Source of the DNA: Plebeiibacterium marinum
Lineage (GTDB): Bacteria > Bacteroidota > Bacteroidia > Bacteroidales > Marinilabiliaceae
Reading direction: 5' to 3'
NCBI RefSeq assembly: GCF_026013615.1
Contig: NZ_JAPDPI010000036.1
Span: forward strand, 1-52,906
DNA: 52,906 bases
Shown here piece after piece: positions 1 through 52,906 of this stretch (within the stretch, counting starts at the first letter, position 1; each line of letters starts with the position of its first letter). Position numbers and translations under genes: made by a program. The notes under the pieces were generated by a model. It saw only the letters and a program-made list of their open reading frames with translations. It was not told the origin of the DNA and did not search any database.

Positions 1-159
1 GGTTTGTTGAAAATACATAGTCAGTTGTTCACGTAAACTGTTCATAACACATTTACCTGTCATTGAGAAAATACTATAATGCTCAATTCTTTTATGTTTA
101 CAAGAAGCGATCATATCCAAACATGAACTAATCGCAATACTATCATCCCTACATTTCAT
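1..159 (-). CDS. Unidentified ORF fragment, truncated by window edge
   Basis: An ATG at 159 on the minus strand opens a reading frame with no stop for 53 codons to the window edge. It begins MKCRDDSIAISSCLDMIA and contains several Cys and Met residues. I do not recognise a family from this N-terminus. No signal peptide or membrane segment is visible. It could be the start of a real gene continuing beyond position 1, or a chance open frame. The stretch 160-299 between it and the next gene shows nothing else. Confidence 0.3.
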   Translation of the reverse strand, partial: MKCRDDSIAISSCLDMIASCKHKRIEHYSIFSMTGKCVMNSLREQLTMYFQQT

Positions 160-299
160 AACCTACATTTTAATTAAACTGCTAAATGATTACCAAAAGC
201 TTAACGCCTTTGGTAATCAAACACAAACTAATACAATCCAGATTTCCAACTATATATGTAAAATATCAAAGATTCATTATGTAATCTAAAACTTTTTGT

Positions 300-689
300 T
301 TAAGAATTCCTTTTCCCTGTAACATCAAAAAATCTCATAAACGATCCTTCCAGAAGATTCTTATTTTTCTCGGAGATCCTAACTTTAAATCCAACATCAT
401 GCCCACTCCAGTTATACCTGGTATTTAAAAATCCATCCTCAATTATTATTTTTGTAATATCTACCGTATCTCCACCCTCTTCAACAATCTCACCTATAAT
501 TGATGAATCCTTTTCCGATAGATTCATTGTAAAGCTTAGTCTCTCTATATTTGGTAATTCTTGTATTTCTATTTCCCAGGATCCTATGTATCCACTATAA
601 TCAGAATCTCCTTTATACCTATTAGTACAACTAATGAACAAAACAACCCATATTATAATAAGAATTCTACTTTGTATTTTTTGCTCCAT
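300..689 (-). CDS. Small lipoprotein, paralogue of the protein at 30467-30847
   Basis: The 129-aa product starts with a lipoprotein signal: a hydrophobic run at about residues 9-20 ending in ISC, giving a lipidated Cys near residue 21. The mature part resembles a small beta-sandwich with a GSWEIEI segment near residue 36 and a C-terminal GSFMRFFDVTGKR motif. The secreted 126-aa protein at 30467-30847 has the matching features in the same order (GKWNVIV and GSLMDMFDATGER), so I regard the two as paralogues. Function is unknown. Its place just beyond the far end of the glycoside hydrolase cluster, on the same strand, suggests a link to that locus, but it lies downstream of two glycolytic genes. 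Confidence 0.7.
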   Translation of the reverse strand: MEQKIQSRILIIIWVVLFISCTNRYKGDSDYSGYIGSWEIEIQELPNIERLSFTMNLSEKDSSIIGEIVEEGGDTVDITKIIIEDGFLNTRYNWSGHDVGFKVRISEKNKNLLEGSFMRFFDVTGKRNS

Positions 690-886
690 ATCAATGATTT
701 TTGCGAATAACCTGACTGTATTTACAATGCTACAAAAAGGGCTATAGTTATTTGTTCAGATTATATAGATTTTAAATAAATACGTTCTCTCCATATGAGA
801 TGAACGCATTTTTAACGGCAGATGCAGACAACCACTCTGTTGTAATTTATTAAATACCATTGTATTTAAACCATTTTCTTCACATT

Positions 887-1351
887 TCACACCTGCCTAT
901 TCACATAACTACTATAATCTTTGATAATAGGTTTATAATCTTGGTGAAATAAAGAACTGGAAACTACAAAATCGGCTGTTGCACGATTGGTTGCGGTTAC
1001 AACATTATATAAGGCACATATTCGCAACAAAGCTTTTACATCAACATCATGGGGTTGAGGTTGCATTGGATCCCAAAAGAAAATAAGCATACTTACTTTT
1101 TCTTCACTGATTAGGGCTCCCAGTTGTTGATCACCACCTAATGGGCCAGATTTTAGACGAGTGATTGATGGGACAACCATATTATTCTCTTCACATTTCT
1201 TTTCCAGAGCATTTGCTACTAATGAACCTGTGGTTCCGGTACAGACTAAATCATGCATGATTAGTTCTTTCCAATTATACTCAACCCAATCAATTAAATC
1301 CTGCTTCCGGTTATCGTGCGCAACTAATGCTATTAATTTTTTCTTTTTCAT
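887..1351 (-). CDS. mgsA: Methylglyoxal synthase
   Basis: This 154-aa cytoplasmic enzyme is predicted to convert dihydroxyacetone phosphate to methylglyoxal and phosphate, an overflow bypass of lower glycolysis. The hallmarks of the family are all visible: AHDNRK at 11-16 with His12, the phosphate-binding CTGTTG at 37-42, SGPLGGDQQ at 68-76 with the catalytic Asp74, and PHDVD with His101. Its length matches the family. It sits 136 bp downstream of phosphofructokinase on the same strand, so both genes act around the triose phosphate pool. Identification is secure from motifs; regulation is not visible. Confidence 0.96.
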   Translation of the reverse strand: MKKKKLIALVAHDNRKQDLIDWVEYNWKELIMHDLVCTGTTGSLVANALEKKCEENNMVVPSITRLKSGPLGGDQQLGALISEEKVSMLIFFWDPMQPQPHDVDVKALLRICALYNVVTATNRATADFVVSSSLFHQDYKPIIKDYSSYVNRQV

Positions 1352-1487
1352 AATTATTTATTAAAAATGCAGCAGAAATACAGCACATTTAGATTTAAAC
1401 CCCGTTATAATTTCCCCACTAAATGAACTATATTTTCTACCGCATAAATCCACACAAAAATTTGTTTATTAATATATATCCAAGCAC

Positions 1488-2468
1488 TTATCCCGACAAC
1501 ACACTAATCAAATTTAAAAGTCGGCTATTAACATTTTTCTTATTCTTTATAGCCTTTATAAAAGGAACATATTCAATTTCATCCTTCACCATACCAACCA
1601 TTATGCTATTTTGTCCCTCTAATAATGCATCAACGGCTGCCACACCTAACTCACTGGCCAATATCCGATCAACAACTGTTGGAGAACCCCCTCGTTGCAA
1701 GTGTCCTAATATAGTTACCCTGGCATCATATTCGGGGTGCTCTTCATTAACTCTATTAGCAATATCAAGGGTGCTTCCCATATTTTCACCTTCTGCTACC
1801 AAAACAATGCTACTTTCTTTTTGATAAGAATATTGTTTTTCTAAAAACCCCTTCAATTCATCGTAACTTGTAGGCTTTTCAGGTAAAAGAACTACTTCTG
1901 CACCAGAGGCTACACCTGCGCTCAAAGCAATAAAACCAGCATCGCGTCCCATTACTTCTATAAAAAATAACCTACTGTGTGCAGTAGCAGTATCTCTTAT
2001 TTTGTCTACAGCTTCAACTACTGTATTTAATGCCGTATCATAACCAATGGTTAAATCTGTACCATACAAATCATTATCAATGGTGCCTGGTATTCCAACA
2101 ACAGGAATATTAAACTCTTCTCCGAAAATATTTGCTCCTGTAAAAGTACCATCTCCACCAATAACAATCAAAGCATCAATACCATGCTTCAGTATATTTA
2201 TATAAGCTTTTCCCCTTCCTTCTTTTGTTCTAAAATCTTTACTTCTGGCAGACTTTAAGATAGTACCTCCTTCTTTCAGTATACCACTTACTGATGAAGG
2301 ATCCAATAATCTGATATTATCATCAATCAGTCCCTGATATCCTTTAACAACACCTACAATCTCAATCTTCTCATAAAAACATTTCCGTACAACAGCCCTT
2401 ATTGCTGCATTCATACCAGGCGCATCTCCACCCGAAGTTAACACACCTATTTTATTTAATTTCTTCAT
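1488..2468 (-). CDS. pfkA: ATP-dependent 6-phosphofructokinase
   Basis: The product (326 aa from the ATG at 2468) phosphorylates fructose 6-phosphate to fructose 1,6-bisphosphate. Visible motifs are TSGGDAPGMNA near the N-terminus, GGDGTF at 104-109, PGTIDND at 127-133 with the catalytic Asp131, and MGRDAGF. A Gly follows GGD, where PPi-dependent enzymes have Asp, and the segment reads PGTIDND rather than PKTIDND; both point to ATP as phosphoryl donor. I prefer the ATG at 2468 to the in-frame TTG at 2480, which would add four residues and nearly abut the upstream stop codon. The gene follows the sugar-binding protein gene with a gap of about 15 bp, suggesting cotranscription. Confidence 0.96.
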   Translation of the reverse strand: MKKLNKIGVLTSGGDAPGMNAAIRAVVRKCFYEKIEIVGVVKGYQGLIDDNIRLLDPSSVSGILKEGGTILKSARSKDFRTKEGRGKAYINILKHGIDALIVIGGDGTFTGANIFGEEFNIPVVGIPGTIDNDLYGTDLTIGYDTALNTVVEAVDKIRDTATAHSRLFFIEVMGRDAGFIALSAGVASGAEVVLLPEKPTSYDELKGFLEKQYSYQKESSIVLVAEGENMGSTLDIANRVNEEHPEYDARVTILGHLQRGGSPTVVDRILASELGVAAVDALLEGQNSIMVGMVKDEIEYVPFIKAIKNKKNVNSRLLNLISVLSG

Positions 2469-2483
2469 CTGCTTTATCAAAAT

Positions 2484-3467
2484 TTATTTGCTAAGCTGTT
2501 CTTCTGTGTATACTCCTCTGGATACTAGTATTTCTTCCAGATTTTCCTTCATTAACAACTCTGGTTCTTCAAAAATAGCCGGGATTTTAAAAAAATGAGT
2601 GTTGGCATCTTCATTTAAATCAATATCTTGTTCACGTATAATCTTCACAACAGCATCAGCTGCTGCATTTGCCAAAATCTTATTGGACTTATACACAGAC
2701 ATCAATACATTACCTTTTAAGATATTTCTGCAAATATCCAGGTTGCCATCTTGCCCGGTCAAAAGAATTTTCCCTAAAGCTCCCGCTTCCTCAACTGCCA
2801 GTAAAGCACCTTTGGTAAGATCATCTGAAGCACAAATAATAGCATCCGGTACATAGTTATTTTGAGATAGGAAACTTTGTACTTTTATAAAAGCACTTAA
2901 TTCACTCCAGTCTTCGGTACGTATACTCTTTGTGCTATACTGCTTATTATTTCTCAAAACGGAAAAAACACCTCTTCGCACTAAAGCGCTATTATAATCA
3001 GTTGATGGACCACCAAGGTATAGAATCCTACCTCCTTTTAATTTTGACACAACTTGTTCAGCCATCATTTCGCCTACACGTACGCTATTAAAAGAGACGC
3101 ATAACTTTACATCCGGATCAAACATAAACCGATCATAAGTTACTACAGGAATGCCTGCTACCTTAGACAAGGACACAACAGAAGTGTCATTAACATCAAT
3201 GGGCACAATAACAATACAATCCACTTGATCCTGAATTAACTTCTTCGCTGCCTCGGTCTGCTTTTCTGCCCTGTCAAAACAATCAATAAACGTTACTTTA
3301 GCACCATGCTCTTCCATTCTTGACTCAAAATAATCCATATCATGATGCCACCTTTCACTATAAAGGTCGGCTAATATAAACCCCACATGTACAGAATCTC
3401 TTTGAGCAAAACCTGCAATTGGCAATAATGCAAAAAGTAAAAGCAGTATGTTATTAATCTTTTTCAT
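2484..3467 (-). CDS. Periplasmic sugar-binding protein, xylose/ribose-binding type (orphan)
   Basis: A 327-aa secreted protein with an N-terminal signal peptide (cleavage near FAQ, residue 21) followed by a type-1 periplasmic binding fold. Segments typical of D-xylose/ribose-binding proteins are VGFILADLYSERW, VPIDVND, VVTYDRFM, ASDDLTKG and LLTGQDG. No ABC permease or ATPase gene is nearby, so transport by this protein is not supported locally. In Bacteroidota such orphan proteins can act with sensor kinases instead, but no sensor is seen here. It is 178 bp downstream of the DUF2141 gene and directly precedes pfkA, linking it to sugar metabolism by context only. Confidence 0.85.
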   Translation of the reverse strand: MKKINNILLLLFALLPIAGFAQRDSVHVGFILADLYSERWHHDMDYFESRMEEHGAKVTFIDCFDRAEKQTEAAKKLIQDQVDCIVIVPIDVNDTSVVSLSKVAGIPVVTYDRFMFDPDVKLCVSFNSVRVGEMMAEQVVSKLKGGRILYLGGPSTDYNSALVRRGVFSVLRNNKQYSTKSIRTEDWSELSAFIKVQSFLSQNNYVPDAIICASDDLTKGALLAVEEAGALGKILLTGQDGNLDICRNILKGNVLMSVYKSNKILANAAADAVVKIIREQDIDLNEDANTHFFKIPAIFEEPELLMKENLEEILVSRGVYTEEQLSK

Positions 3468-3645
3468 TTAACATTTCATTTAACAATTAACTACTCAATA
3501 TTTATTCAATAGTTCGTTAGTTTTTTATAAGTGTAAGATTATGAGATATTTAATAAAATCAACTTAAGTTAGGTAAAAGTCTAATTTTAAGCATCTTACA
3601 AATAAGCCTCTTATCTCTTATCTAAAATCTAACGATCTGTTATTA

Positions 3646-4068
3646 TTAATACATCAATTTAATCACCAGCTCTTTGTTGGCTTTCAAAGCAAAACTACAA
3701 TCCTCAAAATCGGGACCTGACAAACTTGGTTTATAATTATTAGAGAATGCATAACCTTCTTTAGGGATTCCCAGAAAGGATCGATCCATTTCTTTGTTGT
3801 TATTTTTGTCGTGGTAAATCACCAAGGCATAGATACCCTCTTGTAAATCACTTATTATAAATTTCCCATCCGATTTATCGATTTTAAAACGATAAATTTT
3901 ATACTCTTCATTTTCTTTTAAAAACGATTCTTCGCTATTAAATACACTGACCTGTAATTCTCCTACCTTAGGATCAATATTCGGCACATTAATAGTTAAA
4001 CTTGGTGTCTGAGAGAACACATACTGTCCTAAAACCACCATAAAAACTAACAATGATATATTTTTCAT
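3646..4068 (-). CDS. DUF2141-family secreted protein
   Basis: The 140-aa product has a signal peptide (residues 1-19, ending VFSQ) and a beta-rich domain. It carries features of DUF2141: GELQVSVFNSEESFL, a central ISDLQEGIYALVIYHDKNNNKEMDR segment (broken here only by family variation), and a C-terminal FALKANKELVIKL. The DKNNNKEMD stretch is Asp/Asn-rich and could bind calcium. No enzymatic role is known to me for the family. It lies 95 bp downstream of an alpha/beta hydrolase gene on the same strand and may be the last gene of the carbohydrate cluster or the first of the glycolytic group. Confidence 0.8.
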   Translation of the reverse strand: MKNISLLVFMVVLGQYVFSQTPSLTINVPNIDPKVGELQVSVFNSEESFLKENEEYKIYRFKIDKSDGKFIISDLQEGIYALVIYHDKNNNKEMDRSFLGIPKEGYAFSNNYKPSLSGPDFEDCSFALKANKELVIKLMY

Positions 4069-4163
4069 AATCCGGATTTTTATTTTTATTTGCAGCTAAT
4101 ACATAATGGTATGCCTGAAACAACTTTAAACTGGACAGGCACACCTTTAGTAAGGTAGTATTT

Positions 4164-5054
4164 TTAAACAAATGATTCCAGCATAAACCTTGAGGACTCT
4201 TTTAATTCCCGTTTACTTTCAGGACTGTCTTTACCCAAAGTAGTAAAAGCATGAAAACAGCCTTTATAAGCTTCAAGCTCTATTTTTACACCAGCTTTTT
4301 GAGCTTTTTCGGCTACCTTTTCACTATCTATGGCTAACAATTCACCTTTATCATATACTATTCTAACAGGTGGTAGATTTGTGAAATCTGCATAAATTGG
4401 AGAGATATATGGATTCGTTAAATCCATATCAGGAGCATACATTTCTGCCAGTTGTTTCATACCGCCTACAGTAACGGTTGTTTCTGTTTTTACATCACTC
4501 CTTTTAATAAAATCTGACATATCTGCAACAATACTATTTATTACAACTGAGGATGGACATTGCACACCTTCATCTCTGGCTCTTAGAGCCAAAACTAATG
4601 ACAAATAAGCCCCTCCACTTTCTCCAATCAAACTTATCTTACTGTCGGGTTGATTCTCTAACAAATATTTATATACGGCATATGAATCATCAAATCCTGC
4701 AGGGAAAGGATCTTCCGGAGCCAAACGATATGAACAAGACACAACCTTACATCCTGTTTCTAATGCCAACTGAGACGAATATGGACCGGCCGTATGTCTG
4801 TCTCCTGTAACCAATCCTCCACCATGTACATAGTAAACAATATTATTGCTTTTAGTAACATCTGGAGTAAATACAGCTACTTCCACTCCATTATATGTTT
4901 CATACTTTACAGTTACTCCTTTTTCTACCTTATGGTTTGCATATGCCTTTTCAAGTTTTTGGCGTATAAGCTTAACATCCATTTTATCGGCATTAAACAT
5001 GCCCTTACTCATTTTACGCACGATAAATCGTACTATTTTCATTTTAAATGACAT
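4164..5054 (-). CDS. Hsl-type alpha/beta hydrolase (esterase), copy 1
   Basis: A 296-aa hydrolase of the hormone-sensitive-lipase type. The oxyanion motif HGGGLVTGD, the nucleophile elbow GESGG with Ser146, an acidic segment VYDKGELLAIDSE and a final GCFHAF His motif form the expected machinery. There is no signal peptide; the N-terminus is basic and amphipathic (MKIVRFIVRKM), so a cytoplasmic or membrane-associated location is likely. It is a clear paralogue of the product of 10563-11462, with the same N-terminal layout. The two genes flank the LamG-containing GH2 and the chimeric ORF. It probably removes acyl groups from imported oligosaccharides or aglycones; the substrate is unknown. Confidence 0.87.
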   Translation of the reverse strand: MSFKMKIVRFIVRKMSKGMFNADKMDVKLIRQKLEKAYANHKVEKGVTVKYETYNGVEVAVFTPDVTKSNNIVYYVHGGGLVTGDRHTAGPYSSQLALETGCKVVSCSYRLAPEDPFPAGFDDSYAVYKYLLENQPDSKISLIGESGGAYLSLVLALRARDEGVQCPSSVVINSIVADMSDFIKRSDVKTETTVTVGGMKQLAEMYAPDMDLTNPYISPIYADFTNLPPVRIVYDKGELLAIDSEKVAEKAQKAGVKIELEAYKGCFHAFTTLGKDSPESKRELKESSRFMLESFV

Positions 5055-5127
5055 AATACTGTGTTTTTAATTAAGAAATTGTTTTACCAAATTCTTTCTA
5101 TAATTCATTAAATGATTTACTATAAAA

Positions 5128-8100
5128 TTAAAATATGGGTTTAATAACAACCGTTCTATTAAACAATTGTGGGTAAACTCTATATGCATTAAATATTCCT
5201 CTTGCAGTTTCTCCAACACCCGTTGTTTTGTAATCAAGATTTAAAGTAATTCCATTAGACTTCTTTAATTGATATGTATAACGAGCCTTTGTTAAATTCT
5301 CGGTTGAATAGTGATAAGTATTAAAATTAAATAACTCATTCATTGATATTTCAACTCCAACACCTTTATTATCAATCATTCTAATCCAACGATTATCAGT
5401 TCTTAATCCACAATCCTGAGGAATCAGGTATGGTTCAAACATATCATCCACTTTTGATTGATAAATACCAACAGGAGACCCCGTTTTACGATCCGGATAA
5501 TTCTCCTCTGGACCTCGACCATACCATTCTACATTTGATAACTCATCATTCAATACTAGTGCTAAACCAATTCGAGGAATAAATTGAGGCATACTGCCCA
5601 AAGGTTTAACTGTATTGGTTAAAGAAATTTTTCCTTCTCCATCAACCTTGTATCTATAAATACACTCAAAACCATCAAATTTTTCACCCTTAATATATTT
5701 ATCTAATTGAGCTTCTTCTGATTTACCTCCATTTAGCAATACCTGTTCACGAACATAAATATTTACTTGCCCATCCCCATCTATTGCCCTTACTTCTACT
5801 GGAATAGGTAGTAGATTATCAAGTCCATAAGAATAGTACTCTGTGGCAATCATCCAACCAAACTCCTCTTTCCATTTTTCTGATTTGAAACCACTGGAAC
5901 TCCAGCTATCAATTTCGGTGGCTATTGGAGCTCGCCATAAGTTTAATTTTAATGGAGACTGAAGAACTTCTTTTCCATTTAGGAGAATCGAGAATAACTC
6001 TCCTGTCTTTTTATTGAATCGATATTGGAAATCTTTACCCGAAACCAAATAATCATTTTGATTTTCTGTCAAGTTGGCATCTGTTTTAGATACGACTTTT
6101 TTAGGATTAACATACCAATCTGATAACTCAAACTGAGCCCAGGATATTTCAAATCCTTCTTCAGCCCAAATTTCTTTATTTTTTAACTTAGAACTTATGT
6201 TAAGACGATACTCTTTACCTGGAATAAGTTTTGGCATTTTAAAAGGAACTTTAATCTTTCCCCTATCCATTGGAGATACATCTATAATTAAATCCCCCGA
6301 TTGAAGAACCTTATTATCTTCTGTTAATGTCCAGCTGTTATTCCAATGTGAAGCATTAACAAAGCAACTTCGATTCCATACTTCGACTATACCTTTATCT
6401 GAATTTAACAAAGTAAAAGCAAGCGGTTCCCCTACTTTTTTTATCTCCTGCATTTCTGGTTGAGGTGTCCTGTCAGGCCATATAGAACCATAAGTACGCG
6501 CTCCAATTCCATAGCTATAAAATGTTCCATTATTATCTTCTCTCTCAAAGCTTAACCAAAGCGCTGCATCTTCACTTTTAAGATTCTGTCCGTCTTTATT
6601 TATTGAAGTGAAAATGCCTACATTGTCAATTAGGGCATCACAAATATATTCAGATGTTCCATCACCATGCTTTTCAAAATCACGACCTATGTTAACAGGC
6701 CAGGGAGTATTAACAATATCTCCAGAAACTTCTTTTAAAGACAATTCTGCCCCATCGATATTTAGCTTCATCACTTTACCATTGTAGGTAGCAATAATAT
6801 TATGCCAATTACCCTCCCAATTTTCAGGTAGTTCAGCTGATACAACTTGTTTTTTACCATTAAAAATATAAAATTCTAATGTAGAAACACCCTTTTGTAT
6901 AATACCAAATTGATTACTTCCTTTTGTAATGTAATATCCTCCAAAACGACTCAACTGACGAGGAAATACATCCATTCTTATTATTAACTGATCGCCTGAA
7001 ATATTCATATTTTCGGCATTATATACTTCTATCCATTGGTCGTGCCCGTTTAAATCAATTGCTTTCCCGGTTTTGCCTTCGACTAATTTAGCACGCCCCA
7101 TGATGTGAACAGGCGTTTTAAATTTTGAATCATCATCCAGTTTCCTGATTGGTTCTGAAATACCAGGACTAACAAAATCCCAAATTGCGCCACCCATTAG
7201 TTTTGAATGACTATATATAACTTTCCAATAATCATTAAGGCCTCCTCCTGCGTTACCCGCTACAGAAAGATATTCATCCATAAAGGAAGGGCGTTTATCT
7301 ATATTATCCATACCAACTTTAACTTCCTGTTCTAATGGAGTAGGATAACGAGGGCCAATTATATCTTCAGCATCATGTACATAGGAATTTCCACCATACA
7401 TCCAATATCTTGAAGGGTCTAACTCTTTACCAAGTTTAACAACTTCATTTATATTATTTCCTTCTCCACTTTCATTACCAGCACTCCAAAACAAAACAGA
7501 AGCATGATTCCTATCTCTCAAAACTGCCTTTCGAGTTCTATCACGATACATATTTTTATAGTCCTTATTTTTAGACAAATAAGGAGTAGCATGAGATTCA
7601 ACACTTACCTCATCTACAATATAAATACCATATTCATCTGCCAATTCCACATAACGGTGTGTGGGTGGATAATGAGAAGTACGTACTGAATTAATATTGA
7701 ATTTCTTCAGAATCTCCATATCTTTTCGTATGGTTTCCTCTGTCATAACCCGTCCTTGTTCAGGATGTTGCATATGCGAATTGATACCATTTATTTTTAA
7801 TGGTTTACCATTTAGCAAGAAAGTATTTCCAATTATTTCAGTTTCTTTAAATCCAAAACGAGTTTTTATTTCATCAACTAGCTTTTCATTTTTATCCAAC
7901 AGTTTTATATGTAAATCATACAATTTTGGAGTCTCTGCTGTCCATAACAATGGCTTCTCAATATATTTATCAAAAACAATTGTTTTTCGACTGTTTTTAT
8001 CCATAAACAGTTCTTGCTTTTCGATTTCTGAAATGATTTTTCCATCTTTTAAGATGGTCACTAATACACTTAAATCACCTCCTGCCTTATCATAACTTTT

Positions 8101-8916
8101 TAAATCTACATTCAATTTCAGGTTGGCGTTAATATAATTTTCATCTAAATCAGTAATTACTTGCCAATCAAACAAACGTACTTTTGGTGTAGCAAAAATA
8201 TGCACATTATCCATTATCCCTGCTAATCGCCAGGCATCAACACCTTCTAAATAATAACCTGCGGAGAATTTAGTGATTAAAACAGATAGGTTGTTTTTAC
8301 CCTTTTTAAGGTATGAGGTGATGTTGTACTCTACTGGTTCATGTGAACCTTCATTAAAGCCTACTTGCTTACCATTAATCCAAACAAAAGAGGCCGACCC
8401 TATTTTATCAAATCTCAAAAATACTTCTTTCCCATCCCAATTATCAGGAACCACAAACGATGTTCTATATGCCCCAGTAGGATTATATTCTACTGGAGTT
8501 TGAGGAACTGGTGTCGGTTTTAAAGGCTTACGATCTGTCTTTTGTCTCCAACTTTTTGACATTCTTCCTAATTGATAACCTGCACCAACATTACGGAAAA
8601 ATGGATCTCCATAACCTTGCATTTCCCAATTTGATGGAACAGGGGTTTTATCCCATTCACTATCTATAAAATCATTTTTATAGAAATCAGAAGGAATTTC
8701 TTCTGGAGTATTCCCATAATAAAACTTCCAGATTCCATTCAATAACACATTTTCTTCAGGGATAAAATATGCACGTGGTTCTTCCTGCCCATATTCAAAA
8801 ATGTCAGGATTTTCAATGTAATAATAAATATCTTCTATAAAATTCGTCTCTTGCGCAACTATATTCGTAATTACAAAAGAAAAAAATATGGTAAGGAAAA
8901 TTGTACTTATTTTCAT
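5128..8916 (-). CDS. GH2 beta-galactosidase-like enzyme with inserted LamG domain
   Basis: The 1262-aa secreted protein (signal peptide ending VAQ, about residue 21) has the GH2 plan: sugar-binding sandwich (about 45-250), Ig-like domain (about 255-365), TIM barrel from about 370, and a C-terminal beta-galactosidase small-chain domain from about 960. Candidate catalytic residues are Glu482 in SAGNESGEG (acid/base) and Glu548 in FMDEYLSVAGN (nucleophile). Unusually, a concanavalin-like LamG domain (about 615-790, from KAIDLNGHDQWIEV to the second ALWLSFE segment) interrupts the end of the barrel: GGAIWDFVSPG precedes it and GSIWPDRTPQPEMQEIKK resumes after it. The insert could be a carbohydrate-binding module placed over the active site. 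Galactosidase activity is inferred from family; other GH2 specificities remain possible. Confidence 0.9.
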   Translation of the reverse strand: MKISTIFLTIFFSFVITNIVAQETNFIEDIYYYIENPDIFEYGQEEPRAYFIPEENVLLNGIWKFYYGNTPEEIPSDFYKNDFIDSEWDKTPVPSNWEMQGYGDPFFRNVGAGYQLGRMSKSWRQKTDRKPLKPTPVPQTPVEYNPTGAYRTSFVVPDNWDGKEVFLRFDKIGSASFVWINGKQVGFNEGSHEPVEYNITSYLKKGKNNLSVLITKFSAGYYLEGVDAWRLAGIMDNVHIFATPKVRLFDWQVITDLDENYINANLKLNVDLKSYDKAGGDLSVLVTILKDGKIISEIEKQELFMDKNSRKTIVFDKYIEKPLLWTAETPKLYDLHIKLLDKNEKLVDEIKTRFGFKETEIIGNTFLLNGKPLKINGINSHMQHPEQGRVMTEETIRKDMEILKKFNINSVRTSHYPPTHRYVELADEYGIYIVDEVSVESHATPYLSKNKDYKNMYRDRTRKAVLRDRNHASVLFWSAGNESGEGNNINEVVKLGKELDPSRYWMYGGNSYVHDAEDIIGPRYPTPLEQEVKVGMDNIDKRPSFMDEYLSVAGNAGGGLNDYWKVIYSHSKLMGGAIWDFVSPGISEPIRKLDDDSKFKTPVHIMGRAKLVEGKTGKAIDLNGHDQWIEVYNAENMNISGDQLIIRMDVFPRQLSRFGGYYITKGSNQFGIIQKGVSTLEFYIFNGKKQVVSAELPENWEGNWHNIIATYNGKVMKLNIDGAELSLKEVSGDIVNTPWPVNIGRDFEKHGDGTSEYICDALIDNVGIFTSINKDGQNLKSEDAALWLSFEREDNNGTFYSYGIGARTYGSIWPDRTPQPEMQEIKKVGEPLAFTLLNSDKGIVEVWNRSCFVNASHWNNSWTLTEDNKVLQSGDLIIDVSPMDRGKIKVPFKMPKLIPGKEYRLNISSKLKNKEIWAEEGFEISWAQFELSDWYVNPKKVVSKTDANLTENQNDYLVSGKDFQYRFNKKTGELFSILLNGKEVLQSPLKLNLWRAPIATEIDSWSSSGFKSEKWKEEFGWMIATEYYSYGLDNLLPIPVEVRAIDGDGQVNIYVREQVLLNGGKSEEAQLDKYIKGEKFDGFECIYRYKVDGEGKISLTNTVKPLGSMPQFIPRIGLALVLNDELSNVEWYGRGPEENYPDRKTGSPVGIYQSKVDDMFEPYLIPQDCGLRTDNRWIRMIDNKGVGVEISMNELFNFNTYHYSTENLTKARYTYQLKKSNGITLNLDYKTTGVGETARGIFNAYRVYPQLFNRTVVIKPIF

Positions 8917-8992
8917 TATATCATGTTTTTGGATGATAATTTACTTAGAAAACTTAAAACCAATATGTTGTATAGCTTAGAAATAGCGCATT

Positions 8993-10540
8993 TTAAAACG
9001 AGCTAAAATCTTCTTTCGTCAATTTAACAACAGGTTTAATTATATACCTGAATCCAAACGATTTACCGCTTGCATTAATTCGATACTTCTCCAAAGGAAC
9101 TTTTCCCCAGGAATTAATTCCTCCAACACCTGTTCCTTTATCTACAACTCTCAAATAAATATCTTCACTACGGTTTAATTGGTATGGATGAAAATTAGAT
9201 ACTGATGGATAAAAGGCCGGATCAAACCCTTTCGAAAGCTCTTCTGGAGAATAATGATTTGCGTTAAAATCAAACTGCTCCATTCCTTTAACCAATAATC
9301 CAAAACCATCATCATTTGTCAATGTAAGCCATTTAGCATCTACACTATTTCCCATTTCCTGTGGACTTGAATACATAAATGCTCTTCCATCAACCGTATT
9401 GTTCCAAATACCTATATCATTTCCATATTTACGATTTACGTATGTGTCTCCGGGGCCACGTCCATACCACAACATGTTGTTATATTCTCCGTCAACCATG
9501 ATGAAGCTTCCAATTTCGGGAACATATGGAAATGCTTTGTTCTCAAACTTAGGAAAATAGTAATCAAAACTAAGTTCAATCTCTCCATTTGGATAAATCG
9601 CATAACTGGTTTGATATGTGAGTGGTTCCTTTTGAATCTTGTTTCGTTTTGGCAAACGAACAGGCATTGTTCCTTTAATGACAACAATAACCTTATTACT
9701 TTCTTCTGTTAAGGTTACTGATGAAGTTGACCTCTCCTTTGTGCTTTCTTTCCATAATAGGAAATTTCGAGCCTGAGATTTTCTTTTTGCATTCAACGCT
9801 TCGCGTTCTCCATCAACCGGTGCCCTAAATAAATTTGGAACAGGTCCTGAAGCCAACAATTCTTTCATCTCACCTTTATCATTTTTTGCTTTGTATGAAG
9901 TAATTAATCCGTTAACCCTATCAATCAAAACAGAGAAAAAATCACCTGTAACCAATATTTCTGATGCTCTATTTCTATCAACATTAATTTTACCATTCCG
10001 AACCATAGACACAGCACTTTTAATAACACCGGGCTTAACCCCTGAATGATTAATACCCTCTTCTACATTTTTAGATAAGAAATCAATCATCGCAGACTCA
10101 CCACCTTTCAACAAATCTTTAGGAATTACGGGTTCAACATAAAAACCTGTTCCACTAATTATGTTGATACCTGATCTTTCAGAAAGTTGCTGAACCTTCC
10201 TCATATCAGCATGACCAGGGTTTGGTATTGGATCCACTAATGACTGTCCTCCAATCTTTTTAAATGCAATCAATTCATTTACATAGAAGTCAAGTTTATT
10301 TTTGAACATAGCAGGTGAAAACAAAGCCTTCAGTAATACGGATAATGCTCCTTTAGATTCACCTTTTGAGGAATCATCTTTTTTCACATCAATATCTTTA
10401 ATCATTCCTTGCTTCGCAGTTCCATTTTTTAAAGCTGCCTTCATAACCATTGCAGTTCTAAAAAGGGTATGGTCATGCATACTAGTCATTCCCAGATTAG
10501 CAGGATCAATATCACGACATACGGTCGTAATTTTTTCCAT
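8993..10540 (-). pseudogene. Chimeric ORF: phosphotriesterase N-half fused to GH2 beta-galactosidase C-terminal domain
   Basis: The 515-aa frame has two unrelated parts. Residues 1-175 match the first half of a phosphotriesterase/lactonase-type barrel: the metal ligands HDH at 22-24, SLVDPIPNPGHADM, INIISGTGFYVEPVIP, and GVKPGVIKS with the lysine expected to be carbamylated. The strands that should supply the remaining metal ligands (two His, one Asp) are absent. From about residue 190 (SEILVTGDFFSVLIDRVNG) the rest is a GH2 small-chain domain, including PVPNLFRAPVDGE, MLWYGRGPGDTY and SSPQEMGNSVDAKWL. There is no signal peptide and no GH2 catalytic barrel. An in-frame deletion joining two neighbouring genes, near 9960-10035, best explains it; an assembly error is possible. 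Neither half should keep its original activity. Confidence 0.8.
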
Positions 10541-10562
10541 AACTTTTTGATATGTCAGACAA

Positions 10563-11462
10563 CTATTGGAATCTTTTTATGAATTCGATTGTTTCTTTTA
10601 GAACTTGATAACTCTCTGGAGAGGCCTTTCCAATTATAGGGAAAGCATGAAAAGTACCCTTCCATTCCTGTATTTCAACATCTACACCTGCTTCTTTGGC
10701 CTTTTTATAGTAAATTCTCGAATCATCACTCAAAGTTTCTTCAGCATCAATTACAAGTTTTGTTGGCGGCATTCCAGTCAGGTCTCCTTGTGTTGGAGAA
10801 ATATATGGATTTCTTGGATCAGCACCATTCAAATACATCTTAGCAATTAAAGGTTCAACATCTGGACGCACTGTAAAATCTGTTTTATCGTATTTAGTCC
10901 TGTCAATTGTCCCTGTAAATTCAAAAGGTCCGCTATAAGAAATCAATCCTGCAGGTAAACGAAGTCCCTGATCTTTTGCTTTTAATGTCACAGTCATTAA
11001 GAGATTTGCACCGGCACTTTCACCCAATAAGAAGATTTTATTATCGGGGTATTTTTCCAGTAATCCTTTATACATGTTGTACCCATCATCAAAACCTGCA
11101 GGAAAAGGATGTTCCGGCGCAAGTCTGTATGTCAAGGAATAAACTCGCATTTTTGATTCGGATGCAAGATGAGACGCATAAGCTCTGGAAGTAAAAGCAT
11201 TACCCACCATAAAGCCTCCACCATGCATATAAACTAAAATATTGTCACTTTCTATAACTTTTGGAGAACACATTTCAACTTCAATATCATTCAATGTATC
11301 TTTTTCAAAAGATACACCTTTTACGGGACGCTGCTTTTTTGCCATGCCTTCAATTACCTTTCTTAACTTAAGAGGATCTACATTGCCATCAAAAGTCATT
11401 CCTGGCTTTTGCATTTGCCTTTTCATTATCCAACGGATAAATTTCATTTTAAAACTTGCCAT
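10563..11462 (-). CDS. Hsl-type alpha/beta hydrolase (esterase), copy 2
   Basis: A 299-aa paralogue of the hydrolase at 4164-5054. It shows the HGGGFMVGNAF oxyanion motif, GESAGANL with nucleophile Ser149, the acid-bearing VIDAEETLSDDS segment and the GTFHAFPI catalytic His motif. The N-terminus (MKFIRWIMKRQMQKPGM) is basic and aromatic without a cleavable signal, as in copy 1, so it likely acts inside the cell or on the inner membrane. It lies 22 bp upstream of the chimeric ORF and 60 bp downstream of the secreted esterase gene, within the same presumed operon. Substrate unknown; deacylation of imported glycosides is a reasonable guess. Confidence 0.88.
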   Translation of the reverse strand: MASFKMKFIRWIMKRQMQKPGMTFDGNVDPLKLRKVIEGMAKKQRPVKGVSFEKDTLNDIEVEMCSPKVIESDNILVYMHGGGFMVGNAFTSRAYASHLASESKMRVYSLTYRLAPEHPFPAGFDDGYNMYKGLLEKYPDNKIFLLGESAGANLLMTVTLKAKDQGLRLPAGLISYSGPFEFTGTIDRTKYDKTDFTVRPDVEPLIAKMYLNGADPRNPYISPTQGDLTGMPPTKLVIDAEETLSDDSRIYYKKAKEAGVDVEIQEWKGTFHAFPIIGKASPESYQVLKETIEFIKRFQ

Positions 11463-11522
11463 ATTTTTTTTAAGTTATTTTTTCTATTTGCGCTAACTTT
11501 AATTGATTAATAATCAATACCC

Positions 11523-12398
11523 TTATTGAGTTAACCCTATATTTGCCAACCAGTTCAAAAACAGCTCAGACCATATATCTGAAGCCATACCTCTCTTCCG
11601 TAAAGAAAAACCATGGCCTCCCTGGAAAAAGCTATGCATTTCAACAGATTTACCTGCTTTCTTCCAATGTTCGTATAGTATAGTGTTGCCTTCAGCAATA
11701 AAATCATCCGTAGCAAAAGCCAGAAACATTGGAGGAGCATCCTTTTTTATTGTATAATCACTAATTGGTGAACAATAAGCATAGATTGGGGCAACAAAAT
11801 CGGGTCGACTTTTTGAATCATACGACAGAGCAACTATTGCTGAAAGTGTACCTCCCGCAGAAAATCCCATAATCCCAATTTTAGTTGTATCAATATTATA
11901 TATAGTGGCGTGGTTTCTAACATATCGAATAGCCTCTTTCCCATCAGTAATGGCATATGGAACATATGGTGCATTTACTGAATCTATCTCTGCAAATTTT
12001 TTTTTCATCAAACCTAACAGCATATCTTTTTTTGTTCCTGCTGATTCAGGTGTTAGCCGGTATTTTAAAACGAATGCTGTTACACCTTTTGAAGCTAGCC
12101 ATTGCGCAACTTCTATTCCTTCTCCATCCATTGACAAGGTGCGAAAACCACCACCAGGACACACAATTACAGCCACGCCATTTTGTTTATCTGGTTCAGG
12201 TTGAAAAACTGTCAGCGTAGGCATTGACACATTAATGACTCCAATAACATCTCCTGTTCTGTTCGTCAACTCTTTTTCCTGATCTCTAAACAATTCACTA
12301 CCATCTGGCTTTTCACCACTATAAAGTGGAATTACTTGTTGGCTGAAACTAACTGAAGCAAGAAATACAAGCAATAATAAGAAAGAAATATTTTTCAT
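11523..12398 (-). CDS. Secreted acetyl-xylan-esterase-like alpha/beta hydrolase
   Basis: The 291-aa protein has a signal peptide (residues 1-19, ending SFS) and an alpha/beta-hydrolase fold of the type common in Bacteroidota polysaccharide loci. Motifs are the oxyanion loop VCPGGGF, GFSAGG with nucleophile Ser180, ATDDFIAEG carrying the likely catalytic Asp, and GGHGFSL with the His. It probably removes acetyl or other small acyl esters from the glycan before the glycosidases act. It is 32 bp downstream of the GH43 gene. The family assignment is firm; the acyl group is not determined by sequence. Confidence 0.88.
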   Translation of the reverse strand: MKNISFLLLLVFLASVSFSQQVIPLYSGEKPDGSELFRDQEKELTNRTGDVIGVINVSMPTLTVFQPEPDKQNGVAVIVCPGGGFRTLSMDGEGIEVAQWLASKGVTAFVLKYRLTPESAGTKKDMLLGLMKKKFAEIDSVNAPYVPYAITDGKEAIRYVRNHATIYNIDTTKIGIMGFSAGGTLSAIVALSYDSKSRPDFVAPIYAYCSPISDYTIKKDAPPMFLAFATDDFIAEGNTILYEHWKKAGKSVEMHSFFQGGHGFSLRKRGMASDIWSELFLNWLANIGLTQ

Positions 12399-12430
12399 TT
12401 ATCAAGTTTTAAGTATATAGTTCTCACCAT

Positions 12431-14059
12431 TTATCTGACTTTAATATATTCAAACCAATCAAAATCAGCATTTGTAACCGATGTTTTACCATTACCCGTG
12501 GCATATAATCCAACATAAACCCCTGTATAACGACCAGCAGTTTCTGAACTCAAAAATTTTGAATCCACGGATTCAATATCTGTAAAGTCATCATTATTTT
12601 GAGAGTATGAGAATGTAAATTTGGATTTCTGACCTATTATTCTTAAATCAACTGGACCTGGTTTTATTTCTATAACTTCCGTTTTGTAAGTTATAGATCC
12701 AAACTGCAACTTAACAACAAGACACTTCTTTCCATCTATATTCATTACCATAATATCAAAGTGAGATCCGTTGTTAAGTAAAATCAGTCCTGCTTCTTCA
12801 TTTTCACTTTTCGGTTCAAACTCTAACCTAGTTGTTGCTGTAAAAAATAAATCCTGTAGTCTTCTTCCAACGAAAGTTGGAGATTTCCATCTTTTTTCTC
12901 CAATATTATAGGCAGACCCTTTTAATCTTAAAAAGCCTTGGCGATCAACTAGTGTATAGTTAGAAAATTCGGGAAGCTGTATGTAATTCCATTCCAACCC
13001 AAGGCTTTTATCCGAAAAATCTGTTCTTAATTGTTTAGTTGGGAGTGGTTTTAAAGGAAGTGTTGGGCAAGTCATATTTAAATCAATGGTTCCATTGCCA
13101 TTTACAACCGGCCAACCATTTTTAGGCCAAATTACCGGAGCCAAGCACGTTTCCCTCCCCAAAATATGGTGTGGTTCTTTAGCTATAGATCTATAGCCAT
13201 GAAAGACCATCCACCAAGAATCATCATGAGCCTGAACTAAATCGGCATGCCCTACTCCTTGGATGGGCTTACCCTCACCTGCTGCATTTGCATGTGCCAA
13301 AATAGGATTGGCAGGATTTTCAATATATGGTCCCCAGATATTATGGCTACGGGCAATTGTTTCGGAATGACACTCCTCTGTACCACCTTCTGAAGCCATC
13401 AAATAATAATATCCATCTTTTTTATAAATATGAGGTCCCTCAGCATATCTTCCTCCTGAACCATTCCATATTTTGCGACCTTCTGATAATAATTCACCTG
13501 TATTGATGTCAATCTCGTACATATACATTGTTGCATCAACTAAATATACCTTACCATCATCATCAAAAAACAGATCCGGATCAATTCCAATAGTATTTAT
13601 CCAAATTGGATCAGACCACGGACCTGAAGGATCTTTTGCTGTTACAATAAAATTACCACCACGATATGCATTTGTTGTGATCATATAAAATATTCCTTTA
13701 TGATATCGAAGCGTAGGAGCATAAATATTCATTCCTTTAGGCAATTGGTCAATTCGATCTATGCAATAACCTATTTGTTCCCAATTTACAAGATCTTTGC
13801 TATGAAAGACTGGGACTCCCGGAAAATACTCAAATGTACTTGTAATCAGATAATAGTCTTCTCCTACTCTACATACACTAGGGTCAGAATAAAAACCTGG
13901 AATTACTGGGTTATTATAGGTAACTGCTGCATTCTCTTTAGAAATAACTTCAAAAGGATTTCTCAAGTCAACACGTACTTTTTGTCCAAATAATGACATA
14001 CTAAGCAGAAAAATGCTAAGTAAAACTATACTTTTTATAAAATTTCTATTTATACACAT
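12431..14059 (-). CDS. GH43 beta-xylosidase / alpha-L-arabinofuranosidase
   Basis: A 542-aa secreted enzyme (signal peptide ending LFG near residue 25). The five-bladed propeller begins NPVIPGFYSDPSV with the catalytic base Asp59. GIDPDLFFDDDG supplies the pKa-modulating Asp and YAEGPHIYKKDGYYYL the general acid Glu. After about residue 345 comes the C-terminal beta-sandwich common to two-domain GH43 xylosidases and arabinofuranosidases. The FEYFPGVPVFHSKDLVNWEQIG signature is that of subfamilies 11/12, split here as FEYFPGVPVFHSK plus DLVNWEQIG. It would release Xyl or Ara from non-reducing ends. It sits between the GH106 and esterase genes in the operon. Confidence 0.92.
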   Translation of the reverse strand: MCINRNFIKSIVLLSIFLLSMSLFGQKVRVDLRNPFEVISKENAAVTYNNPVIPGFYSDPSVCRVGEDYYLITSTFEYFPGVPVFHSKDLVNWEQIGYCIDRIDQLPKGMNIYAPTLRYHKGIFYMITTNAYRGGNFIVTAKDPSGPWSDPIWINTIGIDPDLFFDDDGKVYLVDATMYMYEIDINTGELLSEGRKIWNGSGGRYAEGPHIYKKDGYYYLMASEGGTEECHSETIARSHNIWGPYIENPANPILAHANAAGEGKPIQGVGHADLVQAHDDSWWMVFHGYRSIAKEPHHILGRETCLAPVIWPKNGWPVVNGNGTIDLNMTCPTLPLKPLPTKQLRTDFSDKSLGLEWNYIQLPEFSNYTLVDRQGFLRLKGSAYNIGEKRWKSPTFVGRRLQDLFFTATTRLEFEPKSENEEAGLILLNNGSHFDIMVMNIDGKKCLVVKLQFGSITYKTEVIEIKPGPVDLRIIGQKSKFTFSYSQNNDDFTDIESVDSKFLSSETAGRYTGVYVGLYATGNGKTSVTNADFDWFEYIKVR

Positions 14060-14120
14060 ACTATCTAATCTTAAAATTCACACTATTATATCACTAAACT
14101 ATTAGTCATTGTATTTATCG

Positions 14121-17100
14121 TTACTTCACCTTAACCCAGGTATTAATACGTACAGGTTCTAATAATCCAGCGGGGATAAGTTCTGATTTCTTTTTCACAC
14201 CACCGTTTAGTATTCCGGTTCCTAACCATGTTTGTCTTTTACTTTTTGGTAATCCGGCATCGTAAACTAATCGATTATACCAGGTATTAGACACTTCTAT
14301 TTTTATAGTGTTCTTACCTTGTTTTACAACATTAGTAATTTCGATCTTATAAGGAGGTTTCCAAACTACACCGATATCAGTGCCATTTATTGTTATCTTT
14401 GCCAAGTTCGCTACCTTCCCTAAATCCAAAAACAATCTTTTTTTCTTATTGAATTGTTTCTTATCCAATTCAAACTCTTTTGAATAAGTTGCGGTACCAG
14501 AAAAATGCTTAATCTCATCATCTTCACTATCAGTCCACGAGCCTGATTTCATTTTAACTTTTCTCACTTCTCCTGTTAATAAAGGGAATGTAACATCCCA
14601 TTCTCCATCTATATTTTTCGGTTCAGGTACTGCCTTTGATTTTACGGTAACTGACTTTCCTTTATTTGTTTCCATCGACCATACGCCATTTTCAGAGCAC
14701 CATTTTTCATATCCGGAACCATCTGCATTCATATCTATTTTCAAACCGGAAGTCCCTTTTTGTCCGGAAAAGTTAACCAAATGCTCAACCGACTCCGATG
14801 ACTTTCGAAACACCAAGAACACAGAACCGGAGGGATCAAAAGTATAAGGAATAATTGTTCTTCCTTTTTCTTCACGCCACACAGCAACATCTTCAATTAA
14901 TCCACTGTCGGGATGCCACAATTCAGGTATTTTCCCTGTCTGACGAACACTAATCTCTGTAGAAATATTTTTTTGTTCCTGATTTGAAAGAAAATAAAAA
15001 TCACAATCTTCAGTTGAACGATGATTCCACATTAATCCCCATCCCTTACGGTCAGGACCATAAGACGTAGCATCGACCCCAGCAGGTTGATATGCTGTTG
15101 CCTTAAATGGTTGCCCTGTTAATGATTCTTTCTGATTTATATAAATCAAATCAGGCTCAACACCAATGACCGATAACACTTTATCCATTGGCAGTCCCCA
15201 AAAAACACGTCCTGCTCCATAGGTTCTTTCTGTGCGATTCACACCATCAAGATCACCCCAAACCTCATCCACAATTTCTTTAATTTCCCTTTGTGCCTCA
15301 GTTCCGCTCTCAAGACTAATTGAGCCTAATGGTTTTGCACCTACTACCTGTGCACCGGATGCAATAAGCTCCTTTATTTTTTTTGCAAGCTTTAAAGTAA
15401 TCTTTCTATCAGGATGTAAAACCAGCACACGGTAACTTACACCACTAGGCAATACAATTCTACCATCCTTTACAGTAGCTAAATTAAGTAGTGCATCCTG
15501 ATTTACCGAATCATATTTATAACCTTCGGGCAAGGCTGGATTCATAACAAAATAAGACCCATAATTTGAAGGTAGTAAGGCCCTACAAGGAACATCTTCA
15601 CCTATAAAATACAATGCATCACAATTGGAAATTCCATTCTGTAACATAACCTGGGCTCTTCTTAAATAGTCAATCCATTCTCTGCCAGGCTTAATCCAAG
15701 GTGTGTTTTCATTAAAATATAGGCCTGCTGCACCAGTAAAACCAGGTTTCTTATCAAGATATGGTTGTCCTGCCCAAAGATGAATCATCATTCGGTTGAT
15801 ACCATCAACATAATGCATATCCCCCAAGGCTTTTAACCCATAAGGATCTTCCTTCCAATTCCGCCCACCTGTAAAAGCCTCAGCAATAACAATCTTTTTT
15901 CCATAAATATGTGCTCCGGAAACAGCATCTCTAATATCACAAGGTTTCCAACAGTTCCATTTATCACACCAAAATTCACTTGATGTTTCATCTACATTTT
16001 TATAAACTAATAATCCGTCAGACGTCATTGTTGGATTTGTCACCTCAGTATTGACCACATCTCCCTTTTCATGGGCAAGTCTCTGTAATTCACCAAAAAA
16101 ATTATCGCTAATTAAATCAGCAATCGTTCTACGAACATCAAAAAGAAAACTTTCTGTTACGTTAGCATCTTCAATTGGAATTCCTGCCATTAAAGGTAAA
16201 TATTTGGTTAAATCATACCCTCTTCGCTTTTTAAATTCTTCTTTAAAAATGGGAGACCAATTCTGTGAACCACATTCCCAACTATCAATATTTAACATGG
16301 TAACGACACTATCAGAAAGGTCTTTGCCCACATAATCAAGTATTCTTTCATAATATCCTTTAAATGCGATTTGAGCTCCTTCTTTTCTAAATTTATCTGG
16401 TTCTAAACCCTGTCCTGCACCACTACCATTTGTTCTTGCCATGGTTGTGTAACCAAATCGCATGATTTTCCATTTTCCTTTCGGAGCCTCCCAATAGATA
16501 TTTCCTTCTGCATCCATTTTATCAGTTAAATCAATGATCCCGTCTAATGGAATACAAGCCTCTCTTGGCAAATCCTCGTTAGTAACCCTACGACTTTTCC
16601 CCCAGGTCAGTGCTGTTTTTCCTTGCCAATGATGCACTATTGCTGTACTTGACAGGGTTACAGAAGCTAATGATATAGGGTCTGTCATTTCCTTTAAATT
16701 GGCAAAGCCAATGGGGTCTCCTTTTCTTTTCGGCCCAAAACCTCCCGATGTAAAAGATGCACCAACCATATGTTCATCATAATTAACTGGTGGAGCAGGA
16801 TGATAAACTAACCTAAAATACTTTGCTTTGGATTGTTGTATCGTATGTGTCAATTCAGACATTTGTGTTTGATGGCCACTCAACATTACATCAAGGTTAC
16901 CTACTTTAGTAAAAACCTTCCCATCGTTACTCTTTTGTACCTCCATTGTATGGGCTGGAATATTCAGTGTTCCTCCTGAGTTTATTCTAATGGATCTCAA
17001 TAAAAAAGGATTTTCAAATTCAAATTGAATATATCCCTGAGCCTCTGTTTTGAGAACAACATTTGTATTTTCACTATCTAACAATTTTGAAATATCACTT

Positions 17101-17780
17101 ATAGGCAAGTTAGTAGTTACTTTAGCATTTTTACTAATATTTGTTTCTCCCCAATCATCTGGCATTTTGTATGCCAATACATTTAAATCATGATAATATT
17201 TATCCCAACTTTCCGGATGCTTTTCAGGAATTCCAATTACTTCATGAGTACCACCTGTTCGTTTGGGTTGTTCCAATTTTCCAGTTAACTGTTTACCGCC
17301 TTCAATAACTTTCTCACTCCATACTATTTGCTGTTGTGATAAATCTGGAGTAATCCAGTCTCCTCCTGCTGTAGCCCATCCTGCACTGATTTGAATAGCT
17401 AATTTAATACCTAAACGATTAGCTTCTTTTACCGCATAATCAATCAATTCAAACCATTCAGGAGTTAATGGCTCTGCAGGATTGTCTATTTTGGTTCCAC
17501 CACCAGATCCCATTCCTCCACTTGGAAAACTAAACAAAGTCGCACCTGCAATGCCTGCTTCTGCCATTCCTTCCAAATTGCTGGTTATACCTTCTTTAGT
17601 TTGGTTTGCAGAAGTCCAGTGCCATACAACCCATGGTCCGTATGAATAATCCGGGTTGATAAAAGAAGTTTCCAAAGACTTCGCTATCCCGTTGTTCTGA
17701 CTATACAGAGTTGTTGCTGCACAAACCATGCACAATGCAACAATGAAACCTCTAATTATTTTAAATTTTAATCCTTTCAT
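14121..17780 (-). CDS. GH106 alpha-L-rhamnosidase
   Basis: The 1219-aa secreted protein (signal peptide ending TLYSQ, about residue 28) has the GH106 N-terminal signature: SFINPDYSYGPWVVWHWTS, TKEGITSNLEGMAEAGIAGA and QISAGWATAGGDW. These are followed by an inserted discoidin-like sandwich (about 205-350), a long barrel with MLNIDSWECGSQNW and DGINRMMIHLWAGQPY, and a C-terminal GH2-like sandwich carrying the KRLFLDLGKVANLAKITING motif. It is expected to cleave terminal alpha-L-rhamnose, which in rhamnosylated arabinogalactans and pectins often caps GlcA or other sugars. Length is typical for the family. It lies 18 bp downstream of the alpha/beta-hydrolase lipoprotein gene. Confidence 0.92.
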   Translation of the reverse strand: MKGLKFKIIRGFIVALCMVCAATTLYSQNNGIAKSLETSFINPDYSYGPWVVWHWTSANQTKEGITSNLEGMAEAGIAGATLFSFPSGGMGSGGGTKIDNPAEPLTPEWFELIDYAVKEANRLGIKLAIQISAGWATAGGDWITPDLSQQQIVWSEKVIEGGKQLTGKLEQPKRTGGTHEVIGIPEKHPESWDKYYHDLNVLAYKMPDDWGETNISKNAKVTTNLPISDISKLLDSENTNVVLKTEAQGYIQFEFENPFLLRSIRINSGGTLNIPAHTMEVQKSNDGKVFTKVGNLDVMLSGHQTQMSELTHTIQQSKAKYFRLVYHPAPPVNYDEHMVGASFTSGGFGPKRKGDPIGFANLKEMTDPISLASVTLSSTAIVHHWQGKTALTWGKSRRVTNEDLPREACIPLDGIIDLTDKMDAEGNIYWEAPKGKWKIMRFGYTTMARTNGSGAGQGLEPDKFRKEGAQIAFKGYYERILDYVGKDLSDSVVTMLNIDSWECGSQNWSPIFKEEFKKRRGYDLTKYLPLMAGIPIEDANVTESFLFDVRRTIADLISDNFFGELQRLAHEKGDVVNTEVTNPTMTSDGLLVYKNVDETSSEFWCDKWNCWKPCDIRDAVSGAHIYGKKIVIAEAFTGGRNWKEDPYGLKALGDMHYVDGINRMMIHLWAGQPYLDKKPGFTGAAGLYFNENTPWIKPGREWIDYLRRAQVMLQNGISNCDALYFIGEDVPCRALLPSNYGSYFVMNPALPEGYKYDSVNQDALLNLATVKDGRIVLPSGVSYRVLVLHPDRKITLKLAKKIKELIASGAQVVGAKPLGSISLESGTEAQREIKEIVDEVWGDLDGVNRTERTYGAGRVFWGLPMDKVLSVIGVEPDLIYINQKESLTGQPFKATAYQPAGVDATSYGPDRKGWGLMWNHRSTEDCDFYFLSNQEQKNISTEISVRQTGKIPELWHPDSGLIEDVAVWREEKGRTIIPYTFDPSGSVFLVFRKSSESVEHLVNFSGQKGTSGLKIDMNADGSGYEKWCSENGVWSMETNKGKSVTVKSKAVPEPKNIDGEWDVTFPLLTGEVRKVKMKSGSWTDSEDDEIKHFSGTATYSKEFELDKKQFNKKKRLFLDLGKVANLAKITINGTDIGVVWKPPYKIEITNVVKQGKNTIKIEVSNTWYNRLVYDAGLPKSKRQTWLGTGILNGGVKKKSELIPAGLLEPVRINTWVKVK

Positions 17781-17798
17781 TTTAGATTTGAATGATTA

Positions 17799-19319
17799 TT
17801 AATGCGTTCCTTTATACGACAACCTGGCAACCTCCATAATCTCTTCCTTATCAGCAGCCAGTATATGTCCTTCCATAATGTCCTTATTTAAAGAATTTTC
17901 AAATTTTTGTAAATATTCATTTATACCACCGGGGTATAATTCATCTAATTTTTCCGGAGAAAATGGTTCTGTGTGTCCAATTAATAATGCATTAAAACTT
18001 TCAGATGAAGGCTGACTTGAAAGTACTGAAACAGGAACATCCATCCATGGAGATCTGATTCCTCCTATTATGTTACCCAATTCATCGGTAACAGCATGTG
18101 CAGCCAATTTATTATCCGAATCAACTACAATTTCAAGCTGTTGTGTTTTTTCAGGAATAACACCTTCTCCTATCCATTTTTGTAGCGCACTCATAGCTGC
18201 CTCCAGTACATAATGATGCTGAGGTGCATTGTTAAAAGGTTTATCTAATTTCATAAATAACATTTTATTAGTAGGCTCATATGCTTTAGCAATATCAGCA
18301 TAAGATCCCCCACAAGTATCAACTCTGCTTACTTTATGAAGATATGAATCATGATGCGCTGTACCAGCCACTTCCCATATTCTTAATTTATCATTTTCAG
18401 GCTGACGGGCAAGAAAAGCGCCAATCATACCCATCTTCTCATTGATAACACCCAGCACATCCGTTTCTGTTGTGAAAACTAAAGTAGGAACTCTTAGTTT
18501 TGTAGTAAGCTTCATTGGCGTAGTGGTATTTACAAAATCGATAATATCAACACCTTCCAATGGAGCTCCCAAACCTAAACGTGAATGGATGAAAAAACCA
18601 TCATATACCTTTGCGATAGGATCAACTGCGTTGACATAAGTGCACATATAAAATGCAGATTGAGACTCTCCCAATGCAATAACATGTTTTGGCTTAAGTT
18701 TACCTAATACAACAGATGAGTTATCTCCCTTCAAAAAGCGTCCGACTTGTGAAAATATATCAAATGAAAAAGCGTCTCCAGGATGTTTCACTTGTGTATA
18801 TCGTCCTCCTTTTCGTTCCTTTAAAGGCATCGCAAATCCACCAATAGTTTCACCACCCACTAATCCAACCTGCTGCGCAGAAACAGCAACATAAATAGCT
18901 CCACTTCTGGTAATTTCTTTCCACATCATATTTCGCGATGGTGTAAAATCAAATCCTCCGGTAACATTAATCCAATCAACAATAACAGTTCCGTTAAATT
19001 TCGAATCATCCTTAGGTTTCATTACTACAATTCGACTAACGTAACTAGCTGTATCCTTTTCTTCAACAGTCCAAACACCGTTTCCATCAGGTGCTTTAGT
19101 TTGCATATAAGAAGTTGCATTTCCTGATATAATATATTCTTCCACTTTATAATCACTACAAGCCGGAAGTTTAAAATCTTTCATATTGAGTACCGGGATT
19201 CCTGGATAGGATATTACATTTGGTTCTGGTAGTTTTATATCGTTATTACTGTTACATGAAACAATTACTATTACCATAATAGTTAATACCCATGATTTTA
19301 GTAAATTTTTTTTCATCAT
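17799..19319 (-). CDS. Large alpha/beta-hydrolase-domain lipoprotein (Abhydrolase_10-like)
   Basis: A 506-aa lipoprotein: the hydrophobic signal ends IVSCNSN, giving a lipid-anchored Cys near residue 22. The body matches the long alpha/beta hydrolase domain family (PF20091-like). It contains GNATSYM, a VIVDWINVTGGFD segment, a nucleophile elbow ALGESQSA with Ser219, and AGTAHHDSY, which could supply the catalytic His. Substrates of the family are poorly known; an ester of the glycan or of an aromatic aglycone is plausible given the other esterases in this cluster. It lies between GH35 and GH106 with short gaps, so cotranscription is likely. Confidence 0.8.
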   Translation of the reverse strand: MMKKNLLKSWVLTIMVIVIVSCNSNNDIKLPEPNVISYPGIPVLNMKDFKLPACSDYKVEEYIISGNATSYMQTKAPDGNGVWTVEEKDTASYVSRIVVMKPKDDSKFNGTVIVDWINVTGGFDFTPSRNMMWKEITRSGAIYVAVSAQQVGLVGGETIGGFAMPLKERKGGRYTQVKHPGDAFSFDIFSQVGRFLKGDNSSVVLGKLKPKHVIALGESQSAFYMCTYVNAVDPIAKVYDGFFIHSRLGLGAPLEGVDIIDFVNTTTPMKLTTKLRVPTLVFTTETDVLGVINEKMGMIGAFLARQPENDKLRIWEVAGTAHHDSYLHKVSRVDTCGGSYADIAKAYEPTNKMLFMKLDKPFNNAPQHHYVLEAAMSALQKWIGEGVIPEKTQQLEIVVDSDNKLAAHAVTDELGNIIGGIRSPWMDVPVSVLSSQPSSESFNALLIGHTEPFSPEKLDELYPGGINEYLQKFENSLNKDIMEGHILAADKEEIMEVARLSYKGTH

Positions 19320-19374
19320 TTGGATTTTAAGTTTATTTCTATTTTTTGTGTAAGATTACTTATCTCCCTACCAA

Positions 19375-21093
19375 TTAATAACCATACATCTTTATCTTAA
19401 ATACTTTTACTTCGCCAGGCTTAATTATAATACCACCGGATGCAGTTTCATCACCATTTAATCTATGATTTATAACCTTGCCATTTTCAGACATAATCTC
19501 ATCAACCGAAGTAAATGCAATATTTTCCCATTTGTTTTTTTCACTTTTAGAAATGCTAATAGAAACACCCCCAACACCTCCTGCAACAATAAATTCATCA
19601 TTCTGTAATTTGATAACAATTAACCCAATTTCGCCATTATCTTTGACTACTTCCATCTCAATATCAACTCCAGTTATATCAAACGAATTACGTATTGAAT
19701 TCCTTTTTACATTAATCACATAATCCCCTATATCTAACTGGGCATCTTCCTTCTTTTTATCCAAATATATTCCTGACATATTATCAGTACCTGCATATTT
19801 TGTAATCAAAGGCATTATACTTTGTAAGCAATTATATACTTGGCTCAATGATTCATCATTGACATCTCCAATCGTAAACATTCCACCTCCATCTATGTTA
19901 AACGGCGAGTAACCAATTGCATCATACTCCCCAATAGCAAGTAATGCACGAGCTGCACTAGCTGCACCAAGAGATGTTTCCGGGATAAAAAGAGGATTAT
20001 CAGATCTCTTAAACTCAGAACACACCCAATCAAATATTCTAACAGTATAAATATCAGGCGCTATAAAGTCAATAGATGGGGCAGCTGCTCTCCAAATATC
20101 CAACACCTCTGGCAATGGTCCCCCAGAAGGGAATTGTCCAGGTATTGGTCCTTTCTTCTGGCGTAACCATGCATTGGCAAACATAGGTAATGGATATTGC
20201 TCCTTACCTTTTTTTGAAATTTCACCAACGTATTTGGCATAATTCCAGGCCATGAATAACTCTTCGGTGTATTTCGAAAAACTGATTTGCCAATCACTTC
20301 CCCATTCTTTTTCAACACCTTGCCCAAACACTTCTTCCCAGGTTCCATTGGTTTTATATCCATTTGCTTCCCATACATTTTTCAGTTCAGGATATAAATT
20401 ATCTTTATGCTTTTGAATATATTTTATCAATTCTGCAGGAACTTCTTCATTAAAAGCTTTATTACCGACATCACTATAATCTCTATCGGACCCCAGAATA
20501 CCAATTTCATTCTGAACCTGCACCATAATTACCGTTTGCTCTTTTTCATCAATCTTTCTAATATGCTTCATTAACTTAGCAAAGGCATGTGCATCTGCAT
20601 TAAGACTATTTTGACTTAATGTAGATAGTATTGGAAGTTTCTTTCCTGTTTTATCCTGCACCAATGGAAAACGTTTGGTATCTGTTTTTACCCACTCAGG
20701 CACATAACTTGACTTGCCGTTTTTCCAGCTACCAAACCAAATAACTACCAATTTTAAGTTCTCTTTTCTGGCTCCGTAAATCATGCTGTCAACCAGTGAA
20801 TAATCAAACACACCCTCCTGAGGTTCAATCAATTCCCACGAAACAGGAGCAATTACTGTATTTAGATTTTTCTTTGCCATAACTGACCACATATCACGCA
20901 TTGAGTAAGCACTCCCACAACTGGAATTATGCAATTCTCCGGACAACATTATAAAAGGTTTGTTATCTACATAAAACTGAACAACACCACTCTTATTCTT
21001 CGCTAAATATGGTAACGGTTTATTTTGAGCATAACTACTTGCTAAACCTACAAATAGTGTTAGAAATAAACTGATTATATTTTTAGTTTTCAT
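19375..21093 (-). CDS. GH35-type beta-galactosidase
   Basis: A 572-aa secreted enzyme (signal peptide ending SYAQ near residue 22). The GH35 barrel begins FYVDNKPFIMLSGELHNSS and contains APVSWELIEPQEGVFDY. Candidate catalytic residues are Glu196 in VQNEIGI (acid/base) and Glu372 in FIPETSLG (nucleophile). After about residue 430 a beta-rich tail resembling DUF5597 follows, as in the GH35 group found in Bacteroidota polysaccharide loci. It should remove terminal beta-galactose; the linkage is not predictable from what I can see. It is 24 bp downstream of the LacZ-like GH2 gene, so the two probably act on the same galactan. Confidence 0.9.
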   Translation of the reverse strand: MKTKNIISLFLTLFVGLASSYAQNKPLPYLAKNKSGVVQFYVDNKPFIMLSGELHNSSCGSAYSMRDMWSVMAKKNLNTVIAPVSWELIEPQEGVFDYSLVDSMIYGARKENLKLVVIWFGSWKNGKSSYVPEWVKTDTKRFPLVQDKTGKKLPILSTLSQNSLNADAHAFAKLMKHIRKIDEKEQTVIMVQVQNEIGILGSDRDYSDVGNKAFNEEVPAELIKYIQKHKDNLYPELKNVWEANGYKTNGTWEEVFGQGVEKEWGSDWQISFSKYTEELFMAWNYAKYVGEISKKGKEQYPLPMFANAWLRQKKGPIPGQFPSGGPLPEVLDIWRAAAPSIDFIAPDIYTVRIFDWVCSEFKRSDNPLFIPETSLGAASAARALLAIGEYDAIGYSPFNIDGGGMFTIGDVNDESLSQVYNCLQSIMPLITKYAGTDNMSGIYLDKKKEDAQLDIGDYVINVKRNSIRNSFDITGVDIEMEVVKDNGEIGLIVIKLQNDEFIVAGGVGGVSISISKSEKNKWENIAFTSVDEIMSENGKVINHRLNGDETASGGIIIKPGEVKVFKIKMYGY

Positions 21094-21117
21094 AATTTAT
21101 TAATTAAATGGTTTTTA

Positions 21118-24435
<3,318 letters not shown>

Positions 24436-24481
24436 TTAATTACTTTTAACTTTTATATATCTTCTATAATTTGACTTCCTT

Positions 24482-26077
24482 TTATTTTCTGGATTTGTTT
24501 TGTTCTCTTCTCCAACTAAAATACTCATCATATGCTTTCATCTTTTCGATATGTGGAAAAGTGATTTCTTTAGAATTTTCATGAATGAGTAGTACTTTTT
24601 GGTTATCACTATCATATGTTGGCCAATTCTGTAAACCTTCACCATTTGGATTACCATTTTTTGCAAAATTAATCCAATAGGTACTAATTTGATCCATCAT
24701 TAACTTATCTGTATCAGTTAGTTTACCCATATTTATTCCCATAGGAAACTGTAATACAAATGGGACTTCAGCACCATGATCACATCCATCTGGATATAGT
24801 TCAGGATTATTATTATAATCAAAATAATATACATATGTTCCATACTTGCTTTTTTGCGAATGCAAATTAGCACTTGCCCAGGTTGGCCACCCGAAATAAG
24901 CATCCCTCAATAGATCCTTTTGAGATTTAAAAGTTTCATCCTCTGTTGAATGTGGATAAGCCTCCAAAATCTTTTCCGATGCAATCTCGTATCTATTATT
25001 AACAAAGTCATTAAAATCTTCAGCTGAAACTCTTTCATGAGGTCTTAAAAAGAAATTTCCTTCATCAGAATTAAATCCAATCATCATGGGTACATCATTG
25101 AACTTTCCTTGTTTATAAAGCTCATATGAATCACCTCTAATTGTTCCCCCATCTGCAGTAGGCCAGGTAGAAAAAGAATAAAAGTCAGGCATTGAATCTT
25201 GTATGGACTCTGCACTTATTGAACGAATATCATCTAATTTATATGCATCAAATTTGGCCATTAATTCTTCTCCAAATTTTTCTGCTTTTTCCAAAGATAT
25301 ATTTAAAAGTCCAGCCTCGTTATCATACATAAGAGGAGACATATAGGCACCACTTTGGCATATCATACGATGAAAAAGTCCTTTTGCTTCAGGTATAGCA
25401 GATAACATGCTAACGGAAAAACCGCCGGCTGATTCACCAAAAATCGTTACATTATTTGGATCTCCCCCAAATTTTGAGATATTTTCCTTTACCCACTCCA
25501 GTCCTGCTATTTGATCCTGAATTCCATAACATCCAGATCCTTTTCCACTCTCTTTACTCAATTCAGGATGAGCCAAAAAGCCCATTGCTCCAACCCTGTA
25601 GCCAAAGCTTACGTACACTATACCTCTTTTGGCAAATGGAGTTCCAAAATAGGCTGGAATACTCGTTGCTCCCCCTACAAAACCTCCTCCATGAATCCAA
25701 ACCATAACCGGCAACTTTTCTTGTGGCTCCTTAGCCCCAGACCAAACATTTAAATAAAGGCAATCCTCACTCATTGTTGCATTCTGGAAATATTTGGTTG
25801 CAATAGTTTTTTCCTGTACGGGGGCAGGACCAAATTTTTCAGCCACTAAGGTATCTTGCCATGGAATAACTGGCTGTGGAGCTTTCCAACGTAAATCTCC
25901 AACCGGAGGAGCTGCATAAGGTATACCTTTAAACACTGTAACTCCCCTTCGTGTTTTACCCTTTACAATACCTCCGGTAACCTTTGCAGTTTGAATATCG
26001 TGAGCAAAAGGATCCTCTTCTTGTTTACAGCTAACTAAACTTGCTATGAGCAATAATGCTAATACAGTGTATTTCAT
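24482..26077 (-). CDS. Type-B carboxylesterase lipoprotein
   Basis: A 531-aa lipoprotein (signal ending LVSCKQ, Cys near residue 17) of the cholinesterase/carboxylesterase B family. It begins KVTGGIVKGKTRRGVTVFKGIPYAAPPVGDLRW (read as two adjoining motifs). It has MVWIHGGGFVGG as oxyanion loop, NVTIFGESAGG with nucleophile Ser216, an acidic SDEGNF and CDHGAEVPFV with the catalytic His. Bacterial homologues hydrolyse aromatic or acyl esters; feruloyl, cinnamoyl or acetyl substituents on a plant-type glycan are possible substrates. It is 17 bp downstream of GH3 and 79 bp upstream of the LacZ-like GH2 gene. Confidence 0.92.
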   Translation of the reverse strand: MKYTVLALLLIASLVSCKQEEDPFAHDIQTAKVTGGIVKGKTRRGVTVFKGIPYAAPPVGDLRWKAPQPVIPWQDTLVAEKFGPAPVQEKTIATKYFQNATMSEDCLYLNVWSGAKEPQEKLPVMVWIHGGGFVGGATSIPAYFGTPFAKRGIVYVSFGYRVGAMGFLAHPELSKESGKGSGCYGIQDQIAGLEWVKENISKFGGDPNNVTIFGESAGGFSVSMLSAIPEAKGLFHRMICQSGAYMSPLMYDNEAGLLNISLEKAEKFGEELMAKFDAYKLDDIRSISAESIQDSMPDFYSFSTWPTADGGTIRGDSYELYKQGKFNDVPMMIGFNSDEGNFFLRPHERVSAEDFNDFVNNRYEIASEKILEAYPHSTEDETFKSQKDLLRDAYFGWPTWASANLHSQKSKYGTYVYYFDYNNNPELYPDGCDHGAEVPFVLQFPMGINMGKLTDTDKLMMDQISTYWINFAKNGNPNGEGLQNWPTYDSDNQKVLLIHENSKEITFPHIEKMKAYDEYFSWRREQNKSRK

Positions 26078-26094
26078 AATTATAGTGTTATAAA

Positions 26095-28392
26095 TTAGTT
26101 TCTTTTATTCCATGTGAAACTTGCAGCTTTCACTTCCTCTGAATTAGTACCAACATAAACATTAAAATCTCCTGACTCCCAATCCCACTTTAGCTCAGAG
26201 TTATAAAACTTTAAATCCTCAGTACTTATATTAAAAGTAAGTTCCTTTGATTCTTCCGGTTGTAAAAAAACTTTTTGAAATTGTTTCAATTCTTTAACCG
26301 GTCGGGTAACTTCGGCTACCGGATCATTTATATATAATTGTACGGTTTCTTCTCCGGCATATTTACCTGTATTTGTAATGGTAATTTTTGCCAGCAATGT
26401 TTGCTTTTTACCAACAAGCAAAGTATCACTTAATTTGATTTCACCATATTCAAAACTGGTATAACTTAAACCATATCCAAATGGAAATAATGGAGTATTC
26501 ACTTGGTCTAAATAATAAGATTGGAATTTCAACCCACCTCTTCGTTTTTTCTTATCGTTCTGATCAGGTTCTGTAAAAGGACGTCCTGTATTTTTGTGAT
26601 TGTAATAGATTGGAATCTGTCCTACATTACGTGGGAAAGTCATTGTCAATTTACCTGAAGGATTATAGTTTCCAAACAAGATATCAGCAATAGCATTCCC
26701 GGCTTCTGTTCCCAGCCTCCAGCTTGCAAAAATAGCATCTGCATATGGGAGGTCTTCCTGAATGGTTAAAGGGCGACCATGCGTCAATAATAAAACAACT
26801 GGTTTTCCTGTAGCCTTCAACTTTCTAAGCAACTTGCGTTGGCAATCTGGTAGTGAAATGTTTGTCATACTCTTAGCTTCGCCTGACATATTTCGCGATT
26901 CCCCAAGCACTGCAACAATTACATCTGCTTTATTAGCTTTTTCAATCGCTTCTTTTTCTAACTCTTCTTGTTTTTCTATATCAAAAAATCCATTTTGTCG
27001 ATTAAGTATCATCTTATCATCAGTCACTTGTGTCCCTTTGGCTACTTCAATATTCGGATTCTGCTTTTTAATTCCTTCATAAATGCTGGTTACACTACTT
27101 CCATCTCCCATAAAAGACCACATACTAAACATTTCAAATTGATCAGTTACATGAGGTCCTATAAGTGCAATCTTACAATCCTTTTTTAATGGTAAAATAT
27201 CATTCTCATTTTTTAAAAGAACCATTGATTTCAAAGCAGCTTCTTTAGCTATTGCTTTATTCTCATCAGATAATATATCTATTTTTGGTCTTTCCGGATC
27301 ATACCCCCTATAAGGATCATCAAAAAGACCCAGTTTATATTTTGCATCTAAAACTCTTCTACAAGCTATATCAATATCTCGTTCAGAAATTTTACCTTCT
27401 TCCAATGATTTTGTTAAAGTCGCAGCCATGGATTCACTTGCCATATCCATATCAACACCAGCCTTTAGTGACTTGATTGCAGCCTCCTGAATATCTGCTG
27501 CAACACCATGAGGAAGTAATTCTTGAATACAATTATAATCAGTAACTACAAAACCATCAAACCCCCATTCTTTTCGTAATAGATCAGTTAACAACCATTT
27601 ATTTACTGTAGCCGGTACTCCATCAATATCATTAAAAGAAGTCATTATACTTCCTGCTCCGGCTTCAATAGCAGCTTTGTATGGTGGTAAGTAATTTTGA
27701 TACATATTTAACCTGCTCATGTCAGTAGTGTTATAATCCCTACCGGCTTCTGAGGCACCGTACATTCCAAAGTGCTTAACACAGGCCATTAACGAGGTTG
27801 GCGAGGTTAAATCATCACCCTGATACCCCTTTACCATAGCAGCGGCTATTAAACTACCTAAATAGGGATCTTCACCTGAACCTTCCATCACCCTGCCCCA
27901 ACGCGGATCTCTGGTTAAATCAACCATCGGTGAAAAAGTCCAGTTATATCCATACGAAGTGGCTTCAACAGCAGCTACCCTGGCCGTTTTTCGTATTAAA
28001 GAAGTATCCCATGAACAGGACAATGCTAAAGGAATTGGGAAAACAGTTTTATACCCATGAATAATATCCAGGCCAAACATAAAAGGGATTTTATGTGATG
28101 TACTATCTACATAAGTATACTTTCTATGTACTGACTTAGGAGATCCCATTACTGAATAGATATTACCGGCTGAGCCATCCTTTAATTTTTCATAAACATT
28201 TTTTGTAGCAAATGGCCCTGTTTTAGAGGTTGGAGTAACCAAATTTAATTGTGCTATTTTATCTTCAATGGACATTTTTTCCATTAACAAGGTAATAATC
28301 TGATCTTTTTTTATTTCTTCTTTCTCCTTACATGAAGATGTTAGCACAGATACACTAAAAAGAATTAATACTATTCGCTCTATATTTTTCAT
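26095..28392 (-). CDS. GH3 beta-glucosidase/beta-xylosidase (BglX-like)
   Basis: A 765-aa lipoprotein (signal ending LTSSCKEK, Cys near 21) with the BglX layout: N-terminal barrel (about 50-370), alpha/beta sandwich (about 395-620) and C-terminal fibronectin-III-like domain (about 655-760). The nucleophile is Asp285 in FVVTDYNCIQ; most relatives have SDW here, so TDY is a mild deviation. KHFGMYG, RDPRWGRVMEGSGEDPYL (active-site loops) and VAVLGESRNMSGEAKS are present. It would remove terminal beta-glucose or beta-xylose. It is 82 bp downstream of the beta-glucuronidase-like gene and tightly followed by the carboxylesterase gene. Confidence 0.93.
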   Translation of the reverse strand: MKNIERIVLILFSVSVLTSSCKEKEEIKKDQIITLLMEKMSIEDKIAQLNLVTPTSKTGPFATKNVYEKLKDGSAGNIYSVMGSPKSVHRKYTYVDSTSHKIPFMFGLDIIHGYKTVFPIPLALSCSWDTSLIRKTARVAAVEATSYGYNWTFSPMVDLTRDPRWGRVMEGSGEDPYLGSLIAAAMVKGYQGDDLTSPTSLMACVKHFGMYGASEAGRDYNTTDMSRLNMYQNYLPPYKAAIEAGAGSIMTSFNDIDGVPATVNKWLLTDLLRKEWGFDGFVVTDYNCIQELLPHGVAADIQEAAIKSLKAGVDMDMASESMAATLTKSLEEGKISERDIDIACRRVLDAKYKLGLFDDPYRGYDPERPKIDILSDENKAIAKEAALKSMVLLKNENDILPLKKDCKIALIGPHVTDQFEMFSMWSFMGDGSSVTSIYEGIKKQNPNIEVAKGTQVTDDKMILNRQNGFFDIEKQEELEKEAIEKANKADVIVAVLGESRNMSGEAKSMTNISLPDCQRKLLRKLKATGKPVVLLLTHGRPLTIQEDLPYADAIFASWRLGTEAGNAIADILFGNYNPSGKLTMTFPRNVGQIPIYYNHKNTGRPFTEPDQNDKKKRRGGLKFQSYYLDQVNTPLFPFGYGLSYTSFEYGEIKLSDTLLVGKKQTLLAKITITNTGKYAGEETVQLYINDPVAEVTRPVKELKQFQKVFLQPEESKELTFNISTEDLKFYNSELKWDWESGDFNVYVGTNSEEVKAASFTWNKRN

Positions 28393-28474
28393 AACGTACT
28401 CATTTGATTATCCTAATATAAACGCAACAAACAAGGCTATATATTTAAATTCATTAAATCTTAAATTAAGCTTA

Positions 28475-30331
28475 TTATTGCCCTTTCCAAACAGACCTTA
28501 AATAATGGGCAGCCATTTTAGGTCTTCTATCACGTGTAAAAACACCTTTTAAGTTATATCCCCCAAATCGAATCATAGACTGACTTGTTTTAAAATCAGC
28601 AAAATTCCACACATGCATACCTGTTACAAAATCTTTTGAGTCGGCAACATCCAGATATGCTTTAATAAATTCTTTTTGATACTCTTCTGTAAACATTTCA
28701 GGGGTAACGGCATTGAATCCGGCATAAGTATCTGCCCCAAACTCAGTAACCATACACGGCTTTTTAAACTTGCGATATAATCTATCCAACTCTTTGCTTA
28801 ATGTATTTGCTCCTTGTTCGATACTACCTGGTGAAGTATACCATCCCCAATACCGGTTAATAGCTATAACATCAGTTAGCTTAAACCAATTTATTGGCCC
28901 CATCATCACTCCTACGTACATAATTAACCTGGTGTCATCTAAACTTCTGATTTGAGTAAATAATTTTTCAAACTCTGCTTCAGCCTTGGCCTTATCCTCT
29001 TTACTACTTGCACTCATTTGACCCAATGCCACTTTATCATTTGGTTCATTAGCTACACACCACATTATAACTGAAGGATGATTTTTATCCCTTAGATACA
29101 TCTCTTCAATATATTGCTTCATAATTGTTTGTCTGGCCTTTAATTCCGCAGAATCTCCACTAAAATACAATCCTACTCCTGGAGTTTCTCCAATAATCAT
29201 AAATCCTTCTCTATCTGCCAAATTATAATTTTCTTCATCATACGGATAATGGGCAGTCCTAAATGAATTAGCACCAGTCCATTTCATCAATTCAAAATCC
29301 TTAACTATTAAAGAATTTGAACTTGAACGACCTAACACCGGAAAATCTTCGTGTCGACCAAAACCTTTTAAATAAACAGGTTTACCATTTAATAAAATTT
29401 GTTTTGCATTGGTACTTACAGTCCTAACGCCTGTTTTCAATGAATATATATCTTTTGGATTACTTTTTTCACCCAAACTAACGGACAGCATGTATAAGTA
29501 AGGATCTTCAGGACACCACAAACGAACATTGGGTATTTTTACCTTGGCAATGCCTTTGTTATTTTGTATTTTAACTGGTACTGTAATTTCTTTTCCCTGA
29601 CCAGATATAGTCACGGTTGCTTTTGTTGCTTTTCCTTTGGTTTCTACTATAACATCTAGTAAACCGGTAGTTCCTTCATAATTGGGTTTAACAGTAATAT
29701 CCTGAATATATGTTTTGGGTAAGGAATAAAGAACAACAGATCTGTTTAAGCCTGAATAAGGAAAGAAATCGTAATTGGCAGCAGGGTTACTTGCAAGTGA
29801 ACCACCTTTAACATTACCTGTTGGAACTCTTGAGGGTGATAGTTGATTTTCAACTTTAATAACAATTTTATTTGATTGATCCCACTTTATTACATTAGCA
29901 ATATCGAATGCAAATGGAACATGACATCCTTCATGATAACCAACAGGTTTTCCATTTATCCATATCTTAGCTGAATATGTGGCATCATTTACTCTTATAA
30001 ATATATTTTGATCCTTCCAACTTGAAGGAATATAAGTATCTGTTTCATACCATACCCAATCGAGGTAGTCTCGCATATCATCAAATTGTGCATTCCAACT
30101 ACCAGGTACTGATATTGTACGACAATTTGTTAAGCCATTATAATAGGCTTGTTGTTCACCAATATTAGCCGAATCTTTTTTAAACTTCCACATTCCAGAT
30201 AAATCCAATACGTTTCGTACATTATTTTGGATAGGAGCAAGAGCAATATCTTTCGGTTTGGAAGTTTTAAAGTCGGTTGCATAAATATTAATTCCAAATA
30301 ATAAGAATACAAATAAAAATGTAAATTTCAT
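28475..30331 (-). CDS. GH2 beta-glucuronidase (NxK uronate motif present)
   Basis: A 618-aa secreted GH2 enzyme (signal ending INIYA, about residue 18) of compact beta-glucuronidase length. Catalytic candidates are Glu429 in VANEPND (acid/base) and Glu530 in VTEFGADTY (nucleophile). The NLK sequence at 593-595, within GGYNLKGVFTRDRRPK, corresponds to the NxK motif that binds the uronate carboxylate in E. coli beta-glucuronidase. GFGRHEDFPVLGR is also typical of that family. So glucuronate specificity is better supported than galactosidase activity. It is the first enzyme gene after the hairpin at 30420-30451 and may have somewhat separate expression from the receptor genes. Confidence 0.9.
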   Translation of the reverse strand: MKFTFLFVFLLFGINIYATDFKTSKPKDIALAPIQNNVRNVLDLSGMWKFKKDSANIGEQQAYYNGLTNCRTISVPGSWNAQFDDMRDYLDWVWYETDTYIPSSWKDQNIFIRVNDATYSAKIWINGKPVGYHEGCHVPFAFDIANVIKWDQSNKIVIKVENQLSPSRVPTGNVKGGSLASNPAANYDFFPYSGLNRSVVLYSLPKTYIQDITVKPNYEGTTGLLDVIVETKGKATKATVTISGQGKEITVPVKIQNNKGIAKVKIPNVRLWCPEDPYLYMLSVSLGEKSNPKDIYSLKTGVRTVSTNAKQILLNGKPVYLKGFGRHEDFPVLGRSSSNSLIVKDFELMKWTGANSFRTAHYPYDEENYNLADREGFMIIGETPGVGLYFSGDSAELKARQTIMKQYIEEMYLRDKNHPSVIMWCVANEPNDKVALGQMSASSKEDKAKAEAEFEKLFTQIRSLDDTRLIMYVGVMMGPINWFKLTDVIAINRYWGWYTSPGSIEQGANTLSKELDRLYRKFKKPCMVTEFGADTYAGFNAVTPEMFTEEYQKEFIKAYLDVADSKDFVTGMHVWNFADFKTSQSMIRFGGYNLKGVFTRDRRPKMAAHYLRSVWKGQ

Positions 30332-30419
30332 TTTGAATGAGAATTAAAGAAAATTATAATGTTAAGATTAGCACGTAACGATTTGGTTTATAAGATGTAT
30401 CTATTAAATAAACTTTATA

Positions 30420-30451
30420 ATGAGAAGGAATTTATAACAATTCCTTCTCAT
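30420..30451 (-). terminator. 13-bp perfect hairpin between small protein gene and beta-glucuronidase gene
   Basis: ATGAGAAGGAATT (30420-30432) pairs perfectly with AATTCCTTCTCAT (30439-30451) around a six-base loop. On the minus strand it lies 15 bp after the stop of the small protein gene and is followed by an AT-rich tract, TTATAAAGTTTATTT, rather than a clean T-run. It probably causes partial termination or protects the upstream receptor mRNA end. No clear promoter box is visible between it and the next gene at 30331. Confidence 0.7.
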
Positions 30452-30466
30452 ACATTGTGAATAGTA

Positions 30467-30847
30467 TTATTCTTCAACAACTCTTTCTCCAGTTGCATCA
30501 AACATATCCATCAAAGAGCCTTCTACTTTATTATCTTCTACTTTTTCAAGAAATAAATAAACGTTATACCCACCTGCAGTCCAATAAGCAGTCAGTTCAG
30601 TATCTGTAATCTCAAGTCGCTCAACTGGTTTAAATTCACCGCCTGCATCCGATTGCATTAAGCAAACTATTTTCCCATCTTGTTTCTCAACACGAACTTC
30701 CATATTTGAATCTCCTTGTGGTGTACCTTCAACGATAACATTCCACTTTCCAACAAAGAATTCTCCTTCAGCTGCCTGTGCGTTAACAGAAATCGCAACA
30801 AGCATCAATACTAAACCCAATAATACTTTACTTACCTTTTTCATCAC
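30467..30847 (-). CDS. Small secreted beta-rich protein, paralogue of 300-689
   Basis: The 126-aa product has a signal peptide ending VNAQA (about residue 25) and a predicted small beta-barrel-like body: GKWNVIVEGTPQGD, MEVRVEKQDGKIVCLM, LEITDTELTAYWTAGG and GSLMDMFDATGER. Its close resemblance to the lipoprotein at 300-689 in the GxW start and the GS-M-FD-TG-R end marks a paralogous pair. It lacks the lipobox of its partner, so it should be free in the periplasm or exported. It is 27 bp downstream of the TonB-dependent receptor gene and is followed by a strong hairpin, so the two genes form a likely unit. Function unknown; binding of a small ligand or glycan is possible. Confidence 0.75.
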   Translation of the reverse strand: MMKKVSKVLLGLVLMLVAISVNAQAAEGEFFVGKWNVIVEGTPQGDSNMEVRVEKQDGKIVCLMQSDAGGEFKPVERLEITDTELTAYWTAGGYNVYLFLEKVEDNKVEGSLMDMFDATGERVVEE

Positions 30848-30874
30848 TTTTTCATTTAAATGTTTGATATTCTA

Positions 30875-33223
30875 CTAAAACTTGTAATTGACTTTTAATT
30901 CTATTGTTCTTGGTCTAATAGCACTAGCCACAATTGGCTTTCCTATATAATCGCCAATATCTTCTTTCTGTATTTGAGCAGCACCTTCTATTTTTCCCTT
31001 TACACCTGCCTGATCTAAGAAATTAACAACCTGCAATTTAAAGGTTAAGTTCCTACTTACGTAATAATCGAATCCACCAAAATTCTCCCACCATGGATTA
31101 TATGTAAATGCATTTGTTTCATTAGCATACTGTTTACCAAAGTAGCGTAAACTTACCCATGCCTTGTATTTGCCTTTTCCAAATGTATAACTTGGGTCTA
31201 TTTCCATTAATACCTGTGACAAGCTTGGTATAATATTATCGCTATAATCATAAGTTTGTCCAAATCCGCTTACTGAATAATCTTTATACTCTGGTTTTTG
31301 CAATGTCAACAAGTAATGAATACTAAAATTTTTGAATGGTTCTGACATAATATCTGTTGACCACCCCATAGTTTGTATATTGTAAAACTCAGGTCCAAAA
31401 TCAGCACGCACCCCCATCATTGAAGTAGGATCATCCAATGTAGCAGAACCAAGAATATTATTTTTTTCGATATAAGTTAGTTTAGAAACCAAGTTCAATT
31501 TTTTACCAATGTTCAAGTATACACCTCCACTTGATTTCAATACAGAGATTTCATAATCCTTAGGCTTTGTTGCCCTTGGGTGACCAACAACCAATCCTGT
31601 TGACGTAATATGAAAACCGGCTGTATATCCATTTTCATCTATTGAAGCTCCGTTTTCATCCCGGTAAGGATAATCCCAGGTAGTTTTGTTATCTACGTTA
31701 TAGCATACATCTCCTAATAATCCAAAATGATTAGTTAATTTATAAACAAATTTCCCATAAGCTACTTTGTTCCATTTATTTTTAGCCTTGTATTTCAGTA
31801 GTTCTTTATCTTCTAATCCTTCAAAATTCTTATATGGATCGCTATACGTAGTAAAATCTTGATGTTCTAAACGAGCTCCAATACTTAGATCTAACCTTGA
31901 ACCTACTTTAAAATCATCCGATGCATAAAGAGCCTGTTTTTCCCACTTATCATCAGCATAAGAGCCATATGCATAAGGATTATACATTGGATCATCACTT
32001 CCTGCTGTTGTCGTTACAATAGTAGGATTTGCCTCTACTGTCATTCTCCAGCTACCTGTAAGCACATCATATGCACGGTGGAACATTTGAACTGTTGTTC
32101 CAAAGCGTAAATCATGATTTTTTATTTTTTTTGTCATTTCAGCTCTTACTGTATACATTTCACAGTCAGATTGAGGAGACATTTGACTATACATTGACTG
32201 TACATACTTACCTGTATATTCATTAGTAGTTCCTAACTTATAGAAGTGTCTCCCGTTCGCATTTTGTTCAGCGACATTTAGAATACTTAAACTTAATGGG
32301 AAAACAATAGATAATGGAGAATTCATTTTTTGATATATTCCGGAATAATTTAATTTCCATCCATTATCAAACTCATGATCTCCAACAAGATATATATTAT
32401 GAGACTCAGTTCTTGAAAATTCATCAGAATTCAAATCGGCCATTACAGTATTTTGATAACGATCAACTGTCGGGATTATACCACTACCGGGCAAATACGA
32501 ATCCTTACCTAAACTAAAATTATCCAATGCTTTGGTCTCTCCATCACCCATATATAATAATGGGTTATATGAAGATACTGCAGGCTTATTATCATCAACA
32601 TATTTATAAAGTAATTTAACACTACCTTTTTTATACTTTTTTTGTATAGATAACTTAGCCATAGAGGTTCTTGATGACCATGATGAATATTGATAATTAG
32701 CGCCATTAGCTCTATCATTAAACTGATAGAAACTTGCCATATATCCCCAACCATTTTTCAAAGGCCCCGTAAGAGTCACATCAAAACTAGAACTTCCCAT
32801 GCTATTAATTGATGAAGAAGCAAAGCCTTTAAACTTTCTGGAAAAATCACGATCATAGCTAGATACTGCAAATCCTACTTTTCCGTACAATAACGCTCCC
32901 TCTTCAAAGGAAAGTAATCCAATTCGAGATAAACTATTATCTACTCTCCATGCAGATGTTGGGAAAGTAGGATAAAAATAATAAACCACAGGTACATCAT
33001 TTTCAAGAATTACGATATCACCTTGAAATGGCAAACCTATATTTACATCTCTTGGAGAATTAGCACTTTCAGCGTTTAGCATTACATTTCTGTTCTTTTC
33101 TTCTTTAGAACTTGCGCTAACACTTGAGACTTTAGTTGAGTCGTTTTGTTCCTGCGCATTTACTCCACTTAAAAGAAAAATGGATAACACAAAAAGAAAA
33201 CAACCAATTGACATTTTTTTCAT
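30875..33223 (-). CDS. TonB-dependent outer-membrane receptor without SusD partner
   Basis: I prefer the ATG at 33223 (782 aa), which starts MKKMSIGCFLFVLS and gives a signal peptide ending VNAQ; an in-frame ATG at 33244 adds seven residues. A plug-like region (about 45-140: MLNAESANSPRDVNIG, GDIVILENDVPVVYY, SRIGLLSFEEGALLYGKVG) is followed by a long barrel of aromatic-rich strands ending in RPRTIELKVNYKF with the usual C-terminal Phe. There is no N-terminal CarboxypepD-like extension and no SusD gene beside it, unlike classical Sus systems. It should import oligosaccharides or glycosides across the outer membrane. It is the first gene of the minus-strand cluster and faces a divergent regulator gene. 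Confidence 0.85.
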   Translation of the reverse strand: MKKMSIGCFLFVLSIFLLSGVNAQEQNDSTKVSSVSASSKEEKNRNVMLNAESANSPRDVNIGLPFQGDIVILENDVPVVYYFYPTFPTSAWRVDNSLSRIGLLSFEEGALLYGKVGFAVSSYDRDFSRKFKGFASSSINSMGSSSFDVTLTGPLKNGWGYMASFYQFNDRANGANYQYSSWSSRTSMAKLSIQKKYKKGSVKLLYKYVDDNKPAVSSYNPLLYMGDGETKALDNFSLGKDSYLPGSGIIPTVDRYQNTVMADLNSDEFSRTESHNIYLVGDHEFDNGWKLNYSGIYQKMNSPLSIVFPLSLSILNVAEQNANGRHFYKLGTTNEYTGKYVQSMYSQMSPQSDCEMYTVRAEMTKKIKNHDLRFGTTVQMFHRAYDVLTGSWRMTVEANPTIVTTTAGSDDPMYNPYAYGSYADDKWEKQALYASDDFKVGSRLDLSIGARLEHQDFTTYSDPYKNFEGLEDKELLKYKAKNKWNKVAYGKFVYKLTNHFGLLGDVCYNVDNKTTWDYPYRDENGASIDENGYTAGFHITSTGLVVGHPRATKPKDYEISVLKSSGGVYLNIGKKLNLVSKLTYIEKNNILGSATLDDPTSMMGVRADFGPEFYNIQTMGWSTDIMSEPFKNFSIHYLLTLQKPEYKDYSVSGFGQTYDYSDNIIPSLSQVLMEIDPSYTFGKGKYKAWVSLRYFGKQYANETNAFTYNPWWENFGGFDYYVSRNLTFKLQVVNFLDQAGVKGKIEGAAQIQKEDIGDYIGKPIVASAIRPRTIELKVNYKF

Positions 33224-33244
33224 AACGTGAAATTTAATTAACAA

Positions 33245-33688
33245 TTAAGGGTTCTACACTAAAATTTGTATTCATTCTTTTAAAATTTTTAACAGCTTTA
33301 ACTGTTATTATCTAAATCAACATTACAAACTTAAAAATGAAAGCAGTGAATTGTATTCTGATAATATTTCCCACAGGAAATGCACGTTCACCTAGTACAA
33401 ATATCCATGTTCGCATCATGTAGGCAATTGTATCTCTGCACTATACAAGCATTAACATTTATTAATATTAAAATACTAAAAGTGATGTTTTTTTGCCATT
33501 TAATGTAAGTTATTAACATTTATTTGTAAACAAATCACCTTTACCCAATAAATAATTAAGATATTTAGTATGATAAAAGTTGCTATATGTCAATAATAAA
33601 AAAGGTAATTTACATATAGAAAATAACATTGTGCTAAACCATTCAGTGAAAAATGTTACTTTGCAACTTAAAAACACATTAAATACAA
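33245..33688. promoter_or_regulatory. Divergent control region between receptor gene and AraC regulator gene
   Basis: This 444-bp gap holds no gene I can support. It contains a 13-nt direct repeat, ATTAACATTTATT, at 33451-33463 and 33512-33524 (61 bp apart), and a short palindrome ATTTGT-AA-ACAAAT at 33522-33535. A candidate minus-strand promoter is described separately at 33398-33427. A second perfect minus-strand box TAAGTTTG lies at 33326-33333 without a clear upstream element. On the plus strand a TTACTTTG box at 33656-33663 lies 25 bp before the regulator ATG. AraC proteins often bind direct repeats, so the repeat is a candidate site. Confidence 0.5.
33398..33427 (-). promoter_or_regulatory. 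Candidate Bacteroidota promoter for the receptor gene
   Basis: On the minus strand TTG (33427-33425) is followed after 19 nt by GATATTTG (33405-33398), one mismatch from the TAnnTTTG consensus. This spacing fits the Bacteroidota housekeeping sigma factor. It would give a leader of roughly 165 nt before the ATG at 33223. Confidence 0.45.
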
Positions 33689-34810
33689 ATGTCAATTTTT
33701 CTACCCATACTATTTATAGGATCTGTTCAGGCTTTCTTTTCTGCCTTAATGATTGCATCAAAAAAAACTTCTGGCCCGGAGAAAATCTATTTGTCTTTAC
33801 TGTTATTGATTATATCATTAGAGTTTATTTTTTATATCCTTGATATTTATAATATCATTCAATATCAATTCCCAGTCTTTCAATTTACCATTGGTCCGCT
33901 TATATATCTGTTTATAAAAGCAATCAAATCAAAAAACTACACTCTAAACATTGCGGATCTATTACACTTTATACCATTTACTGTATTCTTGTTTGTTTGG
34001 ATCTTCTTTGTATACAACCTGGCTTCAATAAAATATAGTGATAAAATAAATTCTTATAGCAATTCCACCATCACATTTCTTATGGGTATTGCTTTATTTA
34101 TAACACTTTTAACATACCTAATCTTAAGCTTAAAAGAAATTTATTCATACCAAAAGAACCTCAAATCTGTATTTTCCTATCACTCATTTAAGAATTCTCT
34201 AAATTGGATTAAGGTCATCGTTGTACTAATGGTAATTGGGTACACCTTAATGTTTACTTATTCATCATTGCTTTTATTTAAAATAATAAATATAGCTTTT
34301 AACCCTTTAGGAATCATTACTATTTCATTCACAATACTATCTTACCTGATTGGCTTTTACGGTTATAATCAACCAGCCTTATTTAATCAGAAATTTAACC
34401 ACACAAATACGCAACACCAACCTACTGAAGAAAAAAACACACATAAATTAAACAAGAAAGAAACCGATCAGATAACAAAAAAGATAGAAGAAATAATGAT
34501 GGAACAAAAACCTTATACTAAAGGCGATTTAACAATTGACGAATTAGCTTCCATATTAAACATATCTCGCTCTGGCTTAACACAACTATTAAACCAAAAC
34601 ATGGGCAAGAATTTTTACAAATTCATTAATGAATACAGAGTAAATGAAGCAAAAAATCTACTTGTAGATCCTGAATTTAAGAACTTCTCTCTTGTTGCTA
34701 TTGGATATGAAGCCGGGTTTAATTCAAAGAGTACATTTAATTCATTTTTTAAGTCTCAAACCGGCATGACCCCAAGTGAATTTAAAAAAAGATACTCCCA
34801 AAAGAAATAA
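33689..34810 (+). CDS. Membrane-anchored AraC-family regulator (7TM-HTH), copy 1
   Basis: The 373-aa protein starts with several hydrophobic segments (about 1-230, starting FLPILFIGSVQAFFSALMIA) of the seven-transmembrane type. A charged linker (about 240-270) and a C-terminal double helix-turn-helix AraC domain (about 285-370) follow, with LTIDELASILNISRSGLTQLLN, NFYKFINEYRV and GFNSKSTFNSFFKSQTGMTPSEFKK segments. It is probably a membrane-bound sensor-regulator that responds to an outside or membrane-derived signal. It faces the receptor gene of the carbohydrate cluster, making that cluster its likely target; the efflux operon downstream is an alternative. The product of 41252-42376 is a paralogue. 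Confidence 0.88.
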   Translation: MSIFLPILFIGSVQAFFSALMIASKKTSGPEKIYLSLLLLIISLEFIFYILDIYNIIQYQFPVFQFTIGPLIYLFIKAIKSKNYTLNIADLLHFIPFTVFLFVWIFFVYNLASIKYSDKINSYSNSTITFLMGIALFITLLTYLILSLKEIYSYQKNLKSVFSYHSFKNSLNWIKVIVVLMVIGYTLMFTYSSLLLFKIINIAFNPLGIITISFTILSYLIGFYGYNQPALFNQKFNHTNTQHQPTEEKNTHKLNKKETDQITKKIEEIMMEQKPYTKGDLTIDELASILNISRSGLTQLLNQNMGKNFYKFINEYRVNEAKNLLVDPEFKNFSLVAIGYEAGFNSKSTFNSFFKSQTGMTPSEFKKRYSQKK

Positions 34811-35114
34811 AGTTCGGAAAACAACTGTCCGTTAAAACAAAATTCCTTCTGCCAGTTCTTGTATATCTGAACCAAAACAAGAGAGCATTTTAGAGTTCAT
34901 ATAAAATCACTCTGCTAATACACAACAACCTTTATTTAGCCTAACATCCCATCACTACCAGTCTCTACCTCCCTGTTTTTCTGCCTCCTACACCAAACGA
35001 ACACCTCAATCGCTTTGATTAAGACGTTATTTTAATGTGGGAGATTCTATTCAAACAATTCACCCAAAGCCAATTCATACATTTGATCATTCAGATAATT
35101 AAAAATAAATCGAA
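34811..35114. other. Intergenic stretch before the efflux operon
   Basis: This 304-bp stretch has no gene I can support. Its middle part (about 34935-35010) is pyrimidine-rich on the plus strand, unlike its surroundings. Near its right end TACATTTG at 35078-35085 matches the TAnnTTTG promoter box and lies 29 bp before the start codon of the TolC-family gene. No good upstream TTG element is seen at the expected distance. No convincing terminator follows the regulator gene. Confidence 0.4.
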
Positions 35115-36476
35115 ATGATAAAAAAGATCTTCTTTTTTCAATTACTACTTTCTTTTCTTTTGTTGAATACCTCAGCACAAGAAAAGTATGTAATGAATTT
35201 AAAGCAAATGCTGGAATTTGCGAAACAGAACAATTATGAAATCAAAAAGGCTAATCTGGAAAAGCTTAAAAGTGATCAGAAAATCAAAGAAGTCCGTGGT
35301 AATGGTTTACCACAGATAGAATCAACGGTAGAGTACAAAGATTACTTAAAGCTACCAACCATGATATTACCTGGTGAGCTGGCCGGAACCCCAGGGTCTG
35401 ATTTACAGCTTTCGTTTGGTACTAAATACAATTTAGATGCAGGAGCCTCACTATCTCAATTACTATTTTCATTAAACTATTTAAGAGGTCTTCAAGTTGT
35501 AAAAAAAGCTTCCGAAATTAGATCATTGCAACAAGAGAAAGCTAAAATTGAAATGATTCAATTGCTGGTAAATGAATATTACAGTTTAATGGCCATTTAT
35601 AAAAATCTTGAGATTATTGAAAGCAACCTTGAATCATTAGGTCAAACAAGAACAAAAACAAGACATCTGGTTGAAGGTGGTTTAGCGCTTAAAACTAACT
35701 TAACCAGGATAGACCTAAACCTTGCCAACCTGCAAACGCAAAAAGATCAGGTTTTAGCAGGAATTGAACTTCAGGAAAATAATTTAAAATACATTATCGG
35801 ATTAGACGTTAATTCTGAATTAGTAGTCGATACAACAAACATATCACAATTATTCAGCAACAATGAATTAACAATATCTAAAAAAACAAACAATGATGTT
35901 CAATTGGAAAATTTAACTGAGATAAAACTTTTAAATGAGAATATTGAACTTAATAAATTGCAGATAAAGCAAACCAGGGCTGAGGCACTTCCATACATCG
36001 CAGCCTTTGCCAGTCATACATATCAGGCACAACGAAAAGAGTTTAATTTCACTGATAGCAGCAAAGATTGGTTTGGCGTTAGTGTTGTGGGTTTTACGGC
36101 TACAATTCCAATTTTCTCTGGGTTATCTAACAAGGCTAAAGTAAAAACAGAAAAGCTGAAACTTCTAAATACCCAGGATCAAAAAGAACATGCGCTAAGT
36201 GGATTAAAAATGCAATTTATGAATGCACTTATGCAATATAATACCAGTGTTAAAAACTGTATTGTACAACAACAAAACATTGACTTGGCTAAAGAAATAA
36301 AAGATCAGGAAGAATTGAAATACAATGAAGGTCAATCTACTTTAACCGATCTGTTAATTGCTGAGCAGGATTTAAGAAGTGCAGAAATCAATTATGTACA
36401 AAACTTTATTTCCATGAAGCAGGCTGAAGTAGACCTGCTAAAATCAGAAGGAATTTTAGAGTTTCATGAATTCTAA
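35115..36476 (+). CDS. TolC-family outer-membrane efflux protein
   Basis: A 453-aa protein with a signal peptide ending NTSAQ (about residue 21) and two repeats of the outer-membrane efflux protein fold. These are long coiled-coil helices (about 25-225 and 255-450) separated by short beta segments such as GTKYNLDAGASLSQLLFS and VSVVGFTATIPIFSG. It should form the trimeric outer-membrane channel for the pump encoded downstream. First gene of a three-gene operon with the adaptor and RND genes. The gap after it, 195 bp, is long for an operon and contains the first copy of a repeated leader element. Confidence 0.93.
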   Translation: MIKKIFFFQLLLSFLLLNTSAQEKYVMNLKQMLEFAKQNNYEIKKANLEKLKSDQKIKEVRGNGLPQIESTVEYKDYLKLPTMILPGELAGTPGSDLQLSFGTKYNLDAGASLSQLLFSLNYLRGLQVVKKASEIRSLQQEKAKIEMIQLLVNEYYSLMAIYKNLEIIESNLESLGQTRTKTRHLVEGGLALKTNLTRIDLNLANLQTQKDQVLAGIELQENNLKYIIGLDVNSELVVDTTNISQLFSNNELTISKKTNNDVQLENLTEIKLLNENIELNKLQIKQTRAEALPYIAAFASHTYQAQRKEFNFTDSSKDWFGVSVVGFTATIPIFSGLSNKAKVKTEKLKLLNTQDQKEHALSGLKMQFMNALMQYNTSVKNCIVQQQNIDLAKEIKDQEELKYNEGQSTLTDLLIAEQDLRSAEINYVQNFISMKQAEVDLLKSEGILEFHEF

Positions 36477-36557
36477 AATTAGGGTTCGCTAAAAAATATT
36501 TGCAAAGTCGAGAAAGACTTCATTTAACTATATAATAAAATCACTTAAAAATATCTG

Positions 36558-36676
36558 AGATGAAACGACCTATAAAAGTCCAAAGATCAAAAAAGTCAAA
36601 TATTTCTCAAACAGAAGAGGCATAGTAAGGAAGTTCCATCGAATACAATAAAAATTTTAAATTATAATGAGATGAA
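36558..36676 (+). repeat. Leader repeat, copy A (upstream of adaptor gene)
   Basis: This segment and copy B at 37771-37894 share a common order: ATGAAACGA opening a short frame, AAGTCAAA in the middle, an identical AGTTCCATCGAATAC core (36632-36646 here) just after the stop, and TTATAATGAGATGAAA at the end. In copy A the final ATG is the start of the adaptor gene at 36672. A duplication that included the gene start would explain the pattern. Confidence 0.65.
36560..36625 (+). CDS. Possible 21-aa basic leader peptide A
   Basis: An ATG at 36560 opens a 21-codon frame (MKRPIKVQRSKKSN then ISQTEEA) ending in TAG. The frame at 37773-37841 encodes a related 22-residue peptide: the two share MKR, RS, KS, S and TE at matching positions, ten identities in 21. 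The peptide is strongly basic in its first half. It lies 46 bp upstream of the adaptor gene. It may be a regulatory leader peptide, or a translated by-product of a repeated RNA element. Existence as a protein is unproven. Confidence 0.4.
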   Translation: MKRPIKVQRSKKSNISQTEEA

Positions 36677-37742
36677 AAAGATGATAAGAGTATCTGTTTA
36701 TATTGCATCAATTGGAATATTATGCTTCCTGGTGTATTTTCAACTAAAGGGAAATAAGGAAGCAAACAAAGAAATTGCTGAGCTGGCCAACATTACAGGA
36801 AAATACTATCCGGTTAAAGCACTTGTCATTAAACCGGAACAGTATAAAACCTCATTTGAAACTACGGGTTTTTTAAAATCTCTTACTGATTTAAATTTAG
36901 TAGCAGAAACAAATGGTCGTATTACAAACATTTACAAACGAAAAGGAGATAATGTTACGGCCGGGGATGTTATTGCAAAAGTTGATGACCAATTACTACA
37001 AGCGCAACTGAATGCCACAAAAGCAAGCTATGATCAACTGGAAAAAGAAGTTAAAAGATTTACCAAACTGGCTAACGAAAATGCAGTTACCAGTCAGCAG
37101 CTTGAAGAAATAAAACTAAACTTTGAGACTGTTAAAGCTCAATATATTGCTGCTAAAAAGCAATTAGATGATACGAATATAAAGTCTCCTGTAAGTGGCT
37201 ATATTGAAAATGATTTCATTGAAATTGGACAGTTCATCGGGAACGGAACGGTAGTATGTAACATTATAGATTCTAAAAACTTAAAATTAAACATCGAGAT
37301 ACCTGAAAGTGATTACAAAAAAGTAGAATTAGGAAAAACCGTAGACATCATTTCATCAACATACCCAGATCAAAATTTTACCGGAAAAATCATTTACATC
37401 GGAAAAAAAGCTGGCTATGGCAATAGTTTTAGTACTGAAATTCAAATTAGTAATAATACACATGGCTTATTAAAAGCAGGAATGTTTGTTACAACAAAAA
37501 TTGATTTATTAGGTGATGCATCTGATTATTTCATTCCAAGAAAAGCAATTGCCGGATCTTTAAAAGATGCTAATATCTTCATTGTAAAAGATAACAAAGC
37601 CATTTTAACTAAAGTTATCACAGGAAATGTTATTGATGACCAGGTTCAAATAGTAAATGGGCTGAAAGAAGGAGATACAATTGTCATCGAAGGTAATTAC
37701 AATATCTATGATAAGGCTAATGTCAAAGTAATGAATCTATAA
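36672..37742 (+). CDS. RND efflux periplasmic adaptor (membrane fusion protein)
   Basis: A 356-aa adaptor with an N-terminal membrane anchor or signal (VSVYIASIGILCFLVYFQ, about 7-24). The barrel-sandwich/lipoyl halves are recognisable as GRITNIYKRKGDNVTAGDVIAKVDD and DTNIKSPVSGYIENDFIEIGQFIG (each shown as consecutive motif parts), with a coiled-coil hairpin between them (about 110-165). Beta-barrel and membrane-proximal domains follow to the end. It should bridge the RND pump and the TolC channel. The ATG at 36672 follows an ATAATGAG stretch; MKKMIR is the natural start. It is separated from the pump gene by 289 bp that hold two more repeat copies. Confidence 0.92.
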   Translation: MKKMIRVSVYIASIGILCFLVYFQLKGNKEANKEIAELANITGKYYPVKALVIKPEQYKTSFETTGFLKSLTDLNLVAETNGRITNIYKRKGDNVTAGDVIAKVDDQLLQAQLNATKASYDQLEKEVKRFTKLANENAVTSQQLEEIKLNFETVKAQYIAAKKQLDDTNIKSPVSGYIENDFIEIGQFIGNGTVVCNIIDSKNLKLNIEIPESDYKKVELGKTVDIISSTYPDQNFTGKIIYIGKKAGYGNSFSTEIQISNNTHGLLKAGMFVTTKIDLLGDASDYFIPRKAIAGSLKDANIFIVKDNKAILTKVITGNVIDDQVQIVNGLKEGDTIVIEGNYNIYDKANVKVMNL

Positions 37743-37770
37743 TATAGATTTTACACACTAAATTTAAAAC

Positions 37771-37894
37771 GAATGAAACGAGCCATGAGAATCGTTAGAT
37801 CGACGAAGTCAAAATTTTCTCTTACAGAGAAGACATTATAGGCGAGTTCCATCGAATACCTATGGAAATAAAAATTATAATGAGATGAAACGAG
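37771..37894 (+). repeat. Leader repeat, copy B (upstream of RND pump gene)
   Basis: It mirrors copy A, with the identical AGTTCCATCGAATAC core at 37845-37859 and a terminal TTATAATGAGATGAAA. Where copy A continues into the adaptor gene, copy B continues into a seven-codon frame MKRACKI that ends at a TAA. That opening, ATGAAACGAGC, again resembles the start of both leader frames and begins the more degenerate copy C. Confidence 0.65.
37773..37841 (+). CDS. Possible 22-aa basic leader peptide B
   Basis: An ATG at 37773 opens a 22-codon frame (MKRAMRIVRSTKSK then FSLTEKTL) ending in TAG, related to the frame at 36560-36625. Several differences between the two are conservative (I/M, K/R, V/I), which hints at selection on the peptide rather than only on the RNA. 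It lies upstream of the RND pump gene. Not proven to be translated. Confidence 0.4.
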   Translation: MKRAMRIVRSTKSKFSLTEKTL

Positions 37895-38031
37895 CATGTA
37901 AAATTTAATTATTTAATTTTTCACACAAGCGAATGAAATATAACGTATTCATGAACACCGCTGAAAAATGAAATTTAGTGAATAATAAATTTTCTTGAGA
38001 GTTCCATGCAACAAACGAATAATATAAACGC
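37883..38031 (+). repeat. Leader repeat, degenerate copy C
   Basis: This copy starts with the same ATGAAACGAGC opening (37885) but its frame stops after seven codons. A second short frame (MKYNVFMNTAEK) follows, then AGTTCCAT at 38000-38007, the first eight bases of the core seen in copies A and B. The RND gene starts 24 bp later. It is probably a decayed third copy. Confidence 0.45.
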
Positions 38032-41000
38032 ATGAAAATAGTAAGTACATCTATAAAAAGAGGTACAGTACCTATTGTACTGTTTACCATTTTAATTCTG
38101 CTGGGATTATTTTCTGCAGCAAAAATAAAATACGCACTTATTCCTGAAATTACCTCTCCTACTGTTATGATTAGCACCATATATCCTGGAGCCAGTCCTA
38201 AAGATGTAGAACAATCAGTCACAGTACCTATTGAAGATGCAGTGGCCTCAATGGAAGGTATTGAGGAAATGACTTCTTCTTCAATTGAAAATTTATCTTT
38301 AATTACGCTTTCTTTAGCTTTTGATGCTGATGTAAACATTGCAGTGCAGGAAGTAACTCAAAAAGTAAATAGTATTGTAAATACACTACCTAATGAAGTA
38401 AAAGCTCCTTCTGTTGAGAAATTTGATATTAGTGCATTACCTATATTTATTGCCGGAGTAAATTCAAAACTTTCCGATAAAGATTTCTTTCAATTTGTCG
38501 AAGATCGAATCAAACCGGAATTAGCAAGTATACAAGGGGTTGCCAACGTTGGTCTTGTTGGTGGGGTTGAAAGAGAAATCAAAATTATGATTGATCCTTT
38601 AAAACTTAAAGCCAATAAGCTGAATTTGCTAAACGTCACCCAAATGATTCAGTATGCAAATATGGAATTGCCTACCGGAAAATTGCGTACGCCTACAAAT
38701 GAAATGACAATTCGTCTATCTGGAAAAATCAGAACCATCGATCAGTTAAAAAATATTATTGTCGGAGTTGACAAATCAGGATCCATTCTTAAACTGGGCA
38801 ATATTGCTGATGTTTATGATGGTATTGCTGATAAAGAAAAAATTACACGTATTAATGGCCTGGAAACAATAGGAATTGAAATCAGCAAGCAAAAAGATGC
38901 GAATTCAGTTGATGTTATTCGTTTAGTAAAAACTAAGTTTGCTGAACTTGAAAATCAATTTTCAACTGAAGGCATTAAATTTCAAATTGCAGAGGATCAA
39001 TCAAAATTTACATTACAAGCTGCTACTGCCGTAGAACATGACCTAATGATTGCCATTATTTTAGTTTCGGTAATTATGGTTCTTTTCTTACATAGCATAC
39101 GAAACTCTATTTTTGTGTTAGTGGCTATTCCCACATCTTTAATTTCAACTTTTACAGCAATGTACTTGTTAGACTTCTCTTTTGATTTGATTAGTTTAAC
39201 GTCCCTTTCATTGGTTGTTGGTTCATTAGTTGATGATGCCATTGTGGTTATAGAAAACATATATAGGCATATGGAGATGGGCAAAAATAAAGTCCAGGCT
39301 TCATTTGATGCTCTTAAAGAATTAGGTATGACAGTAACTGCTATTACATTAGTACTTGTTGCTGTATTCCTTCCTATTGCTTTTGTAACCGGTATTGTAG
39401 GAGATATACTTAGGGAGTATGCCGTTACAATCGTTATATCAATGTTGTTCAGCCTTTTAGTTTCGTTCACACTAGTTCCCTGGATGACTTCAAAATGGGC
39501 AAAGTTGTCAACTCCAAAAAATAACATTTTCGGAAAGTTCTTAAACGGATTTGAAAATGCCATTGAAAGCATTAATAAAAGAGTCGTTATAGCCATGCAC
39601 TGGTCTTTAAAACACAAAACCATTACGCTTATAGCCACGTTACTTGCTTTTTTCGGAACTTTTTTACTATTTCCTGCTGGTTATATTGGTGGTGAATTTG
39701 CATCTTCCGGAGACAGGGGAGTGTTTATGTTACGTATGGAATACTCTCACGATATTAGCCTTGATGAAAATAACACTGTGACTCGCAATATCGAAAAGTA
39801 CTTATTGGATCAGAAAGACGTAAAAATGGTTTATGCTACTATAGGTAAAAAATCAGGTACAATAAGCACGACTTCTACTCCATATTTCAGTGAAATAACA
39901 GTTTATATGACGGATAAAAATGAAAGAAATGTTTCAACCAGTGTCTTTGCCCGTCAAACAAAAGCTACGTTGGAAGAAACCATTATGGGTGCGAAAATTA
40001 AAGCAGTTTCAGTTAACATTATGGGTAGCGAAGATGTTCCATTAAGTTATTTTGTAGTGGGATATGATGTAGATAGTGTTATGCAATATGCAGAACAAGT
40101 TAAAGAATGCATGGCCTCTATTGATGGTACTATTGAAACAGAATTGAGTGTTGATAAAAATAATCCTGAGTATGTGATCAATGTTGATAGAGACAAAATG
40201 TCAAAATTAGGCTTAGATCTGGCTTCTGTAGCAGGTATATTAAGAACATCATTTGCAGGTAATACCGATAATAAATTCCGTGATGACACAAAAGAATATG
40301 ACATTAATATTCAATTGAATGCAGCTGATCGAAGAAACAAAAGCGATCTCGAGAATATTGTTTTCCCTTCAATAGCTACTAACGAATTAATTAAACTATC
40401 TCAATTTGCTGAGATAAATGAAGGTGTCGGTCCGTCAAGATTAGAAAGATATAACAGAGTTCCATCAACACAATTAACAAGCCAGATAATTGGTGTTTCT
40501 CAAGCTTCTGTACAAACAGCCTTTGAAACTAAATTAAAAGAAATTAAAGCTCCTGAAGGTACAAAAGTAACCACATCAAAACAAACCAGAATGATGGCAG
40601 AATCGTTCATATCCCTAGGCTTGGCTTTTTTAGCTGCTATTATTTCTGTTTACTTGATTATGGTGGTACTTTATGATAGTTGGGCCGATCCTTTTGTTGT
40701 GATGTTTTCTATTCCATTATCAATAATCGGTGCAATTTGGGCTTTAGCATTAGCAAATCAAACGTTAAACATTTTTTCTATTTTAGGTATTGTAATGCTG
40801 GTTGGTTTGGTTGCTAAAAATGCCATTTTGATTGTTGATTTTGCCAACGAATTACTAAATGAAGGTAAGAATCTGGTTGATGCTATTGAAACTGCAGTTA
40901 AACTGCGATTCCGTCCTATTTTAATGACTAATATTTCTATGATCATCGGACTATTACCTCTTGCATTTTCTCAAAGTGAAGGTGCAGAATGGAAAAATGG

Positions 41001-41142
41001 TATTGGTTGGACTCTTATTGGAGGATTAACAGTATCGATGTTTCTATCGATGATTATTGTCCCTATTGTATTTTATATTGTAAAAAGAATGCAACAAAAA
41101 TGGGGAATTACCTCTCATTCAAAAATCCAGGTTGAAGAATAA
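38032..41142 (+). CDS. RND-family inner-membrane efflux pump (AcrB/HAE1 type)
   Basis: The 1036-aa protein has the RND plan: TM1 near 13-31, a periplasmic porter loop (about 35-330), TM2-6 (about 335-480), a second loop (about 560-850) and TM8-12. The proton-relay pair Asp401-Asp402 in GSLVDDAIVVIENIY and Lys929 in LVAKNAILIVDF correspond to the AcrB charge network, so it should be an active proton-driven pump. The ISTIYPGASPKDVEQSVTVPIEDA motif is typical of hydrophobe/amphiphile exporters, whereas metal exporters carry different TM4 signatures. Substrate unknown. A terminator follows at 41170-41204. Confidence 0.95.
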   Translation: MKIVSTSIKRGTVPIVLFTILILLGLFSAAKIKYALIPEITSPTVMISTIYPGASPKDVEQSVTVPIEDAVASMEGIEEMTSSSIENLSLITLSLAFDADVNIAVQEVTQKVNSIVNTLPNEVKAPSVEKFDISALPIFIAGVNSKLSDKDFFQFVEDRIKPELASIQGVANVGLVGGVEREIKIMIDPLKLKANKLNLLNVTQMIQYANMELPTGKLRTPTNEMTIRLSGKIRTIDQLKNIIVGVDKSGSILKLGNIADVYDGIADKEKITRINGLETIGIEISKQKDANSVDVIRLVKTKFAELENQFSTEGIKFQIAEDQSKFTLQAATAVEHDLMIAIILVSVIMVLFLHSIRNSIFVLVAIPTSLISTFTAMYLLDFSFDLISLTSLSLVVGSLVDDAIVVIENIYRHMEMGKNKVQASFDALKELGMTVTAITLVLVAVFLPIAFVTGIVGDILREYAVTIVISMLFSLLVSFTLVPWMTSKWAKLSTPKNNIFGKFLNGFENAIESINKRVVIAMHWSLKHKTITLIATLLAFFGTFLLFPAGYIGGEFASSGDRGVFMLRMEYSHDISLDENNTVTRNIEKYLLDQKDVKMVYATIGKKSGTISTTSTPYFSEITVYMTDKNERNVSTSVFARQTKATLEETIMGAKIKAVSVNIMGSEDVPLSYFVVGYDVDSVMQYAEQVKECMASIDGTIETELSVDKNNPEYVINVDRDKMSKLGLDLASVAGILRTSFAGNTDNKFRDDTKEYDINIQLNAADRRNKSDLENIVFPSIATNELIKLSQFAEINEGVGPSRLERYNRVPSTQLTSQIIGVSQASVQTAFETKLKEIKAPEGTKVTTSKQTRMMAESFISLGLAFLAAIISVYLIMVVLYDSWADPFVVMFSIPLSIIGAIWALALANQTLNIFSILGIVMLVGLVAKNAILIVDFANELLNEGKNLVDAIETAVKLRFRPILMTNISMIIGLLPLAFSQSEGAEWKNGIGWTLIGGLTVSMFLSMIIVPIVFYIVKRMQQKWGITSHSKIQVEE

Positions 41143-41169
41143 TTTTCAATAACATTCGATAGCAAATAG

Positions 41170-41204
41170 AAAGGTCTCTCAAAATACTGAGTGACCTTTT
41201 TTAT
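41170..41204 (+). terminator. Rho-independent terminator of the efflux operon
   Basis: AAAGGTC-T-CTCA (41170-41181) pairs with TGAG-T-GACCTTT (41188-41199) with one internal mismatch and a six-base loop. The downstream arm runs into a T-rich tract (CCTTTTTTATT). It ends 28 bp after the RND stop codon and closes the operon before the second regulator gene. Confidence 0.85.
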
Positions 41205-41213
41205 TAATCAATA

Positions 41214-41247
41214 AGTTAAAATTTCTTAACTAGAAATAATATATTTG
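41214..41247 (+). promoter_or_regulatory. Palindrome and promoter box before the second AraC regulator gene
   Basis: AGTTAA-N6-TTAACT (41214-41231) is followed by TATATTTG (41240-41247), a perfect match to TAnnTTTG. The box ends only four bases before the ATG at 41252, so a start about seven bases downstream would give a nearly leaderless mRNA. The palindrome lies where the upstream promoter element would be, and no TTG is seen there. Confidence 0.4.
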
Positions 41248-41251
41248 TAAA

Positions 41252-42376
41252 ATGGATGATGCAATTATATACATCGGCTTAGCGCAGTCTGTTTTTTCAG
41301 CTTTTCTTATTTATTTCAAAAAGCCTTCTCTATTAGCTAATAAAATACTTGGCCTTTGGCTTTTTATGATAGCCTTATTATTTTCATTAAATGTTTATAA
41401 AATAAGTAATGAGATAACTATTGATTTATGGCCTATCTCAGCAAATATTATCATTACATTTCCTGTATTTTTATTTCTATATACAAAATATATAGTTACT
41501 GAATATAAGAAGTTTATTCTCTCGGATTTAATTCACTTTACACCTCTTATCATTGGGGTCGGAATTGCCATATTATATATCCCTAAAGATATTGACTTAT
41601 ACACTCCACTCATTGAGTCATTTGATGATAAACTTAAAGCATTAAGCTGGATTGGATATGTTTTTAAGTTCTCAATTTGGTTTTACAGCCTGTATGCACT
41701 TATCATTATTTATATCTATCGAACAAAAACAACAAGCTACTACTCTTTCTACTCAAACAAAATTAATTTAAGATGGTTGGTTGTATTAATAGTTTCTTTC
41801 TTTATTATATATAATTTAATCATTTATATAAGTTCAACTTATCACTTAAGTAGATTAATTACACATATAGAAAGATTCAGAAGTGGTTCCCTACTTATTT
41901 TTGTTTATATCGTAAGTATATGGGGATTTAGACAACATCAGTTATCTTCAAACGTAGCTCCCCCCGACCTCAACTTAAATAAAAAACCTTCAGAACTAGA
42001 CTCAGAAAGATATACTAAATCAGGACTTAAAGATGAGCAAGCTGAGAAGTATATGCAAAAGTTAATTGACTATATGAACAATTCTCTAATCTGGCAAGAA
42101 AATGAATTATCCCTTGCCAAACTTGCTGATGAAACGCAAATTCCTAAACATTATATAACCCAGGTTCTAAATGAGCATATTAAAAAGAACTTTTACACTT
42201 TTGTCAATGAGTATCGTACTGAATATGCCATGAAACTGATTAAATCACCTAAATACAAAGATTATTCATTCGTTGCTATTGCCTTTGAAAGTGGCTTTAA
42301 TTCTAAAACCGCATTTAATATCTTCTTCAAAAAATATACAGGTATGACTCCAAGTGAATTTAAGAAGAAAGAATAA
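41252..42376 (+). CDS. Membrane-anchored AraC-family regulator (7TM-HTH), copy 2
   Basis: A 374-aa paralogue of the product of 33689-34810. It has about seven hydrophobic segments (1-230), a polar linker and an AraC-type DNA-binding domain (about 285-372) with LSLAKLADETQIPKHYITQVLN, NFYTFVNEYRTEYAMKL and GFNSKTAFNIFFKKYTGMTPSEFKK. The C-terminal helix-turn-helix and the closing GMTPSEFKK are almost the same in both copies. It follows the efflux operon after a terminator and precedes a secreted nuclease/phosphatase-family gene by 19 bp, which may be cotranscribed. The efflux operon is its most likely target by position. Confidence 0.87.
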   Translation: MDDAIIYIGLAQSVFSAFLIYFKKPSLLANKILGLWLFMIALLFSLNVYKISNEITIDLWPISANIIITFPVFLFLYTKYIVTEYKKFILSDLIHFTPLIIGVGIAILYIPKDIDLYTPLIESFDDKLKALSWIGYVFKFSIWFYSLYALIIIYIYRTKTTSYYSFYSNKINLRWLVVLIVSFFIIYNLIIYISSTYHLSRLITHIERFRSGSLLIFVYIVSIWGFRQHQLSSNVAPPDLNLNKKPSELDSERYTKSGLKDEQAEKYMQKLIDYMNNSLIWQENELSLAKLADETQIPKHYITQVLNEHIKKNFYTFVNEYRTEYAMKLIKSPKYKDYSFVAIAFESGFNSKTAFNIFFKKYTGMTPSEFKKKE

Positions 42377-42395
42377 TAATTTAGGGATTATAAAA

Positions 42396-43361
42396 ATGAA
42401 ATCACTATTAACAATCCTACTCCTAATAACTTTCACCACAATCTGGTCTCAAAAACAAACATTACGTATTGCAACCTGGAATATAGAACACCTTGGATCT
42501 GCTGGTAGAGGTTTTCCTGAAATCAAAAAACAACTACCTGCACGGACCTCATCCGATTTTCAAATGATAGCAGCTCTTATAAAAGACACGTTAACATTAG
42601 ATATTGTTGCAGTTCAGGAAATAAGTATAACAGGATTTAAAAGCGAAACAGCCTATTCTAAAGAACTATATCAAATCATTAGTTATTTAGGATCTGATTG
42701 GAAATACTATCTGGCAAAAATAGATACAACAGAAAGAGAAACTGAAATGCAAAATGCATTTATCTACAACACGAATAGTGCTCATCTTTCAAAAGTCTTT
42801 GAAATGAATATAAATGATTTCAAAGTTGGAGCAAAATCAATATTTGATAGAGTACCTTTAGTTGGCTATTTCAAAGCAACCAATCCCAAAGTAAAAAACG
42901 AAGACTTCCTCATCGTCAATCTCCATCTGGCTTCCGGACAAGATAATGACGAAAACCATATTGTTGCCATGATCATGGTAGAACAAAACCTAAATGAAGA
43001 ACTAAAAGCACATGGAATAAGCACTCGCGAATACGATCGCATAATCCTGGGTGACTTCAACGATAACCCTTACTTAAAAGACGAAACAGGCAATAATGTC
43101 TACCTCCCAACACTATACAATTATATGAAATTAAAAGGCTACAAAGATTATGTCGATGAAACATTTCAAACAACAAGGATGAGCAAAAACATGAACAGTA
43201 TTATCGATCATATATTAGTAAAAGAAAACTTACAAGAAAATATCCCAAGTTCAAAGGCAACCATATACAAACCAGATGTTAAAAACAAAAGTACTTTAAA
43301 TAACTGGCGCTCTAACTATAGCGACCACTTTCCGATATCTATAGAAATCGATTTTAATTAA
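42396..43361 (+). CDS. Secreted endonuclease/exonuclease/phosphatase-family protein
   Basis: I start at the ATG at 42396 (321 aa), which gives a signal peptide ending TTIWSQ; an in-frame ATG at 42354 would overlap the upstream regulator gene. The DNase-I-like fold is shown by RIATWNIEHLG, DIVAVQEIS (metal-binding Glu), FLIVNLHLASGQD, IILGDFNDNPYL and YSDHFPISIEI (catalytic Asp-His), in the right order. It may degrade extracellular nucleic acid or act as a phosphodiesterase on lipids or sugars; the sequence does not decide. Cotranscription with the upstream regulator is likely. Confidence 0.9.
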   Translation: MKSLLTILLLITFTTIWSQKQTLRIATWNIEHLGSAGRGFPEIKKQLPARTSSDFQMIAALIKDTLTLDIVAVQEISITGFKSETAYSKELYQIISYLGSDWKYYLAKIDTTERETEMQNAFIYNTNSAHLSKVFEMNINDFKVGAKSIFDRVPLVGYFKATNPKVKNEDFLIVNLHLASGQDNDENHIVAMIMVEQNLNEELKAHGISTREYDRIILGDFNDNPYLKDETGNNVYLPTLYNYMKLKGYKDYVDETFQTTRMSKNMNSIIDHILVKENLQENIPSSKATIYKPDVKNKSTLNNWRSNYSDHFPISIEIDFN

Positions 43362-43396
43362 TGAATCTTTCTTTGCAAAACAAAAATATTTTTCCA

Positions 43397-43415
43397 AGTG
43401 CAAATACATTGCACT
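43397..43415. promoter_or_regulatory. Operator palindrome AGTGCAA-N5-TTGCACT, copy 1
   Basis: The 19-bp site AGTGCAAATACATTGCACT is a perfect 7+7 palindrome with a 5-bp spacer. It ends 9 bp before the promoter-like box TAATCTTG (43425-43432), upstream of the 68-aa gene at 43475. The same palindrome with the same spacer length and the same 9-bp distance to the promoter box occurs upstream of hsdM at 45885-45903. Confidence 0.8.
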
Positions 43416-43424
43416 CTACCTCGT

Positions 43425-43432
43425 TAATCTTG
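43425..43432 (+). promoter_or_regulatory. Promoter box for the 68-aa Cys/His protein gene
   Basis: TAATCTTG differs from TAnnTTTG at one position and lies 42 bp before the ATG at 43475. The operator at 43397-43415 covers the region where the upstream promoter element would bind, so an occupied operator would be expected to block RNA polymerase. Confidence 0.5.
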
Positions 43433-43474
43433 TACTGACAAAATAATTAATTAATCTTTTAAAATTTAAATGTT

Positions 43475-43681
43475 ATGTACAAGTATTACGTAAACAAAAA
43501 CCAACAATCAAATGGTGATCATGAAGTGCACAAAGAAGGTTGTCGTTACATGCCTGCTGCAGAAAACAGAATTTACTTAGGGGAGTTCTATTCGTGCCAG
43601 GGTGCTGTTAGCGCAGCCAAACAATACTACCCACGTGCAAATGGTTGCTATTATTGTAGTACTTCTTGCCACACAAGCTAA
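43475..43681 (+). CDS. Small Cys/His-rich protein of unknown function
   Basis: The 68-aa product has no signal peptide and a regular set of possible metal ligands: VHKEGCRYMP, LGEFYSC, then GCYYCSTSCHTS at the C-terminus. This gives His22, Cys26, Cys45, Cys61, Cys64 and Cys68-region residues (numbering approximate). I recall similar short proteins with a HxxxC...C...GCxxCxxxCH layout in many bacteria, without an assigned role. Its promoter carries the same operator as the type I modification operon 2.5 kb away, which ties it to the defence island. It is convergent with the nuclease gene at 43743. Confidence 0.75.
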   Translation: MYKYYVNKNQQSNGDHEVHKEGCRYMPAAENRIYLGEFYSCQGAVSAAKQYYPRANGCYYCSTSCHTS

Positions 43682-43685
43682 ATGT

Positions 43686-43724
43686 TTATGGGGGATTTAG
43701 ATATACAATTCTGATCCCCCATAA
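43686..43724. terminator. Hairpin between convergent genes
   Basis: TTATGGGGGAT (43686-43696) pairs perfectly with ATCCCCCATAA (43714-43724), an 11-bp G/C-rich stem with a 17-base loop. It lies between the stops of the 68-aa gene and the minus-strand nuclease gene. Neither strand shows a clean T-run after the stem, so it may act as a weak bidirectional terminator or an mRNA end-protecting hairpin. Confidence 0.55.
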
Positions 43725-43742
43725 AAATATTATCACAAATAG

Positions 43743-44819
43743 CTATAATGTCGATTGTAAACGGATTAACCTTTTTACATCTTTATAAATAATCTCAATT
43801 AATCTATTCAATGTCATATCGATAGGAATCTTTACGGCCTGATAACGCATCTTCCCAAATTTATTAAACCCTCCTTTTTGTGGATAAATTTCCTTTGCTT
43901 CTTCCCAATTAAATTGAAACCATTCTTTTTGCTTTAAAAGTTGATGTGATATATTCTCGGTATTGTTATCACCCCAGGCAAATACATAATTCAGATAACG
44001 TTGACCATCCAGCATAATCCCATAGATAATGTTATCCTCATCAGAATAATCAATATTCATTACACCTTTTCCTCTTACCATATTAATAGAGATTACGATT
44101 TTACCTCGGTCTTCTTCGTGAATATACCTTTTCCTTTTAATCACTTCTTTACTAAAAGTATTATTTTCAAAAAGGTAAGCATGTAATTTATTTTGCAGAT
44201 AAGAAAATTTTATTTTAATATAAAAATCATGCATTCTTATATCCTGAAAATATCGATATTGAGTTCCATGATAATCATACATCTCTTTTTCTGTATTTTC
44301 AGTAAGACCTTTTCCAACAATAGAAAGTCGTTCAATAAATAAGCAATAATCTTTAATTAAATTCTTGTGATACTTATTATCTACATCAATTATATCATAA
44401 AGCTCCTCAAGCATCTCCAATAGATCTAAGTATGATATTACATCCCATTTTTCAACCCTATCAAATGGAGGTTCAATAAGTGTCAATAAAATATATTTAG
44501 ATGCAATATTACTGTTACTATAATTTATAAGCTGTTCCTCATCCGGAATACTTTTGACTTTATTTTCGATGACAATTTTTTCATTTGTTTCAAATATTAT
44601 CGTTAAGTCAAGATTTTTGTTTTCTCTTAAAACTTTATGAATCACAAGTTCTTTTTCCAGAAACCTGGATGAAATAATCTTACCAAATTCAACTTTGTAT
44701 TCATCACATAACCACGCAATAAAGTTACTATGAAATAACTCTTTTGAACTTAACGAAAGATTAAATAGTGGTGATCTTTTTAGAGCTTCAATAGTATTAC
44801 TAATATGTGCTGTCATCAT
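43743..44819 (-). CDS. PD-(D/E)XK nuclease-superfamily protein
   Basis: A 358-aa protein whose N-terminal part shows a PD-(D/E)XK core: Glu27 in SLSSKELFHSNFIAWL, Asp71 in NLDLTIIF and Glu85-Asn-Lys87 in KIVIENKVKS, followed by EEQLINYS. This matches the PDDEXK_4-like group, often found in defence islands. The remainder (about 150-358) is unrecognised but has a basic, aromatic C-terminal half. Its start overlaps the stop of the WYL regulator gene by 4 bp, so the two are translationally coupled. It may be a restriction-like nuclease or a regulated effector; catalytic residues look intact. Target unknown. Confidence 0.82.
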   Translation of the reverse strand: MMTAHISNTIEALKRSPLFNLSLSSKELFHSNFIAWLCDEYKVEFGKIISSRFLEKELVIHKVLRENKNLDLTIIFETNEKIVIENKVKSIPDEEQLINYSNSNIASKYILLTLIEPPFDRVEKWDVISYLDLLEMLEELYDIIDVDNKYHKNLIKDYCLFIERLSIVGKGLTENTEKEMYDYHGTQYRYFQDIRMHDFYIKIKFSYLQNKLHAYLFENNTFSKEVIKRKRYIHEEDRGKIVISINMVRGKGVMNIDYSDEDNIIYGIMLDGQRYLNYVFAWGDNNTENISHQLLKQKEWFQFNWEEAKEIYPQKGGFNKFGKMRYQAVKIPIDMTLNRLIEIIYKDVKRLIRLQSTL

Positions 44820-45835
44820 TTTTGTTTTTGTTCAGAATAATAAGAATGATACATTACTTTTATTTTCTTTGCTATGTCATCTCTAATATTCTCTGGTAAT
44901 AATATTTCAACAGAATTCCCATAACTCAATATTAATGAGTAAAACTCATAATTAGGTATAAGTTGTAAACTAATCTCTACGTTTTCATCTGTCTCTTTAA
45001 TAACCTTTTGACTATTATGAATAGGTTTGGTAATAATATATTGAGCCTGTTTAATATCTATTCTTAAAACAATATCCTTAATATTTTCATCTTTAGGCAA
45101 AGTAATCCCTACTATATCTTTAAAATACTTTTCTACTTCAACAAAAGTGTTTCTAATATATTTCTCCTCTGATAAACTTACTGCTTCAATCCTATCCAAA
45201 GCATAAATACCTACACTTTTATAAGTTGAACTATAACCTATCAAATACCAACGATGATTATATTGTTTTAGTAAATAAGGATGAACAATGAATGTATTTG
45301 CATTAGGCGATTGAAAAGGTTTATATGTCAACTTTATTGGTACATGATCATTAATATATTTCATTAGTGAAGAAATATATTCTACTCCCTTTACCTCTTT
45401 TTGTTCAAATGCAATAACTCCGTTCCTGCTATCATTTTTCAATAAATCACCTTGAAACTTAGCCTGAACCAAAGCCAACTCTTCATTGATTGAAAGTCTC
45501 GGAAAGTTTTTTAATAATCTTAACGCATCATTAATAGCTTCAATATCCGTCTCTGATAATTCCGAATGATCTATGGAATAGTTTGGGTCTTCATATCTAA
45601 CCTCATTATTTTCAATTTTAATAGGAGCATCAAAACCTCTTGGAGGTAAACTTCGCATCAATTCAATATCATACCTGAAGGTGCGTAAACTTATTCCTTT
45701 ATCAATCCCAAAATGTTCATATAGCTGATCTCCAATCTCATCTATTAATTCCTGTACTGTCCAGATACGACTTGTATTTCTCAAACAATTGTTAATAACT
45801 CGGTAACGGAAGCTGGCCTGTTTATTCCTCGGCAT
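44816..45835 (-). CDS. WYL-domain transcriptional regulator
   Basis: A 339-aa regulator with an N-terminal winged HTH (about 8-85, including ISLRTFRYDIELMRSL) and a WYL domain (about 160-235) that contains the literal RWYLIGY motif. A C-terminal WCX-like region follows (about 245-335). Proteins of this layout (for example BrxR and CapW) repress defence operons by binding palindromic operators and may be released by a nucleic-acid ligand. It is divergent from hsdM; the 106-bp gap holds the AGTGCAA-N5-TTGCACT palindrome, its probable binding site. It is coupled to the nuclease-like gene downstream. Confidence 0.9.
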   Translation of the reverse strand: MPRNKQASFRYRVINNCLRNTSRIWTVQELIDEIGDQLYEHFGIDKGISLRTFRYDIELMRSLPPRGFDAPIKIENNEVRYEDPNYSIDHSELSETDIEAINDALRLLKNFPRLSINEELALVQAKFQGDLLKNDSRNGVIAFEQKEVKGVEYISSLMKYINDHVPIKLTYKPFQSPNANTFIVHPYLLKQYNHRWYLIGYSSTYKSVGIYALDRIEAVSLSEEKYIRNTFVEVEKYFKDIVGITLPKDENIKDIVLRIDIKQAQYIITKPIHNSQKVIKETDENVEISLQLIPNYEFYSLILSYGNSVEILLPENIRDDIAKKIKVMYHSYYSEQKQK

Positions 45836-45884
45836 GTGTATTTTTTAGTTAGTTTTGTGCCAATAAAATTAATTTAATTTCACC

Positions 45885-45903
45885 AGTGCAAAAAGATTGC
45901 ACT
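45885..45903. promoter_or_regulatory. Operator palindrome AGTGCAA-N5-TTGCACT, copy 2
   Basis: AGTGCAAAAAGATTGCACT is the second copy of the palindrome at 43397-43415, with identical 7-bp arms and a 5-bp spacer of different sequence. It lies between the divergent WYL regulator and hsdM genes and ends 9 bp before the hsdM promoter box at 45913. The identical arms but different spacers argue for protein binding rather than a recent duplication. Confidence 0.82.
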
Positions 45904-45912
45904 CGCATCTTT

Positions 45913-45920
45913 TTACTTTG
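45913..45920 (+). promoter_or_regulatory. Promoter box for hsdM
   Basis: TTACTTTG, one mismatch from TAnnTTTG, lies 21 bp before the hsdM ATG. The operator covers the upstream half of the promoter. A start near 45927 would give a very short leader. Confidence 0.5.
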
Positions 45921-45941
45921 CATTAAAATAAATCAAATAAT

Positions 45942-47501
45942 ATGCTCACAGGACAACAACGTAATGACATAGATAAAATATGGAAGGAATTCTGGCAAAA
46001 CGGAATGACTGACCCTCTTAGTATCATTAAACAAATTACTTACCTTCTGTTTATTCGAAGTATAGATAAACAACAGGAAGCAAAAGAAAAGCAAGCCAAC
46101 AAACTTCGTATGGAAGTGCAAGATCCTATATATACCGAAGATCAACGTGAATTACGATGGAATGTATTCAAGGATAAGGATCCGGAACAAATGTTTAGTC
46201 TTTTTCGAAAAGAAGGTGGAGTCTTTGATTTCATTAAAAATCTGGGAGCCAAAGGAGGTTTATTTGCCGAAACCATGCGCTATGCAAATTTTGACATCAA
46301 CTCGCCAAAGCTTTTGGACAGAGTGGTTCAAATGCTGGATCAAATCAAATTAGAAGATCGTGATACCAAAGGAGACGTTTATGAATACTTACTTTCTAAA
46401 CTATCCTCAGCAGGTATTAACGGACAATTCCGAACACCAAAGCATATTATCCGCATGATGGTAGATTTATTGCAGCCACAAACTGATGAATTGGTCTGTG
46501 ATCCCGCTGCAGGTTCTGCAGGTTTTTTGGTTAGTGTGGTTGAATATTTAAGAGAAAACTATCCCGACGAATTTTACAAAAAGGAATTCCGTGAACATTT
46601 TAACAATGGAATGTTTAACGGTTTTGAAAGTGACAATACCATGGTAGGTATCAGTGCCATGAACCTGCAAATGCATGGTATCGACAATCCTAAACTAAAA
46701 TACATGGATGCCCTTTCTGGTGATAACGCTATTAAAGACAAATACTCTTTAATATTAGCGAATCCACCTTTTACGGGTTCTGTAGATTACGATGGCATAG
46801 AATTAAGTTTGAAAAAAGCGCTTAATCTGGGTAAAACAGCCAAAAGTGCTAAAACAGAATTGCTATTCCTGGCCCTTATGCTACGCATGTTACGCCCGGG
46901 AGGACGATGTGCAGTTATTGTTCCTGCTGGTGTGTTATTTGGAAGTACAAAAAGTCACTTAGCTGTTCGTAAGAAACTTATTGACGAAAACCAACTGCAA
47001 GCTGTTATTTCCATGCCTTCCGGAGTGTTTAAACCATACACAGGTGTAGCTACTGCAATTTTAGTATTTACAAAAACCGGAACTGGTGGTACCGACAAAG
47101 TTTGGTTCTACGATATGAAAGCCGATGGCTACACCTTAGATGACAAAAGAGAAATATTGGGTAAACCGGATGAAAAAGAACCCGAAATACCCACTTTAAG
47201 AACTTACAAACACGAAGAAAACAATATTCCGGACATCATAGAAAAGTTTCATCATATAACCCAAAACCTGTCAGCGTCTAAAGACCTGACAGCGTTTGCA
47301 CAAGATCGCTCCTCCCAACACTTCTTCGTATCCGTAGATGAAATCAGAGAAGAAAACTACAACCTATCATTTAACCTTTACCAGGAAATTGTTTACGAAG
47401 AAATTAAATATGATTCGCCCAAAGTAATAATCGATAGAATTAGCCAATTGGATATGGAACGTAAGGATTTAATGAAAGAGTTGGGAGGATTGTTGGGATG
47501 A
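45942..47501 (+). CDS. hsdM: Type I restriction-modification DNA methyltransferase subunit
   Basis: A 519-aa N6-adenine methyltransferase. The N-terminal helical HsdM domain spans about 1-150. The catalytic domain has motif I DPAAGSAGF starting at Asp187 (S-adenosylmethionine binding) and motif IV NPPF at 274-277, with GRCAVIVPAGVLFG and TGVATAILVFTK following. All required motifs are intact. With HsdS it forms the modification complex. Its stop overlaps the hsdS start by 4 bp. The operator and promoter lie directly upstream. Confidence 0.96.
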   Translation: MLTGQQRNDIDKIWKEFWQNGMTDPLSIIKQITYLLFIRSIDKQQEAKEKQANKLRMEVQDPIYTEDQRELRWNVFKDKDPEQMFSLFRKEGGVFDFIKNLGAKGGLFAETMRYANFDINSPKLLDRVVQMLDQIKLEDRDTKGDVYEYLLSKLSSAGINGQFRTPKHIIRMMVDLLQPQTDELVCDPAAGSAGFLVSVVEYLRENYPDEFYKKEFREHFNNGMFNGFESDNTMVGISAMNLQMHGIDNPKLKYMDALSGDNAIKDKYSLILANPPFTGSVDYDGIELSLKKALNLGKTAKSAKTELLFLALMLRMLRPGGRCAVIVPAGVLFGSTKSHLAVRKKLIDENQLQAVISMPSGVFKPYTGVATAILVFTKTGTGGTDKVWFYDMKADGYTLDDKREILGKPDEKEPEIPTLRTYKHEENNIPDIIEKFHHITQNLSASKDLTAFAQDRSSQHFFVSVDEIREENYNLSFNLYQEIVYEEIKYDSPKVIIDRISQLDMERKDLMKELGGLLG

Positions 47502-48664
47502 GTTGGAAAAAAGTTAAACTTGGCAACACTGCAACTTTTACTAATGGATATGCATTTAAACCCCAAGATTGGGATTCAGAAGGGAAAGAAATAATTCGTA
47601 TACAAAATTTGACCGGCAAAGGAAAAGATATTAATTATTTCAACGGTGATATTGATGAAAAATATAAAGTTACTAAAGGTGACTTATTGATTTCATGGTC
47701 AGCTACATTAGGTATTTTTGAATGGCAAAAAGAAGACGCTTGGTTAAACCAACATATTTTCAAAGTAGTGTTTAATAAAATGGCTATTGACAAAGCATTC
47801 TTCAAACATTTAATTTCATCAATATTAATGTCGTTTTCCCAAAGAGTACACGGTTCAACAATGAAGCATATAACTAAGGGAAATTTTGACAACACCGATG
47901 TATCTATACCTTCTCTTCCCGAGCAAAAAAGAATAGCAACTATATTAGACAAAGCCGAGGCCTTATGCCAAAAAAACAAAGAACAACTGGCCGTATACGA
48001 TGAGCTTTTGCAATCTGTATTTTTAGATATTTTTGGTGATCCGGTGAGTAATCCTATGGGGTGGGAGAAGAAAGTATTGATTAATCTTATTTCAAATATT
48101 GATGGAGGATGGAGTCCAAAATGTGATGGTTTTTCTAGAAAAAGTAAAGAAAATTGGGCTATATTAACTTTATCATCCATATCAGAAAGAACATATAAAG
48201 AGACTTTTAATAAAAACCTACCTGAGTCTTTGTCTCCCAAAACAAACTTAGAAGTTAAATCAAACGATTTACTTTTTTCACGTAAAAACACAAAAGAATT
48301 AGTTGGGGCGTGCGCATATGTTTTTAATACTCAGCCTAAACTAATGATTCCTGATACGATCTTTAGAATCAATTATATTCCACTGAAAATTAACGGGGTT
48401 TATACATATTTTTTATTGAACCATATTAATTTCAGGAAAAGTATACAAAAACTTGCTACAGGCAGTGCCGGATCAATGCCAAATATTTCAAAAGAAAAAC
48501 TTAAAAAATTATATATTCCACTTCCTCCAATAACTCTTCAAAACAAATTTGCTCAAATAGTTGAAAATATTGAAGCTCAAAAGGAATTATTAAAAAAGAG
48601 TATAAACGAGAGTGATGATCTATTTAATGGATTAGTACAAAAAGCTTTTAAAGGAGAATTATAG
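47498..48664 (+). CDS. hsdS: Type I restriction-modification specificity subunit
   Basis: A 388-aa protein with two target-recognition domains (about 1-140 and 190-345), each followed by a coiled-coil conserved region. The first runs PSLPEQKRIATILDKAEALCQ and the second PLPPITLQNKFAQIVENIEAQ (each given as partial motif). These set the spacing between the two half-sites of the recognition sequence. Both halves are full length, so a bipartite asymmetric site is expected. Translationally coupled to hsdM. No second partial hsdS or recombinase is seen, so there is no sign of specificity switching here. Confidence 0.93.
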   Translation: MSWKKVKLGNTATFTNGYAFKPQDWDSEGKEIIRIQNLTGKGKDINYFNGDIDEKYKVTKGDLLISWSATLGIFEWQKEDAWLNQHIFKVVFNKMAIDKAFFKHLISSILMSFSQRVHGSTMKHITKGNFDNTDVSIPSLPEQKRIATILDKAEALCQKNKEQLAVYDELLQSVFLDIFGDPVSNPMGWEKKVLINLISNIDGGWSPKCDGFSRKSKENWAILTLSSISERTYKETFNKNLPESLSPKTNLEVKSNDLLFSRKNTKELVGACAYVFNTQPKLMIPDTIFRINYIPLKINGVYTYFLLNHINFRKSIQKLATGSAGSMPNISKEKLKKLYIPLPPITLQNKFAQIVENIEAQKELLKKSINESDDLFNGLVQKAFKGEL

Positions 48665-48692
48665 ACAAAACCAATCACTTAAAACCTAAACT

Positions 48693-49298
48693 ATGGGAAA
48701 TGATACTATAAAAATGATACTAAGCATTATAATTCCAATATTTACTGCTTTTGTATCTGCTGTAACAACTCATTATTTTAACAATAAATCATTTCGTTCA
48801 CCATTTAAAAGAACAAAAAAATTAGATGAGTTAAAAAGTCAAATGAACTTTTACGAAGAAATAGATACTGAATATTATAAGTTTATTAAAAAGAAATTTA
48901 TTGAAGATGACTTTTATCTACAAACAGGTATTCATACCGATTATGATACTATTCCGAAATATATTGAATTCAGAAATCAAATAGGAGATAAATATAATTG
49001 GAAGCAAATCAAAAGAGCTCGTTCATACTTTTCAACTATATCTGAGCAGATTGAAGTAAGTATAACCAAAATCGAGAATATTATTATGTGGATTTTTTCA
49101 GTTATAGGTTTTCTTTTAATATTTGCTGCAGTTGTTTTTATCAATATTCAAAAAGATGGAACCTTAACAGAAAAACTTGCCCTTTTATCATTAGTTTTTG
49201 TATCCGTATTTTTTGGCTTTGCATTTATAAAAGCTGTAGATCCTATTTATATAGCAAATCAAATGAAAAAGAGTTTAATCAAATCTCAACAAGTATAA
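48693..49298 (+). CDS. Membrane protein of unknown function, coupled to HEPN gene
   Basis: The 201-aa product has one hydrophobic segment at the N-terminus (ILSIIIPIFTAFVSAV, about 8-26), a soluble charged middle (about 35-125) and two adjoining C-terminal membrane segments (MWIFSVIGFLLIFAAVVFI and LLSLVFVSVFFGFAFI, about 131-185). I do not recognise a family. It is 28 bp downstream of hsdS and its stop overlaps the next start codon (TAATG), so it is probably made together with the HEPN protein. A membrane partner for a ribonuclease effector would fit the context; this is inference. Confidence 0.65.
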   Translation: MGNDTIKMILSIIIPIFTAFVSAVTTHYFNNKSFRSPFKRTKKLDELKSQMNFYEEIDTEYYKFIKKKFIEDDFYLQTGIHTDYDTIPKYIEFRNQIGDKYNWKQIKRARSYFSTISEQIEVSITKIENIIMWIFSVIGFLLIFAAVVFINIQKDGTLTEKLALLSLVFVSVFFGFAFIKAVDPIYIANQMKKSLIKSQQV

Positions 49299-50140
49299 TG
49301 ATTAGAATAGATATTCAAAAAAAGATTGATTATAAGGTTACTCTCGCAATTGAAGAGTTATTACAAACAGCTAGAACCCAGCAATTACATCCATGTGAAC
49401 TATTATTGGTTCAACAACATGGACATTTTTGGAATATCAATGGTAAAAAAGAATACATGATTGGTCCTGGTGAAGTAGGATTAAGTGCCTTTTCCCATAT
49501 AAATTATATTTATCGTCAAGCCAGAACTTTTCACTGGCAAGAAAATCTGGATTACAAAACCATCAATAAAAACCAACTTACAGCAATAGAAGATACTATT
49601 CACTCAGAAAAATTATTATACCTAAAAATCTGGGAAAACAATTACCTATTAGAACTATTTACTCAACTTTCAATTTTAGCTCAAGGTAAACATTACGATT
49701 GGGATCTTGAAATACCGACAACTCAAAAAAGCAATACAAAAGCAGACCATATACGAAATAATATAAAAAATCCATTACAAAATTTATGTCCCAAATTTTA
49801 TGAAATTTTAAATAAATCCTATTCTCAACAATTACGGAATGCAATAGCACATTCTCAATATGAATTCATTCAAGGTGGCATTAAATACTTGAATTATAAT
49901 CCTAGTAAGTTTTGCACTATTGAAGCAATGGGTTATACAGATTGGGAAGAAAGAATTGCATATACATTTGCAATATTCTTTGGTTTACATCGTCTCATGG
50001 ATATTATTCAAGAAGCTTATGCTAAAAAAACATTAGCCCAAGGAAATTCAATTGAAGTGAAAATTCCATACAAAGATGGATATGCTTACCAATTCTTAAC
50101 ATATATAGAGAATCAAAAAAGATGGGTTTTTAAACATTAA
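49298..50140 (+). CDS. HEPN-motif protein, putative RNase effector
   Basis: I place the start at the ATG at 49298, overlapping the upstream stop (TAATG), giving 280 aa; a longer frame from 49088 would lie inside the upstream gene. Residues 180-185 read RNAIAH, an R-x4-H motif in the helical context QQLRNAIAHSQYEF, which is the signature of HEPN ribonucleases. The downstream EERIAYTFAIFFGLHRLMDIIQEAY helix completes a HEPN-like bundle (quoted as partial segments). The N-terminal half (about 1-140) is not recognised. HEPN proteins serve as RNA-cleaving toxins in many defence systems. It stands between hsdS and the RloA/RloB pair. Confidence 0.65.
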   Translation: MIRIDIQKKIDYKVTLAIEELLQTARTQQLHPCELLLVQQHGHFWNINGKKEYMIGPGEVGLSAFSHINYIYRQARTFHWQENLDYKTINKNQLTAIEDTIHSEKLLYLKIWENNYLLELFTQLSILAQGKHYDWDLEIPTTQKSNTKADHIRNNIKNPLQNLCPKFYEILNKSYSQQLRNAIAHSQYEFIQGGIKYLNYNPSKFCTIEAMGYTDWEERIAYTFAIFFGLHRLMDIIQEAYAKKTLAQGNSIEVKIPYKDGYAYQFLTYIENQKRWVFKH

Positions 50141-50160
50141 AAATTATGTTCTTTTTTAAA

Positions 50161-50183
50161 ATATTGCAATTAAATTGCAATAT
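50161..50183. promoter_or_regulatory. Palindrome upstream of the RloA-like gene
   Basis: ATATTGCAAT (50161-50170) and ATTGCAATAT (50174-50183) form a perfect 10+10 palindrome around TAA. A further half-site-like ATTGCAA lies at 50195-50201, overlapping the upstream promoter element. It differs from the AGTGCAA operator of hsdM, so a separate control is likely. Confidence 0.65.
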
Positions 50184-50195
50184 CACAGAATACAA

Positions 50196-50226
50196 TTGCA
50201 AACAATACTTCTTTTTGCTATATTTG
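50196..50226 (+). promoter_or_regulatory. Bacteroidota promoter for the RloA/RloB pair
   Basis: TTG at 50196-50198, a 20-bp spacer and TATATTTG at 50219-50226 give a full match to the TTG-N19/21-TAnnTTTG pattern. The box ends 29 bp before the ATG at 50256. It shows that the ATPase pair has its own promoter rather than depending on the hsdM promoter. Confidence 0.65.
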
Positions 50227-50255
50227 TAAATAAATTACAATAAATATAAATAGAG

Positions 50256-51530
50256 ATGATACAAGAGCTAAAAATAAAGAATTTCCTGTCATTTAAAGAT
50301 GAGGTTGTATTCAGTTTTGAGGCTACATCTGATAAAACATTAGAAAATTACTATGTAGCCGAACAACCTGATGGTACACGACTTTTAAAGTTGGCTATGG
50401 TATATGGGGCAAATGCCTCAGGTAAAAGTAACTTAATAGCTGCTTTTCAGTTTTTGAACGATTTCACTTCCAATATACCGGAGGAAAAGGGAATGGATAC
50501 ACAGTTTGTTCCATTTATGTTTGACAAAACAATTTTAAAACCTGGAGTATTAGAACTGATATTTTATCCTAACGGGAAAAAGTATAAATATCAATTAATT
50601 ATTAATCCATCCGAAGTTTTAGAAGAAAAACTTTTTTTCTATCCGGGAACGCAACCTGCCGTTGTATTCGAAAGAACCTTTAACGAAAAAAGCAAAACAT
50701 CGATAATTGAATTTGGTGCAAAAATTAATATTTCAAATCAGGCGAAAGAAGCTATACAATTAAAGACATTAAAAAACACTTCTGTTTTAGCAGCATACAA
50801 TCAGGTAAACCTTTCAATAGCCGAAATAGATACGGTTAATGAATGGTTTGAAGATCAATATTTAAATTCAATCGATCCATACATGGATCTTACCGGATAT
50901 TCTGATGATGCGATTCAAAAAAGTAATGACGTAAAAGAACACGTTTTAGAATTTCTTAAAGAAGCAGATTTTAATATTACGGATGTCAAGTTCGAAGATA
51001 AGATAAGAAAGTTACCCGATTTCTTATTAAAAAATATTGATTCATCCCCTTTTTCTGACGAACAAAAGGAACAAATTAAAAAAGAAAAGGCAATTCATAT
51101 TGAAGAGACAGTTTTTACACATAAAGTTTTGATGGATGGAGAAGAAAAATATTTTTCTCTACCGGAAAGAAGGCAATCAAAAGGAACCTTAAGATATTAT
51201 GGTCTTTCTGCTCCTTTTTATCACACTATACAACGTAATGCTTTTCTTCCAATTGATGAAATCGGTTCGGCTCTGCATCCACTATTAGTCATTCATTTTA
51301 TTTCAGAATTTCTTAAAAAATCAGAAAGAGCCCAATTGTTATTCACAACACATAACATGTCTCTTTTAAATGAAAAAGATATTCTAAGAAAAGATGCTAT
51401 ATGGTTTACAGAGAAAAAAGAAGATGGAGCTACTGATTTATTTTCGATGTCAGACTTCAACTTCCGTAAAGAGTTGTCTTTTTTCAATGCATATAAAATT
51501 GGAAAATTTGGTGCAATACCTGAACTGTAA
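50256..51530 (+). CDS. RloA-like AAA/ABC-type ATPase
   Basis: A 424-aa SMC/ABC-like ATPase. It starts IQELKIKNFLSFKDEVVF, has Walker A GANASGKS at 51-58 and, near the C-terminus, Walker B with adjoining signature FLPIDEIGSALHP followed by the switch His in TTHNMSLL. The middle (about 90-320) is variable. With the RloB-like protein encoded 3 bp downstream it resembles the RloA/RloB pairs found in type I restriction loci and the AbiL phage-exclusion genes. It probably senses infection and controls the partner. Confidence 0.88.
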   Translation: MIQELKIKNFLSFKDEVVFSFEATSDKTLENYYVAEQPDGTRLLKLAMVYGANASGKSNLIAAFQFLNDFTSNIPEEKGMDTQFVPFMFDKTILKPGVLELIFYPNGKKYKYQLIINPSEVLEEKLFFYPGTQPAVVFERTFNEKSKTSIIEFGAKINISNQAKEAIQLKTLKNTSVLAAYNQVNLSIAEIDTVNEWFEDQYLNSIDPYMDLTGYSDDAIQKSNDVKEHVLEFLKEADFNITDVKFEDKIRKLPDFLLKNIDSSPFSDEQKEQIKKEKAIHIEETVFTHKVLMDGEEKYFSLPERRQSKGTLRYYGLSAPFYHTIQRNAFLPIDEIGSALHPLLVIHFISEFLKKSERAQLLFTTHNMSLLNEKDILRKDAIWFTEKKEDGATDLFSMSDFNFRKELSFFNAYKIGKFGAIPEL

Positions 51531-51533
51531 TCT

Positions 51534-52148
51534 ATGAGAAGAGCAAGAAAAGAACGTCGATTCAAATTAAAATATGCTGTCCTAGGTGAAGGCATTACTG
51601 AACAGTGGTATTTAAGTCATCTCAAGAAATATAAAGGCTATATATATAATATTAGACCTTCATTATTTGCAGATGTTAGCATTGAAAAAGCAGAAGGTAT
51701 TATTGACGAACTGCTTTCAGGAGGATGTGACCAGATTACTTTTTTAACAGATTACGATTCCATTGTGAATCAAGGAAAGAAAGATGTATTCGATAAAATT
51801 GTAGATAAATATAAAGATATTGAGGAGGTCTTAATTTGTGATTCCATGCCTAGTATTGAATATTGGTTTTTATTGCATTTCAAATACACAACAAAAGAGT
51901 ATCTTAATTGTGAGCAGGTTATCAAAGATCTTAAAACTCATATTTCTGACTACTCTAAAAAAGAGGTGTATTTAAAACAAGATAAATGGTTTAAAAGATT
52001 AATAGCAAACGATGGTTTAAACAAGGCCATTAGAAATGCCAATAACGGATTAAAACAATACGAAAAGGGGAATGTTGGAGATCATTTTCCATTTTCAAAA
52101 ATACATGAAGCTTTAAATGCTTTTGAAAATCATATAAAGAAAAAATAG
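51534..52148 (+). CDS. RloB-like protein (TOPRIM-like effector candidate)
   Basis: The 204-aa product matches the RloB family: RRARKERRFKLKYAVLGEGITEQWYL near the N-terminus (in segments), TFLTDYDS near residue 78 and MPSIEYWFLLHFKYT near 107. The GEGxTE and DxD pair look like the metal-binding residues of a TOPRIM-type nuclease domain, as in AriB/OLD-like effectors; that comparison is my inference. It is expected to act with the ATPase encoded 3 bp upstream. No signal peptide. A 236-bp gap with several hairpins follows. Confidence 0.85.
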   Translation: MRRARKERRFKLKYAVLGEGITEQWYLSHLKKYKGYIYNIRPSLFADVSIEKAEGIIDELLSGGCDQITFLTDYDSIVNQGKKDVFDKIVDKYKDIEEVLICDSMPSIEYWFLLHFKYTTKEYLNCEQVIKDLKTHISDYSKKEVYLKQDKWFKRLIANDGLNKAIRNANNGLKQYEKGNVGDHFPFSKIHEALNAFENHIKKK

Positions 52149-52226
52149 ATACCAGATAAATTAATTACAAACTAAATGGAGAAATAAATAGGACAAGAAT
52201 AAATAAAACATAAGAGCTTAAAACTC

Positions 52227-52353
52227 AAAAAGCGAATATCTATCGTTCCGCCAAGACACCAGGATATTCACTTTTTGCTACGCAGATTTTGATTTCCAGG
52301 AAATCCACAAACCTTGCTCGGGCTTGTTGTATCCGCACATTTCGTTTGCGAAA
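52227..52353. other. Cluster of three inverted repeats in an intergenic region
   Basis: The gap 52149-52384 is more GC-rich and structured than other gaps in the window. AAAAAG-C-GAATATC (52227-52240) pairs with GATATTC-A-CTTTTT (52263-52276), one mismatch. GATTTCC-A-GGAAATC (52291-52305) is a perfect palindrome. TTTCG-TTTG-CGAAA (52340-52353) is a small stem-loop. It could be a terminator for rloB with an operator, a structured RNA, or the end of an old mobile element. No open frame supports a gene. Confidence 0.45.
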
Positions 52354-52384
52354 ATAGAATTAATAATTTAAAAATAAAGAAAAC

Positions 52385-52606
52385 ATGGGCAAAAATCAAC
52401 ATGTTGTTCCTCATAATAACAAATGGGCAGTAAAAGGTGCCGGTAATAATAAAGCTACGAGAATCACTAATACTCAAAAAGAAGCTATTGATATAGCTAA
52501 AAGTATTTCTAAAAATCAACATTCAGAGCTTATTATTCATCGTCCCAATGGACAAATCCGTGATAAAAACAGTTACGGTAACGATCCGTTCCCTCCACGA
52601 GGATAG
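52385..52606 (+). CDS. DUF2188-family small protein
   Basis: The 73-aa product begins GKNQHVVPHNNKWAVKGAGN and contains the DUF2188 elements: WAVKGAGNNKATR, TQKEAIDIAKSI and LIIHRPNGQIRDKNSYGND. Members are small cytoplasmic proteins, often in restriction-modification and other accessory loci, with no settled function. No signal peptide or membrane segment. It is followed at once by a 10-bp hairpin and then by another small ORF, so it may be a short transcript of its own. Confidence 0.88.
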   Translation: MGKNQHVVPHNNKWAVKGAGNNKATRITNTQKEAIDIAKSISKNQHSELIIHRPNGQIRDKNSYGNDPFPPRG

Positions 52607-52623
52607 ATAACTAAATGTTTAAC

Positions 52624-52648
52624 AGAAGGAGAGTTTCCCTCTCCTTCT
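52624..52648 (+). terminator. 10-bp hairpin after the DUF2188 gene
   Basis: AGAAGGAGAG (52624-52633) pairs perfectly with CTCTCCTTCT (52639-52648) around TTTCC. It starts 17 bp after the DUF2188 stop codon. The following AATCAAATTTAA is only weakly T-rich, so termination may be partial. Confidence 0.65.
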
Positions 52649-52665
52649 AATCAAATTTAATAATA

Positions 52666-52839
52666 ATGGTAAAAAACTATAAATCACTTTTAGAAAATCA
52701 GGCAAAAAGAATGAATCCTGATAAAATTGAGATACAAAGATCCCTTTTCGAAGAACTACAAAGAACTCCACATGATGACTTAGTTCAATATATCAAAAAA
52801 GCCATGTTTGGTGGTAAGCATCCGGTAAACCACGCATAG
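52666..52839 (+). CDS. 57-aa protein of unknown function
   Basis: An ATG at 52666 opens a 57-codon frame starting MVKNYKSLLENQAKRMNPDK and ending FGGKHPVNHA. The composition is that of a soluble helical protein (KIEIQRSLFEELQRTPHDD, DLVQYIKKAMFGG), not of random sequence, and codon use matches its neighbours. I do not recognise a family. It follows the hairpin at 52624-52648 by 17 bp. It may be an accessory gene of the restriction locus, possibly a small regulator or antitoxin-like protein; this is only a guess from size and place. Confidence 0.55.
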   Translation: MVKNYKSLLENQAKRMNPDKIEIQRSLFEELQRTPHDDLVQYIKKAMFGGKHPVNHA

Positions 52840-52906
52840 GAAGCATTCATGCCAATATCTAAGTTTGGGCAAACTAAAAAATATTGGTATGTTGAATGAG
52901 AGAAAG

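What the first reader, a model, noticed from the sequence alone, without database searches (positions are those of the whole stretch)
43397..45903. Identical 19-bp operator in register at two promoters, hsdM and a 68-aa Cys/His protein gene, flanking a WYL regulator
AGTGCAA-N5-TTGCACT occurs at 43397-43415 and 45885-45903. In both cases the palindrome ends exactly 9 bp before a TAnnTTTG-like box. The spacers differ while the arms are identical, which argues for a conserved protein-binding site. The WYL regulator gene (44816-45835) lies between the two sites. Known WYL regulators such as BrxR and CapW repress defence genes from such palindromes. This places an uncharacterised 68-aa Cys/His protein in the same regulon as a type I modification operon.
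Basis: partly seen in the sequence, partly recalled or inferred. Interest (0 to 1): 0.8.

Follow-up and report, generated by a model that had tools for sequence, protein, structure and literature searches.

The report
Three-promoter WYL switch in defence island
A bacterial antiviral gene island carries closely similar regulator-binding sequences, at one fixed distance from the start signal, in front of three separate gene groups, and related bacteria use similar sequences beside their RNA-repair genes, so one family of switch proteins may control both kinds of damage response.

Summary
Both 19-bp palindromes are real and the only exact copies in the 5.62 Mb genome. Comparison supports a WYL-regulator site. 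A related palindrome lies within 300 bp upstream of 30 of the 40 best-ranked WYL relatives (shuffles: mean 0.8, maximum 3). A third in-register palindrome (50163-50181) precedes an AbiL-like AAA/RloB pair; the composite pattern, written after seeing all three, occurs three times in the genome, all here. A genome of the same family keeps the C68 site.

Corrections: 38 of 60 fetched WYL relatives sit near RNA-repair genes (0 of 28 control stretches), mostly with CGC-type arms; the window lies in a TGC-type clade. The family profile matches PafBC better than BrxR or CapW, and the dyad sits where a -33 element would be, so activation is at least as likely as repression. C68 belongs to PHROG 4298, function unknown; 29 homologues examined outside the own family lack the site. 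No binding data.

The parts
43397..43415 (+). Operator 1, AGTGCAA-N5-TTGCACT, before C68; dyad centre at about -33
   Evidence: kept with one arm base changed at the orthologous locus in G975
43425..43432 (+). TAATCTTG, -7-like box of C68, 9 bp after operator 1
   Evidence: register as in the family
43475..43681 (+). C68: 68-aa Cys/His protein gene, PHROG 4298, function unknown
   Evidence: AF2 mean pLDDT 95.1, pTM 0.82
43743..44819 (-). PDDEXK_4 nuclease-like gene, overlaps the WYL gene by 4 bp
   Evidence: Pfam PF14281 E 2e-6; PADLOC PDC-S26
44816..45835 (-). WYL-WCX regulator gene
   Evidence: Pfam WYL 7e-13, WCX 1.4e-9; tree; profile match to PafBC
45885..45903 (+). Operator 2, between divergent WYL and hsdM genes; in register for hsdM
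45913..45920 (+). TTACTTTG, -7-like box of hsdM, 9 bp after operator 2
45942..47501 (+). hsdM, type I methyltransferase
47498..48664 (+). hsdS, type I specificity subunit
50163..50181 (+). Proposed operator 3, ATTGCAA-N5-TTGCAAT (2 mismatches from the strict pattern), 74 bases before the AAA gene
   Evidence: an AAA homologue in G1004 has an in-register TGCAA-N5-TTGCA palindrome upstream
50191..50198 (+). TACAATTG, -7-like box, 9 bp after operator 3
50256..51530 (+). AAA_21 ATPase, AbiLi-like
   Evidence: Pfam 2.1e-33; PADLOC AbiLi 1.5e-75
51534..52148 (+). RloB, AbiLii-like
   Evidence: Pfam 1.4e-19; PADLOC AbiLii 6.6e-16

Best explanation
The island is a small regulon of its own WYL protein. 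A WYL dimer binds palindromes with core TGCAA-N5-TTGCA, each centred at about -33 and ending 9 bp before a Bacteroidota-type -7 box, at three promoters: C68, hsdM-hsdS (and, from the other side, probably WYL-nuclease), and AbiL-like AAA-RloB. Shown by sequence: sites, register, family-wide conservation, and an operator type shared with the closest WYL relatives. Inferred: binding, the third site's membership, and sign. I think the WYL protein most likely acts as an activator that takes the place of -33 recognition, in the manner recalled for PafBC, when it senses a nucleic-acid damage product (activation 0.50, repression by occlusion 0.40, both 0.10).
For: Related palindromes within 300 bp upstream of 30 of the 40 best-ranked WYL relatives, 200 shuffles mean 0.8, maximum 3. 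TTTG exactly 13 nt past the palindrome in 45 of 146 flanks, mean 1.1 at offsets other than 12-14. In the window's five-row clade (support 96/96) all four other members have a TGCA-N7-TGCA palindrome that starts 24-36 bp before the WYL start; three of the four pass the strict test, L148 does not. Exact pair unique in the genome. The composite pattern occurs 3 times in 5.62 Mb, all in this island and on one strand, control 0; the other 11 of 14 core palindromes lie in open reading frames. The exact copies in two unrelated genomes and two near-copies in the own genome are not in register and have no WYL match nearby. C68 site kept in G975. An AAA homologue in G1004 has an in-register palindrome. 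For activation: PafBC E 2.1e-9 against chains named BrxR 0.0096 and CapW 0.056; the GCA core occupies the positions of a -33 TTTG (spacing recalled); the register is one-sided, 48 flanks toward the divergent gene, 12 toward WYL.
Against: No binding, footprint or expression data. The closest WYL relative found is 40% identical. 0 of 29 C68 homologues examined outside the own family have the site. In G975 the WYL gene is a remnant and C68 is cut short, yet the C68 site remains, while no such palindrome is left before hsdM. Operator 3 deviates by 2 bases, and the composite pattern was written after seeing it; the G1004 contig shows no WYL match. The composite pattern also occurs in 12 of 70 other family genomes (14 hits, 5 for the backwards control), and only the G975 locus had a WYL match, a remnant, within about 1.5 kb. 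10 of 40 relatives lack a site within 300 bp. Of eight same-genus WYL matches four have a CGC-type palindrome at -61 or -62, one (L198) a TGCA-type one at -118, and three neither within 250 bp. WYL's own promoter has no clear in-register box. Two chains called only 'WYL domain-containing protein' (7tb5, 7qfz), which I recall as CapW and BrxR of other species, match at 2.7e-4 and 3.3e-4, so the distance to BrxR/CapW is smaller than the named chains suggest.
Confidence: 0.8

Rival explanations
1. Same regulator and sites, but a BrxR/CapW-type repressor: the dimer covers the -33 region and blocks polymerase until a ligand releases it.
For: BrxR and CapW bind palindromes at their promoters and repress; both published BrxR sites have 5-bp spacers (passages). 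Operator 2 lies between divergent genes, as CapW's does. Two chains that I recall as CapW and BrxR match the family profile at about 3e-4.
Against: The profile is closer to PafBC and other WYL chains. A repressor does not need nearly fixed spacing to the -7 box. The promoters have no room for a separate -33 element (spacing recalled).
Confidence: 0.4
2. The C68 site is a hitchhiker: a mobile phage-type gene landed by or kept an operator but its control has no role.
For: 0 of 29 C68 homologues examined outside the own family have the site; in G975 the site persists with WYL reduced to a remnant.
Against: In G975 the arms (one base changed) and the box register are kept while the spacer and the bases in between differ; the C68-WYL-hsdM order is kept in two genera.
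Confidence: 0.15
3. Another regulator, not this WYL protein, reads the palindromes.
For: A palindrome alone does not name its reader; the third site's counterpart in G1004 lies on a contig without a WYL match.
Against: Sites track the WYL gene and its clade: of upstream sites, CGC-type go with RNA repair in 29 of 34 loci, TGC-type in 0 of 6, window included.
Confidence: 0.07
4. Chance repeats.
For: With mismatches allowed the counts are near chance.
Against: Exact and core patterns, register and conservation.
Confidence: 0.01

Closest known systems
PafBC (WYL activator of DNA-damage genes)
   Same: WYL-WCX type; best match of the family profile among solved structures (6sj9, E 2.1e-9); fixed spacing to the downstream promoter box (PafBC spacing recalled, not looked up)
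   Different: another phylum and another motif (recalled); here a single protein at a 19-bp palindrome
DriD-like WYL regulators (chain 8tp8, listed as DeoR-family regulator; the name DriD is recalled)
   Same: profile match E 2.9e-7
   Different: site and ligand not compared here
BrxR (BREX regulator)
   Same: palindrome with 5-bp spacer at defence promoters, two sites in one island (passages); 34 of 210 of its defence associations are type I restriction
   Different: weaker match (named chain E 0.0096; 7qfz, recalled as a BrxR, 3.3e-4); no family-wide promoter register in the passages I saw
CapW (CBASS regulator)
   Same: divergent from a defence operon, palindrome at the promoter (passages)
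   Different: weaker match (named chain E 0.056; 7tb5, recalled as a CapW, 2.7e-4); its sites overlap -10, here centred at about -33
RptR
   Same: controls a type I R-M island (passages)
   Different: small alpha-helical repressor with 6-bp TAGCTA repeats
RtcR (CARF activator of rtcBA)
   Same: controls RNA repair genes (start of an abstract; passages)
   Different: CARF protein of the NtrC type; the Bacteroidota loci here have WYL proteins

Membership tests
WYL-domain transcription regulators | WYL and WCX domains | tested here: met
   Pfam above cut-off
WYL-domain transcription regulators | N-terminal winged HTH | tested here: inconclusive
   No HTH family in Pfam at E 0.01; conserved N-terminal block with S48, R50, T51, D55 invariant in 8 sequences
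BrxR/CapW family | Sequence kinship with BrxR or CapW beyond other WYL proteins | tested here: not met
   PafBC 2.1e-9 and seven other chains at or below 2.9e-7 rank above 7tb5 (2.7e-4), 7qfz (3.3e-4), BrxR (0.0096) and CapW (0.056)
BrxR/CapW family | Palindromic site at defence promoters | tested here: met
   binding itself not tested
BrxR/CapW family | Represses its targets; homodimer; ligand release | not testable with these tools
   needs protein and strains
PafBC-like activators | Closest profile match among solved structures | tested here: met
PafBC-like activators | Fixed spacing of site to -10/-7 box, no -35/-33 element | tested here: met
   the -33 spacing rule and the PafBC rule are recalled
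PafBC-like activators | Activation on nucleic-acid damage | not testable with these tools
   needs expression data
Type I R-M | hsdM, hsdS and hsdR | tested here: inconclusive
   hsdM and hsdS in window; no HSDR_N match on this contig, three elsewhere in the genome; the one on a 6160-base contig is 75% identical to the hsdR-type gene downstream of the 86%-identical hsdM in G975; linkage to the window not shown
AbiL | AbiLi ATPase plus AbiLii | tested here: met
   PADLOC 1.5e-75 and 6.6e-16; function not tested

The most novel reading that the evidence does not exclude
A Bacteroidota WYL family acts as a PafBC-like promoter-adapting activator with a two-letter operator code: CGC-type arms drive RNA-repair operons (RtcB, Ro/TROVE, RlaP, RNA ligase), TGC-type arms drive antiphage islands. 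Both would respond to a shared nucleic-acid damage product, so that cut RNA or DNA turns on repair and defence together, and C68 is a phage-type small protein drafted into one such island.
Probability: 0.3. Interest if true: 0.85.

Novelty: new variant of a known kind. Interest (0 to 1): 0.62.

Why it matters
It gives a testable operator code for a large WYL family (160 of 395 class genomes, own included, have a match at E 1e-25). That code predicts targets and ties RNA repair and antiphage defence to one regulator family. It places a widespread phage/plasmid small protein of unknown function and an AbiL-like pair in a regulon with a type I modification operon. In nine searches of an open-licence library I saw no paper describing this code or a WYL regulator of Bacteroidota RtcB/TROVE loci; I saw mostly listings (searches list only part of their hits) and found passages of nine papers. 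A central review on RNA repair (Burroughs and Aravind 2016) is not held, so earlier mention is possible.

Tried and rejected
C68 homologues as footprint: TTACGG...CCGTAA-like palindromes precede several copies, this one does not; not followed. C68 fold: the confident model found nothing (best viral E 0.34, best PDB E 2.5). An idea from memory that it resembles the Ada zinc domain had no test: 0 of 21 own and related genomes carried that family; dropped. First guess that the right arm's TTG is the -33 element: rejected, only 13 bases lie between it and the box, fewer than the recalled spacing. Exact sites in G186 and G382 and the near-matches L003 and L004: not in register, best WYL match E 0.14. 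Rfam: nothing in 36000-52906 at gathering scores. My first composite pattern had a wrong spacing and was replaced.

Selection told: one search used the 40 best-ranked matches besides the window. One search took 20 of 33 further listed matches, by rank and then by my choice, so not at random. The tree labels counted L124 (only an unassigned neighbour) as RNA repair, left out L160, and left 18 of 65 rows in no group; one search corrects the first two. RNA-repair neighbours were called by tblastn with six proteins whose families Pfam confirmed, not by Pfam in each locus. The PWM was trained on the same loci; 37 of 40 reached 17 bits somewhere in their stretch, which is not independent. L163 had no upstream bases and was left out of the C68 count (29 of 30).
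Full report
OBSERVATION. The two palindromes are exact and in the stated places. They are the only exact copies in the 5.62 Mb genome. The exact pattern occurs in 3 of 395 genomes of the phylum, own included, and its backwards control in 5 of 395. The two outside copies, and two near-copies in the own genome, are not in register with a TTTG box and have no WYL match nearby (best E 0.14). The core TGCAA-N5-TTGCA occurs 14 times in the genome, its control once; three lie within 6.8 kb here and the other 11 are inside open reading frames.

SURROUNDINGS. The window is a whole contig. The island reads: C68 (+), PDDEXK_4 nuclease (-), WYL (-), hsdM, hsdS, two unassigned genes, AAA/AbiLi-like, RloB/AbiLii-like, DUF2188 (all +). 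The WYL and nuclease genes overlap by 4 bp, so operator 2 probably also serves the nuclease (inference).

PHYLOGENETIC FOOTPRINT. WYL relatives were found in 160 of 395 class genomes, own included, at E 1e-25; the best is 40% identical. In the 40 best-ranked, a GCA-N7-TGC palindrome with at least 2 of 4 outer pairs lies within 300 bp upstream in 30 (200 shuffles: mean 0.8, maximum 3). The window site read toward WYL, AGTGCAATCTTTTTGCACT, shares core and spacer with sites such as CTACGCAATCTTTTTGCGTAG. In the own genus, 8 further WYL matches were looked at: four have a CGC-type palindrome at -61 or -62, one (L198) a TGCA-type one at -118, three neither within 250 bp.

REGISTER. Over 146 flanks of 73 sites (window included), TTTG starts exactly 13 nt after the 19-mer end in 45, and at 12-14 in 61; other offsets average 1.1. 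Without the window, 53 of 72 sites, in 42 of 48 loci, have it on at least one side. hsdM has TTTG and C68 CTTG at 13. The register is one-sided: 48 of 60 in-register flanks point to the divergent gene.

THIRD SITE. A search for the core plus register, written after seeing all three sites, gives exactly three hits in the genome, all in this island and all on the + strand, control 0. The third, at 50163-50181, lies before the AAA/RloB pair. In the own family the same pattern occurs in 13 of 71 genomes, own included; outside the own genome it has 14 hits against 5 for the backwards control, so most of those may be background. One of them (G1004) lies before a 50%-identical AAA gene, in register both ways, on a contig without a WYL match.

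ORTHOLOGOUS LOCUS. In G975, of the same family, the locus holds C68 (74% over 47 residues, cut short), a WYL remnant (76% over 37 residues) and hsdM (86%). The C68 operator has one arm base changed, another spacer and the same register. No TGCA-N7-TGCA palindrome remains before hsdM there.

FAMILY. 38 of 60 fetched WYL loci carry a relative of RtcB, TROVE, RlaP or T4-type RNA ligase, against 0 of 28 control stretches (the query proteins' families checked by Pfam). Of loci with a scored site within 300 bp upstream, CGC-type arms go with RNA repair in 29 of 34 and TGC-type in 0 of 6, window included; one is mixed (Fisher p 1.2e-4, loci not independent). In the tree the RNA-repair rows lie on one side of a supported branch (95/97) and the window in a five-row clade (96/96), with long branches. 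The four other rows of that clade have TGCA-type palindromes that start 24-36 bp before the WYL start. One of them, L143, has five such palindromes around a reverse transcriptase, an RtcR/PspF2-like gene and others.

MECHANISM. The family profile matches PafBC (2.1e-9) and a DriD-like chain (2.9e-7; name recalled) better than two chains that I recall as CapW and BrxR (2.7e-4, 3.3e-4) and those named BrxR (0.0096) and CapW (0.056). The palindrome core occupies where a -33 TTTG would be (consensus recalled). Nearly fixed spacing plus a missing -33 element is what an activator contacting polymerase would give; a repressor needs neither. I therefore put activation at 0.50 and repression at 0.40, with binding itself inferred.

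C68. It belongs to PHROG 4298, unknown function. Matches at E 0.001 are in 34 of 395 phylum genomes, own included, about ten of them short partial matches; at E 0.01 in 16 phage records and 33 plasmid records. None of 29 homologues examined outside the own family has the site within 150 bp upstream; the one in G975 has. The AF2 model is confident (pLDDT 95.1) but found no clear structural relative. Its role is unknown; a small metal-binding accessory of phage type is my guess.

LITERATURE. BrxR, CapW and RptR papers were seen in found passages only, and the CARF/WYL paper likewise. Two papers on phage conflict systems state that WYL proteins may sense cyclic-phosphate RNA ends or cyclic nucleotides, one that some CARF or WYL factors regulate conflict systems or RNA repair (passages). 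This fits the novel reading and lessens its novelty.

VERDICT. A regulatory design well supported by comparison, correctly spotted, probably larger than described, with its sign left open.

Noticed in passing
L090-L129, L143-L162: WYL genes near RNA-repair genes (RtcB, TROVE, RlaP, RNA ligase relatives) in 38 of 60 loci, with CGC-type operators at several places in some of them.
   Followed up: partly
L094, L112, L109, L091: tRNA genes lie in 8 of 14 of these loci scanned (12 in L094, 7 in L112), in L109 and L091 close to the operator.
   Followed up: no
L036 1185-3031: Five similar TGCA-type palindromes at 1185, 2064, 2382, 2695 and 3013, between small genes beside a WYL gene.
   Followed up: no
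L038, L044, L053, L054, L056: C68 homologues in these genomes have TTACGG...CCGTAA-like palindromes upstream instead, imperfect in L053.
   Followed up: no
L183 (own contig C173): 6160-base contig with an hsdR-type gene 75% identical to that of the G975 locus, after two genes that look by eye like a CBASS-type nucleotidyltransferase and a membrane partner; may be the continuation of the window.
   Followed up: partly
window 48693-50140: Two genes between hsdS and operator 3 without Pfam, NCBIfam or PADLOC match; the first has a 35% relative before the AAA gene in G1004.
   Followed up: no
L053 9597-10244: C68 homologue directly followed by an ORF that looks by eye like a WYL N-terminal fragment, with a full WYL gene about 2.5 kb on.
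   Followed up: no
L058 1501-1742: The unrelated exact palindrome copy in G186 lies next to a 73-aa ORF that looks by eye like a small HTH protein.
   Followed up: no
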